From Pseudomonas sp. GM78 (GTDB lineage: Bacteria > Pseudomonadota > Gammaproteobacteria > Pseudomonadales > Pseudomonadaceae), in contig NZ_AKJF01000147.1 in NCBI RefSeq assembly GCF_000282475.1, positions 1 through 54,866 of the forward strand: 54,866 nucleotides of DNA. The letters are read 5' to 3'. The position numbers were made by a program, and so were the translations under genes. A model generated the notes under the pieces. That model worked only from the letters and a program-made list of their open reading frames with translations, ran no database searches and was not told where the DNA came from. Positions within the stretch are counted from its first letter, which is position 1; each line of letters begins with the position of its first letter. This document shows, piece after piece, positions 1 to 54,866 of this stretch.

Positions 1-31
1 TGCCGAGCCCTAGCGAGGCACCGAGTGGTGG

Positions 32-92
32 GGCAAAGCCTTTTGGTTCCTTTTTGGCGTTTGAAAAAGGGACTCGCCGTAAGGGCGAAACC
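32..92. repeat. Left copy of 61-bp terminal inverted repeat
   Basis: This 61-bp stretch is the exact reverse complement of 54806-54866 at the other end of the window. It begins GGCAAAGCC and ends GGGCGAAACC. Beyond the perfect part, patchy similarity continues inward (AGCCGCC on both sides). The sequence resembles a dispersed intergenic repeat that I recall from many Pseudomonas genomes, where it is often mis-annotated as short hypothetical ORFs. No coding function is inferred. Confidence 0.85.
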
Positions 93-126
93 GCCAGCCG
101 CCACCACCGAAGAAACGGATAAGCTC

Positions 127-150
127 CCAATCCAATCCAATCCAATCCAT
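127..150. repeat. CCAAT pentanucleotide tandem repeat
   Basis: Four perfect CCAAT units followed by a partial fifth (CCAT) lie in the intergenic region downstream of otnC. The tract is outside any supported gene. It may vary in unit number between strains by slippage, but nothing suggests a regulatory role. Confidence 0.75.
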
Positions 151-185
151 ACACATAACGTCAAGCTTAAGTGAACAGCATTGCT

Positions 186-285
186 TGTAGGAGCGAGCCT
201 GCTCGCGAAAAACCTGAGAGCGCCGCAGGGTGTCAGGCTTCCAGCGTTTTCGTTGTCGTCCATCGCGAGCAGGCTCGCTCCTACA
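186..285. repeat. REPIN: two inverted REP palindromes
   Basis: A 23-bp REP sequence at 186-208 (starts TGTAGGAGCG) recurs as its exact reverse complement at 263-285, with a 54-bp spacer. This REP doublet layout is that of a REPIN, a non-autonomous element mobilised by RAYT transposases in Pseudomonas. No RAYT gene lies in the window. It sits just downstream of otnC and, with the terminal repeat and the CCAAT tract, fills the gene-free first 311 bases. Confidence 0.85.
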
Positions 286-311
286 AATGCATTTAGCGTA
301 AGGCCCGGGGG

Positions 312-950
312 TTACCACCGCACGCCAAACACTTCGCGCAGCTCATCCAGTGCGGCCTGGTCGAGCGGGGTTGGCTTGGGGTTGCTCATCAGCCAGAGGC
401 GTGCCGTTTCTTCCAGCTCTTCCAGGGCATAGCTCGCCTTCGACACCGAGCTTTCCCAGACCACCGGACCCAGGCGCTCGAGCATGACCCCGCGCACGCT
501 GTTGGCCAGTTGCGCCACCCGCTCGGCGACCTTCGGCGAGCCCGGACGCTCATAGGCGATCAACGGGATGTGCCCGACCTTCATCACCTGATAGGGCGTC
601 AGCGGCGGCAGGATGTCATCCTGCTGCCAGACCCCGGCCAGCGTCAACGCCACCAGGTGTGTGGAGTGGGTGTGGACCACGCCGCCGACACCCGGGTTGC
701 GATCATAGACCTCCCGGTGCAAGGCCAGGGTCTTCGACGGTTTGTCGCCGCTGACCCATTCCCCTGCCAGGTTGACCTTGGAGAGGGCGGCCGGATCCAG
801 GCGGCCCAGGCACGCGTCCGTGGGCGTGATCAGCCAGCCATCGTCGAGCCGGGCGCTGATGTTGCCGGCACTGCCTACCGTGTAGCCACGGCTGTACAAC
901 TGGCCGCCGACGTCACAGATTTCTTCGCGCAGGGCGTTTTCGTTGCTCAT
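312..950 (-). CDS. otnC: 3-oxo-tetronate 4-phosphate decarboxylase (class II aldolase family)
   Basis: A 212-residue class II aldolase/adducin protein of usual OtnC length. OtnC converts 3-oxo-tetronate 4-phosphate to dihydroxyacetone phosphate and CO2, the last step of four-carbon acid-sugar breakdown. Seen: SAGNIS near residue 27, metal ligands in HTHS (His93 and His95), and the OtnC-like ELEETARL tail. Odd: the third metal-binding His expected in the family motif NHGPVV is missing; here it reads ERLGPVV with Leu160. The start overlaps the otnK stop (ATGA), indicating translational coupling. The neighbours otnK and denD support the assignment. Activity is uncertain because of the lost ligand. 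Confidence 0.85.
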   Translation of the reverse strand: MSNENALREEICDVGGQLYSRGYTVGSAGNISARLDDGWLITPTDACLGRLDPAALSKVNLAGEWVSGDKPSKTLALHREVYDRNPGVGGVVHTHSTHLVALTLAGVWQQDDILPPLTPYQVMKVGHIPLIAYERPGSPKVAERVAQLANSVRGVMLERLGPVVWESSVSKASYALEELEETARLWLMSNPKPTPLDQAALDELREVFGVRW

Positions 951-2239
951 GCTTGATCTCCCGCCAGATGTTTCAGCGCCTTGGCGAAAAAGTCGGGGCC
1001 ACCGAAGTTGCCGGACTTGAGCGCCAGGGCCAGGGGTTCACCGGGTGTGCTGACGCAAGCGGGCACGCCCGGATCAATTTGCGCACCGATCTGCAAGAGC
1101 TGGATACCCAGCGCTTGCACCACGGCCCCGGAGGTTTCCCCGCCGGCGACCACAAAGCGCCGCACACCGGCCTGGCGCAGTCCGCTGGCTATCCGGCCCA
1201 TGGCCTGCTCGACCATATTGCCCGCGCGCTCGGTACCCAGCTCACGTTGTACGGTCTTGACCTCATCCGGGGAGCTGGTGGCGTAGATCAGCACCGTTTC
1301 TGCCGAGTCAGCGGCGAAGGCCAGTGCCTGTTCGATAACCGGCGCTCCCGCAGCCAAGGCCAACGGGTCAATCCGAAAGGCCGGACGACCTGCCTGCAGC
1401 CAGCTCGCCACTTGCCCGTTGGTGGCTTGCGAAGCGCTGCCCGCGAGCACCACTTCGCCGCCGTCGACCTTAGGCACTAGAGCGGCGTCCAGGTCGCGCA
1501 GTTTACCCGCCCGACGGAAGTTGTCCGGTAAGCCCAGCGCCAGCCCCGAACCGCCCGTCAGCAGGGCAAGACCGGCGCAGGCTTCGCCCAACAGGTGCAG
1601 TTCGGCATCGGACACGGCATCGGCGATCGCCATGCGCACACCCTCGGCGCGAAGCTGCGTCATGCGGGCGCGAATGCTTTCTACACCCCTGGACACCGTG
1701 TCATGTCGCAGCAGGCCGACCTTGCCCTGGCTCTGCGCTTGCAGCACCCGAACCAGGTTGGCGTCGGTCATCGGTGTCAGCGGGTGATGCTGCATGCCCG
1801 ACTCGCTGAGCAGTTGGTCCTGGACGAACAAATGCCCGCGAAAGACCGTGCGCCCGTTTTCCGGGAAGGCGGGGCACGCCAGGGTGAAATCACTGCCCAG
1901 CGCGTCCAGCAGCGCTTCGCTCACCGGGCCGATGTTGCCGGCAGCGGTAGAGTCGAACGTCGAGCAGTACTTGAAGAAAATCTGTTCGCAGCCACGCTCA
2001 CGCAACCAGCGCAGCGCTTCGAGCGAGGCCTCCACGGCGTCGGTGGCCGGCACGGTCCGGGACTTCAGGGCGATGACGATCGCGTCGGCGTCGAGTTGTT
2101 CGGCAACCTCGGCACCGGGTATGCCGATGCTTTGCACGGTGCGCATACCGCCGCGCACCAGCATGTTGGCAAGGTCTGTCGCACCGGTGAAATCGTCAGC
2201 GATGCAGCCCAGCAGAGGGCGGGCAGGGGCATTCAACAT
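947..2239 (-). CDS. otnK: 3-oxo-tetronate kinase (DUF1537 family)
   Basis: A 430-residue four-carbon acid-sugar kinase. The N-terminal substrate domain opens with IADDFTGATD near residue 12, and the C-terminal nucleotide domain carries GGETSG and KSGNFGG, hallmarks of the family. It phosphorylates 3-oxo-tetronate at O4 to feed OtnC. I chose the ATG at 2239 because AGGAGG lies 8 bases before it; an in-frame ATG at 2263 would add 8 residues. It sits between denD (20-base gap) and otnC (4-base overlap) in a minus-strand operon. Confidence 0.88.
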   Translation of the reverse strand: MLNAPARPLLGCIADDFTGATDLANMLVRGGMRTVQSIGIPGAEVAEQLDADAIVIALKSRTVPATDAVEASLEALRWLRERGCEQIFFKYCSTFDSTAAGNIGPVSEALLDALGSDFTLACPAFPENGRTVFRGHLFVQDQLLSESGMQHHPLTPMTDANLVRVLQAQSQGKVGLLRHDTVSRGVESIRARMTQLRAEGVRMAIADAVSDAELHLLGEACAGLALLTGGSGLALGLPDNFRRAGKLRDLDAALVPKVDGGEVVLAGSASQATNGQVASWLQAGRPAFRIDPLALAAGAPVIEQALAFAADSAETVLIYATSSPDEVKTVQRELGTERAGNMVEQAMGRIASGLRQAGVRRFVVAGGETSGAVVQALGIQLLQIGAQIDPGVPACVSTPGEPLALALKSGNFGGPDFFAKALKHLAGDQA

Positions 2240-2259
2240 GTCGAGCTCCTCCTTTGGGT

Positions 2260-3234
2260 TCATCCGGGCAGATATTCAGTCATGTACTGCTTGATCACAG
2301 CGCGGAAATCCTCATCCGCGGTGAAGCCCAGGTCCCGCGAGTAGGTGGCGCAAAAGGACCCTGGCCACGAACCGACGATGCGCTCGATCGCCGGATTGCG
2401 CTCCAGGCTGATCCGCGCGGCCACGTTTTCACCGGCGACCTGGCGCAGGGCATCGATCATCTGTTCGACGGTAATCGACAGGCCTGGCATGTTGATCACC
2501 CGACCCTCGGTCATCTGCTCGCCGGCCAGCTCATGACCATGGATCAGGTTGGCGATCGCCTGTGCTGGCGACATCAGCCAGAGCCGCATATCGAGGGGCA
2601 CCGGGCAAACGCTGGATTGGCCATTGAGCGGTTCGCGGATGATCCCGCTGGCAAAGCTGGAAGCGGCCAGGTTGGGTTTGCCCGGGCGCACCACGATGGT
2701 CGGCATGCGCAGGCTGCGACCATCGACAAAACCGCGCCGGCTATAGTCGGCGAGCAGCAGGTCGTTCATGGCCTTTTGCGTGCCATAGGAACTCTGCGGT
2801 GCCCACACCTGATCATCGCGCACGCGTTCCGGCAGTTGCCCGCCGAATACCGCGACGGAGCTGGTCATCACCCATTTCGGGCAGGTGCCGAGCTGGCGAA
2901 TGCGTTCGAGCATGTTCTGGGTCGCGGTGAAGTTGATGCGCATGCCCAGTTCGAAGTCGGCCTCCGCCTGGCTGGAAACCACCGCAGCCAAATGGAAGAT
3001 GCTGTCGGTGCTGGCGTCGATCAGGCTGTCGAGCACTTCAGGGTTGGCGATATCGCCACACACCACCGTTACCCGCGGATCATCGATGCCCTCCAGCGCG
3101 ACCATGTCGAAGGCGATGATTTGCCCGATGGGTTGGGACTGGCCTGCACGGTCGGTGAGCGAGCCACGCAGCAGCAGGGCCTGGATCAGGCGGCGGCCAA
3201 GGAAGCCGGCTGCACCGGTCACGAGAATTTTCAT
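2260..3234 (-). CDS. denD: D-erythronate dehydrogenase-like NAD-dependent epimerase/dehydratase
   Basis: A 324-residue extended short-chain dehydrogenase. It has an N-terminal GAAGFLG nucleotide-binding loop directly after the start and a YGTQK catalytic Tyr/Lys motif near residue 148. In known pathways DenD oxidises D-erythronate at C2. The start at 3234 has GGAG 8 bases upstream; the longer reading adds four residues. It lies between the MFS gene and otnK on the same strand. The isomerase OtnI, which normally links DenD to OtnK, is not in this window. The substrate could therefore be a different tetronate. Confidence 0.75.
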   Translation of the reverse strand: MKILVTGAAGFLGRRLIQALLLRGSLTDRAGQSQPIGQIIAFDMVALEGIDDPRVTVVCGDIANPEVLDSLIDASTDSIFHLAAVVSSQAEADFELGMRINFTATQNMLERIRQLGTCPKWVMTSSVAVFGGQLPERVRDDQVWAPQSSYGTQKAMNDLLLADYSRRGFVDGRSLRMPTIVVRPGKPNLAASSFASGIIREPLNGQSSVCPVPLDMRLWLMSPAQAIANLIHGHELAGEQMTEGRVINMPGLSITVEQMIDALRQVAGENVAARISLERNPAIERIVGSWPGSFCATYSRDLGFTADEDFRAVIKQYMTEYLPG

Positions 3235-3249
3235 GAGTTGCTCCAAACG

Positions 3250-4560
3250 TCAACGGTTGACGAGTTTTCCGGGAATTCTGAAGACCAGCAGGGCGCCGAG
3301 GAACAGTGCGCTTGCCATCACATACATGCCGATCGTGGTACTGTGGGTCGTGTCTTTGAGGAAACCCATCAGGTACGGCGAGACGAAGCCCGCCAGGTTG
3401 CCCCAGGAGTTGATCAGGGCAATGCCGGCGGCTGCGGCGGTGCCGCCGAGGAAGGCCGTTGGCAGGCTCCAGAACAGCGGCAGGGTGCTCATGGCGCCCA
3501 TGGAGCCCAGGGTCAGGCCGATCATCGAAATGGTGAAGTTGTCGCTCCAGGTAGCGGAGATGAACAGCCCGATACCGCCCAGCACCGCGGTCAGCGCCAG
3601 GTGCCAGCGACGCTCGCGCAATCGGTCGGCGCTACGCGACACCAGGATCATGGTCATCGCGGCGGCGGCATACGGGATGGCGGTGAGCATGCCGACCTGC
3701 AAGACATCGCTGACGCCAGCCTGGCGGATCAGCGTCGGCAACCAGAAGCCCACGGTGTAGAAGCCGGCGATCATGCAGAAATAGATGGCCGTCAGCAGCC
3801 AGATGCGCGGCTGCAGGAACACCTCTTTGAGGCTGTGGGTTTGATGGCCAGCGGTCTCGGCGTCGATGCGCGTCTGCAGCAGGGTTTTCTCTTCCCGGGT
3901 GAGCCAGCCTGCACTGGAGATGCGGTCGCTGAGGCAGAAGATCACCAGGATGCCGACGGCGATCGAAGGCAGCCCTTCGAGAAAGAACAGCCATTGCCAG
4001 CCGGCAAACCCATGGTCACCGTTGAAGGCGCTCATGATCCAGCCGGACAGGGGCGCACCGATCAGTCCCGAGAGCGGCACGGCCGTGGCGAACAGGGCGT
4101 ACATCTTGCCGCGACGATGGGTCGGGAACCAGTAGGACAGGTAGAGGATGACGCCCGGGTAGAACCCGGCCTCGGCGATCCCCAGCAGGAAACGCATGAT
4201 GTAGAAGGACATCGGCGTGCTGACCAGCGCCATGGCCGAGGAGATGATGCCCCAGGTGATCATGATGCGCGCGATCCACAACCGCGCACCGACGCGATGC
4301 AGGATCAGGTTGCTGGGAATTTCCACGAGGAAGTAGGCAATGAAGAAAATCCCTGCGCCAAGACCGTAGACGGCCTCGGAAAACTGCAGATCGTCGGACA
4401 TCTGCAATTTGGCGAAACCCACGTTCACCCGATCCAGATAGGCGACGAGGTAACACAGCAGCAGCAACGGCAGGGTACGCCACGCGGCTTTGCGATACGC
4501 AAGGTCCTCGAAGCGATCGACGGGCACGGTGGTGCCGGTTTGAATCACTGATTCAGTCAT
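3250..4560 (-). CDS. MFS transporter, anion:cation symporter (ACS) family
   Basis: A 436-residue inner-membrane carrier with about 12 hydrophobic helices. The opening helix ends in YLDRVNVGFAK, typical of the ACS family (tartrate, glucarate and phthalate-type permeases). A cytoplasmic loop near the middle separates two six-helix halves. As the first gene of the otn/den operon it is likely the uptake system for the sugar acid (inferred from position). The operator-like palindrome at 4638-4654 is 78 bases upstream of its start. Confidence 0.85.
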   Translation of the reverse strand: MTESVIQTGTTVPVDRFEDLAYRKAAWRTLPLLLLCYLVAYLDRVNVGFAKLQMSDDLQFSEAVYGLGAGIFFIAYFLVEIPSNLILHRVGARLWIARIMITWGIISSAMALVSTPMSFYIMRFLLGIAEAGFYPGVILYLSYWFPTHRRGKMYALFATAVPLSGLIGAPLSGWIMSAFNGDHGFAGWQWLFFLEGLPSIAVGILVIFCLSDRISSAGWLTREEKTLLQTRIDAETAGHQTHSLKEVFLQPRIWLLTAIYFCMIAGFYTVGFWLPTLIRQAGVSDVLQVGMLTAIPYAAAAMTMILVSRSADRLRERRWHLALTAVLGGIGLFISATWSDNFTISMIGLTLGSMGAMSTLPLFWSLPTAFLGGTAAAAGIALINSWGNLAGFVSPYLMGFLKDTTHSTTIGMYVMASALFLGALLVFRIPGKLVNR

Positions 4561-4637
4561 GTGTTTCCCCCATCCTTATTTTTGTAGTGGGTGACGTTGT
4601 TTTTATCGGACTTACATGAAGATCGGTTTTTTATCAT

Positions 4638-4654
4638 AATACGTCATACGAATT
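4638..4654. promoter_or_regulatory. Candidate GntR/FadR operator between MFS and regulator genes
   Basis: AATACGTCATACGAATT is a 17-bp palindrome around a central CAT with one mismatch. It contains CGTNNNACG, matching the GTNNNAC core bound by many FadR-type GntR proteins. It lies in the 162-base divergent gap between the sugar-acid operon (start 4560) and the regulator gene (start 4723), so it could control both. Confidence 0.6.
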
Positions 4655-4722
4655 CAAGGAGCAGAATCCAGAGGGGACGACGGGTCTAAAATGCAGTACC
4701 GTTCACCGATTTGAGCCCAGAG

Positions 4723-5505
4723 ATGCCTATGCCTACTCCTGACAAATCCCCCTGTTCCGCCGAGGCGCTGGCCGTTTTGAAGGACTCCGCCAAGGGCACG
4801 CTGTCCGATCAGGTGACGGCGGCCCTGAAGGCCTACATCGCCAATGGCGAAGTGCTGCCGGGCGCTCGTCTGCCCACCGAGCCCGTGCTCTCGGAGCGTT
4901 TCGGGGTGAGCAGGACGGTCATCCGCGAGGCGATCTCACGCCTGAAATCAGCCGGGCTGGTCGAAGTTCGCCAAGGCAGCGGCACCGTCGTCAGCGAAGG
5001 CGCGCACATCAAGGCGTTCACCATCGACCTGGACGTCAGCGGGTCGATCGAGGCAGTGTTGCGGGTTACCGAACTGCGCCGCGGCATCGAAGGGGAGGCG
5101 GCGGCACTGGCGGCACAGCGGCATTCGCCGGCGCAACTGGAGGCCATCCACCAGGCGCTCAAGGCCATCGATGCCGCCGAGCAGGCGGGGCGCGATGGCG
5201 TCGAGGAAGACCTGGCGTTCCATCACTCCATTTCCAGGGCAACGGGCAATCCGCTGTACCCGTCACTGCACGAGTTCATCGCGCAGTACATCAAGGAAGC
5301 GATCCGCATCACCCGCTCCAACGAGGAACGCCGCCACGACCTGGCCAGGACGGTGCATGTCGAACACTCCGCCGTGTACGAGGCCATCGCCGCACGAGAC
5401 CCTGAAGGCGCGCGCCATGCCGCCCTTAACCACATCAACAATGCGGTCGAGCGGCTCAAGAGTGCCGATCCGGCGTTCTGGCAGAATCCGGGGGCGAGAA
5501 CCTAG
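4723..5505 (+). CDS. FadR-subfamily GntR transcriptional regulator
   Basis: About 260 residues. The N-terminal winged helix-turn-helix has LPTEPVLSERFGVSRTVIRE and a VRQGSGTVV wing; the C-terminal FCD ligand domain has Asp and His positions fitting a metal and carboxylate pocket (EDLAFHHSI, HVEHSAVY). It diverges from the otn/den operon, so the likely effector is a tetronate or a pathway intermediate. The start is uncertain: TTG at 4711, ATG at 4723 or ATG at 4729 are all in frame, with only a weak ribosome site. ATG 4723 is chosen. Confidence 0.85.
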   Translation: MPMPTPDKSPCSAEALAVLKDSAKGTLSDQVTAALKAYIANGEVLPGARLPTEPVLSERFGVSRTVIREAISRLKSAGLVEVRQGSGTVVSEGAHIKAFTIDLDVSGSIEAVLRVTELRRGIEGEAAALAAQRHSPAQLEAIHQALKAIDAAEQAGRDGVEEDLAFHHSISRATGNPLYPSLHEFIAQYIKEAIRITRSNEERRHDLARTVHVEHSAVYEAIAARDPEGARHAALNHINNAVERLKSADPAFWQNPGART

Positions 5506-5521
5506 TAGCACCGCGCGCGTC

Positions 5522-5770
5522 ATGCATCGGTTGTTGGCCGTTGGCGGCTCCATTGCCGAAGCCTTCAACCAGATCTATATCTTCGAGCGCGCCTGCCAGG
5601 CTCAGGTGGCTGCATTGGCTGGTGGGCAATCGCTGCGTTTCCCCTCAAAAGACGTCTGCGAACTCACGGCCAGGCAGTTGGCCGCCGAGATTCGAGACAA
5701 TCTTCACCTGTTGGCCTGGGAAGCTGCGTTGCGACTGATCGATGAGCAGAAATCCGATTATTGCGCCTGA
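5522..5770 (+). pseudogene. C-terminal remnant of a class II aldolase/adducin gene
   Basis: Eighty-two codons translate to LLAVGGSIAEAF, followed by FERACQAQVAALAGG. This is the classic C-terminal part of about 260-residue class II aldolase proteins, starting right after where the NHG metal motif would be. The upstream two thirds are absent. The frame differs from the preceding GntR gene, which ends 16 bases earlier, so it is not an extension of it. It looks like a deletion scar of a gene once next to the regulator. No start signal was recognised. Confidence 0.75.
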
Positions 5771-5838
5771 GTGATTTCTGCCCCCGGATTATGGTGAACG
5801 CCTTGTCCCGACAGCAAAGCGCAGAGCAACGGGTCGCT

Positions 5839-6771
5839 TCAGCCTGCGCTGTGAAATCCGGGCAAAACGTATTCGGCAATTTCTTCAACCACCTCCACAA
5901 GGGGGCGTTCGCTGTGACGCAGATGCAGGCCAATATGCTGCACACCCGCTTCACGCAGTGCCTCCAGCTCTGCAATGAGCGCCATACGCCCGCCACGACC
6001 ACCGAAGCGCAGCGGTTTCATCGGCGCATAAGGATCGGCTTCAAGGTCCAGATGCAGGAAGGTGATATAGGGTTTGTCAGCACCTACTTCACGCCAGAGA
6101 CCAACGCGCCGACGATGTTCCTGTGGTGTTCCAGGGTAGGCGAGCCAGCCATCCATGTGCTCTCCAATCCAATTGGGTGATTGTTGGCCAAGTCCGGCAA
6201 CCAGCAAGGGAACGCGCTCTTCACGCTGTGGCAAGAGTTGAGCGCCTTCCGGCAGGCGTCCAGTGCCCTGGCTTTTCAGCAGTTCCACGGCACTGCGAAA
6301 ATGTGCTCCCCGTTGGTTGTAGTCGACTCCGAACAGCGGGTATTCCATCGGCCGATCGCCACTGGCCACGCCCAGTAGCAGGCGACCTTCACTCAGTTCG
6401 TCGATGCTATTGGCCGCCTTGAGGGTTAACCAGGGTTGTCGAAGCGGCAACACCACCGCGGCGGTGCCCAGCATGATGTTTTCAGTGACGCCGGCTAGAT
6501 AGCCCAAGTAGGAAAAGGTCTCGAAAACCTGGGCGGCATCTCCAAAGTTCGGGTCATACATCGGCACGTCACGCACCCACAGTGCTCGAAATCCACTGGT
6601 GTCCGCCAATCGGGCCAATTGGGCGTGTTGCTTCAGGTCAGGAACGCCAAAGGGTCGTTTCTCTGCCATGCGCAAGTGTTGGCCCGATTTCGACCAATCA
6701 TTGTCCAGTGGCAATTCCAGCCCGATGGAGAAGTGGGTGGATCCCAGCAAACGTTGAAAGTGTGAGTTCAT
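5839..6771 (-). CDS. Luciferase-like (LLM class) flavin-dependent oxidoreductase
   Basis: A 310-residue TIM-barrel protein of the bacterial-luciferase superfamily. Visible family segments are SGFRALWVRDVP near residue 57, VTENIMLGTAAVVLPLRQP and GRLLLGVASGDRPMEYP. Members use reduced FMN or F420 on aldehydes, sulfonates or other small molecules; the substrate here is unknown. The start at 6771 is preceded by AGGAGACTTC; a longer reading to 6867 adds 32 residues that do not look like the family. It stands alone between the aldolase remnant and the DJ-1 gene's terminator. The 200-odd bases upstream hold no gene and presumably its promoter. Confidence 0.85.
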   Translation of the reverse strand: MNSHFQRLLGSTHFSIGLELPLDNDWSKSGQHLRMAEKRPFGVPDLKQHAQLARLADTSGFRALWVRDVPMYDPNFGDAAQVFETFSYLGYLAGVTENIMLGTAAVVLPLRQPWLTLKAANSIDELSEGRLLLGVASGDRPMEYPLFGVDYNQRGAHFRSAVELLKSQGTGRLPEGAQLLPQREERVPLLVAGLGQQSPNWIGEHMDGWLAYPGTPQEHRRRVGLWREVGADKPYITFLHLDLEADPYAPMKPLRFGGRGGRMALIAELEALREAGVQHIGLHLRHSERPLVEVVEEIAEYVLPGFHSAG

Positions 6772-6980
6772 GAAGTCTCCTGTGCCTGCACAATCCAGGG
6801 CAGCGCTTTGGGTGAATGCCGACAGTATCGGCGCCCCCTGTTGGGAGAAAAATGCACCGACAGGCACAATAGTTTTGACCTGAATGCACTATTGGACGAC
6901 TTCCTTTGTGGAGGCAGTAGTGATTGCCAAGGGAGCAGGTTCAGGGAGGAGCTCACTGCGAAGCTCTTTACTCAAGACTC

Positions 6981-7011
6981 ACAAAAACGCCGCTCATTGA
7001 GCGGCGTATTT
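6981..7011 (-). terminator. Rho-independent terminator of the DJ-1/PfpI gene
   Basis: A 9-bp perfect stem (ACGCCGCTC paired with GAGCGGCGT, loop ATT, 6987-7007) is followed on the minus strand by a run of five T. It begins about 30 bases beyond the stop codon of the 7040-7900 gene. Confidence 0.85.
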
Positions 7012-7039
7012 TCAATGCAAAAACGATAGCTTGAATCGA

Positions 7040-7900
7040 TCAGCCTTTTGCCTGGTTCGGGGACTTGAGTCGCTCGACTATGACCTTGCCCACGTCCAGC
7101 GCTGAAGCCGGATTTTGCCCGGTCACCAATTCGCGGTCGATGACGATATGAGGAGCCCACGCAGCAGTGTTGCTGCTGTATACGCCTCCGGCTTTTTCAA
7201 GGGCGGTTTGCGGATAGAACTTCATGGCCCCCCCGTTCAGTAGTCCCTTGGCCAGTTCCTCTTCCTGGTTGCTGATGACGGTGAACTTGTATCCGGCGTA
7301 GGTCCAGTCCGGCGTGGCGGTTTCGGTGCCGGATTCGAGCTTGTGAGTGAAGGTCGTCGGGTCGGACAGGGTAGACAGCAGGGCAATCGGACCATGGCAG
7401 ACGAGGGCGGTTGTCTTGTTGTTTGCATGGAAGTTGTTCAGCAGTTTGCCCAACGCGGAGCTGCGCAGCAGATCCTGCATCGGTGCGTGGCCACCGGGTA
7501 CATAGATAGCATCGAAATGCTCGTAGCCAATCTGTTCGACGCGCGACAGGCTGATGACAGGAGACTCACCCGCAGAGGTGATCTTGAGGCGTTCAAGCAA
7601 CGCCTTGTGCTCCTCCAGTGCCGTCACGTCATTGTTGAAATACATCTTGTCGCTGGAGGACTTGTCCAGCGTTGGCGCGTTGCCCGTCGGCGTTGCAAAG
7701 GTCACCGAATGCCCGGCATCAAGCAGCAGTTTCACAGGTTGCATCAATTCGTTCAGGTAAAAACCAGTCGCAAAGACTTTCTTGTCCTTGAGGTCGAGGT
7801 GGTCTGAATCTGACAGAACGACCAATACGTTGCCGGCCTGAGCGTTGAAGGCCGTAGTGCAAATGGTCATTGCCAGGGCGAGTCGGGTAATGGGGCGCAT
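7040..7900 (-). CDS. Exported DJ-1/PfpI-type glutamine amidotransferase-like protein
   Basis: A 286-residue protein with a signal peptide (hydrophobic stretch ending FNAQA, cleavage near residue 22) and a DJ-1/PfpI fold. The nucleophile elbow reads LVCHGP and the acid/oxyanion segment YVPGGHAPM precedes it. The closest architecture is the Hsp31/HchA-like type 1 GATase family, which includes glyoxalase III and protein deglycases. Most relatives are cytoplasmic, so the export signal is notable. A LysR gene is transcribed divergently 125 bases away and is the likely regulator. Function probably concerns reactive carbonyls (inference). Confidence 0.85.
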   Translation of the reverse strand: MRPITRLALAMTICTTAFNAQAGNVLVVLSDSDHLDLKDKKVFATGFYLNELMQPVKLLLDAGHSVTFATPTGNAPTLDKSSSDKMYFNNDVTALEEHKALLERLKITSAGESPVISLSRVEQIGYEHFDAIYVPGGHAPMQDLLRSSALGKLLNNFHANNKTTALVCHGPIALLSTLSDPTTFTHKLESGTETATPDWTYAGYKFTVISNQEEELAKGLLNGGAMKFYPQTALEKAGGVYSSNTAAWAPHIVIDRELVTGQNPASALDVGKVIVERLKSPNQAKG

Positions 7901-8025
7901 GGGATTTCCGAACAGTGGAGGTTGTGTTCGATCAGCAGTCGACTGATCGTTGATACAACTATATTCATGCCTCCCTGGGCGATAAACTTGCTCAGAAGAA
8001 AAGCACTTGTTCTTTGGAGGTAAAG

Positions 8026-8970
8026 GTGAGCCGTCGATTCGACTATCTTGCAGACGTAGAAGTCTTCGTCACCGTAGTGGAGAAGGGCTCCCTGAGTGCT
8101 GGGGCGGTTGTTCTGGCGACCACCCCTTCGGTGGTCAGCCGGGCGATCTCACGCCTGGAAACACGCCTGGGCGTTCAGCTATTACGGCGCACGACTCGAC
8201 GCCTGAGCCTGACCGACGCGGGTCTGCTTTACCTGGAACAGTCCCGCACGGCATTTTCGTTGATCGATGATGCAGAGCGGGCGATCCTTGGGCAGGAAGG
8301 CACGTTGACCGGTCGGGTCCGACTCAGCGTGCCGACGACTTACGGACACTACAGGCTGCCGGCGTTGCTCTGCCGCTTCAACCGGCAGTACCCACAGGTG
8401 CGCATCGAGTTGAGCATCAGCAATCGAAATGTGGATCTGGTGGCCGAAGGGTACGACCTGGCCATTCGCCTGGGGCAATTACCCGACAGCGGTCTGGTTG
8501 GACGCAAACTTGAAGAGGCGGGTTTGTGTGTGGTCGCCGCGCCGGATTACCTGCAGCGCGCAGGTATGCCTCGCAGCGTTGACGAACTGTCAGCACATGC
8601 CTGTCTGCCATTTGTGATGCCCAGCAGCGGCCGGATCGGGCCTTGGCTCTTTTGCGAGCAGGGGATTGATCGGGAGTGGATACCCGAGGCGAGTATTCAA
8701 GTGTCCGACGACGTGCTGGGCACGGTGTCATTGGCCGAGCACGGCATGGGAATCTGCCAGACCTACGAGTTTATTGTACGGGAGCGGATTCAAAGCGGGC
8801 GCCTGGTGCCGCTGCTCGAACAGTCGGGTGGGCGGTCCCGACCGTTCTCGTTGATATTCCCGCCTCATCGCCAGTTATCGGCTGCGTCCAGGGCGCTGAT
8901 CGACTTCCTGATTCGCGAGGTAGCGAATCAGGCCGATACATCACTCATTAAGCGTCATGCAATCGAGTAG
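8026..8970 (+). CDS. LysR-family transcriptional regulator
   Basis: A 314-residue LysR protein. It has an N-terminal winged helix-turn-helix (DVEVFVTVVEKGSLSAGA, then SRAISRLETRLGVQLLRRTT) and a C-terminal periplasmic-binding-like co-inducer domain. GTG at 8026 is chosen because GGAGGT lies just upstream; the TTG at 8014 lies inside that ribosome site. It is divergent from the exported DJ-1 gene, and its 3' end overlaps the convergent alkene-reductase gene by 16 bases. Likely control of the DJ-1 gene is inferred from the divergent layout. Confidence 0.9.
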   Translation: MSRRFDYLADVEVFVTVVEKGSLSAGAVVLATTPSVVSRAISRLETRLGVQLLRRTTRRLSLTDAGLLYLEQSRTAFSLIDDAERAILGQEGTLTGRVRLSVPTTYGHYRLPALLCRFNRQYPQVRIELSISNRNVDLVAEGYDLAIRLGQLPDSGLVGRKLEEAGLCVVAAPDYLQRAGMPRSVDELSAHACLPFVMPSSGRIGPWLFCEQGIDREWIPEASIQVSDDVLGTVSLAEHGMGICQTYEFIVRERIQSGRLVPLLEQSGGRSRPFSLIFPPHRQLSAASRALIDFLIREVANQADTSLIKRHAIE

Positions 8971-10055
8971 GGCGGGTAATCGGTATAACCCTTGGATCCG
9001 CCACCATAGCTCAATGCGCGGTCTGGTTTTAACAGCGGCCAGTCGTTGTACAGGCGCTCGACCAAGTCGGGGTTGGCGATGAACGGTTCACCGAAGGCTG
9101 CGATGTCGATCAACTCGTCGCGCAGGAATTTTTCCGCACGCTCTTTGGTCATGCCTCCGGCGAGAACCAATGTACCAGGGTAGTGGCTGCGGAATCTCTG
9201 CAGAAAATCGTCTGGAATCGGCGAACTGCCCCGCGACAGTTGATCCATGAAATGAACGTAGGCCAGTCCACGCCGGGACAGCTGATCGGCGATATACAAG
9301 TAGGTTTCCTCGACGTCCTCGTAAAGCCCCATGTCGAACAGTCCGCCGAACGGTGACAGGCGTATTGCCGTGCGTTGCGCACCAATACGATCAATGACGC
9401 TATCGACCACTTCCAGCAAGAAACGAGTGCGGTTTTCGAGGGTGTCGCTGCGGTAATCGTCCGTGCGGTCATTGACCAACGGATTGAGGAACTGTTCGAT
9501 CAGGTAGCCATTCGCTCCATGCAATTCAATGCCATCGAAGCCGGCATCAATCGCATTGGCAGCGGCCTGTGCAAAGTCACGAATGACCTCCTTGACTTCC
9601 TCTGTGCCGAGGGCGCGGGGTTCAGAAACATCGACCGGGCCGGGTTCACCACGATCGGTCATACCCCAGGCCTGGGAGTTGCGAGCAATCCGGGAGGTCG
9701 AGCTGACCGGTGCAGCACCGCCGGGCTGAATGCTGACGTGGGAAATACGCCCGACATGCCATAGCTGCGTAAAGATAACGCCGCCGGCATTGTGGACAGC
9801 CTGGGTCACTTTGCGCCAGCCATCGATCTGGGGCGAGGTGTAGATACCAGGGATGGCCAGAAACCCTTCAGCCGAGCGCGAAATCGGAGTGCCCTCGGTA
9901 ATGATCAGTCCGGCACTGGCGCGTTGGCTGTAGTACAGCGCGGTCAGTTCGTTGGCGATGCCATCGGGGTTGCGAGCCCGGGTCATCGGTGCCATTGCGA
10001 TGCGGTTACGCAGCGTCAGCGCGCCGGTCTGGCAGGGGTCAAATAAAGTGCTCAT
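8955..10055 (-). CDS. Old Yellow Enzyme family alkene reductase
   Basis: A 366-residue FMN-dependent TIM-barrel ene-reductase. Family motifs are AMAPMTRARNP at residue 21, LWHVGRISH near 97, and HGANGYLIEQFLNP near 180, which supplies the His/Asn pair for substrate binding and the proton-donor Tyr. It reduces activated C=C bonds of enones, nitroalkenes or nitro-esters with NAD(P)H. A LysR gene is divergent 248 bases away and probably controls it. Its 3' end overlaps the convergent LysR at 8026-8970 by 16 bases. NemA/XenB-type activity is likely; the true substrate is unknown. Confidence 0.92.
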   Translation of the reverse strand: MSTLFDPCQTGALTLRNRIAMAPMTRARNPDGIANELTALYYSQRASAGLIITEGTPISRSAEGFLAIPGIYTSPQIDGWRKVTQAVHNAGGVIFTQLWHVGRISHVSIQPGGAAPVSSTSRIARNSQAWGMTDRGEPGPVDVSEPRALGTEEVKEVIRDFAQAAANAIDAGFDGIELHGANGYLIEQFLNPLVNDRTDDYRSDTLENRTRFLLEVVDSVIDRIGAQRTAIRLSPFGGLFDMGLYEDVEETYLYIADQLSRRGLAYVHFMDQLSRGSSPIPDDFLQRFRSHYPGTLVLAGGMTKERAEKFLRDELIDIAAFGEPFIANPDLVERLYNDWPLLKPDRALSYGGGSKGYTDYPPYSIA

Positions 10056-10303
10056 GGGGTCATGTCCTCACTGATGGTGCTCAAGAGCGTAAGCGTCGGT
10101 TTGCTCGCTGATAACCTGGCAACGATGAACATGTTTTGTGAGGTCGTTTCACAACTGTGCAGGGAAGCGGCAGCCACATCGAGGATATGGGGCGATCAAT
10201 GTGAATTTTATTCAAAAGACAAATGAATGTTGCCCCCTTATTTATGCCATTTTTGACAAGGTGCTTGTGATATTTTTTCACTAGTCATTCAGAGGAGAAA
10301 GAC

Positions 10304-11206
10304 GTGGATAACAGAGCGGGTGAGATGTCGGTATTCGTGCGCGTTGTTGATGCCGGCAGCTTTTCGCAAGCCGCACGCCAAATGCTGATGACGCCTTCAA
10401 CCGTCAGCAAACTGATTGTGCGCCTGGAGCTTCGTCTAGGCGTTCGCCTGCTGGAGCGCTCGACACGCAAGCTGTCATTGACCGATGAAGGGCGCATTTA
10501 CTATGAGCGCAGTCATGCACTGCTGGCTGAACTTGATGACGTCGAACGGGTATTGGCCCAAGGCGCACAGAAAGCACGTGGAACAGTGCGCATCAATGCC
10601 TCGGTAGCGTTTGGTACCCTGGCGATCGAACCCAATTTGCCGGCTTTCTGGGAGGCTCATCCCAATATTCAGATCAACCTTTCCTTGTGCGATGACATCG
10701 TCGACATGTACCTGGATAGAACGGACATTGCCTTCCGCGTAGGCGTATTGAATGACTCGACGCTGCGTGCGAGGAGGATCGGGGTTGCCCGGCGCAAGAT
10801 CGTTGCTTCGCCGGTTTACCTGGAAAAGTACGGGGTTCCCGAAACCCTGGAAGACCTGTGCGAACATAATTGCCTGAGCTTCAATTTCCGTCGTTCCAGT
10901 CCGGTCTGGCCCATGCACCAGAGTGGTCGTATCGTTGATCGGATCGTCCAGGGCAACCTGCAAGCGAACAATGGCGAGACGGTTCGGCGCATGGCCATTG
11001 CCGGCGTCGGGATCGCCAGGCTGGCGGACTTTCACATCGATGAAGATCTTGCTGCAGGGCGCCTGGTCGAGGTCCTCGCGCAAAGCGGGCATGATTGCGA
11101 GGAAGTCCATGCGCTGTATCAGGGGGGGCAACATGTGCCCCAGCGTATCCGGACGTTCCTCGACTTCATGGTGCCGCGCCTGCAGGCTTTCATGGATCGC
11201 GGGTGA
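10304..11206 (+). CDS. LysR-family transcriptional regulator
   Basis: A 300-residue LysR protein with helix-turn-helix AGSFSQAARQMLMTPSTVSK followed by RLGVRLLERSTRKL, and a ligand domain to the C-terminus. It starts at GTG 10304 with AGAGGAGA upstream. It is transcribed away from the alkene-reductase gene; the 248-base gap between them (10056-10303) is AT-rich around 10196-10285 and should hold both promoters. Similar LysR/ene-reductase pairs respond to electrophiles (established for related systems); the effector here is unknown. Confidence 0.9.
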   Translation: MDNRAGEMSVFVRVVDAGSFSQAARQMLMTPSTVSKLIVRLELRLGVRLLERSTRKLSLTDEGRIYYERSHALLAELDDVERVLAQGAQKARGTVRINASVAFGTLAIEPNLPAFWEAHPNIQINLSLCDDIVDMYLDRTDIAFRVGVLNDSTLRARRIGVARRKIVASPVYLEKYGVPETLEDLCEHNCLSFNFRRSSPVWPMHQSGRIVDRIVQGNLQANNGETVRRMAIAGVGIARLADFHIDEDLAAGRLVEVLAQSGHDCEEVHALYQGGQHVPQRIRTFLDFMVPRLQAFMDRG

Positions 11207-11220
11207 GCCCGCTGCCATCC

Positions 11221-11640
11221 TCAGTCGCTGGCTTCAATGATTGCCTTGAGGTTCTCCAGGCCTGAGCGATAGAGGGCCTGGAAGTGCTCGATGACTGTCT
11301 CTTCATCGGCCCCCTGAACCAGAAACGTGCTCGACCAGGACGCCAGCGTTCGGCCTTTGCCATCGGACTGCGCCGACATTCTGCCGACATAGTCAATGAC
11401 CGGCGACGGGCCTTCCAGCAAGGCATAGCTATAGTGTTTTTCATCTTCGTCAAACGTGAGCAAGCGCTCGACAATGGTCGCACCCTGGGTGGTTTCCAGA
11501 TGACGCAGGCGTCCTCCGTCACTCAGGGTGCTGCTGGCGATGACATCGAGCCAGCGAGGCAACCAGTCAAAGCCGCCGAGTAGCGACCAAACCTGTTCGA
11601 GGGGACGTTCGATGGCAATCCAGACGTGGACTTCACTCAT
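11221..11640 (-). CDS. SRPBCC (START/Bet v1-like) family protein
   Basis: About 139 residues with the SRPBCC opening MSEVHVWIAIERPLEQVWSL and a central GRLRHLETTQGATIVERLL sheet region; the fold is a ligand-binding helix-grip cavity. Two starts are possible: ATG 11640 with AGGT upstream, and ATG 11670 overlapping the mntH stop as ATGA, which would add 10 residues and imply coupling. It is the last gene of the cupin-to-mntH operon. Bacterial members bind lipids or aromatic polyketides, or act as cyclases; no specific role can be assigned. Confidence 0.8.
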   Translation of the reverse strand: MSEVHVWIAIERPLEQVWSLLGGFDWLPRWLDVIASSTLSDGGRLRHLETTQGATIVERLLTFDEDEKHYSYALLEGPSPVIDYVGRMSAQSDGKGRTLASWSSTFLVQGADEETVIEHFQALYRSGLENLKAIIEASD

Positions 11641-11666
11641 GTTTTTACCTGTTTTGGGAGGGGTGT

Positions 11667-12959
11667 TCATAGGATGACTGACGCGACCAGCCATAAATTG
11701 GCGGCACTGATCAGCAGGAAAATCACCCAGGCCATGACAGCGACCGGGTGTGAAGTAGCGAAGTCGCCCATCAGCGTTTTATCGCGGGTAAAACGAATCA
11801 GCGGATAGACCGCAAACGGCAGTTGTATCGACAGCACCACCTGTGAAAGCACCAGCAGGTCACCCACTGCGCGATCCCCCAGCCAGAGGATTGCGCCCAG
11901 CGCCGGCACAATGGCCAGCAGACGGGTGACGACGCGTTGCTTCCACAATGCAACCTTCAGCTGCAGGAAACCTTCGAGCACCACTTGACCGGCGAGAGTG
12001 CCTGTCAGCGTCGCGCTTTGTCCGGACGCAAGCAGGGCCAGGGCAAACAGCACGGCGGACAGGGCGACCCCCGTCAGCGGCGCCAGCAGTTGGTGGGCCT
12101 GCTCGATGCCGCCAATCTCGGTGTGGCCACTGTCATGGAATACGGCTGCGGCCACTAGAAGAATGGCGACCTGTACGGCGGCGGCAAGCGAAAGCGCGCG
12201 GATCGTATCGTTCGAACCGCGGCGCAGAGATTGCCTGACCTGCACACCGTCATCAGGGCGGCTGGGGGATCGGGACAGGGATGAATGCAGGTACAGGTTG
12301 TGCGGCATGACGGTGGCGCCGATGATGCCCACCGCAATGAATAGCGCCCCAGGTTCAGCCAGTGTGTCCAATGAAGGACTGAACCCCTGGAGCACAGCAT
12401 TTGTATCGAGTGTGATCAGCGCCAGTTCAATGGCAAAGCACAGGACAATGATCGCTACCAGTGCCAGGACGATCTTCTGCACTCGGCCATTGGCGGCGCC
12501 CTTCACGCCCAGGATGAACAGGGTACTGACAGCAGTCAGCACGATGCCGATGCTCAGCGGCAGGTTGAACAGCAGTTTGAACGCCAATGCCGCTCCCAGT
12601 ACTTCGGCGATGTCGGTAGCGATGATGGCTATCTCCGCCATCGCCCAGTGCGCAAATGTGGCTTGTCGGCCATAGCGAAGGCGGCAGGTCTGGGCAAGGT
12701 CCTGACCTGTGACCACGCCCAGGCGCAGGGCGAGTGTTTGCAAGAGCATGGCCGCCAGGCTCGACAACACCACCATGAACAGCAAGCTGTATCCGAATTG
12801 AGCACCGGCGGCGATCCCGGTGGCCCAATTGCCGGGATCCATGTAACCCACGGCGATCAACAGCCCGGGGCCCATCAATAGTGAGAGGCGCCCGGGCACA
12901 GGCGAGCGTTGGTTGGCCGGCACTGCGGGGTGCTCCGAAAGCGAAATCCGGGCTGTCAT
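11667..12959 (-). CDS. mntH: Nramp-family divalent metal (Mn2+/Fe2+) transporter
   Basis: A 430-residue inner-membrane protein with about 11 helices. The Nramp metal-site motifs are present: DPGNW in helix 1 near residue 41 and ATVMPHNLYLHS in helix 6. It imports Mn2+ or Fe2+ with protons. Unlike most mntH genes it is not alone: a small membrane gene ends 3 bases upstream and the SRPBCC gene overlaps or closely follows. It shares an operon with a cupin and a royal-jelly-type propeller, suggesting a metal-dependent enzyme is built or supplied by this unit (inference). Confidence 0.92.
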   Translation of the reverse strand: MTARISLSEHPAVPANQRSPVPGRLSLLMGPGLLIAVGYMDPGNWATGIAAGAQFGYSLLFMVVLSSLAAMLLQTLALRLGVVTGQDLAQTCRLRYGRQATFAHWAMAEIAIIATDIAEVLGAALAFKLLFNLPLSIGIVLTAVSTLFILGVKGAANGRVQKIVLALVAIIVLCFAIELALITLDTNAVLQGFSPSLDTLAEPGALFIAVGIIGATVMPHNLYLHSSLSRSPSRPDDGVQVRQSLRRGSNDTIRALSLAAAVQVAILLVAAAVFHDSGHTEIGGIEQAHQLLAPLTGVALSAVLFALALLASGQSATLTGTLAGQVVLEGFLQLKVALWKQRVVTRLLAIVPALGAILWLGDRAVGDLLVLSQVVLSIQLPFAVYPLIRFTRDKTLMGDFATSHPVAVMAWVIFLLISAANLWLVASVIL

Positions 12960-12962
12960 CGA

Positions 12963-13328
12963 TCAAAGTCTCCTGTGGCGCCGGGGCAGGCGCGCCAGCA
13001 CCAGGGTATGAATGAACAGCAGAATGCCGGCCACCGAAAGGATCGCGGATACGTTTCCACTCATGGCTTGGGCTGACAGCAGGCACACCAGCGCCGCCAT
13101 TTGGCTCAGCAGGCGCCGGGCCAGCGAGCTCCGTGAGGGTTTCGACACTTCGAACAGGCAGCCGGGCCAGGCGTCTGGCATGGCTTGCGAGAACGTCATG
13201 ACGGCGATGGCCACCACGGCATAGAGCCAGATCCCGACAGCGGGGGGGCTGTCGGTCAGCGCCAGGGCGATGGCGCTGATCGTCAACAACGTTGCAAGAG
13301 CAGTGAACGCAACACGGCTATGACTCAT
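12963..13328 (-). CDS. Small inner-membrane protein of unknown function
   Basis: 121 residues with about four hydrophobic segments (around residues 7-25, 30-48, 75-92 and 93-112) and a basic RLPRRHRRL tail, predicting a cytoplasmic C-terminus. I do not recognise a family. Its start overlaps the stop of the propeller gene by 4 bases (ATGA), and mntH starts 3 bases after its stop, so it is translated with both. An accessory or sensor partner of the Nramp transporter is possible but not shown. Confidence 0.75.
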   Translation of the reverse strand: MSHSRVAFTALATLLTISAIALALTDSPPAVGIWLYAVVAIAVMTFSQAMPDAWPGCLFEVSKPSRSSLARRLLSQMAALVCLLSAQAMSGNVSAILSVAGILLFIHTLVLARLPRRHRRL

Positions 13329-14386
13329 GGTGTCTGGCTCAAGCCCATCGGCGCATCCACCCGCAGGCGCAACACATGAAATGGTGGCTGACTGTCGTCC
13401 TCACCCGCATTGAGCAAGGGGTGACGGTGCAACTGGTTGGCCGTGATGTACAGCCATTTGCCTTGTGCATCGAGTTCGACACCATCCGGCCAACCGAGCA
13501 ACCGATCATCCTGGGCCAGGATGCGATAGCCGGCCGGCGACGCTAGCCCGATAGCGTTATTGGCGATGTCGGTCACGTAGACGTTGCCTTCGGCATCGAC
13601 ATCGAAGCCGTCGCAATGCGGCTTTTCGCACCAGTACTCCACGGCCTCACTCAACGCTGTCATGCCGCAGGGTTGAGCGAGGCTTTCGGTGCTGATCCGA
13701 TAGACCTGGCGCGCCGACATCGAACCGAAATACACCCAGCGGCCTAAAGGATCGATTGCAATCGGATTGAGGCCGTAGCGATACGCAATGACTTCACCTT
13801 CGGGCGTACGCAACGCCAGCGGTTTACCCGCAACGATCAGCGGCACATCGCCCGGCATCAGTCCTGGGTAGCACTCCAGCGAGCGCCACGAAAGGCCGGT
13901 TAGCAGATCGACCACGACAATGGCTGGATAGTCGCTGACGCCACTGGCATTCATCGTCATGTCGGCGATGTAGATGCGCTGGCGCCGCCAATCGATGACG
14001 AAATCCTGGGTGAAGGAACTGGGGCGCAGGACGTTCTGCGGCAACACGATCAGTCGGTGTAAACGTTTTTCGCGGTCATTCCAGGCGATCAGCCGCGGCT
14101 GCTGTTGCTGCGGCTTGCCCATGTCGAGTATCCAGACGATCCCTTCGGGGTCGGTGCGGATACCGATCACTGCGGACATGCCACGCCCATCGTCGCCAGG
14201 TTTGCCGGCCCAGGTCTCATTGGGGTAAGCCGGGTGCTCACCGTCCTGCGCCACTGTCCGCACCGAGATGTCTGGCGCGATGATGGCAGATACCGACACC
14301 AGTACTCGCCCGTCAGGCATTACCGTGGGGTTGCCCGGACGCTCGACCGGGAATGTCGCGAAAATCTCCAATGGCTGGCTGTTCAT
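13325..14386 (-). CDS. Major royal jelly/Yellow-type six-bladed propeller protein
   Basis: A 353-residue protein of the MRJP/Yellow (L-dopachrome tautomerase-related) family. Visible parts are the start region FPVERPGNPTVMPDGRVLVS, the blade segment GIVWILDMG, the DYPAIVVVDLLTG repeat and PLGRWVYFGSMSARQVYRI. There is no signal peptide, so it is cytoplasmic, unlike insect Yellow proteins, which are secreted. Four-base overlaps with the cupin gene upstream and the membrane gene downstream indicate tight coupling. The reaction is unknown; lactonase-like or tautomerase chemistry is possible in this fold. Confidence 0.85.
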   Translation of the reverse strand: MNSQPLEIFATFPVERPGNPTVMPDGRVLVSVSAIIAPDISVRTVAQDGEHPAYPNETWAGKPGDDGRGMSAVIGIRTDPEGIVWILDMGKPQQQQPRLIAWNDREKRLHRLIVLPQNVLRPSSFTQDFVIDWRRQRIYIADMTMNASGVSDYPAIVVVDLLTGLSWRSLECYPGLMPGDVPLIVAGKPLALRTPEGEVIAYRYGLNPIAIDPLGRWVYFGSMSARQVYRISTESLAQPCGMTALSEAVEYWCEKPHCDGFDVDAEGNVYVTDIANNAIGLASPAGYRILAQDDRLLGWPDGVELDAQGKWLYITANQLHRHPLLNAGEDDSQPPFHVLRLRVDAPMGLSQTP

Positions 14387-14823
14387 GGCTTGGCCTGCAC
14401 GAACGATTCTGCGGTGCCGCTGGACGGATCGACAAAAATGATGTCGCTTGGATCACGTCGCGGGGTATCGACCGACACCATGAACAGCGGGTGTTCGAGG
14501 ATCTTCGGCATGCCGTGAATGGTGAACTTCTTGAAGAACAGCATTTCGCCTGGACCAACCTCGAACTCTTCGCGATCGCCCATGAAAAAGGTTGCGCGCC
14601 CTGACAGCACAATCAGGTATTCGTCGCAGGTGGCGTGGTAGTGCGCGGGGGTCGGATGATAAACCCGGAATACGCGGGCACTGGCTTCGTCTTCATCGGT
14701 CAGGCGCGTGTCGACCAGCAGCGTTTCGGCTGTTTCGGGGAACGTCTTGACGATCTCGTCGAGGTTGAACGAGGCATGGGGTGCGGCCTCGACCAGTTTT
14801 TTCCGGGTGCTTGCTTCGGTCAT
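14383..14823 (-). CDS. Cupin-domain protein
   Basis: 146 residues with one cupin barrel. Metal-binding motif 1 is HYHATCDEYLIVLSG (two His plus Glu) and motif 2 is the PGEMLFFKKFTIHGM segment with its His. A metal-dependent isomerase, dioxygenase or sugar-acid epimerase role fits the fold. The start at 14823 has GAGGG upstream; a longer reading to 14949 is unlikely. It is the first gene of the five-gene operon with the propeller and Nramp transporter. A Mn-cupin served by the Nramp transporter is an attractive inference. Confidence 0.85.
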   Translation of the reverse strand: MTEASTRKKLVEAAPHASFNLDEIVKTFPETAETLLVDTRLTDEDEASARVFRVYHPTPAHYHATCDEYLIVLSGRATFFMGDREEFEVGPGEMLFFKKFTIHGMPKILEHPLFMVSVDTPRRDPSDIIFVDPSSGTAESFVQAKP

Positions 14824-15097
14824 CTTGAAACCCTCATTCAGGCGTCTTTCGAGGGACGCTGTGATGTTGTTTGAGGCTTCAGGATAAGCACTGGAAAAAC
14901 AGCAGAGAACGCAGTGGCCGTGCACAAGATTTGAGAATTCAAATAACAATTCGATTCGCTCGTGTGCCCACCGCGATGGCGTGCTTCTGCGAATTCAATT
15001 CCAAACAGCTACGCCCGGCGATGCATTTCTGACGCGAACGGCCTGCGGCATAGTGATGAGTACTCACTATCGAGTCCAGCTGCGTCGGAGACAAAAG
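14824..15097. promoter_or_regulatory. Divergent promoter region, cupin operon and alcohol dehydrogenase
   Basis: 274 bases without a supported gene separate the minus-strand cupin operon from the plus-strand dehydrogenase pair. The stretch around 14930-14955 is AT-rich with nested GAATTC/CAATTC-like half-sites, consistent with promoters for both directions. No specific operator could be named, and no regulator gene adjoins it. Confidence 0.4.
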
Positions 15098-16222
15098 ATG
15101 CAAGTCAGAGCTGCTGTTCTAAGACACATGAATGCGGCCCCACCCTATGCCCAGAGCAAACCGATTTCGATCGAAACCATCGAACTGGCGCCGCCGGGAC
15201 CGGGCGAAGTGCTGGTGCGAATTCGCGCCGCCGGCCTGTGCCATTCCGATTTGTCGGTGATCAATGGCGACCGGCCCAGGCCATTGCCCATGGCGCTCGG
15301 TCATGAAGCTGCAGGAGTGGTCGAAGCCCTGGGCGAGGGGGTCAGCGATCTCGAACCGGGGGATCATGTGGTCATGGTGTTCATGCCCAGTTGCGGTCAT
15401 TGCCTGCCCTGTGCCGAGGGTCGCCCTGCGCTCTGTGAGCCTGGGGCGAAAGCCAACGCTGCCGGGACGCTGATCAACGGCTCGGTGCGCTTGAGCTCGC
15501 CTGCCGGGCATGTCCATCATCATCTTGGCGTTTCGGCGTTCGCCGAGTACGCCGTGATGTCGCGTAATTCCGTGGTCAAGATCGACCGCCAATTGCCCTT
15601 TGTCGAAGCGGCGTTGTTTGGCTGCGCGGTGTTGACCGGTGTCGGTGCGGTGGTCAACACCGCGCAATTGCGCGTAGGCTCGAGCGCCGTGGTAATCGGC
15701 CTGGGCGGCGTCGGGCTCGCTTCGGTGTTGGGTGCACGGGCCGCGGGGGCCAGCAAAATCATTGCTGTTGACCTGTCAGCGGAAAAACTCGCCCTGGCCA
15801 GGGACGTTGGCGCCACCGCCGTGGTCAACGGTGGTGCCCCGGACGCCGTCGAACAGGTGCTGGCGCTGACCGGTGGCGGCGCCGACTACGTGTTCGAAAT
15901 GGCCGGATCCATCCGGGCTCTGGAAAACGCGATGAAAATGACCAGGCGCGGTGGCATGACCGTGACCGCCGGCCTGCCGCCACCCGGTTCGGCGCTGCCG
16001 GTCAATGTCGTTCAGTTGGTGGGCGAGGAGCGCACGCTCAAAGGCAGCTATATCGGCACCTGTGTGCCGCTGCGCGATATTCCGCGGTTCATCGAGCTCT
16101 ATCGTGATGGTCGCCTGCCGGTGGATCGGCTGTTGAGTGGCAGGCTCAAGCTGGACGACATCAACGAAGGTTTCGACCGCTTGCACGATGGCAGCGCGGT
16201 GCGTCAGGTCATTGAATTTTGA
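15098..16222 (+). CDS. Zinc-dependent alcohol dehydrogenase (medium-chain)
   Basis: A 374-residue MDR enzyme. Catalytic zinc ligands appear in LCHSD and GHEAAG near the N-terminus. The structural zinc cluster is CGHCLPC followed seven residues later by the fourth Cys. The cofactor loop GLGGVGL is followed by Asp in AVDLS, favouring NAD. The start is ATG 15098 with GGAG 11 bases before; the extended reading from 14981 is unsupported. The aldehyde dehydrogenase gene follows 11 bases later, so the pair should turn an alcohol into an acid through the aldehyde. Confidence 0.9.
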   Translation: MQVRAAVLRHMNAAPPYAQSKPISIETIELAPPGPGEVLVRIRAAGLCHSDLSVINGDRPRPLPMALGHEAAGVVEALGEGVSDLEPGDHVVMVFMPSCGHCLPCAEGRPALCEPGAKANAAGTLINGSVRLSSPAGHVHHHLGVSAFAEYAVMSRNSVVKIDRQLPFVEAALFGCAVLTGVGAVVNTAQLRVGSSAVVIGLGGVGLASVLGARAAGASKIIAVDLSAEKLALARDVGATAVVNGGAPDAVEQVLALTGGGADYVFEMAGSIRALENAMKMTRRGGMTVTAGLPPPGSALPVNVVQLVGEERTLKGSYIGTCVPLRDIPRFIELYRDGRLPVDRLLSGRLKLDDINEGFDRLHDGSAVRQVIEF

Positions 16223-16233
16223 GGAGCGACAGC

Positions 16234-17712
16234 ATGGCCGATACAAACTTCCTTTCAACCCTTGATGACCCGACGCTGTTTCGGGAAGCGAACTACATCG
16301 ACGGCCAGTGGCTGGAGGTCGGTGAGGGGCGCAGCATCGTCGTGACCAATCCGGCCAACGGTAAAGTGCTGGGTCGGGTGCCGTCACTGGGCGCAAGCGA
16401 CACCGCCCGGGCCATTGCCGCCGCCAAACGCGCGCAACCGGCGTGGCGGGCGCTCACCGCGAAAGAGCGCGCAACAAAACTGCGTCTTTTGTTCGAGTTG
16501 ATGATCTCCCATCGCGAAGACCTCGCGCGAATCATGACTGCTGAACAAGGCAAGCCATTGACCGAGAGTCGCGGCGAGATCACCTATGCCGCGTCGTTCA
16601 TTGAATGGTTCGCGGAGGAGGGCAAGCGGGTCTACGGCGACACCATCGCCTCCCATTCGCCAAGCAGTCGGATCATCGTTCAGAAAGAACCCATCGGTGT
16701 GTTTGCCGCGATCACCCCGTGGAACTTCCCGGCGGCGATGATCACCCGCAAGGCCGGGCCGGGTTGGGCCGCCGGTTGCACCGGGGTGTTGCGGCCGGCA
16801 AGCCAGACGCCGTTCTCAGCGCTTGCCATTGCCGTGTTGGCCGAGCGTGCGGGTCTGCCGCCAGGTGTGTGCAACGTGATTACCGGGCCGGGGAGTGAAA
16901 TCGGTGGTGAGCTGACCTCCAACCCCGACGTGCGCAAATTGTCCTTCACCGGCAGCACCGAGGTCGGTGCCACGTTGCTGGCCCAATGCGCGCCCACGAT
17001 TAAAAAGACCAGCATGGAGTTGGGCGGCAACGCGCCCTTTATCGTGTTTGACGATGCCGATCTGGATGCCGCGGTGCAGGGAGCACTGGCCTCCAAGTAC
17101 CGCAACGCCGGGCAGACCTGCGTGTGCGCCAATCGTCTGCTGGTGCAGGACGGCATCTACGACGCTTTCGCGGCCAAACTGAAAACCGCAGTCGAAGCGT
17201 TGAAGGTCGGTAGCGGGTTTGAGGACGGCGTGACGATCGGCCCGCTGATCGACGACAACGCGGTGCGCAAGGCCGAGGAGCATGTTGCCGATGCGGTCGA
17301 GCGCGGTGCCTCGGTGCTGACCGGTGGAGAACGTCATCCGTTGGGCGGCAGTTTCTACCGGCCGACCATCCTGCTGAATGTGCCAAGGGAAGCGAAAGTG
17401 TTTCGCGAGGAGACGTTCGGCCCGGTGGCGCCGATGTTCCGCTTCACCTCCGAGGCACAAGCCATCGAGATGGCCAACGACACCGAGTTTGGCCTGGCAT
17501 CGTATTTCTATAGCCGCGATATCGGTCGGATCATGCGTGTCGCCGAAGCGCTGGAGTGCGGCATCGTCGGAATCAACGAAGGACTGATCTCGACCGAAGT
17601 CGCGCCATTCGGCGGGGTGAAATCGTCGGGGCTGGGTCGCGAAGGTTCCAGGTACGGCATCGAAGACTATCTTGAAATCAAATACCTCTGCCTGGGCGGC
17701 ATTGATCGCTGA
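16234..17712 (+). CDS. Succinate-semialdehyde dehydrogenase-type aldehyde dehydrogenase
   Basis: A 492-residue ALDH of the GabD group. Catalytic Cys is in NAGQTCVCANR, the general base Glu in SMELGGNAP, and ITPWNFPAAMITRK marks the cofactor domain. Odd: the conserved Lys of VLKPASQ, which contacts the adenosine ribose or phosphate of NAD(P), is Arg here (GVLRPASQ), next to an unusual GWAAGC. The start is ATG 16234 with GAGGAG upstream. It is co-transcribed with the zinc alcohol dehydrogenase. The substrate could be succinate semialdehyde or another short hydroxy-aldehyde. Confidence 0.88.
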   Translation: MADTNFLSTLDDPTLFREANYIDGQWLEVGEGRSIVVTNPANGKVLGRVPSLGASDTARAIAAAKRAQPAWRALTAKERATKLRLLFELMISHREDLARIMTAEQGKPLTESRGEITYAASFIEWFAEEGKRVYGDTIASHSPSSRIIVQKEPIGVFAAITPWNFPAAMITRKAGPGWAAGCTGVLRPASQTPFSALAIAVLAERAGLPPGVCNVITGPGSEIGGELTSNPDVRKLSFTGSTEVGATLLAQCAPTIKKTSMELGGNAPFIVFDDADLDAAVQGALASKYRNAGQTCVCANRLLVQDGIYDAFAAKLKTAVEALKVGSGFEDGVTIGPLIDDNAVRKAEEHVADAVERGASVLTGGERHPLGGSFYRPTILLNVPREAKVFREETFGPVAPMFRFTSEAQAIEMANDTEFGLASYFYSRDIGRIMRVAEALECGIVGINEGLISTEVAPFGGVKSSGLGREGSRYGIEDYLEIKYLCLGGIDR

Positions 17713-17718
17713 ATGTTC

Positions 17719-17746
17719 AAGGAGATGGCCGTAAGGTCATCTCCTT
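17719..17746 (+). terminator. Hairpin after the aldehyde dehydrogenase gene
   Basis: AAGGAGATG pairs with CATCTCCTT, extended by three inner pairs (one G-T) around a GTAA loop, 6 bases after the stop codon. The following bases are only mildly T-rich, so this may be a weak terminator or an mRNA 3' stabiliser. Confidence 0.5.
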
Positions 17747-17994
17747 CGTTATGAATTCAAATATTCCAACCTCCCTTTCAATAATCTATTCCCTGAACTT
17801 CCACGAATTAATAATTGATCAGTGAATACGCTTCACAGATTATTTGCATGCGGGCGATTGAATGCCCGGATGGCTCATTCCAGAGCGCTGGCTCTTGTCT
17901 TTTGGTCAATATTCTTTTCGCATTTCGACGGTTTATCTTCACCGGGTGCTCACGGAAAATCCTTTCCATTCAAACACTACCGAGAACACCCGAA

Positions 17995-18132
17995 ATGACT
18001 TACCTGAAAAAAACCGTTGCGCTGCTCGCTACCCTGACCGCGCTATCTGCGTCCCTGTCGGTTCAAGCTGAAGAGTCTGGCGCCTTTGTTGAGCGTAATA
18101 AGACGCACAGCGAACACACCGTTAAAAGTTAA
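17995..18132 (+). CDS. Small exported peptide, unknown function
   Basis: A 45-residue ORF with a clear signal peptide (KK followed by a hydrophobic stretch ending SVQAEE, likely cleavage after residue 25). It leaves a mature peptide of about 20 residues rich in charged residues and His. No family is recognised. A ribosome site before the ATG is weak. It lies 109 bases before the RND adaptor gene on the same strand and could be a leader-like or periplasmic accessory gene for it. Otherwise the 282-base gap 17713-17994 holds no gene. Confidence 0.5.
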   Translation: MTYLKKTVALLATLTALSASLSVQAEESGAFVERNKTHSEHTVKS

Positions 18133-18240
18133 ATCAAGCGCTCATCGAAATTTAGCTTTTACACGCTGAAGTTTTAATTCCGATATTTCATTGGCCATTG
18201 AATGCAGTCCATTCAATGGCCGACTGTGGAGAATGCAAAA

Positions 18241-19452
18241 GTGAATTCATCTACAACGGGAAAAGCGAGAGCATCGTTCCCATTAAAATCGGCACTTGGA
18301 AAGGGCGTGGCGGTGTCGGCGTTAAGCCTGGCGCTGGCAGCCGCCTTGACCGGTTGCGGTCCGGATCAGGCCAGCAATGAGCCAACGGCTCCCAGTGTCA
18401 CGGTCAGCAAGCCCGTCAAATCAGTGATCACCGATTGGGACAGTTTTACCGGACGCTTCGAGGCTACCGATTCGGTGGACGTCCGTTCGCGGGTCAGCGG
18501 TTATCTGGAGAAGGTCGCGTTTCGGGATGGCGCCATCGTCAAGAAGGGCGACCTGCTGTTCGTGATCGATTCGCGCTCATTCCAGGCCGCCGTGGTCCAG
18601 GCTCAAGGCAAACTGGCCCAGGTGCGCTCCCAGCTGGCCCTCGCCGAGCAGGAGTTCGCCCGGGCCAACGTCCTGATCGAATCCAGAACCATCGCTCGCA
18701 GCCTTTATGACCAGCGCCTGCAAGCGCGTCAAGCGGCGCAAGCCGAGGTCTTGAGTGCTGAAGGTGCATTGAGCAATGCCAAGCTTGACCTGGAATTCAC
18801 CCGGATCACCGCACCCATGAGCGGGCGAATCAGCCGCAAGCTGATCAGCGAGGGCAACCTGGTCAACGGCGGCAACAGCAGCGCGACGTTGTTGACCACC
18901 ATCGTGTCGCTGGATCCGATCGACATCTACTTCGATATTGATGAGCAGAGCTACCTCAAATACCGTCGTCAGACCAATGCCAGCGCCAACCAGAGCCAGG
19001 TGCGGATTGCCTTGCCGGGTGAAACCGAGCCGAGCATGACCGGGCGCATGGACTTCATCGACAACCGCCTCGATCCATCGACCGGAACCTTGCGTCAACG
19101 GGCCCGCGTCAGCAATCAGGACCTGCAATTGAGTCCGGGGCAATTCGGTCGTGTGCAGTTCTCCAGCCAGGCGGCTTACCCGGCACTGCTATTGCCGGAC
19201 ACCGCGATCAGCGTCGACGCGACCCGCAAAGTCGTCTACGTGCTCAACCCGCAGAACAAGGTGGAAATTCGACCCGTCACCCTCGGCAAATTGCATGACG
19301 GCTTGCGCGAAATCTCCAGCGGTTTGCAAGAGCAGGACCGGGTGATCGTCGATGGCCTGCAGCGCGTGCGCGCCGGTGACACCGCCACAGCGCAGGACCG
19401 TGCGTTGGTTCAAGCCGGGAAAACCACAAAGATCGCGCAGGTGCAGCCATGA
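18241..19452 (+). CDS. RND efflux periplasmic adaptor lipoprotein (membrane fusion protein)
   Basis: 403 residues. The lipoprotein signal ends in LTGCG (acylated Cys near residue 38). The body has the usual adaptor order: barrel-sandwich half (DVRSRVSGYLEKVAFRDGAIVKKGDLLF), alpha-hairpin (about residues 115-180), second lipoyl half (ITAPMSGRISRK), then beta-barrel and membrane-proximal domains. GTG 18241 is chosen with GGAG upstream; ATG 18202 is an alternative. The stop overlaps the RND permease start (ATGA). It bridges the pump to the outer-membrane channel. Confidence 0.92.
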   Translation: MNSSTTGKARASFPLKSALGKGVAVSALSLALAAALTGCGPDQASNEPTAPSVTVSKPVKSVITDWDSFTGRFEATDSVDVRSRVSGYLEKVAFRDGAIVKKGDLLFVIDSRSFQAAVVQAQGKLAQVRSQLALAEQEFARANVLIESRTIARSLYDQRLQARQAAQAEVLSAEGALSNAKLDLEFTRITAPMSGRISRKLISEGNLVNGGNSSATLLTTIVSLDPIDIYFDIDEQSYLKYRRQTNASANQSQVRIALPGETEPSMTGRMDFIDNRLDPSTGTLRQRARVSNQDLQLSPGQFGRVQFSSQAAYPALLLPDTAISVDATRKVVYVLNPQNKVEIRPVTLGKLHDGLREISSGLQEQDRVIVDGLQRVRAGDTATAQDRALVQAGKTTKIAQVQP

Positions 19453-22400
19453 GCCTGGGGCGCACATCCATCGAGCAACCGGTGCTGGCGATTGTGCTGT
19501 CAATCGTCTTGATGATCATCGGTGGCCTGGCCTATCTGGTCTTGCCGACTTCCGAGTACCCGGACATCGCACCGCCCACCGTGGTGGTGACCGCGACGTA
19601 CCCCGGCGCGTCGGCGCAGACCGTGGCCGAGACCTTGGCGATACCCATCGAACAGGAGGTCAACGGCGTTGAAGACATGCTTTATATGTACAGCCAGGCG
19701 ACGTCCGATGGCAGCCTGAACCTGACCGTGACCTTCAAGAGCGGCACCGATGTCGACAAGGCGCAGGTGTTGGTGCAGAACCGTGTGGCGCTGGCCACGC
19801 CACGTTTGCCGGAACCGGTGCAGCGCAGTGGCGTGACAGTGCGCAAGTCTTCGCCGACACAACTGTCGACGATCTTCATCTCCTCGCCGAAGGGCACCTA
19901 CGACCAGCTCTACGTCTCGAACTTCGCGATCCGCAGCGTCGCCGATGTGCTCAAGCGCATCGACGGTGTCGGCGACATCAACCCACTGGGTGCGCGCGAA
20001 TATTCGATGCGTATCTGGCTCGATCCCGAGCGCGTGGCAGCTTTCAACCTGACCCCCGCCGACATCATTGCCGCCGTGCGTGCGCAGAACACTCAAGTGG
20101 CTGGCGGGGTGATCGCCCAGCCGCCGGTGGCGTCCCAGGCATTCCAGCCCAACCTGATATTCGAGGGCCGTTTGAAGGAGCCGGCCGACTTCGACAACAT
20201 CGTCCTCAAGTCCGGGACTGCCGGTCGCCTGGTGCGTCTCAAGGACGTGGCGCGCACGGAAATCGCCGGGCTGGCCTACGTCAACAATACCTATTACCTG
20301 CGCAATCCGGCCATCGGCCTGCAAGTGCTGCAACGTCCGGGCGCCAATGCCCTGGCGACGATGAAGGTGGTCGAAGAGACCATGGAGAAAATCGGCAAGG
20401 ACTTCCCCGAAGGCATCGAATACAGCATCGGCTACAACCCGACGGCGTTTATTGCCGACAGCATCGGGGAACTGGGCAAGACCATCTACGAAGCGGTGAT
20501 TCTCGTGGTGCTGGTGATCATGGTGTTCCTGCAAGGCTGGCGGCCGTCGATCATTCCGATCCTGGCGATTCCGGTGTCGTTGGTTGGCACCTTCGCGGTC
20601 ATGGCGATGCTCGGGTACTCGATCAACAACCTGACCCTGTTCGGTCTGGTGCTGGCGGTGGGGATCGTGGTCGACAACGCCATCGTGGTGGTGGAAAACG
20701 TAGAGCGGCATCTGGCCGATGGCAAGAGCCCGCTGGAAGCGACTATCGTCACCATGCAGGAGATCGGCGGCGCGCTGATTGCGATTACGTTGGTGCTGTG
20801 TGCGGTGTTCATTCCGACGGCGTTCATTCCGGGGATTTCCGGAGAGTTTTTCCGCCAATTCGGCATAACCATCGCGGTGGCCACGGCGATCTCGCTGTTC
20901 AACTCGGTGACGCTGTCGCCGGCGCTGGCGGCGATGATTCTGCGCCGCCATGAACCGGAGGCACATCATGCAACGAAAAGTGGCCTGTCCGGCTTGCTTC
21001 AGCGTGCGGCGGATGGTTTCAACAGCGGCTTCCTGAAACTTTCGTCCAATTATGCCCGCAGCGTACGCAACCTTGTGGCCCGAACACCGTTAATGTTGGC
21101 GATCTACGCCGTGCTGATTGCTGCCACTGCATATTTACTGGTGTCGACGCCCAAGGGCTTTATACCGATTCAGGATCGCGGTTACCTGGTGGTTATCGTT
21201 CAACTGCCGGACGGTGCTTCGCTGGAGCGGACCAACGAGATCTCCCAACAGATCGAAGCGATTGCCCTTGAGGTCCCGGGTGTGGACCGGGTGCCGACGT
21301 TCTCCGGCTTCTCGATGGTGACCGGTACAAGTTCATCGAACTCGGCCGGCTTGGCCCCGGTGTTCCAGCCATGGTCGGAACGCAAGTTGCACGGGTTGAC
21401 ATCGGACAGGATCGCCGAGGATTTACGCGAGCGTTTGAAAGTGGTCAGCGGTGCGACGGTCATTGTCGCCACGCCACCGCCAGTTCAAGGGTTGGGCAGC
21501 ACCGGCGGGTTCTCCATGCGCCTGCAGGACACCGCAGGGTTGGGCACCGAAGCGTTGGCCAAAGCCACGGATGACCTGATTGCGGCTGCGAATGCCACTC
21601 AGGGCATGAGCGGTGTCTATTCACCGTTCTCGGCCAGGACACCCCAGGTGTTTGTCGAACTGGACCGTGAGCGCGCCGAAATGCTTGGCGTGCCCAGCAG
21701 CCAGATCAACCAGGCGATCGAGACGTACTTTGGTTCGTCCTACATCAACGACTTCAACCTCGTCGGTCGTACTTATCGAGTGACCGCGCAAGCGGACTTG
21801 CCTTACCGCGTCACGCCGCAAGATCTCGCCCGGGTCAAGGTGCGCAACGATGCCGGGCAGATGGTACCGATTGCCAGCGTAACCCGTCTGCATGAGGCGC
21901 TGGGTGTGGAACGATTCCCGCGTTACAACCTGTTCCCGACTGCCGAAATCAACGGCGACACTCTGCCGGGGCTGGGTTCCGAATTCGGGATCAAGACCAT
22001 GGAGCGCCTGGCGAAGGAGACGCTGCCGGCCGGTATCACCTATCAGTGGACCGACCTCAGTTACCAGCAGACCACGGCCGGCAACATGGGGCTGTTGGTG
22101 TTCCCCTTGTGTGTGATCTTTGTCTACCTGGTGCTGGCGGCGCAGTACGGCAGCTGGAGCCTGCCGCTGGCGATCCTGCTGATCGTACCGATGTGTCTGC
22201 TGGCGGCCGCCGGGGGTGTGCGCATGATGGGCCTGGACATCAACATCCTCACCCAGATCGGTTTTATCGTGCTGGTTGGGTTGGCGGCGAAGAACGCGAT
22301 TTTGATCGTCGAAGTCGCCCGGCAGCAGGAGAAGGAAGGGCAGGGCATCGTCGAGGCGGTGGTTGAAGCCTGTCGTCTGCGCTTGCGCCCGATCCTGATG

Positions 22401-22631
22401 ACCTCGCTGGCTTTCGTCCTAGGTGTGTTGCCGTTGGTGATGTCCGAGGGCGCGGGTTCCGAGATGCGCCAGGCCGTGGGGGCGGCGGTGTTCTTCGGGA
22501 TGATCGGTGTCACGTTGTTCGGTCTGTTGTTCACGCCGGTTTTCTATGTGCTGATCCGTCGCCTGGCCGGTGGTGAACGTCAGGCACTTGCTCAATCCAT
22601 TCATTCTGAACAGGGCGTGGCTCATGAATAA
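19449..22631 (+). CDS. RND multidrug efflux permease (HAE-1 family)
   Basis: A 1060-residue inner-membrane proton antiporter with the duplicated layout of AcrB/MexF: 12 helices and two large periplasmic porter loops. Proton-relay residues are mostly visible: TM4 GIVVDNAIVVVENVER, Lys in VGLAAKNAILIVE, Arg in RLRPILMTSLAF. Odd: the second Asp of the usual VDDA pair is Asn. The start overlaps the adaptor stop and the end overlaps the outer-membrane factor gene by 8 bases, making a complete tripartite operon. No local regulator gene was found. Substrates are unknown. Confidence 0.93.
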   Translation: MSLGRTSIEQPVLAIVLSIVLMIIGGLAYLVLPTSEYPDIAPPTVVVTATYPGASAQTVAETLAIPIEQEVNGVEDMLYMYSQATSDGSLNLTVTFKSGTDVDKAQVLVQNRVALATPRLPEPVQRSGVTVRKSSPTQLSTIFISSPKGTYDQLYVSNFAIRSVADVLKRIDGVGDINPLGAREYSMRIWLDPERVAAFNLTPADIIAAVRAQNTQVAGGVIAQPPVASQAFQPNLIFEGRLKEPADFDNIVLKSGTAGRLVRLKDVARTEIAGLAYVNNTYYLRNPAIGLQVLQRPGANALATMKVVEETMEKIGKDFPEGIEYSIGYNPTAFIADSIGELGKTIYEAVILVVLVIMVFLQGWRPSIIPILAIPVSLVGTFAVMAMLGYSINNLTLFGLVLAVGIVVDNAIVVVENVERHLADGKSPLEATIVTMQEIGGALIAITLVLCAVFIPTAFIPGISGEFFRQFGITIAVATAISLFNSVTLSPALAAMILRRHEPEAHHATKSGLSGLLQRAADGFNSGFLKLSSNYARSVRNLVARTPLMLAIYAVLIAATAYLLVSTPKGFIPIQDRGYLVVIVQLPDGASLERTNEISQQIEAIALEVPGVDRVPTFSGFSMVTGTSSSNSAGLAPVFQPWSERKLHGLTSDRIAEDLRERLKVVSGATVIVATPPPVQGLGSTGGFSMRLQDTAGLGTEALAKATDDLIAAANATQGMSGVYSPFSARTPQVFVELDRERAEMLGVPSSQINQAIETYFGSSYINDFNLVGRTYRVTAQADLPYRVTPQDLARVKVRNDAGQMVPIASVTRLHEALGVERFPRYNLFPTAEINGDTLPGLGSEFGIKTMERLAKETLPAGITYQWTDLSYQQTTAGNMGLLVFPLCVIFVYLVLAAQYGSWSLPLAILLIVPMCLLAAAGGVRMMGLDINILTQIGFIVLVGLAAKNAILIVEVARQQEKEGQGIVEAVVEACRLRLRPILMTSLAFVLGVLPLVMSEGAGSEMRQAVGAAVFFGMIGVTLFGLLFTPVFYVLIRRLAGGERQALAQSIHSEQGVAHE

Positions 22632-24006
22632 CTCTCTTCGCGTTTCAGGCGTGGTGCTGGGCGCTGCGCTGTTGAGTGCGTGTGCATCGCCTGTGATGCC
22701 GCCCAAGTCGGAGTTGCCGGCCGAACGTTTCGTCAATGCTCAAGCGGCGCAACCTGCCAGCGTGACCGATCATTGGTGGACGCTGTATCAGGATCCGCTG
22801 CTCGACCGTCTCGTGGTGCGTGCCGTGGGAGAAAACCTTGATTTGCAGATGGCCTTGGCGCGGATCGATGCCGGGCGTGCATTGCGCAACATTGCCGCCG
22901 CCTCGGGCAGTCCTCAGGTCGATTTGGGAGCCAGTGCGGCGCGGCAGCGGATCTCCGCTGACCAGGCCGGTTTCAGCGATTCGCTGATCACCGAACCGGT
23001 CTCGATCGGCTTGAGTGCCGCTTGGGAAATCGATCTGTTTGGTCGTATCCGCGAAGGCGTGCGTGCCGCCGACGCCGACCTCGACGCAACCGAGGAAGAG
23101 GCGCGGGGTGTGCGGGTGGCGCTGATCTCGGAAGTGGTCCAGGCCTACGCCGAGGCGCGCGGCCTGGAGGAGCGTTTGGCGATCGTCAAGCAAAGTGCGG
23201 CCAGCCAGGCCGAGACGTTGCAGCTGACCGAGCAGTTGTATGCGGCCGGCGACAGCCCGGAAGCGGACGTGCTTCGCGCCCGTTCGCAATCGGATTCCAC
23301 CGCCGCCCAGGTGCCCGCGTTGCAACTGGACTGGCAACGCTCGCTGCATCGCTTGTCGGTGCTGCTGGCCCAACCGGCCGAGACGTTGTATCAGCAATTC
23401 AAGGACAACCCGGTGAAGGTCTCGAGCGTGTCGTTGCTGGACGCGGGTACGCCGGCGGATCTGTTGCGTCGACGCCCCGATATTCGTGCTGCCGAAGCGC
23501 GTTTGATTGCGGCGTATGCGCGAGTCGGCGTGGCCCAGGCGGACCTGTTGCCGCGCTTGAGTCTATCGGCAGCATTGGGCTCGTTGATTGACGGTGTGAG
23601 CGCTGCCAATCTGGCCAGCTCGACGTTCTGGCTGGCCGGTGTGAATGCCAGCGTGCCGGTGTTTGACGCAGGTCGACGACGCAATGTGGTTGATCTTCGG
23701 GATGCCGAGGCGCGGCAGGCGTTGTTGAGTTATCGACGCACTGTGTTGACGGCCGTTTCCGAGGTGGAATCAGCCCTGGCTGCTGCTCAACGCAATGCTG
23801 AACGGCAGACCTACCTGGCAAGTGCAGCCAGTCAGGCCAGCTCTGCTGCCGAGCAGATTCAGCGCGCCTGGCGAGCGGGGGAAACACCGTTTCTGGATGT
23901 GCTGCAGGCGCAACGGGTGCAACTGGCGGCGCAGAATGCGCTGTCCCGGGTCAAGACCGCGCAGTGGCAGAATCAGGCGGTGTTGGTGAATGCGTTGGGC
24001 GGCTGA
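22624..24006 (+). CDS. RND outer-membrane channel lipoprotein (OprM/NodT family)
   Basis: 460 residues with a lipoprotein signal (LLSACASP, Cys near residue 19) and the two-fold repeat of long helical hairpins typical of TolC-like factors; SAAWEIDLFGRIREGV and LLRRRPDIRAAEARLIAAYARVG-type segments are landmarks. The ATG overlaps the permease stop by 8 bases, so all three pump parts are translated together. The chosen start excludes an 18-residue upstream extension. It is the last gene of the operon, 26 bases before a strong REP-type hairpin. Confidence 0.92.
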   Translation: MNNSLRVSGVVLGAALLSACASPVMPPKSELPAERFVNAQAAQPASVTDHWWTLYQDPLLDRLVVRAVGENLDLQMALARIDAGRALRNIAAASGSPQVDLGASAARQRISADQAGFSDSLITEPVSIGLSAAWEIDLFGRIREGVRAADADLDATEEEARGVRVALISEVVQAYAEARGLEERLAIVKQSAASQAETLQLTEQLYAAGDSPEADVLRARSQSDSTAAQVPALQLDWQRSLHRLSVLLAQPAETLYQQFKDNPVKVSSVSLLDAGTPADLLRRRPDIRAAEARLIAAYARVGVAQADLLPRLSLSAALGSLIDGVSAANLASSTFWLAGVNASVPVFDAGRRRNVVDLRDAEARQALLSYRRTVLTAVSEVESALAAAQRNAERQTYLASAASQASSAAEQIQRAWRAGETPFLDVLQAQRVQLAAQNALSRVKTAQWQNQAVLVNALGG

Positions 24007-24032
24007 TCCCGCTGTAAATCCTTGCAGAAAAA

Positions 24033-24064
24033 CCCCTGTGGGAGCGGATTTGCTCCCACAGGGG
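24033..24064. repeat. REP palindrome acting as possible bidirectional terminator
   Basis: A perfect 13-bp stem, CCCCTGTGGGAGC and its complement, surrounds a GGATTT loop. It stands between two convergent genes (stops at 24006 and 24073). The GTGGGAGC core marks a Pseudomonas REP sequence. Its position suggests it ends or shields both transcripts. Confidence 0.8.
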
Positions 24065-24072
24065 CATGCACT

Positions 24073-25383
24073 TCAGATTTTATCGATCGGCACGCCGTGG
24101 TTGTTCTTCCACATCAGCACCACGGCGCTGGCGATGACGGCGACCACGATCAGGTAGATGTTGAACATCCAGCCCATGTTCTCCGAGTACAGCCAGGTCG
24201 TCAGGTAAGAGGCGGTGCCGCCGAATACCGCAACGCCCAAGGAGATACACACGCCGAACATCCGGGTGCGATAGCGGGTCGGGATCTGCTCGGAAATCGA
24301 TGCCGGTTTGCAGCCGGTAATGAACCCCACCAGCAACAGGCCTGCGGTTTGCGCGACCATCAGGGTCCAGGGTTCGCTGGAGATCAACCCCCACAACGGG
24401 AACAGTGTGGCGGCAATCCCGAGCAACGAAATCAGTGCGGAAATCTTCCGGCCCCATTGATCCGAGATCCACCCGGAAATCGGCAGGAATACCAGGTAAA
24501 TGACCTGGGCAATGCAGCTCATGGTGAATGCGCTGCGCGGGTCCATGCCTTTGACGCTGATCGCGTAGATGGAGGCGGAGGTGACCCAGGTGTAGTAGGT
24601 CAACGTGGCGCCGGCCTCATAGAGGAACAAGCGGATGCCGTGTTGAATGATGGTGCCGCGACTCCAGGCCGGTTCCGCCGATTCGCTGCCGGCACTGGGG
24701 CTGTGTTCGCTTTCCATCATGTTGCGGCGTAACCACAAGGCAAACACGGCCAGCAGGCCTCCCGTGGCAAAGGGAATGCGCCAGCCCCATTCCTGCATTT
24801 CGCTGACGGATAACAACGAGGTCAGCAGCGCCATATAGAACGTCGCCAGCAACGATCCGGAACCGACTGCCAGGAACACCGTGCTCGACCACAGGCCCCG
24901 GCGCTTGGGCGGGGCGATTTCGGCGATGTAGGCATAGGACGTGGTGGTTTCGCCGCCATGGGCAAAACCCTGCACCAGCCGGGCCAGCAGCAGAAGTGCC
25001 GAGGCCCAGCTGCCAATGGCGTCATAGGAGGGAATAAAGGCAATCAGCAGGCTGGCACCGGCCATCAGCAGCATGGTACTGAGCAGCACCGTGCGTCTGC
25101 CCAACTTGTCGGCCAAGATGCCGAAAAAGATACCGCCGATAGGCCTTAACAGAAAACCGGCGGCAAATACCGCCAGGGTGTTGAGCAGGGCAGAGGTGGC
25201 ATTGCTTTTATCGAAGAGTGCTGCGGCGATGTAGACCGAGGCGACGGTATAGATTGTCCAGTCGAACCACTCCAGCAAGTTGCCGACGCCGGTGGCCATC
25301 AAAGACTTTCTGCGCAGTGATGTACGAGTTGTTTTGGCCTGTCCGGTCGAGTAATCGGACATGGTCTCGGTGATGTTATTCAT
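24073..25383 (-). CDS. MFS transporter, metabolite:H+ symporter (MHS) family
   Basis: 436 residues with 12 predicted helices. Family marks are GNLLEWFDWTIY after a basic N-terminal arm and the loop motif ADKLGRRTVLL; RLVQGFAHGGETTTSYAYIAE is typical of the KgtP/ShiA/ProP group, which imports organic acids and related solutes. It is the last gene of the unit gldA-type, transketolase N, transketolase C, MHS, separated from the transketolase by a REP hairpin that may lower its expression. The substrate is likely an acid or keto-sugar of cluster A (inference). Confidence 0.88.
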   Translation of the reverse strand: MNNITETMSDYSTGQAKTTRTSLRRKSLMATGVGNLLEWFDWTIYTVASVYIAAALFDKSNATSALLNTLAVFAAGFLLRPIGGIFFGILADKLGRRTVLLSTMLLMAGASLLIAFIPSYDAIGSWASALLLLARLVQGFAHGGETTTSYAYIAEIAPPKRRGLWSSTVFLAVGSGSLLATFYMALLTSLLSVSEMQEWGWRIPFATGGLLAVFALWLRRNMMESEHSPSAGSESAEPAWSRGTIIQHGIRLFLYEAGATLTYYTWVTSASIYAISVKGMDPRSAFTMSCIAQVIYLVFLPISGWISDQWGRKISALISLLGIAATLFPLWGLISSEPWTLMVAQTAGLLLVGFITGCKPASISEQIPTRYRTRMFGVCISLGVAVFGGTASYLTTWLYSENMGWMFNIYLIVVAVIASAVVLMWKNNHGVPIDKI

Positions 25384-25470
25384 TGTTGGCTCCGAGATGT
25401 TTCATGAACCACGGTATGTGGTGAGGTGAACTGGTATAAAGCGAGGTCTCCAGCCAAACGAATTCCAGAG

Positions 25471-25497
25471 GTGGGAGCGAGCCTGCCCGCTCCCACA
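25471..25497. repeat. REP palindrome inside the transketolase-MHS unit
   Basis: GTGGGAGCG at 25471-25479 and CGCTCCCAC at 25488-25496 form a 9-bp stem around an 8-base loop. It lies in the 129-base gap between the transketolase C gene and the MHS gene and belongs to the same REP group as 24033-24064. Such intra-operon REPs often alter relative mRNA levels. Confidence 0.75.
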
Positions 25498-25512
25498 GGG
25501 GCAAGGCAGGGA

Positions 25513-26493
25513 TCAGGCGTCGAGATGCGCCAGCGCCACTTCCTCGATCCCGGCAGCGTCAAGCTTGTAGTGTTCGTACAAGTGCGTCGGCGGGGCGATC
25601 AGGCTGTATTCGTCATAGATGCCGTGACGCTTGAGCTTGACGCCGACACCTTCGTCCGCCAGGACCTCGGCCACGGCAGCACCCAGGCCACCGAGCACGT
25701 TGTGCTCTTCGACGGTCATCATTCGTTTGCTGCGGGCAGCGGCGCGCAGGATGGCGTCGCGGTCGATCGGTTTGATCGAGGCCATGTCGATAACGCCCAC
25801 CGAACGCCCTTCGGCATTCATTTTGCGAGCGGCGGCCAGAGCCGGATGCACGGTGATGCCGCAAGCGATGATGGTCAGTTCTTCACCTTCGAAGTGCTCA
25901 TGCGCCTTGCCGAATTCGAATACCACACCGTCCTCGTAAACGATCGGGTCACGACCACGACCAATACGGAAATACACCGGTTTGTCGTAGGTAGCCGAGG
26001 CTTTGATTGCCGCCACCAATTGCGCACCGTCCGCGGGTGACACCACTGCCAGATCGGCAATCGAACGCATGGTGGCGATGTCTTCAGTGGCGTGGTGCGA
26101 AGTACCGTAGAAGCCCAGGGAGATCCCTGTGTGGTGACCGATCAGGCGCACTGGTTGCGCCGAATAGGCGACATCCATGCGAATTTGCTCACAGCACAGC
26201 AGGCCGAGGAACGAGGCGAAGGTCGCCACGAACGGCATCACGCCACAAGTCGCCAAACCGGCTGCCGCAGTGACCATGTTCTGCTCCGAAATACCGAATT
26301 GCAGGTAACGCTCGGGGTAGCGACTGGCGAATTTGTTCAGGCCGTTGGAATACTGCAAGTCAGCTGAGCCTGCCATCACCGGGTAGCCGGCCTCGGTCAG
26401 TTCAATCAGCGCATCGGACAGGTACGAAAGGCCCGGGTTGAGTGCATTGAGGCCACGGTACTGCCAGGAATTAGGGGAAAGAGGGGCGTTCAT
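25513..26493 (-). CDS. Transketolase, C-terminal subunit (cluster A)
   Basis: 326 residues covering the pyrimidine-binding and C-terminal domains of a split transketolase. ISEQNM (residues 68-73) carries the Glu that activates thiamine diphosphate. GFYGTSHHATED (about 128-138) is the substrate-side His motif, and PVYFRIGRGRDP ends the Pyr domain. It needs the N-terminal subunit encoded two bases upstream. Together they should move a two-carbon ketol unit between sugars. A close paralogue is at 53627-54607. Known split catabolic transketolases include apulose-4-phosphate (AptAB) and sulfofructose (SqwGH) types; which substrate applies is unknown. Confidence 0.9.
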   Translation of the reverse strand: MNAPLSPNSWQYRGLNALNPGLSYLSDALIELTEAGYPVMAGSADLQYSNGLNKFASRYPERYLQFGISEQNMVTAAAGLATCGVMPFVATFASFLGLLCCEQIRMDVAYSAQPVRLIGHHTGISLGFYGTSHHATEDIATMRSIADLAVVSPADGAQLVAAIKASATYDKPVYFRIGRGRDPIVYEDGVVFEFGKAHEHFEGEELTIIACGITVHPALAAARKMNAEGRSVGVIDMASIKPIDRDAILRAAARSKRMMTVEEHNVLGGLGAAVAEVLADEGVGVKLKRHGIYDEYSLIAPPTHLYEHYKLDAAGIEEVALAHLDA

Positions 26494-26495
26494 GT

Positions 26496-27383
26496 TCAGA
26501 TCTCCATGGCTTCAATTTCAGCGATAGCGCGTTTGGCGTCTTCCGGGTCGAGGTAACCGAGGTGCCAGCCGGGTTCGGTTTCCATATAGGAAACGCCTTT
26601 GCCTTTGACGGTCTTGGCGATGATGCAGACCGGTTTGTCACGGGTTTCGTCGGCTTTTACCCGCCGCAGGGTTTCGGTTACTTCGGCGATGTTGTGGCCG
26701 TCGATGACATGCACTTCCCAACCGAATGCCCGCCATTTTTCGTCCAGCGGTTCGATGCCGATCACGTCGTCGACTTCACCGTCGAGTTGGAAGCCATTGC
26801 GATCGACAATCGCGATCAGGTGCCTGGCCTTGTGATGGGCCGCGCTCATGGCTGCTTCCCACACTTGGCCTTCCTGCATTTCGCCGTCTCCGAGCATGAC
26901 GAATACGTCGTAGACTTCGCCTGTGAAGCGCTGGGCCAGGCACATGCCCAGGCCACCGGAGAGCGCGTGGCCGATGGAGCCGGAAGAGAAGTCGATGCCG
27001 GGTACTTTGCGCATGTCAGGGTGATCGCCCAGAGGGCTGCCCAGGCGGGTGTATTCATCGAGCCACTGCTTGGGGAATACACCAAGGTCGGCCAGGATCG
27101 GGAACTGGCCCACGGCGGCGTGGCCCTTGCCCATCAGGAACCGGTCGCGGCCAGGCCATTTCGGTTCGTCGGGGCGAATGGTCATCACGTCGTAATACAG
27201 TGCCGAGAACAATTCAGCGGCGGAAAACACCGAGGTGTAATGGCCGGTCTTGGCGATTTCGATCAAGCGGATGGTTTCCAGGCGAACGAATTTCGCCCGT
27301 TCCTTGAGCTTGATAACCGTCTCGGTGGAAGGCACAAAATTGCTGGCTTTCCACTGTTCTAGCGTTTTGCGGGGCGTAGACAT
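26496..27383 (-). CDS. Transketolase, N-terminal subunit (cluster A)
   Basis: 295 residues forming the thiamine-diphosphate (PP) domain. GDGEMQEGQVWEAA starts at residue 165 and the matching Asn is in DRNG at 196, giving the GDG...N metal/diphosphate motif. GHYTS (His48) and KGHAAVG (His88) are conserved active-site histidines. It pairs with the C-terminal subunit that starts 2 bases after its stop. The 109-base gap before it (27384-27492) contains a 9-bp inverted repeat, GTTGAAGTT/AACTTCAAC. No kinase gene is in this unit, so the true donor may be unphosphorylated or made elsewhere. Confidence 0.92.
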   Translation of the reverse strand: MSTPRKTLEQWKASNFVPSTETVIKLKERAKFVRLETIRLIEIAKTGHYTSVFSAAELFSALYYDVMTIRPDEPKWPGRDRFLMGKGHAAVGQFPILADLGVFPKQWLDEYTRLGSPLGDHPDMRKVPGIDFSSGSIGHALSGGLGMCLAQRFTGEVYDVFVMLGDGEMQEGQVWEAAMSAAHHKARHLIAIVDRNGFQLDGEVDDVIGIEPLDEKWRAFGWEVHVIDGHNIAEVTETLRRVKADETRDKPVCIIAKTVKGKGVSYMETEPGWHLGYLDPEDAKRAIAEIEAMEI

Positions 27384-27412
27384 CTCTACCTCCAGATCAC
27401 AGGCATGAAGTT

Positions 27413-27451
27413 GTTGAAGTTGAATCTCAGTGGCGGGGTTTGAACTTCAAC
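27413..27451. repeat. Inverted repeat before the transketolase N gene
   Basis: GTTGAAGTT at 27413-27421 and AACTTCAAC at 27443-27451 are perfect complements separated by 21 bases, between the gldA-type gene and the transketolase gene of the same unit. It could be an mRNA hairpin or a protein site; there is no clear T-run. Confidence 0.45.
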
Positions 27452-27492
27452 GGGGTGGTTGTGGGTTCATTTTTAGAGGTTTCATCGAGGGC

Positions 27493-28584
27493 TCAATGAC
27501 TCAACCCTTCGAGCGCGCGCATCGCGGCGATCAGTTCATCGCAGGTCAGTGCAGCGCCTGAGCCCGAGACAAAATTGCGCGCGTGCGGGGCTTTCAACGT
27601 AGGTTCGGCAACTTGCCTCAGCAGGGAGTCGTCAACCTGGGGCACACCCAGTTCTTTCAGGTTGCGGGGCAAGCCGATGCGTTGATAGAAACCCAACATA
27701 TCGCCCATGAGTTCGGCGTCGCGGTCTTCCAGCACCAGCTGCACCAGCAAGCCATACGCCACTTGCCAGCCGTGAACCTGCTGTTGAGCGCCGGGAATTT
27801 TCGACAGGCCGCGGGTCATCGCATGGGCGATGGACAGGCCGCCGCTTTCGAACCCCAGGCCGCTCATTAACAGCACGGCTTCGATCAAGTGATCGAAGGC
27901 GACCGTCACCTCGCCGGTACCGGCCTGGGCCAGCGCCGGTTCGGCGTATCGACGAATGACGTCATAACACTCGCGCGCCAATACCAACCCGGACAGTGCC
28001 GGGCGAGCGCCAAACATGTTCACGCCGCCGGACTCGTAGCATTGCTCGGCCTCGAACTTCTTGGTCAGGGCATCGGCGATACCCGCCAGCAGAAACGGGC
28101 GCGGTGCCTGGGCAATCAGTCTGGTGTCGACCAGCACATAACGCGGGCTGACCAGCAAGTGACCCACTTCGCTCAATTGATGATGGGCGTCGTAAACAAC
28201 GTAGTTTTTCGAGGTGGGCGCGTCGTTGGAAGCCACGGTGGGCATGGTGATCAGGGCTCGGCCCGAGGTGTGGGCGAGGGCTTTGCCGGCGTCGATGCAC
28301 TTGCCGCCACCTACGGCAAGGATCATGTCGAAGTCGACGGGCGCGGCGGCGGCTCTCAGACCCGCGATGCCGTCGGCGGTTATCTCGCCGTCGAAGTTGA
28401 TGTAGTGCAGCTCGACTTCAGCCTGGGCGCAGGTGTCATCGAGTCGTTGGCGGATCAAGCCCAGCACATGGCTGTCGATCACCACTACGGCCTTGCGTCC
28501 GCAGTGCGCCAGATAAGTACCCGCTTGAGCGAGCACTTCAGTGCCCTGGACGTAGCGTCCGGGAGAACCGAAAACCAGATTCAT
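27493..28584 (-). CDS. GldA-type glycerol dehydrogenase family enzyme (first copy)
   Basis: A 363-residue metal-dependent alcohol dehydrogenase. The NAD loop is VGGGKCIDAGKA near residue 92, the family segment ASNDAPTS near 119, and the metal ligands appear as Asp in GIADALTKKFEAE, His in SIAHAMTRG and His in QVHGWQVAYG. GldA enzymes interconvert secondary hydroxyls and ketones in small polyols (glycerol to dihydroxyacetone). It heads the transketolase unit; a palindromic operator overlaps its predicted -10 about 80 bases upstream. It probably makes the ketose for the transketolase (inference). Confidence 0.88.
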   Translation of the reverse strand: MNLVFGSPGRYVQGTEVLAQAGTYLAHCGRKAVVVIDSHVLGLIRQRLDDTCAQAEVELHYINFDGEITADGIAGLRAAAAPVDFDMILAVGGGKCIDAGKALAHTSGRALITMPTVASNDAPTSKNYVVYDAHHQLSEVGHLLVSPRYVLVDTRLIAQAPRPFLLAGIADALTKKFEAEQCYESGGVNMFGARPALSGLVLARECYDVIRRYAEPALAQAGTGEVTVAFDHLIEAVLLMSGLGFESGGLSIAHAMTRGLSKIPGAQQQVHGWQVAYGLLVQLVLEDRDAELMGDMLGFYQRIGLPRNLKELGVPQVDDSLLRQVAEPTLKAPHARNFVSGSGAALTCDELIAAMRALEGLSH

Positions 28585-28662
28585 ACAGTACCTCTCACTT
28601 CACTGCTTATTGTTGTTCGAGGCTTGGCGGGAGGTCGCCGAGCACACGCTCTTGTTATGATG

Positions 28663-28691
28663 CATGATATATCATGTTTTTAGGCGGTCAA
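28663..28691 (-). promoter_or_regulatory. Operator A and promoter of the gldA-transketolase unit
   Basis: CATGATATATCATG (28663-28676) is a perfect 14-bp palindrome. Read on the minus strand, TTGACC (28686-28691) and TATCAT (28664-28669) are spaced 16 bases, a good sigma-70 pair, so the palindrome covers the -10. This fits repression by the cluster's GntR/FCD protein (41594-42274). Same motif at 31903, 31993, 35939 and 41501. Confidence 0.7.
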
Positions 28692-28714
28692 GCACTCAAT
28701 CGACGAGATGGCAC

Positions 28715-29407
28715 TCAGGCGATGGAATACCCGCCGTCTACCGGCAGCGTGGTACCGGTCACGTAGCGCGCATTGTCCGACACCAGGAAGGCGATCACAT
28801 TGGCCACGTCTTGCGGTGCGCCCCAGGCTTTCATAGGGATACGCGCCATGATGCCTTCGGAGCGCGTCGGGTCTTCAAAGGCGCGGCGCGACAGGTTGGT
28901 GAGAATCCAGCCCGGCGCGACGGCGTTGGCGCGTACGCCAACGGCCGCCCAAGCCACGGCCATGCAGCGGGTCAATTCGCTGATGGCGGCTTTGCTCGAG
29001 GCATAGGCGGGGGTCTTGGCCGAGCCGAAAATCCCCCACATCGAGGCGAAGTTCACCACCGCGCCGCGCGCCGCCTTCAGGCCGGGCAGGGCGGCGTTGG
29101 TGATGCGCAATACGGCGTTGAGGTTAACGTCCATCACCCGACTGAAGCCTTCCAGCTCCCATTCGCGGTTGTGATCAATGATGCCGGCGGCGTTAACGAT
29201 GGCATCGACCCGATCGAACTGCGCGAAGAAGTTGTTCACGGCTTCGTCGCAGGTCACGTCGAGTTCCTGGTAATGAATACCTTCGACCCGTTGCTCGGGT
29301 TCGCCGAGGCCGATGGTGTATACGTCGTAGCCGTCGGCGAGCAGGCGTTGTGCCGTGGCCAGGCCGATCCCGGAGCCACCGCCCGTCACGATTGCAGTCT
29401 TTTTCAT
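28715..29407 (-). CDS. Short-chain dehydrogenase/reductase (SDR)
   Basis: 230 residues, classical SDR. GGGSGIG at residue 8 binds the cofactor, NAAG stabilises the sheet, Ser is in NFASMWG and the YASSK motif gives catalytic Tyr/Lys; APGWILT and VDGGYSIA complete the pattern. The start at 29407 has AAGGAAC upstream; a 13-residue longer reading lacks one. It is the last gene of the GMC/AroE-like/SDR unit. It likely oxidises a hydroxyl of the cluster A substrate. The exact substrate is unknown. Confidence 0.88.
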   Translation of the reverse strand: MKKTAIVTGGGSGIGLATAQRLLADGYDVYTIGLGEPEQRVEGIHYQELDVTCDEAVNNFFAQFDRVDAIVNAAGIIDHNREWELEGFSRVMDVNLNAVLRITNAALPGLKAARGAVVNFASMWGIFGSAKTPAYASSKAAISELTRCMAVAWAAVGVRANAVAPGWILTNLSRRAFEDPTRSEGIMARIPMKAWGAPQDVANVIAFLVSDNARYVTGTTLPVDGGYSIA

Positions 29408-29438
29408 GGTTGTTCCTTGTGCGTTGAAGGAGGGCGTC

Positions 29439-30239
29439 TTAAACACCGGTTTTGGAAAATAGAAACTCGGCCAGCAGATCGATCTGGCCGGTGATCATGT
29501 GCGCGCCTTTGTGGATGACGCAGCCACGTTCGGCCGCGGCGCTCAGTAGCGGCGTGATGTCCGGGTTCATCACCACGTCACCGACCACCGTGCCGGGGGC
29601 CAGGGTTTCCACGGGCAGCGGCAACGGGTCTTCGGCTTTGAGGCCCAACGCAGTGCCGTTGATCACCACATCAAAACCATTGGCGTCAGCGGGCCCGGCA
29701 GTGACCTGCCGTGCCGGGAACATCTGCCGCAGTTCGGCGACCAGCTCCTGGGCTTTACCCGGCGTACGATTGCTGATCACCAGCGCTTCGATATCTTCGG
29801 CCAGCAAGGCGTGGGCAATGCCGGTTGCCGCGCCTCCCGCACCGAGCAGCAGCACTCGTTTGTTGCGTAGGTCATGGCCCTGTTTTTTCAGACCGGCAAT
29901 GAAACCGTCACCATCGAACATACGCCCGCTGAAGCGTCCATCCGGCAACCGTTTGGCTACGTTGCACACGTTCAGCAGGCGAGCGGTGCCTTGCAGTTCA
30001 TCGCACAATTTCGCAACCTCCAGTTTGTGCGGAACGGTGACGATCACCCCCGCGAGGTTTTCAATCCCGCGCAAACCTTCCCACGCCTTGGCGAGGTTGG
30101 CCGGCGACACTTCCCAGGGCACCAGCACGCCGTCATGGCCGAGACGTTCCACTAACGGGTTGAAGAACTCAGGGGTGCGCAGGTGTTTGGCGGGGTAGGT
30201 CAGATGAACCACGACCCGGGTTTTACCGCTGATAGGCAT
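29439..30239 (-). CDS. Shikimate dehydrogenase-like protein with altered substrate motif
   Basis: 266 residues with the AroE fold: VTVPHK holds the catalytic Lys (near residue 70), DGDG keeps the catalytic Asp, and GAGGAATGIAHAL binds NAD(P). The shikimate-binding Ser pair of the usual HSxSP motif is lost (here KHLRTP), and the NTDG motif reads MFDG. So it probably does not act on shikimate; a related hydroxy or cyclic polyol is more likely. It overlaps the end of the GMC gene by 17 bases. This is not the housekeeping aroE (inference from motif and context). Confidence 0.82.
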   Translation of the reverse strand: MPISGKTRVVVHLTYPAKHLRTPEFFNPLVERLGHDGVLVPWEVSPANLAKAWEGLRGIENLAGVIVTVPHKLEVAKLCDELQGTARLLNVCNVAKRLPDGRFSGRMFDGDGFIAGLKKQGHDLRNKRVLLLGAGGAATGIAHALLAEDIEALVISNRTPGKAQELVAELRQMFPARQVTAGPADANGFDVVINGTALGLKAEDPLPLPVETLAPGTVVGDVVMNPDITPLLSAAAERGCVIHKGAHMITGQIDLLAEFLFSKTGV

Positions 30240-31866
30240 TGGATGCTCCTCCGTTCAAAGGGTTGGATGAGGTACCGGCGACGGGCAACGCGAGGCGTCC
30301 CAGAATCATGTCGGCGGCTTTTTCGCCGATCATGATCGACGGTGCGTTGGTGTTGCCGGAAATCAGGTTGGGCATGATCGACGCATCGACCACACGTAGA
30401 TTGAGCAGGCCACGTACACGCAGCTCCGGATCGACCACGGCCATGTCGTCGGTGCCCATCTTGCAGGTGCCGACCGGGTGGTAGACGGTCTTGGCGCGTT
30501 GACCGATATAGTTCAGCAAGGCTTCATCGCTGCGCACGTTCGGCCCCGGGAAGACCTCTTCGCCGGTGTAGTCGCGCATTGCCGGCTGCGCGAGAATTTC
30601 CCGCGCCAGATTCAGGCCCTTGATCGCTACGCGGCGATCTTCGGGGTGAGCGAAATAACGCGGGTCAACCAACGGCGCCGCGGCGGCGCTGGTCGAGGCC
30701 AGGCGAATATCGCCACGGCTCATCGGGCGCAGGACGCAGGTATTGATGGTTGCACCGGGCTTCTTGATCGTTTCCTGGTCGAGGTCAAAAAATACGATCG
30801 GCACAAAATGCATCTGCGCGTTGGGCCGCGCCGCGGCGTCATCGGTGTTGACGAACGCGCAGGCCTCCGTGACGTTCGAACTGACGGGGCCGCTGCCAAA
30901 CAGTAAATACTGCAGCCCGTTCTTGACCGTGTTGAAGGCGTTGTCCTGGCCGTAGTAACCGTACTGGCCGTGGCAGTAGGCGATGGTTCCGACTTCGGCG
31001 TGGTCTTGCAGGTTCTGGCCAACACCGGGCAGGGCGTGGAGTACCGGAATGCCATGGCGTTCAAGTTCTTGCACGGGACCGATGCCCGAGAGCATCAACA
31101 GCTTCGGTGACTGGATGGCGCCAGCGCTGAGGATCACTTCCTTGCCGCTTCGAACCTGCAGCACCTGGCCTTTATGGGTGTATTCAACCCCCACGGCTTG
31201 ATTACCCTCGACCAGGATGCGTTGCACCGTCGCATCGGTGATGACGGTCAAGCGTTCGGAGTTCTCCGCCGCGCGCAAATACGCCACGGCCGCGCTGCAA
31301 CGGCGATTGTTACGGGCGGTAATCTGGTTGTAGCCGACACCGTTCTGGCGTTCGCCATTGAAATCCGCGGTGAACGCAATCCCGGCCTGCTGCGCGGCAC
31401 GCACAAACCCACGGGATAACTCGCACACCTGCTTGAGATCCGAGACGCCCAGCGGACCACCGGTGGCGTGGTAGCGGTTATCGAAGCGTTCGTTGTCTTC
31501 GGCGCGTTTGAAGTACGGCAACACTTCACGATACGACCAGCCATCGCAACCGCCGCTGGCCCAGTCATCGTAATCCTCCTGCTGGCCGCGTATGTAAATC
31601 AGCGCGTTCACCGAACTGCCACCGCCCAGCACCCGCCCCTGAGGCAGGATGCGTGTGCGCCCGTCCATAGCGCTTTGCGGTTGGGTTTCATGGCGCGACA
31701 GAAGCGGACTGGACAACAAACGGGTGAACCCGGCAGGGATGTGAATCAACGGATGAGTATCGCGAGGACCCGCCTCAATCAGCAGAACCGAGGCGCCGGC
31801 CTCGATCAGTCGACCGGTCAGCGCGCAGCCCGCGGAGCCGCCTCCAATGACAACGTAATCGTGCAT
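30223..31866 (-). CDS. GMC-family FAD-dependent oxidoreductase
   Basis: 547 residues. The FAD dinucleotide motif VIGGGSAGCALTGRL is at residue 6 and GMC signature 1 is QGRVLGGGSSVNALIYIRG near 76; signature 2 lies around SAGAIQSPKLLMLSGIG. The catalytic His/Asn pair is visible in YHPVGTCKMG and SGNTNAPSIMI. It resembles choline/alcohol dehydrogenases, which pass electrons to the respiratory chain. First gene of its unit, with GGAGAAAGG before the ATG and operator B upstream. It likely performs the first oxidation of a polyol or alcohol substrate in cluster A. Confidence 0.9.
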   Translation of the reverse strand: MHDYVVIGGGSAGCALTGRLIEAGASVLLIEAGPRDTHPLIHIPAGFTRLLSSPLLSRHETQPQSAMDGRTRILPQGRVLGGGSSVNALIYIRGQQEDYDDWASGGCDGWSYREVLPYFKRAEDNERFDNRYHATGGPLGVSDLKQVCELSRGFVRAAQQAGIAFTADFNGERQNGVGYNQITARNNRRCSAAVAYLRAAENSERLTVITDATVQRILVEGNQAVGVEYTHKGQVLQVRSGKEVILSAGAIQSPKLLMLSGIGPVQELERHGIPVLHALPGVGQNLQDHAEVGTIAYCHGQYGYYGQDNAFNTVKNGLQYLLFGSGPVSSNVTEACAFVNTDDAAARPNAQMHFVPIVFFDLDQETIKKPGATINTCVLRPMSRGDIRLASTSAAAAPLVDPRYFAHPEDRRVAIKGLNLAREILAQPAMRDYTGEEVFPGPNVRSDEALLNYIGQRAKTVYHPVGTCKMGTDDMAVVDPELRVRGLLNLRVVDASIMPNLISGNTNAPSIMIGEKAADMILGRLALPVAGTSSNPLNGGASNAYQR

Positions 31867-31902
31867 GCCTTTCTCCGAACAGTGTTGTTCTTGTTTTCAT
31901 AC

Positions 31903-31933
31903 ATCATATATCTTCGATCCCCCCAAGCGTCAA
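31903..31933 (-). promoter_or_regulatory. Operator B and promoter of the GMC unit
   Basis: ATCATATATCTT (31903-31914) is a 12-bp variant of the cluster palindrome. On the minus strand TTGACG (31928-31933) and TATATG (31905-31910) are 17 bases apart, a plausible sigma-70 promoter, again with the operator on the -10. It lies 37 bases upstream of the GMC start. Confidence 0.6.
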
Positions 31934-31992
31934 TCCCGGGTTTTGGATGTCGAGGTTTGCTTGAAAAAGCTGTTGCTGGCTAAAAATAAAAT

Positions 31993-32004
31993 ATGATATA
32001 TCAT
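31993..32004 (+). promoter_or_regulatory. Operator C upstream of the second gldA-type gene
   Basis: ATGATATATCAT is a perfect 12-bp palindrome identical to the core of operator A, 84 bases before the start at 32088. TTGCTG at 31973-31978 could be a weak -35 with the operator on the -10. It shares the 221-base divergent region with operator B. Confidence 0.7.
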
Positions 32005-32087
32005 CGATCCGTCGAGGGATCACCTCTCGCAAACGTCCTCAAAGCAATAACAAAAAGCCTCCACGACGAGGCCAGGATGACGATGAA

Positions 32088-33239
32088 ATGACCCAAATAT
32101 TTGCTGCACCCGGCCGCTATATCCAGGGCTACAAGGAGCTCGATCGACTGCACCGGCATGTAGCCTGGTTTGGTCGGCGGTTGCTGGTAATTACCACTCA
32201 GGGCCGTTTCGACAGCCTGAAACAAACGTTGAGTGTCAGCTTCGAGAGCACCCGCACCGAACTTCACTTCGGGATTTTTACCGGCGAAGTGACGCGCCAG
32301 GAAATCCAGCGACTCACCGCACACATGCACGGCCTTGATTGCGACGGGGTGATCGGCATCGGTGGCGGCAAGGTGCTCGACGCCGCCAAGGCTGTCGCCA
32401 ATCAGGCCAAGGTGCCGCTCTGTATCGTGCCCACCATCGTTTCCAATGACGCGCCCACCAGTTCGCTGTCGGTGCTGTACACCGAGGCGGGCGCGTTTGA
32501 CGACGTGCTCTTTTATGAACGTAGTCCGGACGTGGTGGTGGTCGATACCTGGATCATTGCCCAGGCGCCAGTGCGTTTACTGGTGGCCGGAATGGGCGAT
32601 GCGCTGTCGACCTACTTCGAGGCGCGGACCTGTGTGCAGGCGCACCGTGACAACTTTCTCGGCAACGCGGGTGCCGGGATGACGCAGGGCAGTTCCGGTG
32701 CCAAAGCGACACTGACCTCCATGGCGATTGCCGAGCTGTGTTATCGGGTACTGCTGGAAGATGGCCTGCAAGCCAAACGCGCCGCCGAACACCAATGCGT
32801 GACCAAAGCCTTCAACCGTGTGGTGGAGGCCAACGCGTTGATGAGCGGTATCGGTTTCGAAAGCAACGGCGTTGCGACTGCCCATGCGGTGTATTGCGGG
32901 TTCAGTGAACTGGGCAGTCGGGCAACGATGTATCACGGCGAATACGTGGCGTTCGGCACCCTGGTGATGTTGGTACTCGAAGGTAAATCCAGCCGTGAAC
33001 TGGATGCTGTACTGAGGTTCTGCCTGAGCATCGGTTTGCCCGTGACCTTCGAAGACCTGGGCCTGGCCGACATCACGGCGCACGAACTCGACAGTGTGGC
33101 ACGCACCGCGGCCGACCCCAACCAGACCAGCAAGGTCGAGCCGTTCGAAGTCACCTTCGATGAAATGAAAGCGGCGCTGATCTGCGCCAGTGACCTTGGC
33201 CAACTTTATAAAAAAGGCGGGTCGTTGCTGGCCGGCTGA
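32088..33239 (+). CDS. GldA-type glycerol dehydrogenase family enzyme (second copy)
   Basis: 383 residues. The NAD loop is IGIGGGKVLDAAKA near residue 87, with SNDAPTSSLSVLY at about 120. Metal ligands are Asp in GMGDALSTYFEA, His in TAHAVYCGFS and His in MYHGEYVAFG. This copy matches canonical GldA motifs more closely than the one at 27493-28584. It heads a plus-strand unit with an Fe-type alcohol dehydrogenase 39 bases later and the OprB gene. Two related enzymes in one regulon suggest two distinct oxidation steps or stereochemistries (inference). Confidence 0.88.
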   Translation: MTQIFAAPGRYIQGYKELDRLHRHVAWFGRRLLVITTQGRFDSLKQTLSVSFESTRTELHFGIFTGEVTRQEIQRLTAHMHGLDCDGVIGIGGGKVLDAAKAVANQAKVPLCIVPTIVSNDAPTSSLSVLYTEAGAFDDVLFYERSPDVVVVDTWIIAQAPVRLLVAGMGDALSTYFEARTCVQAHRDNFLGNAGAGMTQGSSGAKATLTSMAIAELCYRVLLEDGLQAKRAAEHQCVTKAFNRVVEANALMSGIGFESNGVATAHAVYCGFSELGSRATMYHGEYVAFGTLVMLVLEGKSSRELDAVLRFCLSIGLPVTFEDLGLADITAHELDSVARTAADPNQTSKVEPFEVTFDEMKAALICASDLGQLYKKGGSLLAG

Positions 33240-33278
33240 AGCCGCTTGCAGCGCATCCCCACAATAAAAGGTGATCTG

Positions 33279-34451
33279 ATGAAAGCATTTCAGGCAAGTC
33301 TGCCACTGACCCTGGATTTCGAAGTCGGGGCGATCAAGCGCATGGGTGAGAAGGTCAAGCCGTTCGGCAAAAAAGCCTTCCTGATGGTCGATCCGTTTCT
33401 GCAAGGGAGCGACCTGGTGGCGCAAATCACCGGTAGTTTCGTCGAGCGCGGCATCGGGTTTATCGAGTTCTACGACATCGTGCCCAATCCTCGACACACT
33501 ACGATCGATCGTGCCGTCGGGCTGGTTCGCGATGCCGGATGTGATGTGGTGGTCGCGGTGGGCGGTGGCAGTGCGATCGACTCGGCCAAGGCCGTGGCAT
33601 TGGTCGCTGTTCACGGTGGCAGTTGCTGGGACTACACCGAGCGCCTGGGCGAAGCCGTTACCCGCCCGCAAAGCCGAGGCCTGCCCCTGCTGGTGGTGCC
33701 GACCACTTCCGGCACCGGCACCGAAGCGACGCCTTTTGCGGTGATCAACAACCCGGAACTGGGCCTTAAATGCGCCATCGTCAATCCGTTCATCTACCCC
33801 GATGTGGCGTTGATCGACCCACAGGTTCTGGTGTCGAAGCCGCCGAAGCTGACCGCGTTGACTGCTGTCGATACGTTCTGCCACGCACTTGAGGCCTACA
33901 TCAGCATTCACTGCACGCCCTGGGTGGAGATGGTGGCGTTGGAATCGATCCGCTTGTTCGCGGCCAATGCCCTGCAGTGCGTGGAGCACGGCGATGACCT
34001 GGAAGCTCGCGCACGCATGGCATTTGCCTCGACCCTGGGCGGCATGGCCATCGCGAGTGCCGGCGTCACGGTGTCCCATGCCCTGGGCCAACCATTGGGG
34101 GCCATGACCGATGCGCCCCATGGTGGCACCGTCGCGGCCAGTACCCCTTATGTCATCGATTGGACCTTGCCGGTATGCACCGACAAATTCGCCCGGGTCG
34201 CGGGGATTCTCCAGCCGTCAACGCTGAGCTTGTCCGAGAGCGCCCGTGCCCGGCGTTTGCCGGACATCCTCAAAAGGCTGTTCACCACGTTGGGTGTCTG
34301 CGACACCTTCCAGAGCTACGGTTTACGCCCTGAGCAGATCGACGACTTTGCCCAGACCGTCTGGACCAGTTTCAACCAGGACCTGGCGTGTCACCCGAAG
34401 AAGATCAACAGTCAAGAGGAGGTCGCCGAAATAGTGAGGATGTGTTTCTAA
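33279..34451 (+). CDS. Iron-containing alcohol dehydrogenase (Fe-ADH family)
   Basis: 390 residues. The NAD(P) motif GGGSAIDSAKA is near residue 97 and PTTSGTGTEATPF near 140. Four metal ligands are visible: Asp and His in AVDTFCHALEAY, His in VSHALGQPLG and His in DAPHGGTVA. The start is ATG 33279 with AAAGGTGAT upstream; the reading from 33246 adds 11 residues. It sits between a GldA-type gene and OprB. Relatives reduce or oxidise lactaldehyde, 1,3-propanediol or methanol; the role here is polyol/aldehyde conversion, substrate unknown. Confidence 0.9.
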   Translation: MKAFQASLPLTLDFEVGAIKRMGEKVKPFGKKAFLMVDPFLQGSDLVAQITGSFVERGIGFIEFYDIVPNPRHTTIDRAVGLVRDAGCDVVVAVGGGSAIDSAKAVALVAVHGGSCWDYTERLGEAVTRPQSRGLPLLVVPTTSGTGTEATPFAVINNPELGLKCAIVNPFIYPDVALIDPQVLVSKPPKLTALTAVDTFCHALEAYISIHCTPWVEMVALESIRLFAANALQCVEHGDDLEARARMAFASTLGGMAIASAGVTVSHALGQPLGAMTDAPHGGTVAASTPYVIDWTLPVCTDKFARVAGILQPSTLSLSESARARRLPDILKRLFTTLGVCDTFQSYGLRPEQIDDFAQTVWTSFNQDLACHPKKINSQEEVAEIVRMCF

Positions 34452-34574
34452 CTGAAGACTCTGCAATGCCGTTCTGAAGACAGTGTTTCACCGACGGGGC
34501 AGTTCGGTCGGCGGGATTCTGCATGCTCGAAAAAACTAAAACCAACAATAAAAACAGTTTCGGGAACACCAGGA

Positions 34575-35855
34575 ATGACCAAAAAAAGAACCATCGTTGT
34601 CGCCGGACTTTTAAGTGCCTGTGTATTACCTGGCGCGCACGCCGCCAGTTACTCGCCGAACAACTTCCTGCTCGGAGACTGGAACGGCGAGCGCTCCCGC
34701 TTGCATGAGCAGGGCGTGGATTTTCAGCTGACCTACGTGAATGAACTGGCCTACAACACCCAGGGTGGCGAGAAGCACAAAGGCACTTACAGCGATCAAC
34801 TGATGTTTGACAGCAACTTCGATTTGCAGAAGTTGTTTGGCTGGCAGGGTGCGAGTTTCCGTATGACGTTGAGCAATCGTAACGGCGAAAACCTCACCGC
34901 CGAAGCCGGGACCAACACCTTGTTGGCCGCCCAGGAAATCTACGGCTACGGCAGCGTGACCCGGCTGGTGCAGTTCTATTATCAGCAAGCGCTTGTGGAT
35001 GATCGGTGGGTGGTGAAGCTGGGGCGCTTGCCCATGAGTGGCGATGTGTTTCCGTTTTCCTGCAAGTTTCAGAACCTGACGTTCTGCGGTACGGTGCCCG
35101 GCTACATCACACCGAACTGGTTCACCTGGCCGGTCAGCCAATGGGGGGCGGCGGTGGCGGGCAAGCTCACTGATGAGCTGTCTCTCAACGCCTCGCTATA
35201 CCAGGTCAACCCGCGCTTTACCGAAAACGCCCAAGGGCTGAATTTCGGCAGCCCCTCGGGCACCACCGGTTATCTGGCCGTTGGTGAACTGGCTTGGGCG
35301 CCAACCTTGAACGGCTTGCCCGGCACCTACCGGGCGGGTATCTGGCGCAATACCGGCGACTTCAATGATGTCTACCACGACGTCAACGGCCAGCCCATCG
35401 GCCTGACCGGCAATGCACCGCAACAGCACGATTCGGCCAGCGGTTATTACGCGTTGGCCGAGCAAAGGGTGTACCAGGACCCGGGTAACAGTGCCCGTGG
35501 CCTGACCCTGTTTGCCAACTTCATTCAATCGGACCGCGACGTGTCCTACGTGGAAAAAGTCTTCCACATCGGTGCGTTTGTCAGTGGACCCTTTGCCGCG
35601 CGCCCCCAGGATGAAATCGGTTTGGCGATCGGGCGCCTTGAAGTGAATGAACACTCCGCCAAGCGTATCCGCCAGGCCAATGGCTATACCTCGGCAGCGC
35701 CGGATACCGAATACCCGATGGAGTTGTACTACGGCATCAGCGTTACTCCGGCCCTGACAATGCGCCCCAACGTGCAGTACGTCAGCAATCCCGGCGGGTT
35801 CAGTGGAGACAAAAGCGTGGTGGTGTTCGGGTTGAAAACTGAAGTCAGTTTCTAA
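34575..35855 (+). CDS. oprB: Carbohydrate-selective outer-membrane porin, OprB family
   Basis: 426 residues with a signal peptide ending PGAHAAS (cleavage near residue 23), then the OprB start region FLLGDWNGERSRLHEQGVDFQLTYVNE. Alternating beta-strand pattern continues to a C-terminal Phe (VSF), the outer-membrane assembly signal. OprB porins let sugars and polyols cross the outer membrane. It is the third gene of the GldA/Fe-ADH unit, supporting a sugar or polyol substrate for the cluster. Confidence 0.9.
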   Translation: MTKKRTIVVAGLLSACVLPGAHAASYSPNNFLLGDWNGERSRLHEQGVDFQLTYVNELAYNTQGGEKHKGTYSDQLMFDSNFDLQKLFGWQGASFRMTLSNRNGENLTAEAGTNTLLAAQEIYGYGSVTRLVQFYYQQALVDDRWVVKLGRLPMSGDVFPFSCKFQNLTFCGTVPGYITPNWFTWPVSQWGAAVAGKLTDELSLNASLYQVNPRFTENAQGLNFGSPSGTTGYLAVGELAWAPTLNGLPGTYRAGIWRNTGDFNDVYHDVNGQPIGLTGNAPQQHDSASGYYALAEQRVYQDPGNSARGLTLFANFIQSDRDVSYVEKVFHIGAFVSGPFAARPQDEIGLAIGRLEVNEHSAKRIRQANGYTSAAPDTEYPMELYYGISVTPALTMRPNVQYVSNPGGFSGDKSVVVFGLKTEVSF

Positions 35856-35938
35856 CTCATCAAGCGGATACAACGAATAAAGATGTGAATAAAACCCGTT
35901 GAATCAGGGCCTTACTTTGTCTGTGATTTTAATGGTGC

Positions 35939-35950
35939 ATCATATATCTA
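35939..35950 (+). promoter_or_regulatory. Operator D upstream of the aldehyde dehydrogenase-ABC unit
   Basis: ATCATATATCTA is a close variant of the cluster palindrome, differing from operator B only in the last base. It lies 45 bases before the aldehyde dehydrogenase start, in the 139-base gap after oprB, where a promoter for the downstream unit is expected. Confidence 0.6.
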
Positions 35951-35994
35951 GATCGGGCGCCTACGCCTGAAACAACAACAGGAGACGCAACAGC

Positions 35995-37500
35995 ATGAAC
36001 ACTCTCGTTGATTTCGCTGCGGTCCAGCAGCGTGTCGCCGCCCTGAACCTGCCGGGGAAAGCTTTCATCAATGGCCGTTTTGTCGATGCTCTGAGCGGCC
36101 AAACCTTCCCTAATATTTCTCCGCGTAACGGCCGTGTGTTGAATCACGTCGCGTCTTGTCAGGCCGAAGACGTCGATGTCGCCGTCAAGGTCGCCCGGCA
36201 GGCATTCGACAGTGGTGTGTGGTCGCAACGGGCACCCAAGGAACGCAAGAAAGTCATGCTGCGTTTCGCGACGTTGTTCGAGCAGCACATGACTGAACTG
36301 GCCTTACTCGAAACCCTGGACATGGGCAAACCGGTGTCCGAAAGCAGCGGTTTCGATGTGCATGCCGTACTTGAGTGCCTGCAGTGGTACGCCGAGTGCT
36401 GCGACAAGGTCTACGACGAAATCGCCCCTTCCGGTCCCGGTGCGTTGGGCATGATCACCCGGGAGGCCATTGGCGTAGTGGCGGCCGTGACGCCGTGGAA
36501 TTTCCCGATGCTGATGGCCATGTGGAAAGTCGCCCCAGCGCTGGCGATGGGCAACTCGGTGATCCTCAAACCCGCCGAACAGTCACCGCTGACGGCGCTG
36601 CGTATCGCCGAACTGGCCGCCCAGGCGGGCATTCCACCGGGGGTATTCAACGTGCTGCCAGGCTTCGGACCCACCGCCGGACGGGCGCTCGGGCTGCACA
36701 TGGATGTCGATACGCTGGTATTCACCGGTTCTGGTGAGGTTGGCAAATTGTTCCTGCAGTACTCGGGACAATCGAACATGAAACGGGTTTGGCTGGAGTG
36801 TGGCGGCAAGACTCCGAACATTATTCTCAATGACTGCCATGACCTGGAAAAGGCCGCAACCACCGCAGCCAGATCAATGTTTTTCAACCAGGGTGAAGTG
36901 TGCGTGGCGCCTTCGCGGTTGATCGTCGAGCAAGGCATTCGCAATGAATTTGTCGCTGAAGTATTGCGGGTCGCGCGGACCATTGCCGTCGGCGACCCGC
37001 TCGATCCAGCCACGCAATTGGGGGCGATGGTCGATCGGGCCCAAATGGATCGGGTGCTCGGCTACATCACCAAAGGCAGTGAAGAGGGCGCGCAAGTCAT
37101 CCTGGGAGGTGAGCGCGTGGGCGGGGCATTGGCCGACGGATTCTTCATCGCGCCGACGATCTTCGACAACGTCACCAATGACATGACCATCGCCCGGGAA
37201 GAAATCTTCGGCCCGGTGCTATCGGTAATCAATGCCCAGGATCACCTGGACGCCGTACGCATCGCCAATGACTCGCCCTACGGCCTGGCCGCCAGCCTGT
37301 GGACCAGCGACCTGAGCCGCGCCCATTCCATCATCCGTTCGCTGCGGGCTGGCAGCGTCTGGGTCAATTGTTTCGACGGCGGCGACATCACCATGCCCTT
37401 TGGTGGTTACAAGCAATCGGGCAACGGTCGCGACCGCTCGTTGCACGCCCTCGACAAGTACTCGGAACTCAAATCCGCCTGGATCGATTTGCAGGCCTGA
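35995..37500 (+). CDS. Aldehyde dehydrogenase, PuuC-like
   Basis: 501 residues. VTPWNFPMLMAMWKVAPALA, GNSVILKPAEQSPL and the C-terminal FGGYKQSGNGRDRSLHAL closely follow PuuC (gamma-glutamyl-aminobutyraldehyde dehydrogenase). The catalytic Cys is in NQGEVCVAPSR and the base Glu in WLECGGKTPN. ATG 35995 has CAGGAGACGC upstream. It heads the unit with the sugar ABC transporter, so it more likely oxidises a polyol-derived hydroxy-aldehyde than a polyamine aldehyde (inference). Confidence 0.9.
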   Translation: MNTLVDFAAVQQRVAALNLPGKAFINGRFVDALSGQTFPNISPRNGRVLNHVASCQAEDVDVAVKVARQAFDSGVWSQRAPKERKKVMLRFATLFEQHMTELALLETLDMGKPVSESSGFDVHAVLECLQWYAECCDKVYDEIAPSGPGALGMITREAIGVVAAVTPWNFPMLMAMWKVAPALAMGNSVILKPAEQSPLTALRIAELAAQAGIPPGVFNVLPGFGPTAGRALGLHMDVDTLVFTGSGEVGKLFLQYSGQSNMKRVWLECGGKTPNIILNDCHDLEKAATTAARSMFFNQGEVCVAPSRLIVEQGIRNEFVAEVLRVARTIAVGDPLDPATQLGAMVDRAQMDRVLGYITKGSEEGAQVILGGERVGGALADGFFIAPTIFDNVTNDMTIAREEIFGPVLSVINAQDHLDAVRIANDSPYGLAASLWTSDLSRAHSIIRSLRAGSVWVNCFDGGDITMPFGGYKQSGNGRDRSLHALDKYSELKSAWIDLQA

Positions 37501-37517
37501 GTCGTTAACGAGACACC

Positions 37518-37538
37518 GGTGCTGTGCACAACAGCACC
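37518..37538 (+). repeat. Hairpin between aldehyde dehydrogenase and binding-protein genes
   Basis: GGTGCTGT and ACAGCACC form an 8-bp stem with a 5-base loop in the 79-base intercistronic gap. It is followed by no T-run, so processing or mRNA stabilisation is more likely than termination. Confidence 0.5.
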
Positions 37539-37579
37539 CGCATCACCGATCAAAATCAGCGCACTGGAGAATAATAATC

Positions 37580-38821
37580 ATGAAGCTGTCTGCTGTTCGT
37601 TCGATCACCACGTTCGCCTTGGCGAGCCTTATCGGCACCCACGCCTGGGCGGCGCCCAAGCATGAAATCTACACCTTGATGCCAAACACGGCGCTGTCGG
37701 GGGTGATTGACCCCGACATGCCGGATCGCACTGCAATCAACAAAGCCTTGCCACTGAAAAAGAAGGGTGAGCGTCTGCGCATCGGCTGGACCGAAATCAC
37801 CCTTGGCAATCCCTGGTTTGTCTCGATGATCGACGACTCGAAAACCATCGCGAAAAAGTACAACTACGACATTGAACTGCAGGTGGCCGACAGTGATGTC
37901 GCCAAGCAGAGCGCCCAGGTCGACAACTTCATTACCCTGGGTGTCGACCTGATCGTGATCGACCCGACCGATGTGCAAGGTTCGGTATCGGATGTCGAGC
38001 GCGCGGTAGCGGCGGGGATTCCGGTGATCACCGTCGGAACCGCCCCGGACGCCCGGGCGCCGGTGATCACCACAAGCACCGGTAACCCGTATGGCAGTGG
38101 TTTCGAGGCCGGGCGTCATGTTGCGGCCAAGACCGATCCGGCCAAGGTGATCAATGCAGCGATGGTCATTGGCGTGATGGGCAATTCCACCTCCGAAAGC
38201 CGTCTCAATGGCATGATTTCCGGGATCGTCTATGCCCGTTCCCAGGAGCGGAAATTGGGGTTGTCGAAAGAGGACGCGATGCTCAAGGGCTTCAGACTGT
38301 TCCAGCAGGTCAAGGCCAAGGGCAGCTTCAGCTGGCCGGAAGGCGGTTTCAACGTGCTTGCCTGGGGGCGTGGTGACTGGACCGAAGAGGGTGGCCTGGC
38401 GGCCACGGAAGACATCCTCTCGTCTCAAGGTGACAAGCTCAATCTGGTCTTGGCCGAGAACGACTTCATCGCCATTGGCGCAATCAATGCCCTTGAAAAT
38501 GCCGGCAAGAAAAACAGCGTGACGGTCGCCTCCGCTGCCGGCAGCTTTCGGGTGGCGCTGGACTTGATCAAGCAAGGAAAATTGCTGGTGACTGCCACCA
38601 ACAGCGGTTCACAAACCGGTGTGGCCGCCATCGAGTTGATCCACCAGATGCTCGAAAAAGGACTGGATGCCAACAACCTGCCGCTGGCTTCCTATTTCCC
38701 GGTCACGTTGATCACGCCCGATAACGTCGATATCTACATCAAGGCCGACAGCTTGCCGCCATCCACCGACACCGTCCCGCCGTTCCGCTCCATCGAGCAG
38801 ATCAAAACCGCGATGAAATGA
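37580..38821 (+). CDS. Sugar ABC transporter periplasmic binding protein (cluster A)
   Basis: 413 residues, longer than the about 320 typical of RbsB. The signal peptide ends THAWAAPK (cleavage near residue 24). The mature protein has the type I sugar-binding fold: LRIGWTEITLGNPWFVSMIDD, then DLIVIDPTD and GIPVITVGT in lobe 1, and NSTSESRLNGM in lobe 2. The ATG is at 37580. It delivers a sugar or polyol to the permease encoded by 40411-41466. A strong hairpin follows it, which may keep its mRNA more abundant than that of the ATPase. Confidence 0.9.
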   Translation: MKLSAVRSITTFALASLIGTHAWAAPKHEIYTLMPNTALSGVIDPDMPDRTAINKALPLKKKGERLRIGWTEITLGNPWFVSMIDDSKTIAKKYNYDIELQVADSDVAKQSAQVDNFITLGVDLIVIDPTDVQGSVSDVERAVAAGIPVITVGTAPDARAPVITTSTGNPYGSGFEAGRHVAAKTDPAKVINAAMVIGVMGNSTSESRLNGMISGIVYARSQERKLGLSKEDAMLKGFRLFQQVKAKGSFSWPEGGFNVLAWGRGDWTEEGGLAATEDILSSQGDKLNLVLAENDFIAIGAINALENAGKKNSVTVASAAGSFRVALDLIKQGKLLVTATNSGSQTGVAAIELIHQMLEKGLDANNLPLASYFPVTLITPDNVDIYIKADSLPPSTDTVPPFRSIEQIKTAMK

Positions 38822-38838
38822 TTTCGCGGAACTGAATC

Positions 38839-38875
38839 GAGCTGTGGCCGCTGTGTAGAACTGCAGCCACAGCTC
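38839..38875 (+). repeat. Hairpin between binding-protein and ATPase genes
   Basis: GAGCTGTGGC (38839-38848) pairs with GCCACAGCTC (38866-38875) in the 85-base gap. Stem-loops after the binding-protein gene are common in ABC operons and raise its mRNA relative to the downstream genes. Confidence 0.6.
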
Positions 38876-38906
38876 GTAGGGCGGCTGTCTATAGAGGGTG
38901 AGCACA

Positions 38907-40418
38907 ATGAATGCGATGCAAAAACCAGCCGTAGAGATGCTCGACATCTCGAAGAAGTTCGGGGGCATCAGTGCCCTGAACAACGCGAGTTTTTCCGCCC
39001 GTGCGGGGGAAATCCACGCCCTGATGGGCGAGAACGGTGCCGGCAAATCAACCTTGATGAAGGTCCTTTCCGGGGCCTACGTGCGCGATGCCGGCAGCGT
39101 CAGTCTTGACGGCGAGACCGTCGATATCCGCAAACCGGGTGATGCCCTCAATCTGGGTATTTCCATCATTTACCAGGAGTTTGCCCTGGCCCCGCATCTG
39201 TCCGTGGCCGAGAACATCTGCATCGATGACCTGGGCAAGAGCAAGGGCTTCGTACAGTGGGCGGCCATGCGCAAGAAAGCCCGGGCGATTCTCGACGAAC
39301 TGGGTTTCAGCGACATCGACGTTCGCCAACCGGTCGGCAGTTTGTCGGTGGCGCACCAACAAGCCGTGGAGATCTGCAAGGCGCTGTCGCGTAATTCCAG
39401 GGTGCTGGTGTTCGACGAACCCACGGCGGTGCTGACCTCCCATGAGGCGCAAAAGCTGTTCAGGATTCTCGATGAGTTGCGGCGCAAGGGTGCGTGCATT
39501 GTCTACGTCTCCCACCGCATGGACGAAATATTTCGTATCTGTGACCGCGTCACTGTGCTCAAGGATGGCCACACCGTTGGCACGCTGGGCCTGGCCGACA
39601 TCACCGAGCGTGGTTTGATCGAGATGATGATCGGTCGCGAACTGAGCGACCTGTTCCCTTCGCGCAAATCGCAGATTGGCGAGGTGTTACTGAAGGTCGA
39701 GAACCTGTGTGCCGGGCGCCTGGTGCGTGATGTGAGTTTCCAGGTGCGGGCCGGTGAAGTCCTGGGTTTTTGTGGGCTGGTCGGGGCCGGGCGGACCGAA
39801 ACCATGCGTGCGATCTTCGGCGTCGATCGCAAGACCTCCGGCACCCTGCACCTCGAGGGACGGGAGATCCACAACCGCTCGCCACGGGAAGCCATTGCCA
39901 ATGGCATCGGTCTGCTGCCAGAGGATCGTAAGCAACAGGGGGTGCTGCTGGAAATGTCGATCAGGGTCAACGGCGCGCTACGCCCCGACAGCCCCTATAC
40001 CGGGCCCATGGGCTGGATTGCCAGTGGCCGGGAAACCCAGGGTATCGAAGCCCTGCGCAAGCAACTGGCAGTCAAGACACACTCGATCGAGCAACTGGTC
40101 GGCGACCTGTCGGGTGGCAATCAGCAGAAAGTCGCCCTGATGAAATGGGTCGATGCCGGCTGCCGGGTGCTGATCCTCGATGAGCCTACCCGTGGTGTCG
40201 ACGTGGGGGCGAAAACCGAAATCTACCGGGTCATCAACGATCTCGCTGCACAGGGTGTGGCGATCATCATGGTTTCTTCGGAAATGATTGAAATCATCGG
40301 TATGTGTGACCGCGTGCTGGTGATGCGCGAAGGCGCGATTGCCGGCGAACTGTCGGGCGAGCGCATTAATGAACAAACAATGATTTGCCTGGCAATGGGA
40401 GTCCAGCACCATGAGTAA
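38907..40418 (+). CDS. Sugar ABC transporter ATPase (cluster A)
   Basis: 503 residues with two ATP-binding cassettes, as in RbsA/XylG. Cassette 1 has GENGAGKST, signature LSVAHQQ and Walker B VLVFDEPTA. Cassette 2 has the degenerate loop GLVGAGRTE, signature LSGGNQQ and LILDEPTRGVDVG. The start is ATG 38907 (AGAGGG upstream); GTG 38898 adds three residues. The stop overlaps the permease start by 8 bases. It powers the cluster A sugar importer. Confidence 0.93.
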   Translation: MNAMQKPAVEMLDISKKFGGISALNNASFSARAGEIHALMGENGAGKSTLMKVLSGAYVRDAGSVSLDGETVDIRKPGDALNLGISIIYQEFALAPHLSVAENICIDDLGKSKGFVQWAAMRKKARAILDELGFSDIDVRQPVGSLSVAHQQAVEICKALSRNSRVLVFDEPTAVLTSHEAQKLFRILDELRRKGACIVYVSHRMDEIFRICDRVTVLKDGHTVGTLGLADITERGLIEMMIGRELSDLFPSRKSQIGEVLLKVENLCAGRLVRDVSFQVRAGEVLGFCGLVGAGRTETMRAIFGVDRKTSGTLHLEGREIHNRSPREAIANGIGLLPEDRKQQGVLLEMSIRVNGALRPDSPYTGPMGWIASGRETQGIEALRKQLAVKTHSIEQLVGDLSGGNQQKVALMKWVDAGCRVLILDEPTRGVDVGAKTEIYRVINDLAAQGVAIIMVSSEMIEIIGMCDRVLVMREGAIAGELSGERINEQTMICLAMGVQHHE

Positions 40419-41466
40419 CCCAAATTCCAAGCTGGCCACGGCCGAGCTTATGCAGCAAAGCAGTCGCGCCCAGGGAGACCGGCCCCGTCAACGCTCGTTG
40501 CAACGTCTTTTTCTGCAGCACAATGCGCTGGTCATGCTGGTGGTGCTGGCCATCGTCGCCAGCGTGCTTTCGGCGGACTTTCTTACCTACCAGAACCTGG
40601 GCAACCTGTTACGCCAACTGACGCCGTTGCTGCTGGTGAGCATCGGCATGTTGATTGTGATCCTGACGGCGGGTATCGATTTGTCCGTGGCGTCGGTGGC
40701 AGCCGTGGGGGGTATTGTGGTCGCCATGACCCTCAATGTGCTGCCGGTCGACGGCAGTGCCGGGTTGTTGCTGGCAGCGGCGATTGCGGTGGCGGCCGGC
40801 GTGTTGATGGGGCTGGTGACCGGCACCTTTATCGCGTACTTCCGCATGGCACCGTTTATCGCGACCCTGGCCATGATGACGGTGGCCCGTGGCTTGGCGT
40901 TCATCCTGTCCAACGGCCAACCACAACGGCTGGACGACACGCTTGTCAGCGCCCAATTGCTGCGTGATTTCGGACGACTGGCCGATGGCGTGCTAGGCAT
41001 CCCTTGGCCTGTGTGGCTGGCGGCGGGGGTGACGCTCGTGTTTGCCTTGATCCTGCGCTACAACGCTTATGGCCGCCTGACCATTGCCAGTGGCAGCAAT
41101 GAAACGGCGGTGCGCCTGGCGGGCATAGCGGTTGAGCGTTACAAACTGGCGGCCTACGGCATTTGTGGTGGACTTGCAGCATTGGCCGGAGTGGTGATCG
41201 CATCGCGCTCAGGTGTCGCCACGCCCAGCGCCGGCTTGGCACTGGAGCTTGATGCGATTGCCGCGTGTGTGATCGGCGGCGCCTTGTTGTCGGGTGGCAA
41301 GGGTACGATTTTCTACACGGTGGTAGGTGTGCTGGTATTGGGCCTGATCGGCAACATCATGAACCTGCTGAGTGTGCCGGCCTATCCGCAACAGATCATC
41401 AAAGGCGCAATTATTGTCGTGGCTGTGCTTTTGCAAGGTGTCGGTCGACGGGACGCGCGTATTTGA
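40411..41466 (+). CDS. Sugar ABC transporter permease, RbsC type (cluster A)
   Basis: 351 residues with about 9-10 helices. Family segments are GMLIVILTAGIDLSVASVAAV, MAPFIATLAMMTVARGLAFI and the C-terminal IGGALLSGGKGTIFYTVVG, which touches the ATPase. It starts within the ATPase stop (ATGAGTAA). A homodimer should form the channel for the substrate caught by the 413-residue binding protein. The regulator gene follows 127 bases later behind its own operator. Confidence 0.93.
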   Translation: MSNPNSKLATAELMQQSSRAQGDRPRQRSLQRLFLQHNALVMLVVLAIVASVLSADFLTYQNLGNLLRQLTPLLLVSIGMLIVILTAGIDLSVASVAAVGGIVVAMTLNVLPVDGSAGLLLAAAIAVAAGVLMGLVTGTFIAYFRMAPFIATLAMMTVARGLAFILSNGQPQRLDDTLVSAQLLRDFGRLADGVLGIPWPVWLAAGVTLVFALILRYNAYGRLTIASGSNETAVRLAGIAVERYKLAAYGICGGLAALAGVVIASRSGVATPSAGLALELDAIAACVIGGALLSGGKGTIFYTVVGVLVLGLIGNIMNLLSVPAYPQQIIKGAIIVVAVLLQGVGRRDARI

Positions 41467-41500
41467 TTGGACCGCTGGACGGAGTGGCAGGCGTCATCTG

Positions 41501-41512
41501 ATGATGTATGAT
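41501..41512 (+). promoter_or_regulatory. Operator E upstream of the cluster regulator
   Basis: ATGATGTATGAT differs from the cluster palindrome at two positions. It lies 82-93 bases before the regulator's likely GTG start, suggesting autoregulation. It is the weakest of the five matches. Confidence 0.45.
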
Positions 41513-41593
41513 GCGTTATCGGCAATTGATGTCGGCAGATTCACAAGTCTGCCACTCCGGCGCAGAGTAATCGACTATGGAGATCGAGCAATA

Positions 41594-42274
41594 GTGACCG
41601 TGCATAAGCCCATTGATAAAGGCAACTTGAGCGAACGGGTGTATTCAATTATTCGCACCGCGTTGATGGACGGGCAGTACCAGCCAGGCGATCGTCTGCG
41701 TATCAGTACACTGGCCGAAGAGTTCGGCGTATCGATCACCCCGGTGCGCGAGGCGATCTTCCGCCTGGTCAGTGACCACGCGTTGGACATGAAAGCTGCA
41801 ACCTCGATTTATGTCCCGGAGCTGACGGTCAGTCAACTGCGGGAAATCCAGTTGATCCGTCATTTGCTCGAAGGCGAAGCGGCCGGCATGGCCGCTCAGC
41901 GGATCACCAAGCCGGAGCTGGAGAAACTCGAAGCCATCCAGGAGGCATTCCAGAAGGCGGTTCCCGTCGACTACAAGCAAGCTGCCTTGTTGAACAGAGA
42001 GTTCCACTTCGGTTTGATCTCCGCGGCGCGCATGCCCGTGGTGTCTAAAACCCTTGAAAACATGTGGGTCATCATGGGGCCGCTGCTGAGCCGGTTCCAC
42101 GCGGAGGTGCCCAAGCGGGAGCTGGCCAGCGCCAAGCACAAGCATTTCGAAGTGCTGGAAGGCTTACGCACCCGCGACTCGGACAAAGCCAAGCACGCAA
42201 TGCAGGCGGACATCGCGTGGGGTGAGTTAATGATCGAATGGCTGGAAAAAAAGGAAAACCTGGCCGAGGCGTAA
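41594..42274 (+). CDS. GntR/FCD-family regulator, likely controller of cluster A
   Basis: About 226 residues. The helix-turn-helix is in DRLRISTLAEEFGVSITPVRE, followed by an FCD ligand domain (LIRHLLEGEAAGMAA, LNREFHFGLI with His, KHKHFEVLEGL). The start is uncertain: GTG 41594 is chosen; upstream ATGs from 41501 would add about 31 residues that do not look like the family. It is the only regulator within 24-42 kb, and the ATGATATATCAT palindromes sit before all units there, so it is the best candidate for the protein that binds them. Confidence 0.87.
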   Translation: MTVHKPIDKGNLSERVYSIIRTALMDGQYQPGDRLRISTLAEEFGVSITPVREAIFRLVSDHALDMKAATSIYVPELTVSQLREIQLIRHLLEGEAAGMAAQRITKPELEKLEAIQEAFQKAVPVDYKQAALLNREFHFGLISAARMPVVSKTLENMWVIMGPLLSRFHAEVPKRELASAKHKHFEVLEGLRTRDSDKAKHAMQADIAWGELMIEWLEKKENLAEA

Positions 42275-42312
42275 ATCGAACTGCCGCAGTCGGTTCGCAT
42301 TGGAGGACCTGT

Positions 42313-42356
42313 CGCCCGAACTCCACACCATGGCGGCTCGGGCGCTTTGATTTTTA
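42313..42356 (+). terminator. Candidate terminator after the cluster A regulator
   Basis: CGCCCGA (42313-42319) pairs with TCGGGCG (42338-42344), followed by CTTTGATTTTT, between convergent genes ending at 42274 and 42361. The loop is long (18 bases), so strength is uncertain. Confidence 0.55.
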
Positions 42357-42360
42357 CGGC

Positions 42361-43368
42361 CTATGCAGGCAGTACGGAATCTGACTCATTCAACCGGGCA
42401 ACCCATTTGCCGCCTTCGCCCCCTTGCTTGAGGGCATGCAAGGCCTCGGGCAGTTTTCGGAAGTCGAAGACCTGATGTGGGGGAAGCGACAACTTTCCGT
42501 TCAGCACACCGTCGAACAGCTGTTCACCGGCTTGTCGCAGCCGTTGCCGATCGCTCAGGCTGGCGTGGGCATGGAAGCTGTTGAGGGCCACTTCATGCAA
42601 GGAGATCGCGGTGCTGAAGGCGGGTAGTGGAGCGGTTTCCTGACGATCCTGAATGCACACCAGGTGACCGTTGTAACCCAGCAGCGGAGCCAGGCTGGCG
42701 GCATGTGCACCGCTGACGGTGTCAAACACGGCGAGCAACCTACGCTCACCCAAGGCAGACTGCAGAGCTTGTTGCCAATGGGCCTGGCGGTAGTCGAATA
42801 CACCAACCGCACCTAATGCGTTGAGGTTCGAATGATGTTTCGTGGCTGCCGTGGCCCACACACGATAGCCACGTTGTACCGCCAATTGCATCAGCAACAG
42901 ACCGACTGCGCCGCCGGCACCGACCACGAGCACATCGCCGCTAGCGCCTGGCACTTTGTCCAGTGCTTGCCAGGCTGTCAGGCCGGGGCAGGGCAGCGAC
43001 GCGGCAGCGCTGTCATCGAGTGCGGCTGGAACCACCAATACCGTGGCGGCATCAAGTAGACAGAACTCGGCAAAACTGCCGTCGCGCGACAGTGACTGGT
43101 GATACGCCACGCGCGTGCCAGGTTTTATGTGTACACAAGCACCGGCTGCGACCACCACACCCATGCCGTCCACGCCAGGTACATGGCCGTCCTTCCAGTC
43201 CGGATGTCCCCACTCGATGATTTTCCAGTCCACCGGGTTCAACGCCAGTACGCGGTTAGCCACCAGTACTTCGCCCGATCTCGGCTGCACAAGTGGTTTG
43301 CGGATCAGCTCCAGGCCATCGATACCCTTATCCGAGTTCCAGGACCAGGCGGCGAAATCAGCGTGCAT
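42361..43368 (-). CDS. Quinone-oxidoreductase-like alcohol dehydrogenase (no structural zinc)
   Basis: 335 residues of the medium-chain dehydrogenase family. LALNPVDWKIIEW and PGVDGMGVVVAAG in the N-terminal domain and the cofactor loop VVGAGGAVGLLLMQLA near residue 146 point to the zinc-free quinone/enone reductase branch, with no Cys cluster. It is transcribed alone, divergent from the FGGY kinase gene. Probably an NADPH-dependent reductase of enones or quinones; whether it belongs to cluster B is unclear. Confidence 0.85.
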   Translation of the reverse strand: MHADFAAWSWNSDKGIDGLELIRKPLVQPRSGEVLVANRVLALNPVDWKIIEWGHPDWKDGHVPGVDGMGVVVAAGACVHIKPGTRVAYHQSLSRDGSFAEFCLLDAATVLVVPAALDDSAAASLPCPGLTAWQALDKVPGASGDVLVVGAGGAVGLLLMQLAVQRGYRVWATAATKHHSNLNALGAVGVFDYRQAHWQQALQSALGERRLLAVFDTVSGAHAASLAPLLGYNGHLVCIQDRQETAPLPAFSTAISLHEVALNSFHAHASLSDRQRLRQAGEQLFDGVLNGKLSLPPHQVFDFRKLPEALHALKQGGEGGKWVARLNESDSVLPA

Positions 43369-43644
43369 CGTGTGTCCTCATGAAAAAGCGGATTGCAATC
43401 ATTCAATCCAGCGGTTGGCCTTGGCGATTAAAAGTTCGCCTCACGTCAAGTGCGCCAGTATCCGCGCCTGCAAACCTGAGTAGAACGTCAATGGGAGAAA
43501 AGGTGTTGTGAACCAGGTTCAGTAATACCCGTTTGGAAATCTGCTGAGCGGTAAACCGGTTACCCGTTTTACTGTCTGCTGAACGCAATAAAAATCGATG
43601 GTGGAGGCCAGCCACTGCCCCAGCTACCTTGATCACAGTATCCT

Positions 43645-45198
43645 GTGCAAAACCCTCATCGTTTCATTTGCGAGCGCCAACCCTTGAAGAGTCGAGCATT
43701 ACTGGTTGGGGTGGACATGGGCACCTCCAGTACCCGTGTCGTGGTCGTTGACCAGGATGGCTGTCAGCGGGGGGCGGCGAGTCGGTCCGCGCGCTTGGCG
43801 AATCCGGCGCGACAGGTGTTCGAGCAGTGTCCGGACGAGATGTATGCGTCGGTGTTGCTGGCCATCGCCGATGTCATGGCTCAGGCATCGATCAATGCCG
43901 GCGACATCGCTGGTATCGCGATCTGCGGGCAAATGGCCGGGATCTCGACCATCGGCCGCCACTGGGAAGCCACAACGCCCTACGATTCCTGGCTCGATAT
44001 GCGTTGCGCCCACCAGGTGCAGCGGCTCAAGGCTTTCGAGCCATCGATCATTCAACAGGCGGGCGGCCCGGTCAGTGCCAACCATGCCGCGAAATGGCTG
44101 TACTGGCGTGACGAACAGCCCCGGGTCTATCGCAAGATCCGCAAGATCATCATGCCGGCGGCCTACGTCGCAGGGCGCATGGCGGCGCTGGATGCCGATG
44201 CGGCGTTCATGGATGACACCTACCTTGGCTTCAACAGTTTTGCCGACAACCAGGCGATGCAATGGAACACGGCGCTGCTCGATGAATTCCAGCTGGAGGT
44301 CGATCGACTCCCCAGGCTGGTGAAACCCTGGGATCGCATCGGCTCGGTGTGCGCAAAGGCGGCGCGCGATTGCGGGCTGTTGGCCGGCACGCCGGTGTTT
44401 GCCGGGTGCGCGGATATCGCTGCGTCCCTGCTCGGTACCGGATCATTTGAACCTGGGCAACTGTTCGACATTGCCGGTACTGGCTCGGTGCTGGCGACCG
44501 TGCTTGACCATTACGCGGTGGACGCGCAGCACCAGACCCTGACGACGTTCCGCCACTGCATCCCCGGGTTATTTTATTCGATGGCCTACGTCGGTGGGGC
44601 CGGCATCACGCTCAAGGCATTCGGCCTGACGGACGCCGAGTGCCAGCAACTGCAAGCGCGGGCCGGGGCTGCGTTGTCCGAGCGCGACAAGCTGCTGTTC
44701 ATGCCCCACCTCGGGGGGCGCCATGCGCCGTTCGATGCCGCGCTGGCCGGCGCGTTTGTCGGCCTCGACTGGCGCCACGACCGCACCGACCAGTACCGCG
44801 CGATGCTGGAGTCGATCGCCTATGAATACGTGCGTTTTGCGCAATGCATGCGGGACATGCAGGTCGATTTCGGCGACGCAGGGGTGATCAGTCTGGGCGG
44901 GGGGGCGAACAGTCCGCTGTTCCGGCAGATCAAGGCTGATGTGCTGGGGTTGCCTTATCGCAAACTGCCCGGCGCCGAGTACGGTGTGCTGGGCGCTGCG
45001 CTAGTGGCGGGACAGGGTGCGGGGGTGTTTGCCGATCTCAAGCAGACAGCCATTGACTGGCAACGACCGGACGAATGCGTGACGTTGCCGGACGCGTCCC
45101 GGCAGGCGTTCTATGCCGGTATGCGCAAGGCGTACGAGCAGATGCTGAGCAAACTCAGGCCGGTGATGGCCGATCTGCAGGCGGTGCCGTTGGCATGA
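43645..45198 (+). CDS. FGGY-family carbohydrate kinase, xylulokinase-like
   Basis: 517 residues with two actin-like ATPase domains. The N-terminal phosphate loop is LLVGVDMGTSSTRVVVVDQDG; WLDMR holds a substrate-binding Asp, GCADIAASLLGTG the catalytic Asp, and the C-terminal signature is LGGGANSPLFRQIKADVLGLP. FGGY kinases phosphorylate ketoses or polyols. The start is unclear: GTG 43645 or TTG 43684 (13 residues shorter), neither with a strong ribosome site. Its 3' end overlaps the convergent LysR gene by 44 bases. It is the only sugar kinase near either transketolase pair. Confidence 0.88.
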   Translation: MQNPHRFICERQPLKSRALLVGVDMGTSSTRVVVVDQDGCQRGAASRSARLANPARQVFEQCPDEMYASVLLAIADVMAQASINAGDIAGIAICGQMAGISTIGRHWEATTPYDSWLDMRCAHQVQRLKAFEPSIIQQAGGPVSANHAAKWLYWRDEQPRVYRKIRKIIMPAAYVAGRMAALDADAAFMDDTYLGFNSFADNQAMQWNTALLDEFQLEVDRLPRLVKPWDRIGSVCAKAARDCGLLAGTPVFAGCADIAASLLGTGSFEPGQLFDIAGTGSVLATVLDHYAVDAQHQTLTTFRHCIPGLFYSMAYVGGAGITLKAFGLTDAECQQLQARAGAALSERDKLLFMPHLGGRHAPFDAALAGAFVGLDWRHDRTDQYRAMLESIAYEYVRFAQCMRDMQVDFGDAGVISLGGGANSPLFRQIKADVLGLPYRKLPGAEYGVLGAALVAGQGAGVFADLKQTAIDWQRPDECVTLPDASRQAFYAGMRKAYEQMLSKLRPVMADLQAVPLA

Positions 45199-46147
45199 GG
45201 GTCATGGCATGCTGTGTTCGAATCGGCGCACAGGCGAGGTGCCGGGCCGGCATGTCCAGATTCTTGAAGTACTGAACGGCAAAATCAACGAAGGATTTGA
45301 CCCGCGCCGGCAGCTTCTTCCCGCCTTCGGTGAGCACATGGAACCCGGTGGTCGCACATTGATAGTCCTCGAGCAGCGGCACCAGTCGTTGCGCCTGAAT
45401 GTCATCGGCCACTTCCCAGACTGACTTCCAGATAATCCCCAGGCCCTGTACCGCCCACTGGCGCAGGGTAAAGCCGTCGTTGGCCAGCCGATTCCCCTTG
45501 ACCTGGATCGTGCTCGACAGGCCGTTGTGCATGAACTTCCAGCGATCGAGCGCGAAGTCGGCACGCAGTTGCACCAGGCAGTTGTGCTGATGCAGGTCCT
45601 CGGGCACCAGGGGTTTCGGGTGCCGCTGCAGATACTCAGGCGAACAGCAGACCATCGGCCGGTCGACGCCCAGGGAGCGGGCAATCAATGAGCTGTCCGG
45701 AAGATCGCCGAAACGGATCGCGATGTCCGAACCCGATTCGACGAAGTCGAGAATCCGGTCGGTGAAAAACAGGCGGATGCTGACGTGGGGATTTTCGCCA
45801 ATGAAGGCATCGACCAGTTGGCTGACCCATTGCCGGCCGAGGTCGGTAGGGCAGGTCAGGCCGATGGTCCCGAGCAAGTCGCTGTGGCCATTCTTGATGA
45901 TGTTGTCGAGGGCATCGACCTCTTCGAGGATTTTCAGCGCGTTTTCAAACAGCAACTGGCCTTCGGCAGTCGGGCTCAGGCTGCGGGTGTTGCGCTTGAG
46001 CAAGCGCAAGCCATAGAACTCCTCCATCGCCTTGAGGCGACCGCTCATGGCCGCCGGCGACAGACCCATTTGCCGGCCGGCCGTGGAAAGGGAGCCTGTC
46101 TGCACCACCAGGCGAAACAGCCGCATGTCCTGTAATCGATCAACCAT
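45155..46147 (-). CDS. LysR-family transcriptional regulator (cluster B)
   Basis: 330 residues. The helix-turn-helix is QTGSLSTAGRQMGLSPAAMSGRL, followed by the LysR ligand domain and an extra basic/Pro-rich tail of about 30 residues (to PADRPSPA) beyond the usual end. The tail is encoded by DNA that also codes for the end of the FGGY kinase on the other strand. It diverges from the flavin-reductase/ABC/transketolase operon across a 287-base AT-rich gap and is its probable activator (inference). Confidence 0.9.
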   Translation of the reverse strand: MVDRLQDMRLFRLVVQTGSLSTAGRQMGLSPAAMSGRLKAMEEFYGLRLLKRNTRSLSPTAEGQLLFENALKILEEVDALDNIIKNGHSDLLGTIGLTCPTDLGRQWVSQLVDAFIGENPHVSIRLFFTDRILDFVESGSDIAIRFGDLPDSSLIARSLGVDRPMVCCSPEYLQRHPKPLVPEDLHQHNCLVQLRADFALDRWKFMHNGLSSTIQVKGNRLANDGFTLRQWAVQGLGIIWKSVWEVADDIQAQRLVPLLEDYQCATTGFHVLTEGGKKLPARVKSFVDFAVQYFKNLDMPARHLACAPIRTQHAMTLMPTAPPADRPSPA

Positions 46148-46434
46148 GATGTTTCAACTCGCCAGGCTTGTTTTCTGATTGTTCGGAAAGTATCGATCGA
46201 TTATTCACCTGATTCAATTAATTAAATATCCAAGGGTTCTTTCCAGTAACTAACAAACTGCTCTGGAATGGGTGTTCCAGGCGATATGTGAACTTGATTC
46301 AAATGAGTTTGTTGTTGGCTTCACCTTACGGGAAACTTGAAAAGTCAATTTTTCAAAAGTGAATAGAAAAGTAGAGGGGATTGTTAATAATGAATGCCTG
46401 AGCTTGTGAGTCACCCAAAAAAGAGGGTTTAAGT
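46148..46434. promoter_or_regulatory. Divergent promoter region of LysR and the cluster B operon
   Basis: 287 bases with no supported gene, clearly richer in A+T than the flanks (for example 46195-46235 and 46320-46390). This is where LysR-dependent promoters for both directions are expected. Several TTCA/TGAA half-sites are present, but no single LysR box could be chosen by eye. Confidence 0.5.
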
Positions 46435-46950
46435 ATGCACGTTCAATATCAAGTGGCCGCCCCTTCGATCGACCTGGCCGGCCCATTCAAAATGGCAATG
46501 GGGCGTTTCGCCTCTTCCATAACCCTGATCACTACACTCGACGATGACGGCCAGCCCCATGGTCTGGCGGCCACCGCTTTTTCCTCGGTGTCGATGGACC
46601 CGGCCTCGGCCCTGATCTGCATCAATCGCAGCGCCAGCGCCTCGCCGATCATCAAGCGCTCCGGGCTGTTCTGCGTGAACATGCTGCAAAGCCAGCACGA
46701 ACCGATCTGCAAGATCTTCAGCCAGCCCGACCTGCGCGAACGCCGCTTCGTCGTGGGCGACTGGCGCACCGGGGAGCACGGCATTCGTTACCTGGCCGAT
46801 GCCCAGGCGGCCATCTTCTGTGAAGTTGTTCAGGAGATTGAACACGGTACCCACACCGTGATGATCGGCAACGTGATTGATGTCATTACCCAGCCTTTCG
46901 AGGAGCCGCTGCTGTACATGGGAGGGCGATACCGGCAACTGGGTGATTAA
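46435..46950 (+). CDS. Flavin reductase (FMN-binding split-barrel family)
   Basis: 171 residues. The family core is visible: MAMGRFASSITLITT, then DGQPHGLAATAFSSVSMDPASALICINRSAS and FCVNMLQ. Such proteins use NAD(P)H to supply reduced FMN or FAD to a partner oxygenase. The same operon encodes a luciferase-like monooxygenase (51560-52663), the natural partner, making a two-component system (inference from content). It is the first gene after the LysR-controlled gap; GAGGG precedes the ATG. Confidence 0.9.
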   Translation: MHVQYQVAAPSIDLAGPFKMAMGRFASSITLITTLDDDGQPHGLAATAFSSVSMDPASALICINRSASASPIIKRSGLFCVNMLQSQHEPICKIFSQPDLRERRFVVGDWRTGEHGIRYLADAQAAIFCEVVQEIEHGTHTVMIGNVIDVITQPFEEPLLYMGGRYRQLGD

Positions 46951-47007
46951 TCGGCAAGTCGTGCAGTGCTCGGTCTTATAACAATTAAATAAGAAGTGGA
47001 TGTGGGT

Positions 47008-47994
47008 ATGAACAATCAGTTGTTGGTCAAGTCAAGACTCGCCGGATCGATTCCAAAGTGGATCGGCCTGGAAACTAACGTGGCCGGCCCGATGGTCGGG
47101 CTTTTGTTGTTGTGTGCGGTACTTACCGTCTTTACCGATAGTTTCCTGACCTTGAGCAACCTGCTCAATGTGCTCGATCAAGTGACCGTGCTGGGCATCA
47201 TGGCGCTGGGCATGACCCTGGTGATTCTCATCGGTGGCATCGACCTGTCTGTCGGCGCGGTGCTGGCCGTGGCGATCATGGTCATGAGCTGGCTCGAGCA
47301 GGTGCTGGGGTTACCGATGTGGGTGGCCATGCTCGGGGCCCTGGCCGTCGGTGCGGCCTGCGGGTCGACCACGGCCTTGCTGGTGGTCAGGGCCGGCCTG
47401 CCGTCGTTCATTGCGACCCTGGCGATGATGTCCATCGCTCGCGGCCTGGCCTACATGGTCACCGACGGCGCGCAAGTCAGCGGCTTCCCGGAATGGTTCA
47501 GCAACCTCTCGGTGATTCGTTACGGCGGTGTGTTGTCGCTGACCGTGAGCTGCTTTGCCGTGTTGGCGCTGGTGTTCTGGTTCGTCCTCAAGTTCACGGT
47601 GGCCGGGCGCAGCCTGTACGCCATCGGCGGCAGCGCCAAGGTGGCCAAGCTCGCGGGTATCCGGGTCAAGGGCTACACCAGTGCGGTGTACATCATTTCC
47701 GGAATTTGCGCGGCCCTGGGCGGCGTCATCATGACCTCGCGGCTGGACACCGCCGGAGCCGGCGCGGGCGTCGGCTATGAGCTGGACGTGATCGCCGCGG
47801 TGGTGATCGGCGGCGGCAGCCTCAAGGGCGGGGCGGGCAGTGTGGTCGGCACCCTCATCGGCGTGCTGATCATCGGTGTGTTGCGCAATGGCCTGAACCT
47901 GGCCGGCATTTCGCCCTTCATCCAGCAAGTGGTGATTGGCGCCGTGATCGCCTTCGCCGTGATGCTCGATCTGCTCAAGCGCAAGGCCGACTGA
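47008..47994 (+). CDS. Sugar ABC transporter permease, RbsC type (cluster B)
   Basis: 328 residues with about 9-10 helices. GMTLVILIGGIDLSVGAVLAVA and GLPSFIATLAMMSIARGLAYM are conserved family segments, and VVIGGGSLKGGAGSVVGTLIG forms the ATPase-coupling region. ATG 47008 is preferred; GTG 46996 adds four residues. Operon order here is permease, binding protein, ATPase, unlike cluster A, so this is not a recent copy of that transporter. Confidence 0.92.
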   Translation: MNNQLLVKSRLAGSIPKWIGLETNVAGPMVGLLLLCAVLTVFTDSFLTLSNLLNVLDQVTVLGIMALGMTLVILIGGIDLSVGAVLAVAIMVMSWLEQVLGLPMWVAMLGALAVGAACGSTTALLVVRAGLPSFIATLAMMSIARGLAYMVTDGAQVSGFPEWFSNLSVIRYGGVLSLTVSCFAVLALVFWFVLKFTVAGRSLYAIGGSAKVAKLAGIRVKGYTSAVYIISGICAALGGVIMTSRLDTAGAGAGVGYELDVIAAVVIGGGSLKGGAGSVVGTLIGVLIIGVLRNGLNLAGISPFIQQVVIGAVIAFAVMLDLLKRKAD

Positions 47995-48054
47995 CCCCAG
48001 GCCCTCGAACAAAAAAAGCCCTCGTGCCCAATCCAGAACAACAAGGATAAAAAC

Positions 48055-49005
48055 ATGAAACTGCCTGCTTTTTCAGTGCGTGTGCTGTGGTTGCCGCTGC
48101 TCGGCTGCCTGATGTCGTGCGGTGTGAACGCACAGACCAAACCCGTGGATCAGATCACTGTCGGGATGTCGATCCCGAGCCTGCAATGGGTGTTCTACCT
48201 GATGGTCCGCGATGGCGTGATGGAACAGGCCAAGGGCCTGGGGATCAACAATGTGCTGGTCGCTGACGCCCAAGCCGATCCGGCGCGGCAGGTCAGCCAG
48301 ATCCAGGACATGTTGAGCAAAGGCATCGATGTGCTGCTCTACACCGCCACCGGCAGCGCTGCTTCGGCCGTACCGGTGCGACTGGCGCGGCAGCAGGGGG
48401 TGCCGGTGATCTGCATCGACAACTTCCCGAAAAACGTCGAGTGCGATGCCTATATCTCCACCGACAACCTGGCGGCGGCGGGCGAGCTGGCCCGGCAAAT
48501 GATCAAGCTGACCGGTGGCAAGGCCGAGATCGGCCTGCTCCAGGGCACCTTGGGCGACTCGACCGAAGTGGCCCGGGCCAAAGGCCTGGACGCGGTGTTG
48601 TCCGAGGCGCCGGAGATGAAAATCGTCGACCGCAAGCCGACCGACTGGCTGCAGGACAACGGCTTCAAGGTGGCCCAGGACATGCTGCAGAAAAACCCGA
48701 AAATCAACGTGTTCATTGGTCGGTCCGATGCGCCGGCACTGGGTGCCGCCCAGGCGGTCAAGGTCGCCAACATCGATCACAAGGTCTGGGTCTTCGGTTA
48801 TGACGGCCTGCCCTCGGCCCTGGAAGCCATGCGCGACGGCAAGCTGGACATGACCATCACCCAACAAGCCGTGGAAATGGGGCGTACGGCGTTGCGCACC
48901 GCGGTCGACCTGCAGCAAGGCAAGCCGGTGACCAAGACTCAACTGCTGCCGGCCTTCGTCACCACCCGCGAAAACGTGGCGACCTTTCTTGAGCAGCACC
49001 CTTGA
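48055..49005 (+). CDS. Sugar ABC transporter periplasmic binding protein (cluster B)
   Basis: 316 residues, RbsB-like type I sugar-binding fold. The signal region LPLLGCLMSCGVNAQ can be read as a lipoprotein signal (Cys near residue 18 or 22) or a cleaved signal peptide ending VNA. Lobe 1 has ITVGMSIPSLQWVFYLMVRDG, DVLLYTATG and VPVICIDN; lobe 2 has GTLGDSTEVARAKG. It is almost 100 residues shorter than the cluster A binding protein, suggesting a different substrate or at least a different lineage. Confidence 0.9.
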   Translation: MKLPAFSVRVLWLPLLGCLMSCGVNAQTKPVDQITVGMSIPSLQWVFYLMVRDGVMEQAKGLGINNVLVADAQADPARQVSQIQDMLSKGIDVLLYTATGSAASAVPVRLARQQGVPVICIDNFPKNVECDAYISTDNLAAAGELARQMIKLTGGKAEIGLLQGTLGDSTEVARAKGLDAVLSEAPEMKIVDRKPTDWLQDNGFKVAQDMLQKNPKINVFIGRSDAPALGAAQAVKVANIDHKVWVFGYDGLPSALEAMRDGKLDMTITQQAVEMGRTALRTAVDLQQGKPVTKTQLLPAFVTTRENVATFLEQHP

Positions 49006-49028
49006 GACCGGCGAAGGAGGGTAACGTC

Positions 49029-50528
49029 ATGAATGCGATCCAGACCGGGCAGGCACCGCTGTTTCGGGCCAGCAACATCGGCAAGTCATTCAATTCGGTC
49101 AGGGTGCTGGAAGACATCAGCCTGGATATCGGCTACGGCGAAGTGGTGGCGTTGCTGGGGGAGAACGGTGCGGGCAAGTCGACCTTTTCCTCCATCGTCG
49201 CCGGCGCCTTGACGCCGTCCAAAGGCACGATGTTCCTCGCAGGCGAACCCTACGCGCCGAACGGACCCGGGGCGGCCATGGCCCTGGGCATCAACATGAT
49301 CCATCAGGAGATTCATCTGCTACCGGACTTGAGCGTGGCGGAAAATGTGTTCCTCGGTCACCTGCCCACCCGTGACGGCATGATCGACCGCAACGCCATG
49401 CACCGCGAAACCGAGAAACAACTGCGGCGCCTGGGCCTGGACATTTCCCCGCAAACCCCGGTGCGGCAACTGAAGATCGCCGCCCAGCAACTGGTGGAAA
49501 TCGCCCGAGCCCTGACGCTCAACTCGCGCTTGCTGATCCTCGACGAGCCGACGGCTGCCTTGGGCAAGGACGAAACCGACCTGCTGTTCAAACAGATCGA
49601 GGAGCTGAAAAAGGAGGGCGTGTCCTTCATCTACATCAGCCACCGCATGGATGAAATTGCGCGGATCGCCGACAAGGTCGTGGTGATGCGCGACGGGCAT
49701 CTGATCGCCCGTCACGACAGCGGCTCGGCGGATGTCAGCGTGCTGGTGTCGCAGATGGTGGGGCGGCCGATCGAGCGCTTGTTCCCGGAATTGCCGCTGC
49801 CCGGTGATACGGAGGTGCTGCGCGTCGAGCAACTGTCGGACAAGGCCGGACGCTTTCACGATGTGTCGTTTTCGGTCAAGGCCGGGGAAATCTTCGGGAT
49901 TGCCGGCATTGTCGGCGCCGGTCGCACCGAGCTGGTCCAGGCGATTGCAGGGTTGAGTGCGCTGAGCCAGGGCAAGGTGATGCTGGGTGATCGGCCGCTG
50001 CCGGCCAACAATGTGCAGGCGGCGATCCACGCCGGTGTGGTGTTGATACCCGAAGACCGCAAATCCGAAGGCGTGGTGCTCAGCCAGACCATTGCCGAGA
50101 ACCTGACCTACTGCAACCTGGACAGCCTGAGTTCCTGCGGGATCATGGCCAACCAGCGGGTCGCCGCTTTTGCCCGTGAGCGTATAGCGACACTGGGGAT
50201 CAAGGGCGTGGCGGGGCAGATGCTCGACAAGTTGTCCGGTGGCAATCAGCAGAAAGTGGTGATCGCCAAATGGATCGCCCGCCATCCGAAAGTGATCATT
50301 CTCGACGAACCGACCCGGGGCATCGACATGGGCGCCCGCGCGGCGATCTATGAACTGATCATTGACCTGGCGAAAACCGGGGTCTCGGTGATCGTCGTCA
50401 GCTCCGATCTGGAAGAAGTCATCGGTCTCTCCCATCGCGTCATGGTCATGGCCCGCGGCTGCTCCCAGGGCATCCTGCATCGGCCGCAGATTGCCCCCGA
50501 CAGCATCATGACCCTGGCGACCGCGTGA
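49029..50528 (+). CDS. Sugar ABC transporter ATPase (cluster B)
   Basis: 499 residues with two cassettes. Cassette 1 has GENGAGKST, the weak signature LKIAAQQ and LLILDEPTAALG. Cassette 2 has GIVGAGRTE, LSGGNQQ and IILDEPTRGIDMG. ATG 49029 follows GGAGGG, 23 bases after the binding-protein stop; the reading from 49002 adds nine residues. It energises the cluster B importer. Confidence 0.93.
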   Translation: MNAIQTGQAPLFRASNIGKSFNSVRVLEDISLDIGYGEVVALLGENGAGKSTFSSIVAGALTPSKGTMFLAGEPYAPNGPGAAMALGINMIHQEIHLLPDLSVAENVFLGHLPTRDGMIDRNAMHRETEKQLRRLGLDISPQTPVRQLKIAAQQLVEIARALTLNSRLLILDEPTAALGKDETDLLFKQIEELKKEGVSFIYISHRMDEIARIADKVVVMRDGHLIARHDSGSADVSVLVSQMVGRPIERLFPELPLPGDTEVLRVEQLSDKAGRFHDVSFSVKAGEIFGIAGIVGAGRTELVQAIAGLSALSQGKVMLGDRPLPANNVQAAIHAGVVLIPEDRKSEGVVLSQTIAENLTYCNLDSLSSCGIMANQRVAAFARERIATLGIKGVAGQMLDKLSGGNQQKVVIAKWIARHPKVIILDEPTRGIDMGARAAIYELIIDLAKTGVSVIVVSSDLEEVIGLSHRVMVMARGCSQGILHRPQIAPDSIMTLATA

Positions 50529-50557
50529 TGACCGACAGCCAACGAGGAGGTTGCAGT

Positions 50558-51355
50558 ATGTCCACTCAGTATCAGGCACGGCCTTACCGACCGTTCGCGC
50601 AATTGCTGGACTTGTCCGGCAAAACCGCTGTCGTCACTGGCGGCGGCAGCGGCATCGGCCTGGCTATCAGCCGGCGCCTGGCCGAAGCGGGTGCCAAGGT
50701 ATTGATTGGCAGCCTGGCGCCGGAGCGCAGCGGTGAACTGGTCGAGGCCGGGTTTGCCGTTGAGTTTGTGCGCACCGATGTCAGTCAGCCCGCCGATATC
50801 CAGCGCCTGGCGGACATGGCCGTCGAGCGCTTCGGCCGCCTGGATATCTGGATCAATAACGCGGGCGTCTATCCGCTCAAGCCCATCGACGAGGTCGATG
50901 CGGATTTCTGGGACAGGCTGCACGCCATCAACACGCGTGGGGTGTTTCTCGGTGCGCAGGCGGCACAGCGGCAGATGCGCCGTCAGCAAAGCGCCGGGGC
51001 GATCATCAATCTGTCGTCGATCTGTGGCCACCGGTCCATGGCCAATCACTGTACCTACGACGCTTCGAAGGGCGCGGTACTGGCCATGACCCGCAGCCTG
51101 GCCAAGGATTTGAGCGCCTTCGGCATTCGGGTCAACTCGATCTCGCCGGGGCTGACGGCGACCCCGGGCAACCTGGAGCCGGAACTGCTGGAGCAGCACC
51201 GGCAGAACAACGTGCTGGACAACATCCCCCTGGGCCGGGCAGCAGAGCCCTGGGAAATTGCCGATGCCGTGCTGTACCTGGTTTCGCCATTGTCCTCCTA
51301 CGTGACGGGCACTGACTTGCTGGTGGATGGCGGGTGGCTGCTGCATGGAAGTTGA
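50558..51355 (+). CDS. Short-chain dehydrogenase/reductase (cluster B)
   Basis: 265 residues, classical SDR with a 25-residue N-terminal lead before the core. It has TGGGSGIGLAISRRL, NNAGVYPL, Ser in INLSSICGH, and Tyr/Lys in YDASKGA, and ends TGTDLLVDGGWLLHG. ATG 50558 has AGGAGG 7 bases before; an upstream ATG at 50528 overlaps the ATPase stop. Sited in a sugar importer/transketolase operon, it likely oxidises a polyol to a ketose or reduces a keto intermediate. Not closely related to the cluster A SDR. Confidence 0.88.
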   Translation: MSTQYQARPYRPFAQLLDLSGKTAVVTGGGSGIGLAISRRLAEAGAKVLIGSLAPERSGELVEAGFAVEFVRTDVSQPADIQRLADMAVERFGRLDIWINNAGVYPLKPIDEVDADFWDRLHAINTRGVFLGAQAAQRQMRRQQSAGAIINLSSICGHRSMANHCTYDASKGAVLAMTRSLAKDLSAFGIRVNSISPGLTATPGNLEPELLEQHRQNNVLDNIPLGRAAEPWEIADAVLYLVSPLSSYVTGTDLLVDGGWLLHGS

Positions 51356-51499
51356 CGCGTAACTGAACCCACCGAGGGCCGATGGCGTGCGTTGAAGCAA
51401 CGCTCGGTCAGCCCCGGATATTGAACCCCTTTGCTTGAACGTTGCGACTCGCAGCGCCGGCACTGGCACGCCTGCGAAACGAGCGCTCGTCATGAAAAC

Positions 51500-51532
51500 G
51501 CTGTGTTGCAGCAACTCTGTTCGCAACACAGC
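51500..51532 (+). repeat. Inverted repeat before the monooxygenase gene
   Basis: GCTGTGTTGC and GCAACACAGC are perfect complements around a 13-base spacer, 27 bases before the luciferase-like gene, in the largest gap (204 bases) of the operon. It could be an operator or an mRNA hairpin. There is no T-run after it, and the ribosome site (CAGGAG) follows closely. Confidence 0.55.
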
Positions 51533-51559
51533 GGTCACTGAAAACAGCAGGAGAACGAC

Positions 51560-52663
51560 ATGAAACTCGCCATGTTCATGCAGCCGCTTCACCACAAGGG
51601 CTGGGATTATCACGAGATGTACGACCAGGACATTGCCTGCGCCGTCCACGCCGACAGCGTCGGTTTCGATGAACTGTGGGTGGGTGAACATACCTCTCAG
51701 CGCACCGAGCCGATCACCAACGCGCTGCAATTTCTGTCCACCCTGATTCCGCTGACCCGGCGCATGAAGTTGTGCACCGGTGTACTCAATCTGCCCCATC
51801 ATTTCCCGGCGCGTATCGCTGCCGATGCGGCGATGTTCGATCACATGTCCAAGGGGCGTTTCATCATGGGCATCGGCCCGGGCGGGCTGGCCTCCGACTT
51901 CGAGGTGTACGGCAGCAACGGCAAGGACCGCGGGCAGATGATGGTCGAGTGCTACGAGATGATCCGGGCGATCTGGAACTCGGGCGCACCTTATGAGTTT
52001 TCGACCGAACACTATCAGGTCAGCCTCAAGGACTCGGTCCATCACGAACTGCAGATCGGCTACATGCCGACCCCGTTCCAGAAACCGTTCCCGCGCGTCG
52101 CGACCACGGCCATGAGTCCGTTCTCCGGTACCGCCAAACTGGCTGGCGCCAGGGACTGGGACTTGATGTCCGCCAACTTCAACCCGACGGCGACCGTGGC
52201 CTCGCATTGGCAGGCTTACTGCCAGGGCGCAGAAAGTGCCGGAATCAAGGCTGACGCCAACAACTGGCGGGTGGCCCGTTCGGTGTTCGTCGCCGACTCC
52301 CAGGCCCAGGCCGAGGACTATCTGGCCATGGAGAGCTGCACCCTGCGGCGCTACTTCGACTACATGATCGATAACCTGGCCAGCAACCACTACACCAAGA
52401 TCTTCAAGACCCGCCCCGACATGACCGACGAGGAAGTGACGGTCGATCACTGCATCAAGGAAATGGTGATCTACGGCGACGTGAATTCGGTCACCGAGCA
52501 ACTGGTCGCGTTCAGCGAACAGACCGGGCCGTTCGGCACCTTGATGACCACCTTCCATGAGTGGGACGACGCAGCGCTGTGGCGACGCTCCATGGAGCTG
52601 ACCGCGCAGCAGGTCATGCCACGCCTCAATGACTACATGACGCCACGCTTGAAAGCGCAGTGA
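51560..52663 (+). CDS. Luciferase-like (LLM class) flavin-dependent monooxygenase
   Basis: 367 residues, bacterial-luciferase superfamily barrel. MKLAMFMQPLHHKGWDYHEM, GFDELWVGEHTSQ near residue 35, PHHFPARIAADAAMFDHMSKGRFIMGIGPGG near 75-105 and a C-terminal HEWDD segment resemble LimB/LuxA-like oxygenases. It probably uses reduced FMN made by the flavin reductase of the same operon. The combination with a sugar ABC importer and transketolase is unusual. A sugar-linked ether, aldehyde or sulfonate substrate is possible, but nothing in the sequence fixes it. Confidence 0.88.
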   Translation: MKLAMFMQPLHHKGWDYHEMYDQDIACAVHADSVGFDELWVGEHTSQRTEPITNALQFLSTLIPLTRRMKLCTGVLNLPHHFPARIAADAAMFDHMSKGRFIMGIGPGGLASDFEVYGSNGKDRGQMMVECYEMIRAIWNSGAPYEFSTEHYQVSLKDSVHHELQIGYMPTPFQKPFPRVATTAMSPFSGTAKLAGARDWDLMSANFNPTATVASHWQAYCQGAESAGIKADANNWRVARSVFVADSQAQAEDYLAMESCTLRRYFDYMIDNLASNHYTKIFKTRPDMTDEEVTVDHCIKEMVIYGDVNSVTEQLVAFSEQTGPFGTLMTTFHEWDDAALWRRSMELTAQQVMPRLNDYMTPRLKAQ

Positions 52664-52732
52664 TCGCCTGCGCTGGGCCCGGCCACATCGCGGATGTGGC
52701 CGAAACTCTGGTAATGCCCCTGGACACGACAC

Positions 52733-53623
52733 ATGACTGATTTGACGACGCAACACTTGCGCGAAAATGCACAGCGCGACTTTCAATTGACCGCCGAGGA
52801 GCTGGCCCGGTTGCGGGAAAAAGCCCAGTTCATTCGCCTGGAAACCATTCGCCTGATCGAAATCGCCAAGGTCGGCCACTACACCTCGGTGTTCTCCGCC
52901 GCCGAGCTGTTCGCCGCCCTGTATTACGACGTGATGGACCTGCGGTTCGGCGAGCCGAAATGGGCCGATCGCGACCGTTTCATGATGGGCAAGGGGCATG
53001 CGGCGGTCGGCCTGTTTCCGGTGCTGGTGGAGTGGGGGTTCTTCGAGAAAGAGATCCTCGACAACTACACGCGCCTGGGCAACCCGCTGGGCGATCACCC
53101 GGACATGCGCAAGGTCCCGGGGGTGGATTTTTCTTCCGGCTCCATCGGCCATGCCTTGTCCGGCGGGCTGGGCATGGCCCTGGCCGGGCGGATGCTGGGC
53201 AAGTCGTTCACCACTTACGTGATGCTCGGCGACGGCGAAATGCAGGAAGGCCAGGTGTGGGAGGCGGCGCTGGGCGCGGCTCACCACAAGGTCCACAACC
53301 TGGTGGCGATCATCGACCGCAATGGCTATCAGCTCGACGGCAACGTGGATGACGTGATCGGCATCGAGCCACTGGCGGACAAGTGGATCGCCTTCGGCTG
53401 GGAAACCCATGTGGTCGATGGCCATGACCTGGCGGCGGTGACCAGCCTGCTGCGTCGTCTCAAGGCCGACACCACGCGCACGCAACCGGTGTGCGTCATC
53501 GCCAATACGGTCAAGGGCAAAGGGGTTTCCTACATGGAAACCGAGCCGGGATGGCACCTGGGTTATCTCGACCCGCAAGACGCACAACGCGCTATCGACG
53601 AAATCAAAAGCAAGGTGATCTAA
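52733..53623 (+). CDS. Transketolase, N-terminal subunit (cluster B)
   Basis: 296 residues, the thiamine-diphosphate domain. The GDGEMQEGQVWEAA motif and the Asn in DRNGYQLDG match the cluster A copy (26496-27383) closely, as do GHYTSVFSAAELF, MGKGHAAVG and FSSGSIGHALSGGLGM. The N-terminal 30 residues differ. It is followed after 3 bases by the C-terminal subunit. The 69-base gap before it shows no terminator, so it belongs with the monooxygenase gene. Confidence 0.92.
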   Translation: MTDLTTQHLRENAQRDFQLTAEELARLREKAQFIRLETIRLIEIAKVGHYTSVFSAAELFAALYYDVMDLRFGEPKWADRDRFMMGKGHAAVGLFPVLVEWGFFEKEILDNYTRLGNPLGDHPDMRKVPGVDFSSGSIGHALSGGLGMALAGRMLGKSFTTYVMLGDGEMQEGQVWEAALGAAHHKVHNLVAIIDRNGYQLDGNVDDVIGIEPLADKWIAFGWETHVVDGHDLAAVTSLLRRLKADTTRTQPVCVIANTVKGKGVSYMETEPGWHLGYLDPQDAQRAIDEIKSKVI

Positions 53624-53626
53624 GCC

Positions 53627-54607
53627 ATGAATACCGCACCTCTGTCGAACAACTCCTGGCAGTACCGGGCACTGAACAGCCAGACCCCCAGCTTGAATGC
53701 CTTGTCCGATGCGCTGATCGAACTGGTCGAGCGCGGCGAGCCGGTGGTCGCCGGCACCGCTGACCTGCAGTACTCCAACGGTTTGTCGAAATTCGCCGAG
53801 CAGCATCCCGAGCGATTCGTGCAGTTTGGCATTTCCGAACAGAACATGGTGTCCGCCGCAGCCGGGATGGCAGCGGTGGGCATGAAACCGTTCGTGGCGA
53901 CCTTTGCATCTTTCCTGCCGTTGCTGTGCTGCGAGCAGATCCGCATGGACGTGGCCTACTCGGCACTGCCAGTGCGCCTGATTGGCCACCACGCCGGCAT
54001 CTCCCTGGGCTTCTACGGCACCTCGCACCACGCCACCGAAGACCTGGCGATCATGCGCTCGATCGCCGACATCACGGTGGTTGCACCGGCCGATGGCAAT
54101 CAGCTCAAGGCGGCGATCCTGGCTTCGGCCAACTACCCGCAACCGATCTATTTCCGCATTCAGCGCGGGCGGGATCCGGTGGTCTATGACAGCGTCCCGG
54201 ATTTTGTCTTCGGCAAGGCCACGGTGCACCTGACGGGCGATGAACTGACCATCATTGCCACCGGTTCCACGGTACATCCGGCCCTCGAAGCCGCGCGGGC
54301 CTTGAATGCCGCCGGACGTTCGGTGGGCGTGATCGACATGACCACCATCAAGCCGCTGGACCGCGAGGCGGTGCTGACCGCTGCGCGCAACAGCCGGGCG
54401 ATTCTCACTGTGGAGGAGCACAACATCATCGGCGGATTGGGCGGGGCCGTGTGTGAAGTCATCGCGGAGGAGGGCATTGGTGTCAAAGTGCGGCGCCATG
54501 GTCTTTACGATGAGTACAGCCTGATTGCGCCGCCGACCCACCTGTATCGGCATTACCGGCTGGATGCGGTGGGGATCGAAAGCGTGGCGCTGGAGGTGTT
54601 GGGTTAA
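53627..54607 (+). CDS. Transketolase, C-terminal subunit (cluster B)
   Basis: 326 residues, the same length as its cluster A paralogue. It shares ISEQNMV with the activating Glu, ASFLPLLCCEQIRMDVAYSALPVRLIGHH and GFYGTSHHATEDLA. With the N-terminal subunit it forms an alpha/beta-split transketolase. It is the last gene of the cluster B operon and is followed by a strong terminator at 54658-54706. The FGGY kinase nearby could supply a phosphorylated ketose to it. Confidence 0.92.
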   Translation: MNTAPLSNNSWQYRALNSQTPSLNALSDALIELVERGEPVVAGTADLQYSNGLSKFAEQHPERFVQFGISEQNMVSAAAGMAAVGMKPFVATFASFLPLLCCEQIRMDVAYSALPVRLIGHHAGISLGFYGTSHHATEDLAIMRSIADITVVAPADGNQLKAAILASANYPQPIYFRIQRGRDPVVYDSVPDFVFGKATVHLTGDELTIIATGSTVHPALEAARALNAAGRSVGVIDMTTIKPLDREAVLTAARNSRAILTVEEHNIIGGLGGAVCEVIAEEGIGVKVRRHGLYDEYSLIAPPTHLYRHYRLDAVGIESVALEVLG

Positions 54608-54657
54608 GCCCATTTCTCCCTGACTGTGTTACCCCTTTTTAGGCTTCATGAGCCTGG

Positions 54658-54706
54658 CGTGCGGTGGGGGGCTTCATTGATGAAGGCCCTGGTCGCACGT
54701 TTTTTT
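54658..54706 (+). terminator. Rho-independent terminator of the cluster B operon
   Basis: CGTGCG (54658-54663) pairs with CGCACG (54694-54699), with an inner CTTCA/TGAAG stem and GGG/CCC pairs between, and a run of seven T follows directly. It lies 50 bases after the transketolase stop. Confidence 0.85.
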
Positions 54707-54805
54707 ATGCCTGGGATTTTTTGTGGGGAGTGGTTTGGTTTTGGATCTGATGGGGCGCGGGTGGGGACTGAGTACATATCCATTGCTGCGGTAACGGCGG
54801 CTTAT

Positions 54806-54866
54806 GGTTTCGCCCTTACGGCGAGTCCCTTTTTCAAACGCCAAAAAGGAACCAAAAGGCTTTGCC
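54806..54866. repeat. Right copy of 61-bp terminal inverted repeat
   Basis: Exact reverse complement of 32-92. The repeat runs to the last base of the window and may continue outside it. The 99 bases between the operon terminator and this repeat contain no recognisable gene. Confidence 0.85.

Follow-up and report, generated by a model that had tools for sequence, protein, structure and literature searches.

A conserved Pseudomonas gene block joins a two-component luciferase-like monooxygenase with a sugar importer and a split transketolase

A block of nine genes spanning 9.5 kb in Pseudomonas sp. GM78 (cluster B) joins a flavin reductase and a luciferase-like monooxygenase (LLM) to a CUT2 sugar importer, an SDR and a split transketolase, in an order that recurs across seven genomes. 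We interpret cluster B as a small sugar or polyol catabolic operon, in which a variant of the D-apiose-type transketolase route may be combined with a type II Baeyer-Villiger-like monooxygenase, a tentative reading to which we assign a probability of about 0.37.

Gene content and conservation of the block

The block was mapped by an ORF and Pfam scan of a window of 54,866 nucleotides (contig NZ_AKJF01000147.1) and occupies positions 45155-54607 (Table 1). All genes named in the first-pass annotation of this DNA are intact ORFs with Pfam matches above cut-off, and the order and content that it gave for the block, from the LysR regulator to the transketolase, stand. The RutF, HsaB, StyB and HpaC models all score below their own cut-offs for the flavin reductase. 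Gene spacing, which ranges from 4-bp overlaps to 69 bp with a single 204-bp gap ahead of the LLM gene, suggests that the block is an operon. Over six orthologous copies of this gap, the candidate hairpin within it has seven pairs changed on both sides, all within the stem, while some pairs are broken in single genomes and the covariation term is small (-1.22). The contig ends 259 bp past the transketolase. In 6/6 other genomes, the block is followed by a second SDR, 2-3 kb downstream, and an epimerase-like gene; the window stops short of both, and in its own genome they lie, together with a LysR gene, at the end of another contig (C164).

Table 1 Features of cluster B and its neighbouring kinase gene in the window
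Feature	Coordinates	Strand	Evidence or remark
FGGY-family sugar kinase	43645..45198	+	Pfam FGGY_N/FGGY_C; neighbour, doubtful member
LysR-type regulator, divergent from operon	45155..46147	-	Pfam HTH_1 + LysR_substrate
Flavin reductase (RutF/HpaC/StyB-like), first in block	46435..46950	+	Pfam Flavin_Reduct 1e-39
CUT2 (ribose-type) permease	46996..47994	+	Pfam BPD_transp_2
Periplasmic sugar-binding protein, RbsB fold	48055..49005	+	Pfam Peripla_BP_4
Sugar ABC ATPase, two ABC domains	49002..50528	+	Pfam ABC_tran, 2 stretches
Classical SDR	50525..51355	+	Pfam adh_short_C2
Possible RNA hairpin, SDR-LLM gap	51499..51533	+	RNAalifold
FMN-dependent LLM, diketocamphane subfamily	51560..52663	+	Pfam Bac_luciferase
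Split transketolase, ThDP-binding subunit	52733..53623	+	Pfam Transketolase_N
Split transketolase, pyrimidine + C-terminal subunit	53627..54607	+	Pfam Transket_pyr + Transketolase_C

Among the matches listed, the same gene order was found in seven genomes, including that of the window, one of which (G609) lacks the SDR. The LysR gene is present in 7/7, spanning two loci (L179 into L198) in G542, and the flavin reductase gene comes first in all seven. Gene calls in unannotated loci were made with a custom ORF picker. The kept order shows that the gene set is more than a chance association, and the evidence supports the first-pass annotation in coupling a two-component flavin monooxygenase with sugar import and a split transketolase. 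It had named a lack of conserved linkage as the outcome that would speak against this; close orthologs show no such lack. A search led by the LLM found the transketolase in 4/4 genomes with a close LLM among the matches listed, and one led by the transketolase found the LLM in 5/5 genomes of the genus with a transketolase copy of at least 92% identity. The two sets share two genomes, giving the total of seven, so that three were reached via the transketolase itself. The linkage is narrow and confined to close orthologs. No transketolase match was found in 77 more distant LLM loci (up to 53% identity, from the best 80 of at least 576 relatives in at least 596 stretches); for the 22 of them shorter than 13 kb, this absence is weak. 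Nor was one found beside LLMs of 31-46% identity, at 12 loci on plasmids and 7 in genomes. In a genome of the same species (G703), no such transketolase reached the search cut-off, indicating that the block is accessory.

The FGGY kinase, which had been proposed as a member, is not core to the block. It is convergent with the LysR gene, their 3' ends overlapping by 44 bp, and adjoins the block in only 3/7 genomes; at E 1e-60, neither G044 nor P. izuensis gave a match, and the P. entomophila match (46%) lies elsewhere in the genome. None of the NCBIfam models listed reaches its cut-off for the kinase. At only 25% identity to AplK, the kinase does not correspond to the apulose kinase of the D-apiose cluster.

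Relationship of the transketolase and importer to D-apiose clusters

Among PDB entries, the ThDP-binding subunit best matches the N chain of 6yak, a split transketolase, and the pyrimidine/C-terminal subunit best matches 6yaj. The catalytic residues H26, H66, H100, D155, E411 and H473 (E. coli TktA numbering) are kept across the two subunits. With its N and pyrimidine/C genes adjacent and these residues intact, the pair constitutes a split-chain transketolase. The D-apiose route includes the AptAB transketolase reaction. The cluster B subunits are 35-38% identical to E. coli AptA/AptB, and in a tree of 39 transketolases, from which matches spanning fewer than 250 query residues were dropped and in which one sequence carries one unknown letter, the C-terminal subunits form a clade separate from AptAB with a support of 1.0. 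This clade also occurs with aminotransferases or glycerol-dehydrogenase-like genes. Its nearest member outside Pseudomonas among the 39 compared is from Ensifer (support 0.97), where the locus holds a CUT2 importer together with a homolog of the second SDR (72%) and an SDR that is 52% identical to SDRa of the E. coli apiose cluster; that neighbourhood gave no match to an LLM or a flavin reductase.

The importer is related to those of apiose-type clusters. In 398 genomes of the phylum, 11/11 non-self relatives of the binding protein at E 1e-40 lie in clusters that match AplK, AptA, AptB and both SDRs of E. coli SE15, with the regulator matched in 10/11. The permease is 54-61% and the ABC ATPase 52-59% identical to those of the 11 clusters, and the three importer proteins together span 37-61%. 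The importer of E. coli SE15 is itself only 26-38% identical to that of cluster B; its binding protein shares 26% identity with that of cluster B and roughly 25-30% with those in the related clusters, one locus (L195) standing out at 45%. Thus, the apiose link runs via the enzymes accompanying this importer clade and not via a known apiose importer. As stated in the available part of PMC13001218, D-apiose supports growth of strains that carry the SE15-type cluster, and a pair of oxidoreductases is proposed there to take the place of the isomerase.

The D-apiose cluster of E. coli SE15 (ECSF_RS02670-02715; aplK, aptA, aptB), which has relatives in Pseudomonas and other Proteobacteria, shares with cluster B a CUT2 importer, an SDR (37% identity between the block SDR and SDRa) and a two-gene transketolase. 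In contrast, cluster B has a LysR rather than a SorC regulator, no core kinase and a transketolase that falls in another clade (about 35%); it also adds the flavin reductase and LLM. At the positions of the ribose-binding-protein contact residues N13, R90 and N190, the binding pocket has W, N and S in 4/4 cluster B proteins and A, R and A in 7/7 apiose-type proteins, the alignment having taken in four of the seven and seven of the 11, respectively. The cluster B pocket thus looks less polar than that of the apiose-type proteins.

Class of the monooxygenase and the sulfosugar routes

By sequence and by fold, the best solved relative of the LLM is 3,6-diketocamphane monooxygenase, which its fold matches above other LLM classes, at 25% sequence identity. 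In the alignment, H44 and E50 fall on His46 and Glu52, described in the available part of PMC4631483 as two active-site residues common to both diketocamphane enzymes. Both are kept in 80/80 LLM homologs (the best 80 of at least 576 relatives). A control set of 37 loci comprised five of the close family, 30 control LLMs and two without alignment over both positions; since H44 is present in 30/30 controls and E50 in 3/30, only E50 discriminates. The flavin reductase gene at the head of the block in every genome marks the system, at the gene level, as two-component. On this basis, the LLM is a putative type II Baeyer-Villiger-like monooxygenase. Diketocamphane enzymes serve terpene breakdown, as does the 3,6-diketocamphane 1,6-monooxygenase of the P. 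putida CAM plasmid, whereas the cluster B enzyme is encoded in a sugar operon.

A sulfosugar pathway, in which the LLM would desulfonate and the transketolase would cleave a sulfoketose, has partial precedents: as far as the available part of PMC9594981 describes them, sulfo-ASMO relies on a two-component LLM, and in sulfo-TK a transketolase acts on an unphosphorylated ketose. Cluster B resembles sulfo-ASMO/SMO in its two-component LLM and reductase, its ABC importer and the presence of an oxidoreductase, but its oxygenase is nearer another LLM branch and, unlike that of sulfo-ASMO (SquD/SmoC), is not a close homolog of SsuD, and a transketolase is present; no glycosidase was found among the proteins scanned. 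With sulfo-TK (SqwGH) it would share a transketolase acting on an unphosphorylated ketose, but no oxygenase is named for that route in the available part of PMC9594981, while cluster B has one. SsuD/MsuD fit the LLM far less well than the diketocamphane class does, and we consider a sulfosugar pathway extremely improbable. The first-pass annotation was right to separate cluster B from the sulfoquinovose monooxygenase route; its remark that transketolase has no part in sulfoquinovose breakdown was incomplete, given the separate sulfo-transketolase route. Of the substrates that it had suggested, a sulfonated sugar is not supported by the LLM class, an ether has no positive evidence and a methyl-branched compound, as a polyol, is possible.

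Candidate pathway and competing interpretations

In the pathway that we propose, the LysR regulator would sense the substrate, a small, perhaps less polar sugar or polyol, which would enter via the CUT2 importer. The SDR, probably with the second SDR beyond the window's end, would convert it to a ketose, from which the split transketolase would transfer a two-carbon ketol unit, without prior phosphorylation, to a central aldose phosphate. The flavin reductase and LLM would use O2 to oxidize a ketone (or aldehyde) of the route, the likeliest candidate being the ketone that remains after cleavage of a branched ketose. A specific and speculative form of this would take a methyl-branched polyol through the transketolase route without a kinase, the substrate being for instance 2-C-methyl-D-erythritol or an isoprene-derived 2-methyltetrol; we regard it as improbable as stated. 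Here the SDR would yield a branched ketose and removal of the two-carbon unit would leave hydroxyacetone. Owing to the branched carbon, this product would be a ketone rather than an aldehyde, and a dedicated Baeyer-Villiger enzyme would open it with O2.

The order of steps might instead be reversed, with the LLM acting first on the imported compound to strip a substituent foreign to the sugar itself (such as an ether or deoxy group) and the freed sugar passing to the SDR and transketolase. The less polar look of the binding pocket is consistent with this, and LLMs as a class also catalyze dealkylation and C-S cleavage; however, the best-fitting subfamily attacks ketones, so the imported compound would need one, and we find this order doubtful. 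It corresponds to the first-pass reading minus the sulfonate. A true D-apiose or apiitol pathway, in which the oxygenase would be a side activity, would account for the importer kinship and for the SDR and split transketolase, but it is unlikely considering the differing transketolase clade and binding-site residues and the 4/7 genomes without an adjacent kinase. One genome (G583) moreover has an AptB-like gene (81% to the protein of locus L190) alongside cluster B, which would demand redundancy. The LLM could also scavenge short aldehydes in the manner of luciferase, for example glycolaldehyde from transketolase side reactions. E50 and a 9-unit Z gap favor the diketocamphane class over this, and an aldehyde dehydrogenase would be a cheaper solution, making such a role quite unlikely.

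A literature search for transketolase, LLM and flavin reductase with sugar transport found no such cluster among the papers listed, judged by title and opening of the abstract, most subscription papers lying outside its coverage, and one for methylerythritol with growth, transketolase or transporter returned nothing on its breakdown among the matches listed. To our knowledge, the known transketolase sugar routes (apiose, sulfo-TK) need no oxygen. The conserved joint operon of our preferred reading predicts either that a sugar-derived ketone is opened with oxygen or that the apiose-associated importer clade carries a new substrate; its methyl-branched form, if true, would make a Baeyer-Villiger monooxygenase a logical necessity within a sugar pathway. 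The block is compact, and its binding protein offers a direct handle on the substrate.

Content and conservation of cluster B

Cluster B is real and narrowly conserved. It lies on contig C147 of a 7.3-Mb genome, and every gene named by the first-pass annotation was found intact and in the order described: a divergent LysR gene, a flavin reductase, the permease, binding protein and ATPase of a CUT2 importer, an SDR, a luciferase-like monooxygenase (LLM) and the two subunits of a split transketolase. The intergenic gaps are short, the sole exception being the 204 bp between the SDR and LLM genes, where a possible RNA hairpin is seen. Across six orthologous gaps its sequence differs and its pairing is mostly retained, with seven pairs changed on both sides, all in the stem; individual genomes lose the match at certain positions of the stem, and the covariation term has a small value. 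The P. entomophila gap has an unrelated hairpin at that place.

Coordinates of cluster B and of the other loci discussed
Feature	Coordinates	Remark
Cluster B	window 45155-54607	LysR gene through split transketolase
FGGY kinase gene	window 43645-45198	convergent with LysR gene
Possible RNA hairpin	window 51499-51533	within SDR-LLM gap, just 5' of LLM start
Second locus	window 24073-42274	
Transketolase of second locus	window 25513-27383	split; 73% to that of cluster B
Site of missing SDR in G609	L182 11839-12003	between ATPase and LLM
LLM-relative locus	L046 11407-19897	plasmid
LLM-relative locus	L047 2782-19330	plasmid
Transaldolase gene of an apiose-type cluster	L189 14435-15370	
Triosephosphate isomerase gene of an apiose-type cluster	L193 12300-13076	

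A close LLM is present in 2 of 144 related genomes, the window's own and G044 (apparently P. gingeri, 93%), and matches at E 1e-60 in 398 genomes of the phylum included no further LLM above 42%. Among the best 80 of 576 LLM relatives in a species-level genome collection, three are close (P. izuensis 97%, P. gingeri 93%, P. entomophila WZ006 83%) and the fourth-best reaches 53%; all three of these genomes carry the transketolase pair. The C-terminal transketolase subunit is at least 92% identical in five of 298 genomes of the genus (the window's own, G583, G542, G609 and G044), each of which has the LLM. Both searches combined gave seven distinct genomes, with G542, G583 and G609 found via the transketolase. 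Regulator, flavin reductase, importer, LLM and transketolase occur in the same order in all seven; the SDR is missing in G609, where the remainder of the block is present. Transketolase matches were absent from the 77 more distant LLM loci making up the rest of the best 80 (22 loci are shorter than 13 kb), and from 12 plasmid and 7 genome loci with LLMs of 31-46%. The neighbourhood survey proposed in the first-pass annotation bears out the oxygenase-transketolase linkage, which is kept in seven genomes and, among the loci compared, was seen only with close LLMs. Since G703, marked as the same species, has no such transketolase at the cut-off used, cluster B is accessory. Differences between the window and P. 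gingeri are mostly silent codon changes in the five genes compared (LLM, 91 silent and 24 not).

Flanking genes

The FGGY kinase, which had been counted with the block, adjoins it in only three of the seven genomes (the window, G583 at 75% and G609 at 77%). Searched as whole genomes, G044 and P. izuensis gave no kinase match at E 1e-60, and P. entomophila gave one of 46% on a different contig.

An epimerase/NmrA-like gene and a second SDR lie 3' of the block in all six other genomes, joined in five by a second LysR gene. The window's contig ends before reaching these genes; elsewhere in its genome, the extreme end of contig C164 carries all three in a fitting order, and we infer that C147 and C164 are neighbours. 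The second SDR may truly belong to the system, because Ensifer adhaerens has a 72% homolog of it close to the transketolase placed as sister of the cluster B clade (support 0.97, tree of 39 sequences). The Ensifer locus also holds a CUT2 importer, together with an SDR that shares 52% identity with apiose-cluster SDRa; the 45 kb searched there gave no LLM or flavin reductase match.

The transketolase

Both subunits match best the split transketolase of Carboxydothermus. The catalytic residues are retained, and S and Y replace R358 and D469 of E. coli TktA. Taken alone, this replacement could point to an unphosphorylated substrate, but E. coli AptAB, whose substrate is presumably a phosphorylated ketose, lacks all four phosphate-site residues, so such losses would fit either kind of substrate. 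In the tree, cluster B groups with the window's second split transketolase and with rhizobial and burkholderial enzymes, whose genes adjoin aminotransferases or glycerol-dehydrogenase-like genes, and is separated from AptAB with support of 1.0.

The second locus further encodes two glycerol-dehydrogenase-like proteins, a shikimate-dehydrogenase-like protein, a GMC oxidoreductase, an OprB porin, an aldehyde dehydrogenase, a second CUT2 importer and a GntR regulator, and part of it has a counterpart on a plasmid of Paraburkholderia terrae (L143). At five other loci (L140, L141, L144, L145 and L147), transketolases of this clade are accompanied by aminotransferases, SDRs and ABC importers, and at some of the loci by an amidase or a succinate-semialdehyde dehydrogenase as well; an amino compound may there be the substrate of a transketolase route not yet described.

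Relation to known pathways and a proposed route

Cluster B may work like the D-apiose pathway, and its importer clade fits such clusters, although the E. coli cluster uses a different importer. However, its transketolase is of a different clade and the kinase is not a constant part, so that cluster B is no plain member of that pathway. It also falls outside the sulfoquinovose monooxygenase route (sulfo-ASMO), as the first-pass annotation had it. Its LLM agrees in sequence and fold with the diketocamphane class of type II Baeyer-Villiger monooxygenases. We found no description of the gene combination among the papers listed from a collection that misses most subscription papers. Of two further apiose-type clusters, the one at L189, in a genome of the genus Pseudomonas, contains a transaldolase gene, and the one at L193, in a different proteobacterial genome, contains a gene for triosephosphate isomerase.

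Our general reading, to which we assign a probability of little over one third, is that a small sugar or polyol would be imported, one or two SDRs would turn it into a ketose, the transketolase would move a two-carbon unit, and the LLM with its reductase would oxidise a carbonyl compound of the route, either a ketone or an aldehyde. A branched ketose would leave a ketone after the transketolase step, which would account for the presence of a Baeyer-Villiger enzyme; from a methyl-branched polyol this would be hydroxyacetone, a version we regard as improbable. None of the genes shared by the seven blocks encodes a hydrolase, aldolase or kinase. When oxygen is inserted beside a hydroxyl-bearing carbon, the product should, on chemical grounds, break up without an esterase.

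On plasmids of Phaeobacter and Agrobacterium, LLM relatives (39%) neighbour a riboflavin kinase, two flavin reductases and genes of riboflavin synthesis, one plasmid having ribB and the other ribA and lumazine synthase, as if FMN supply belonged to the pathway.
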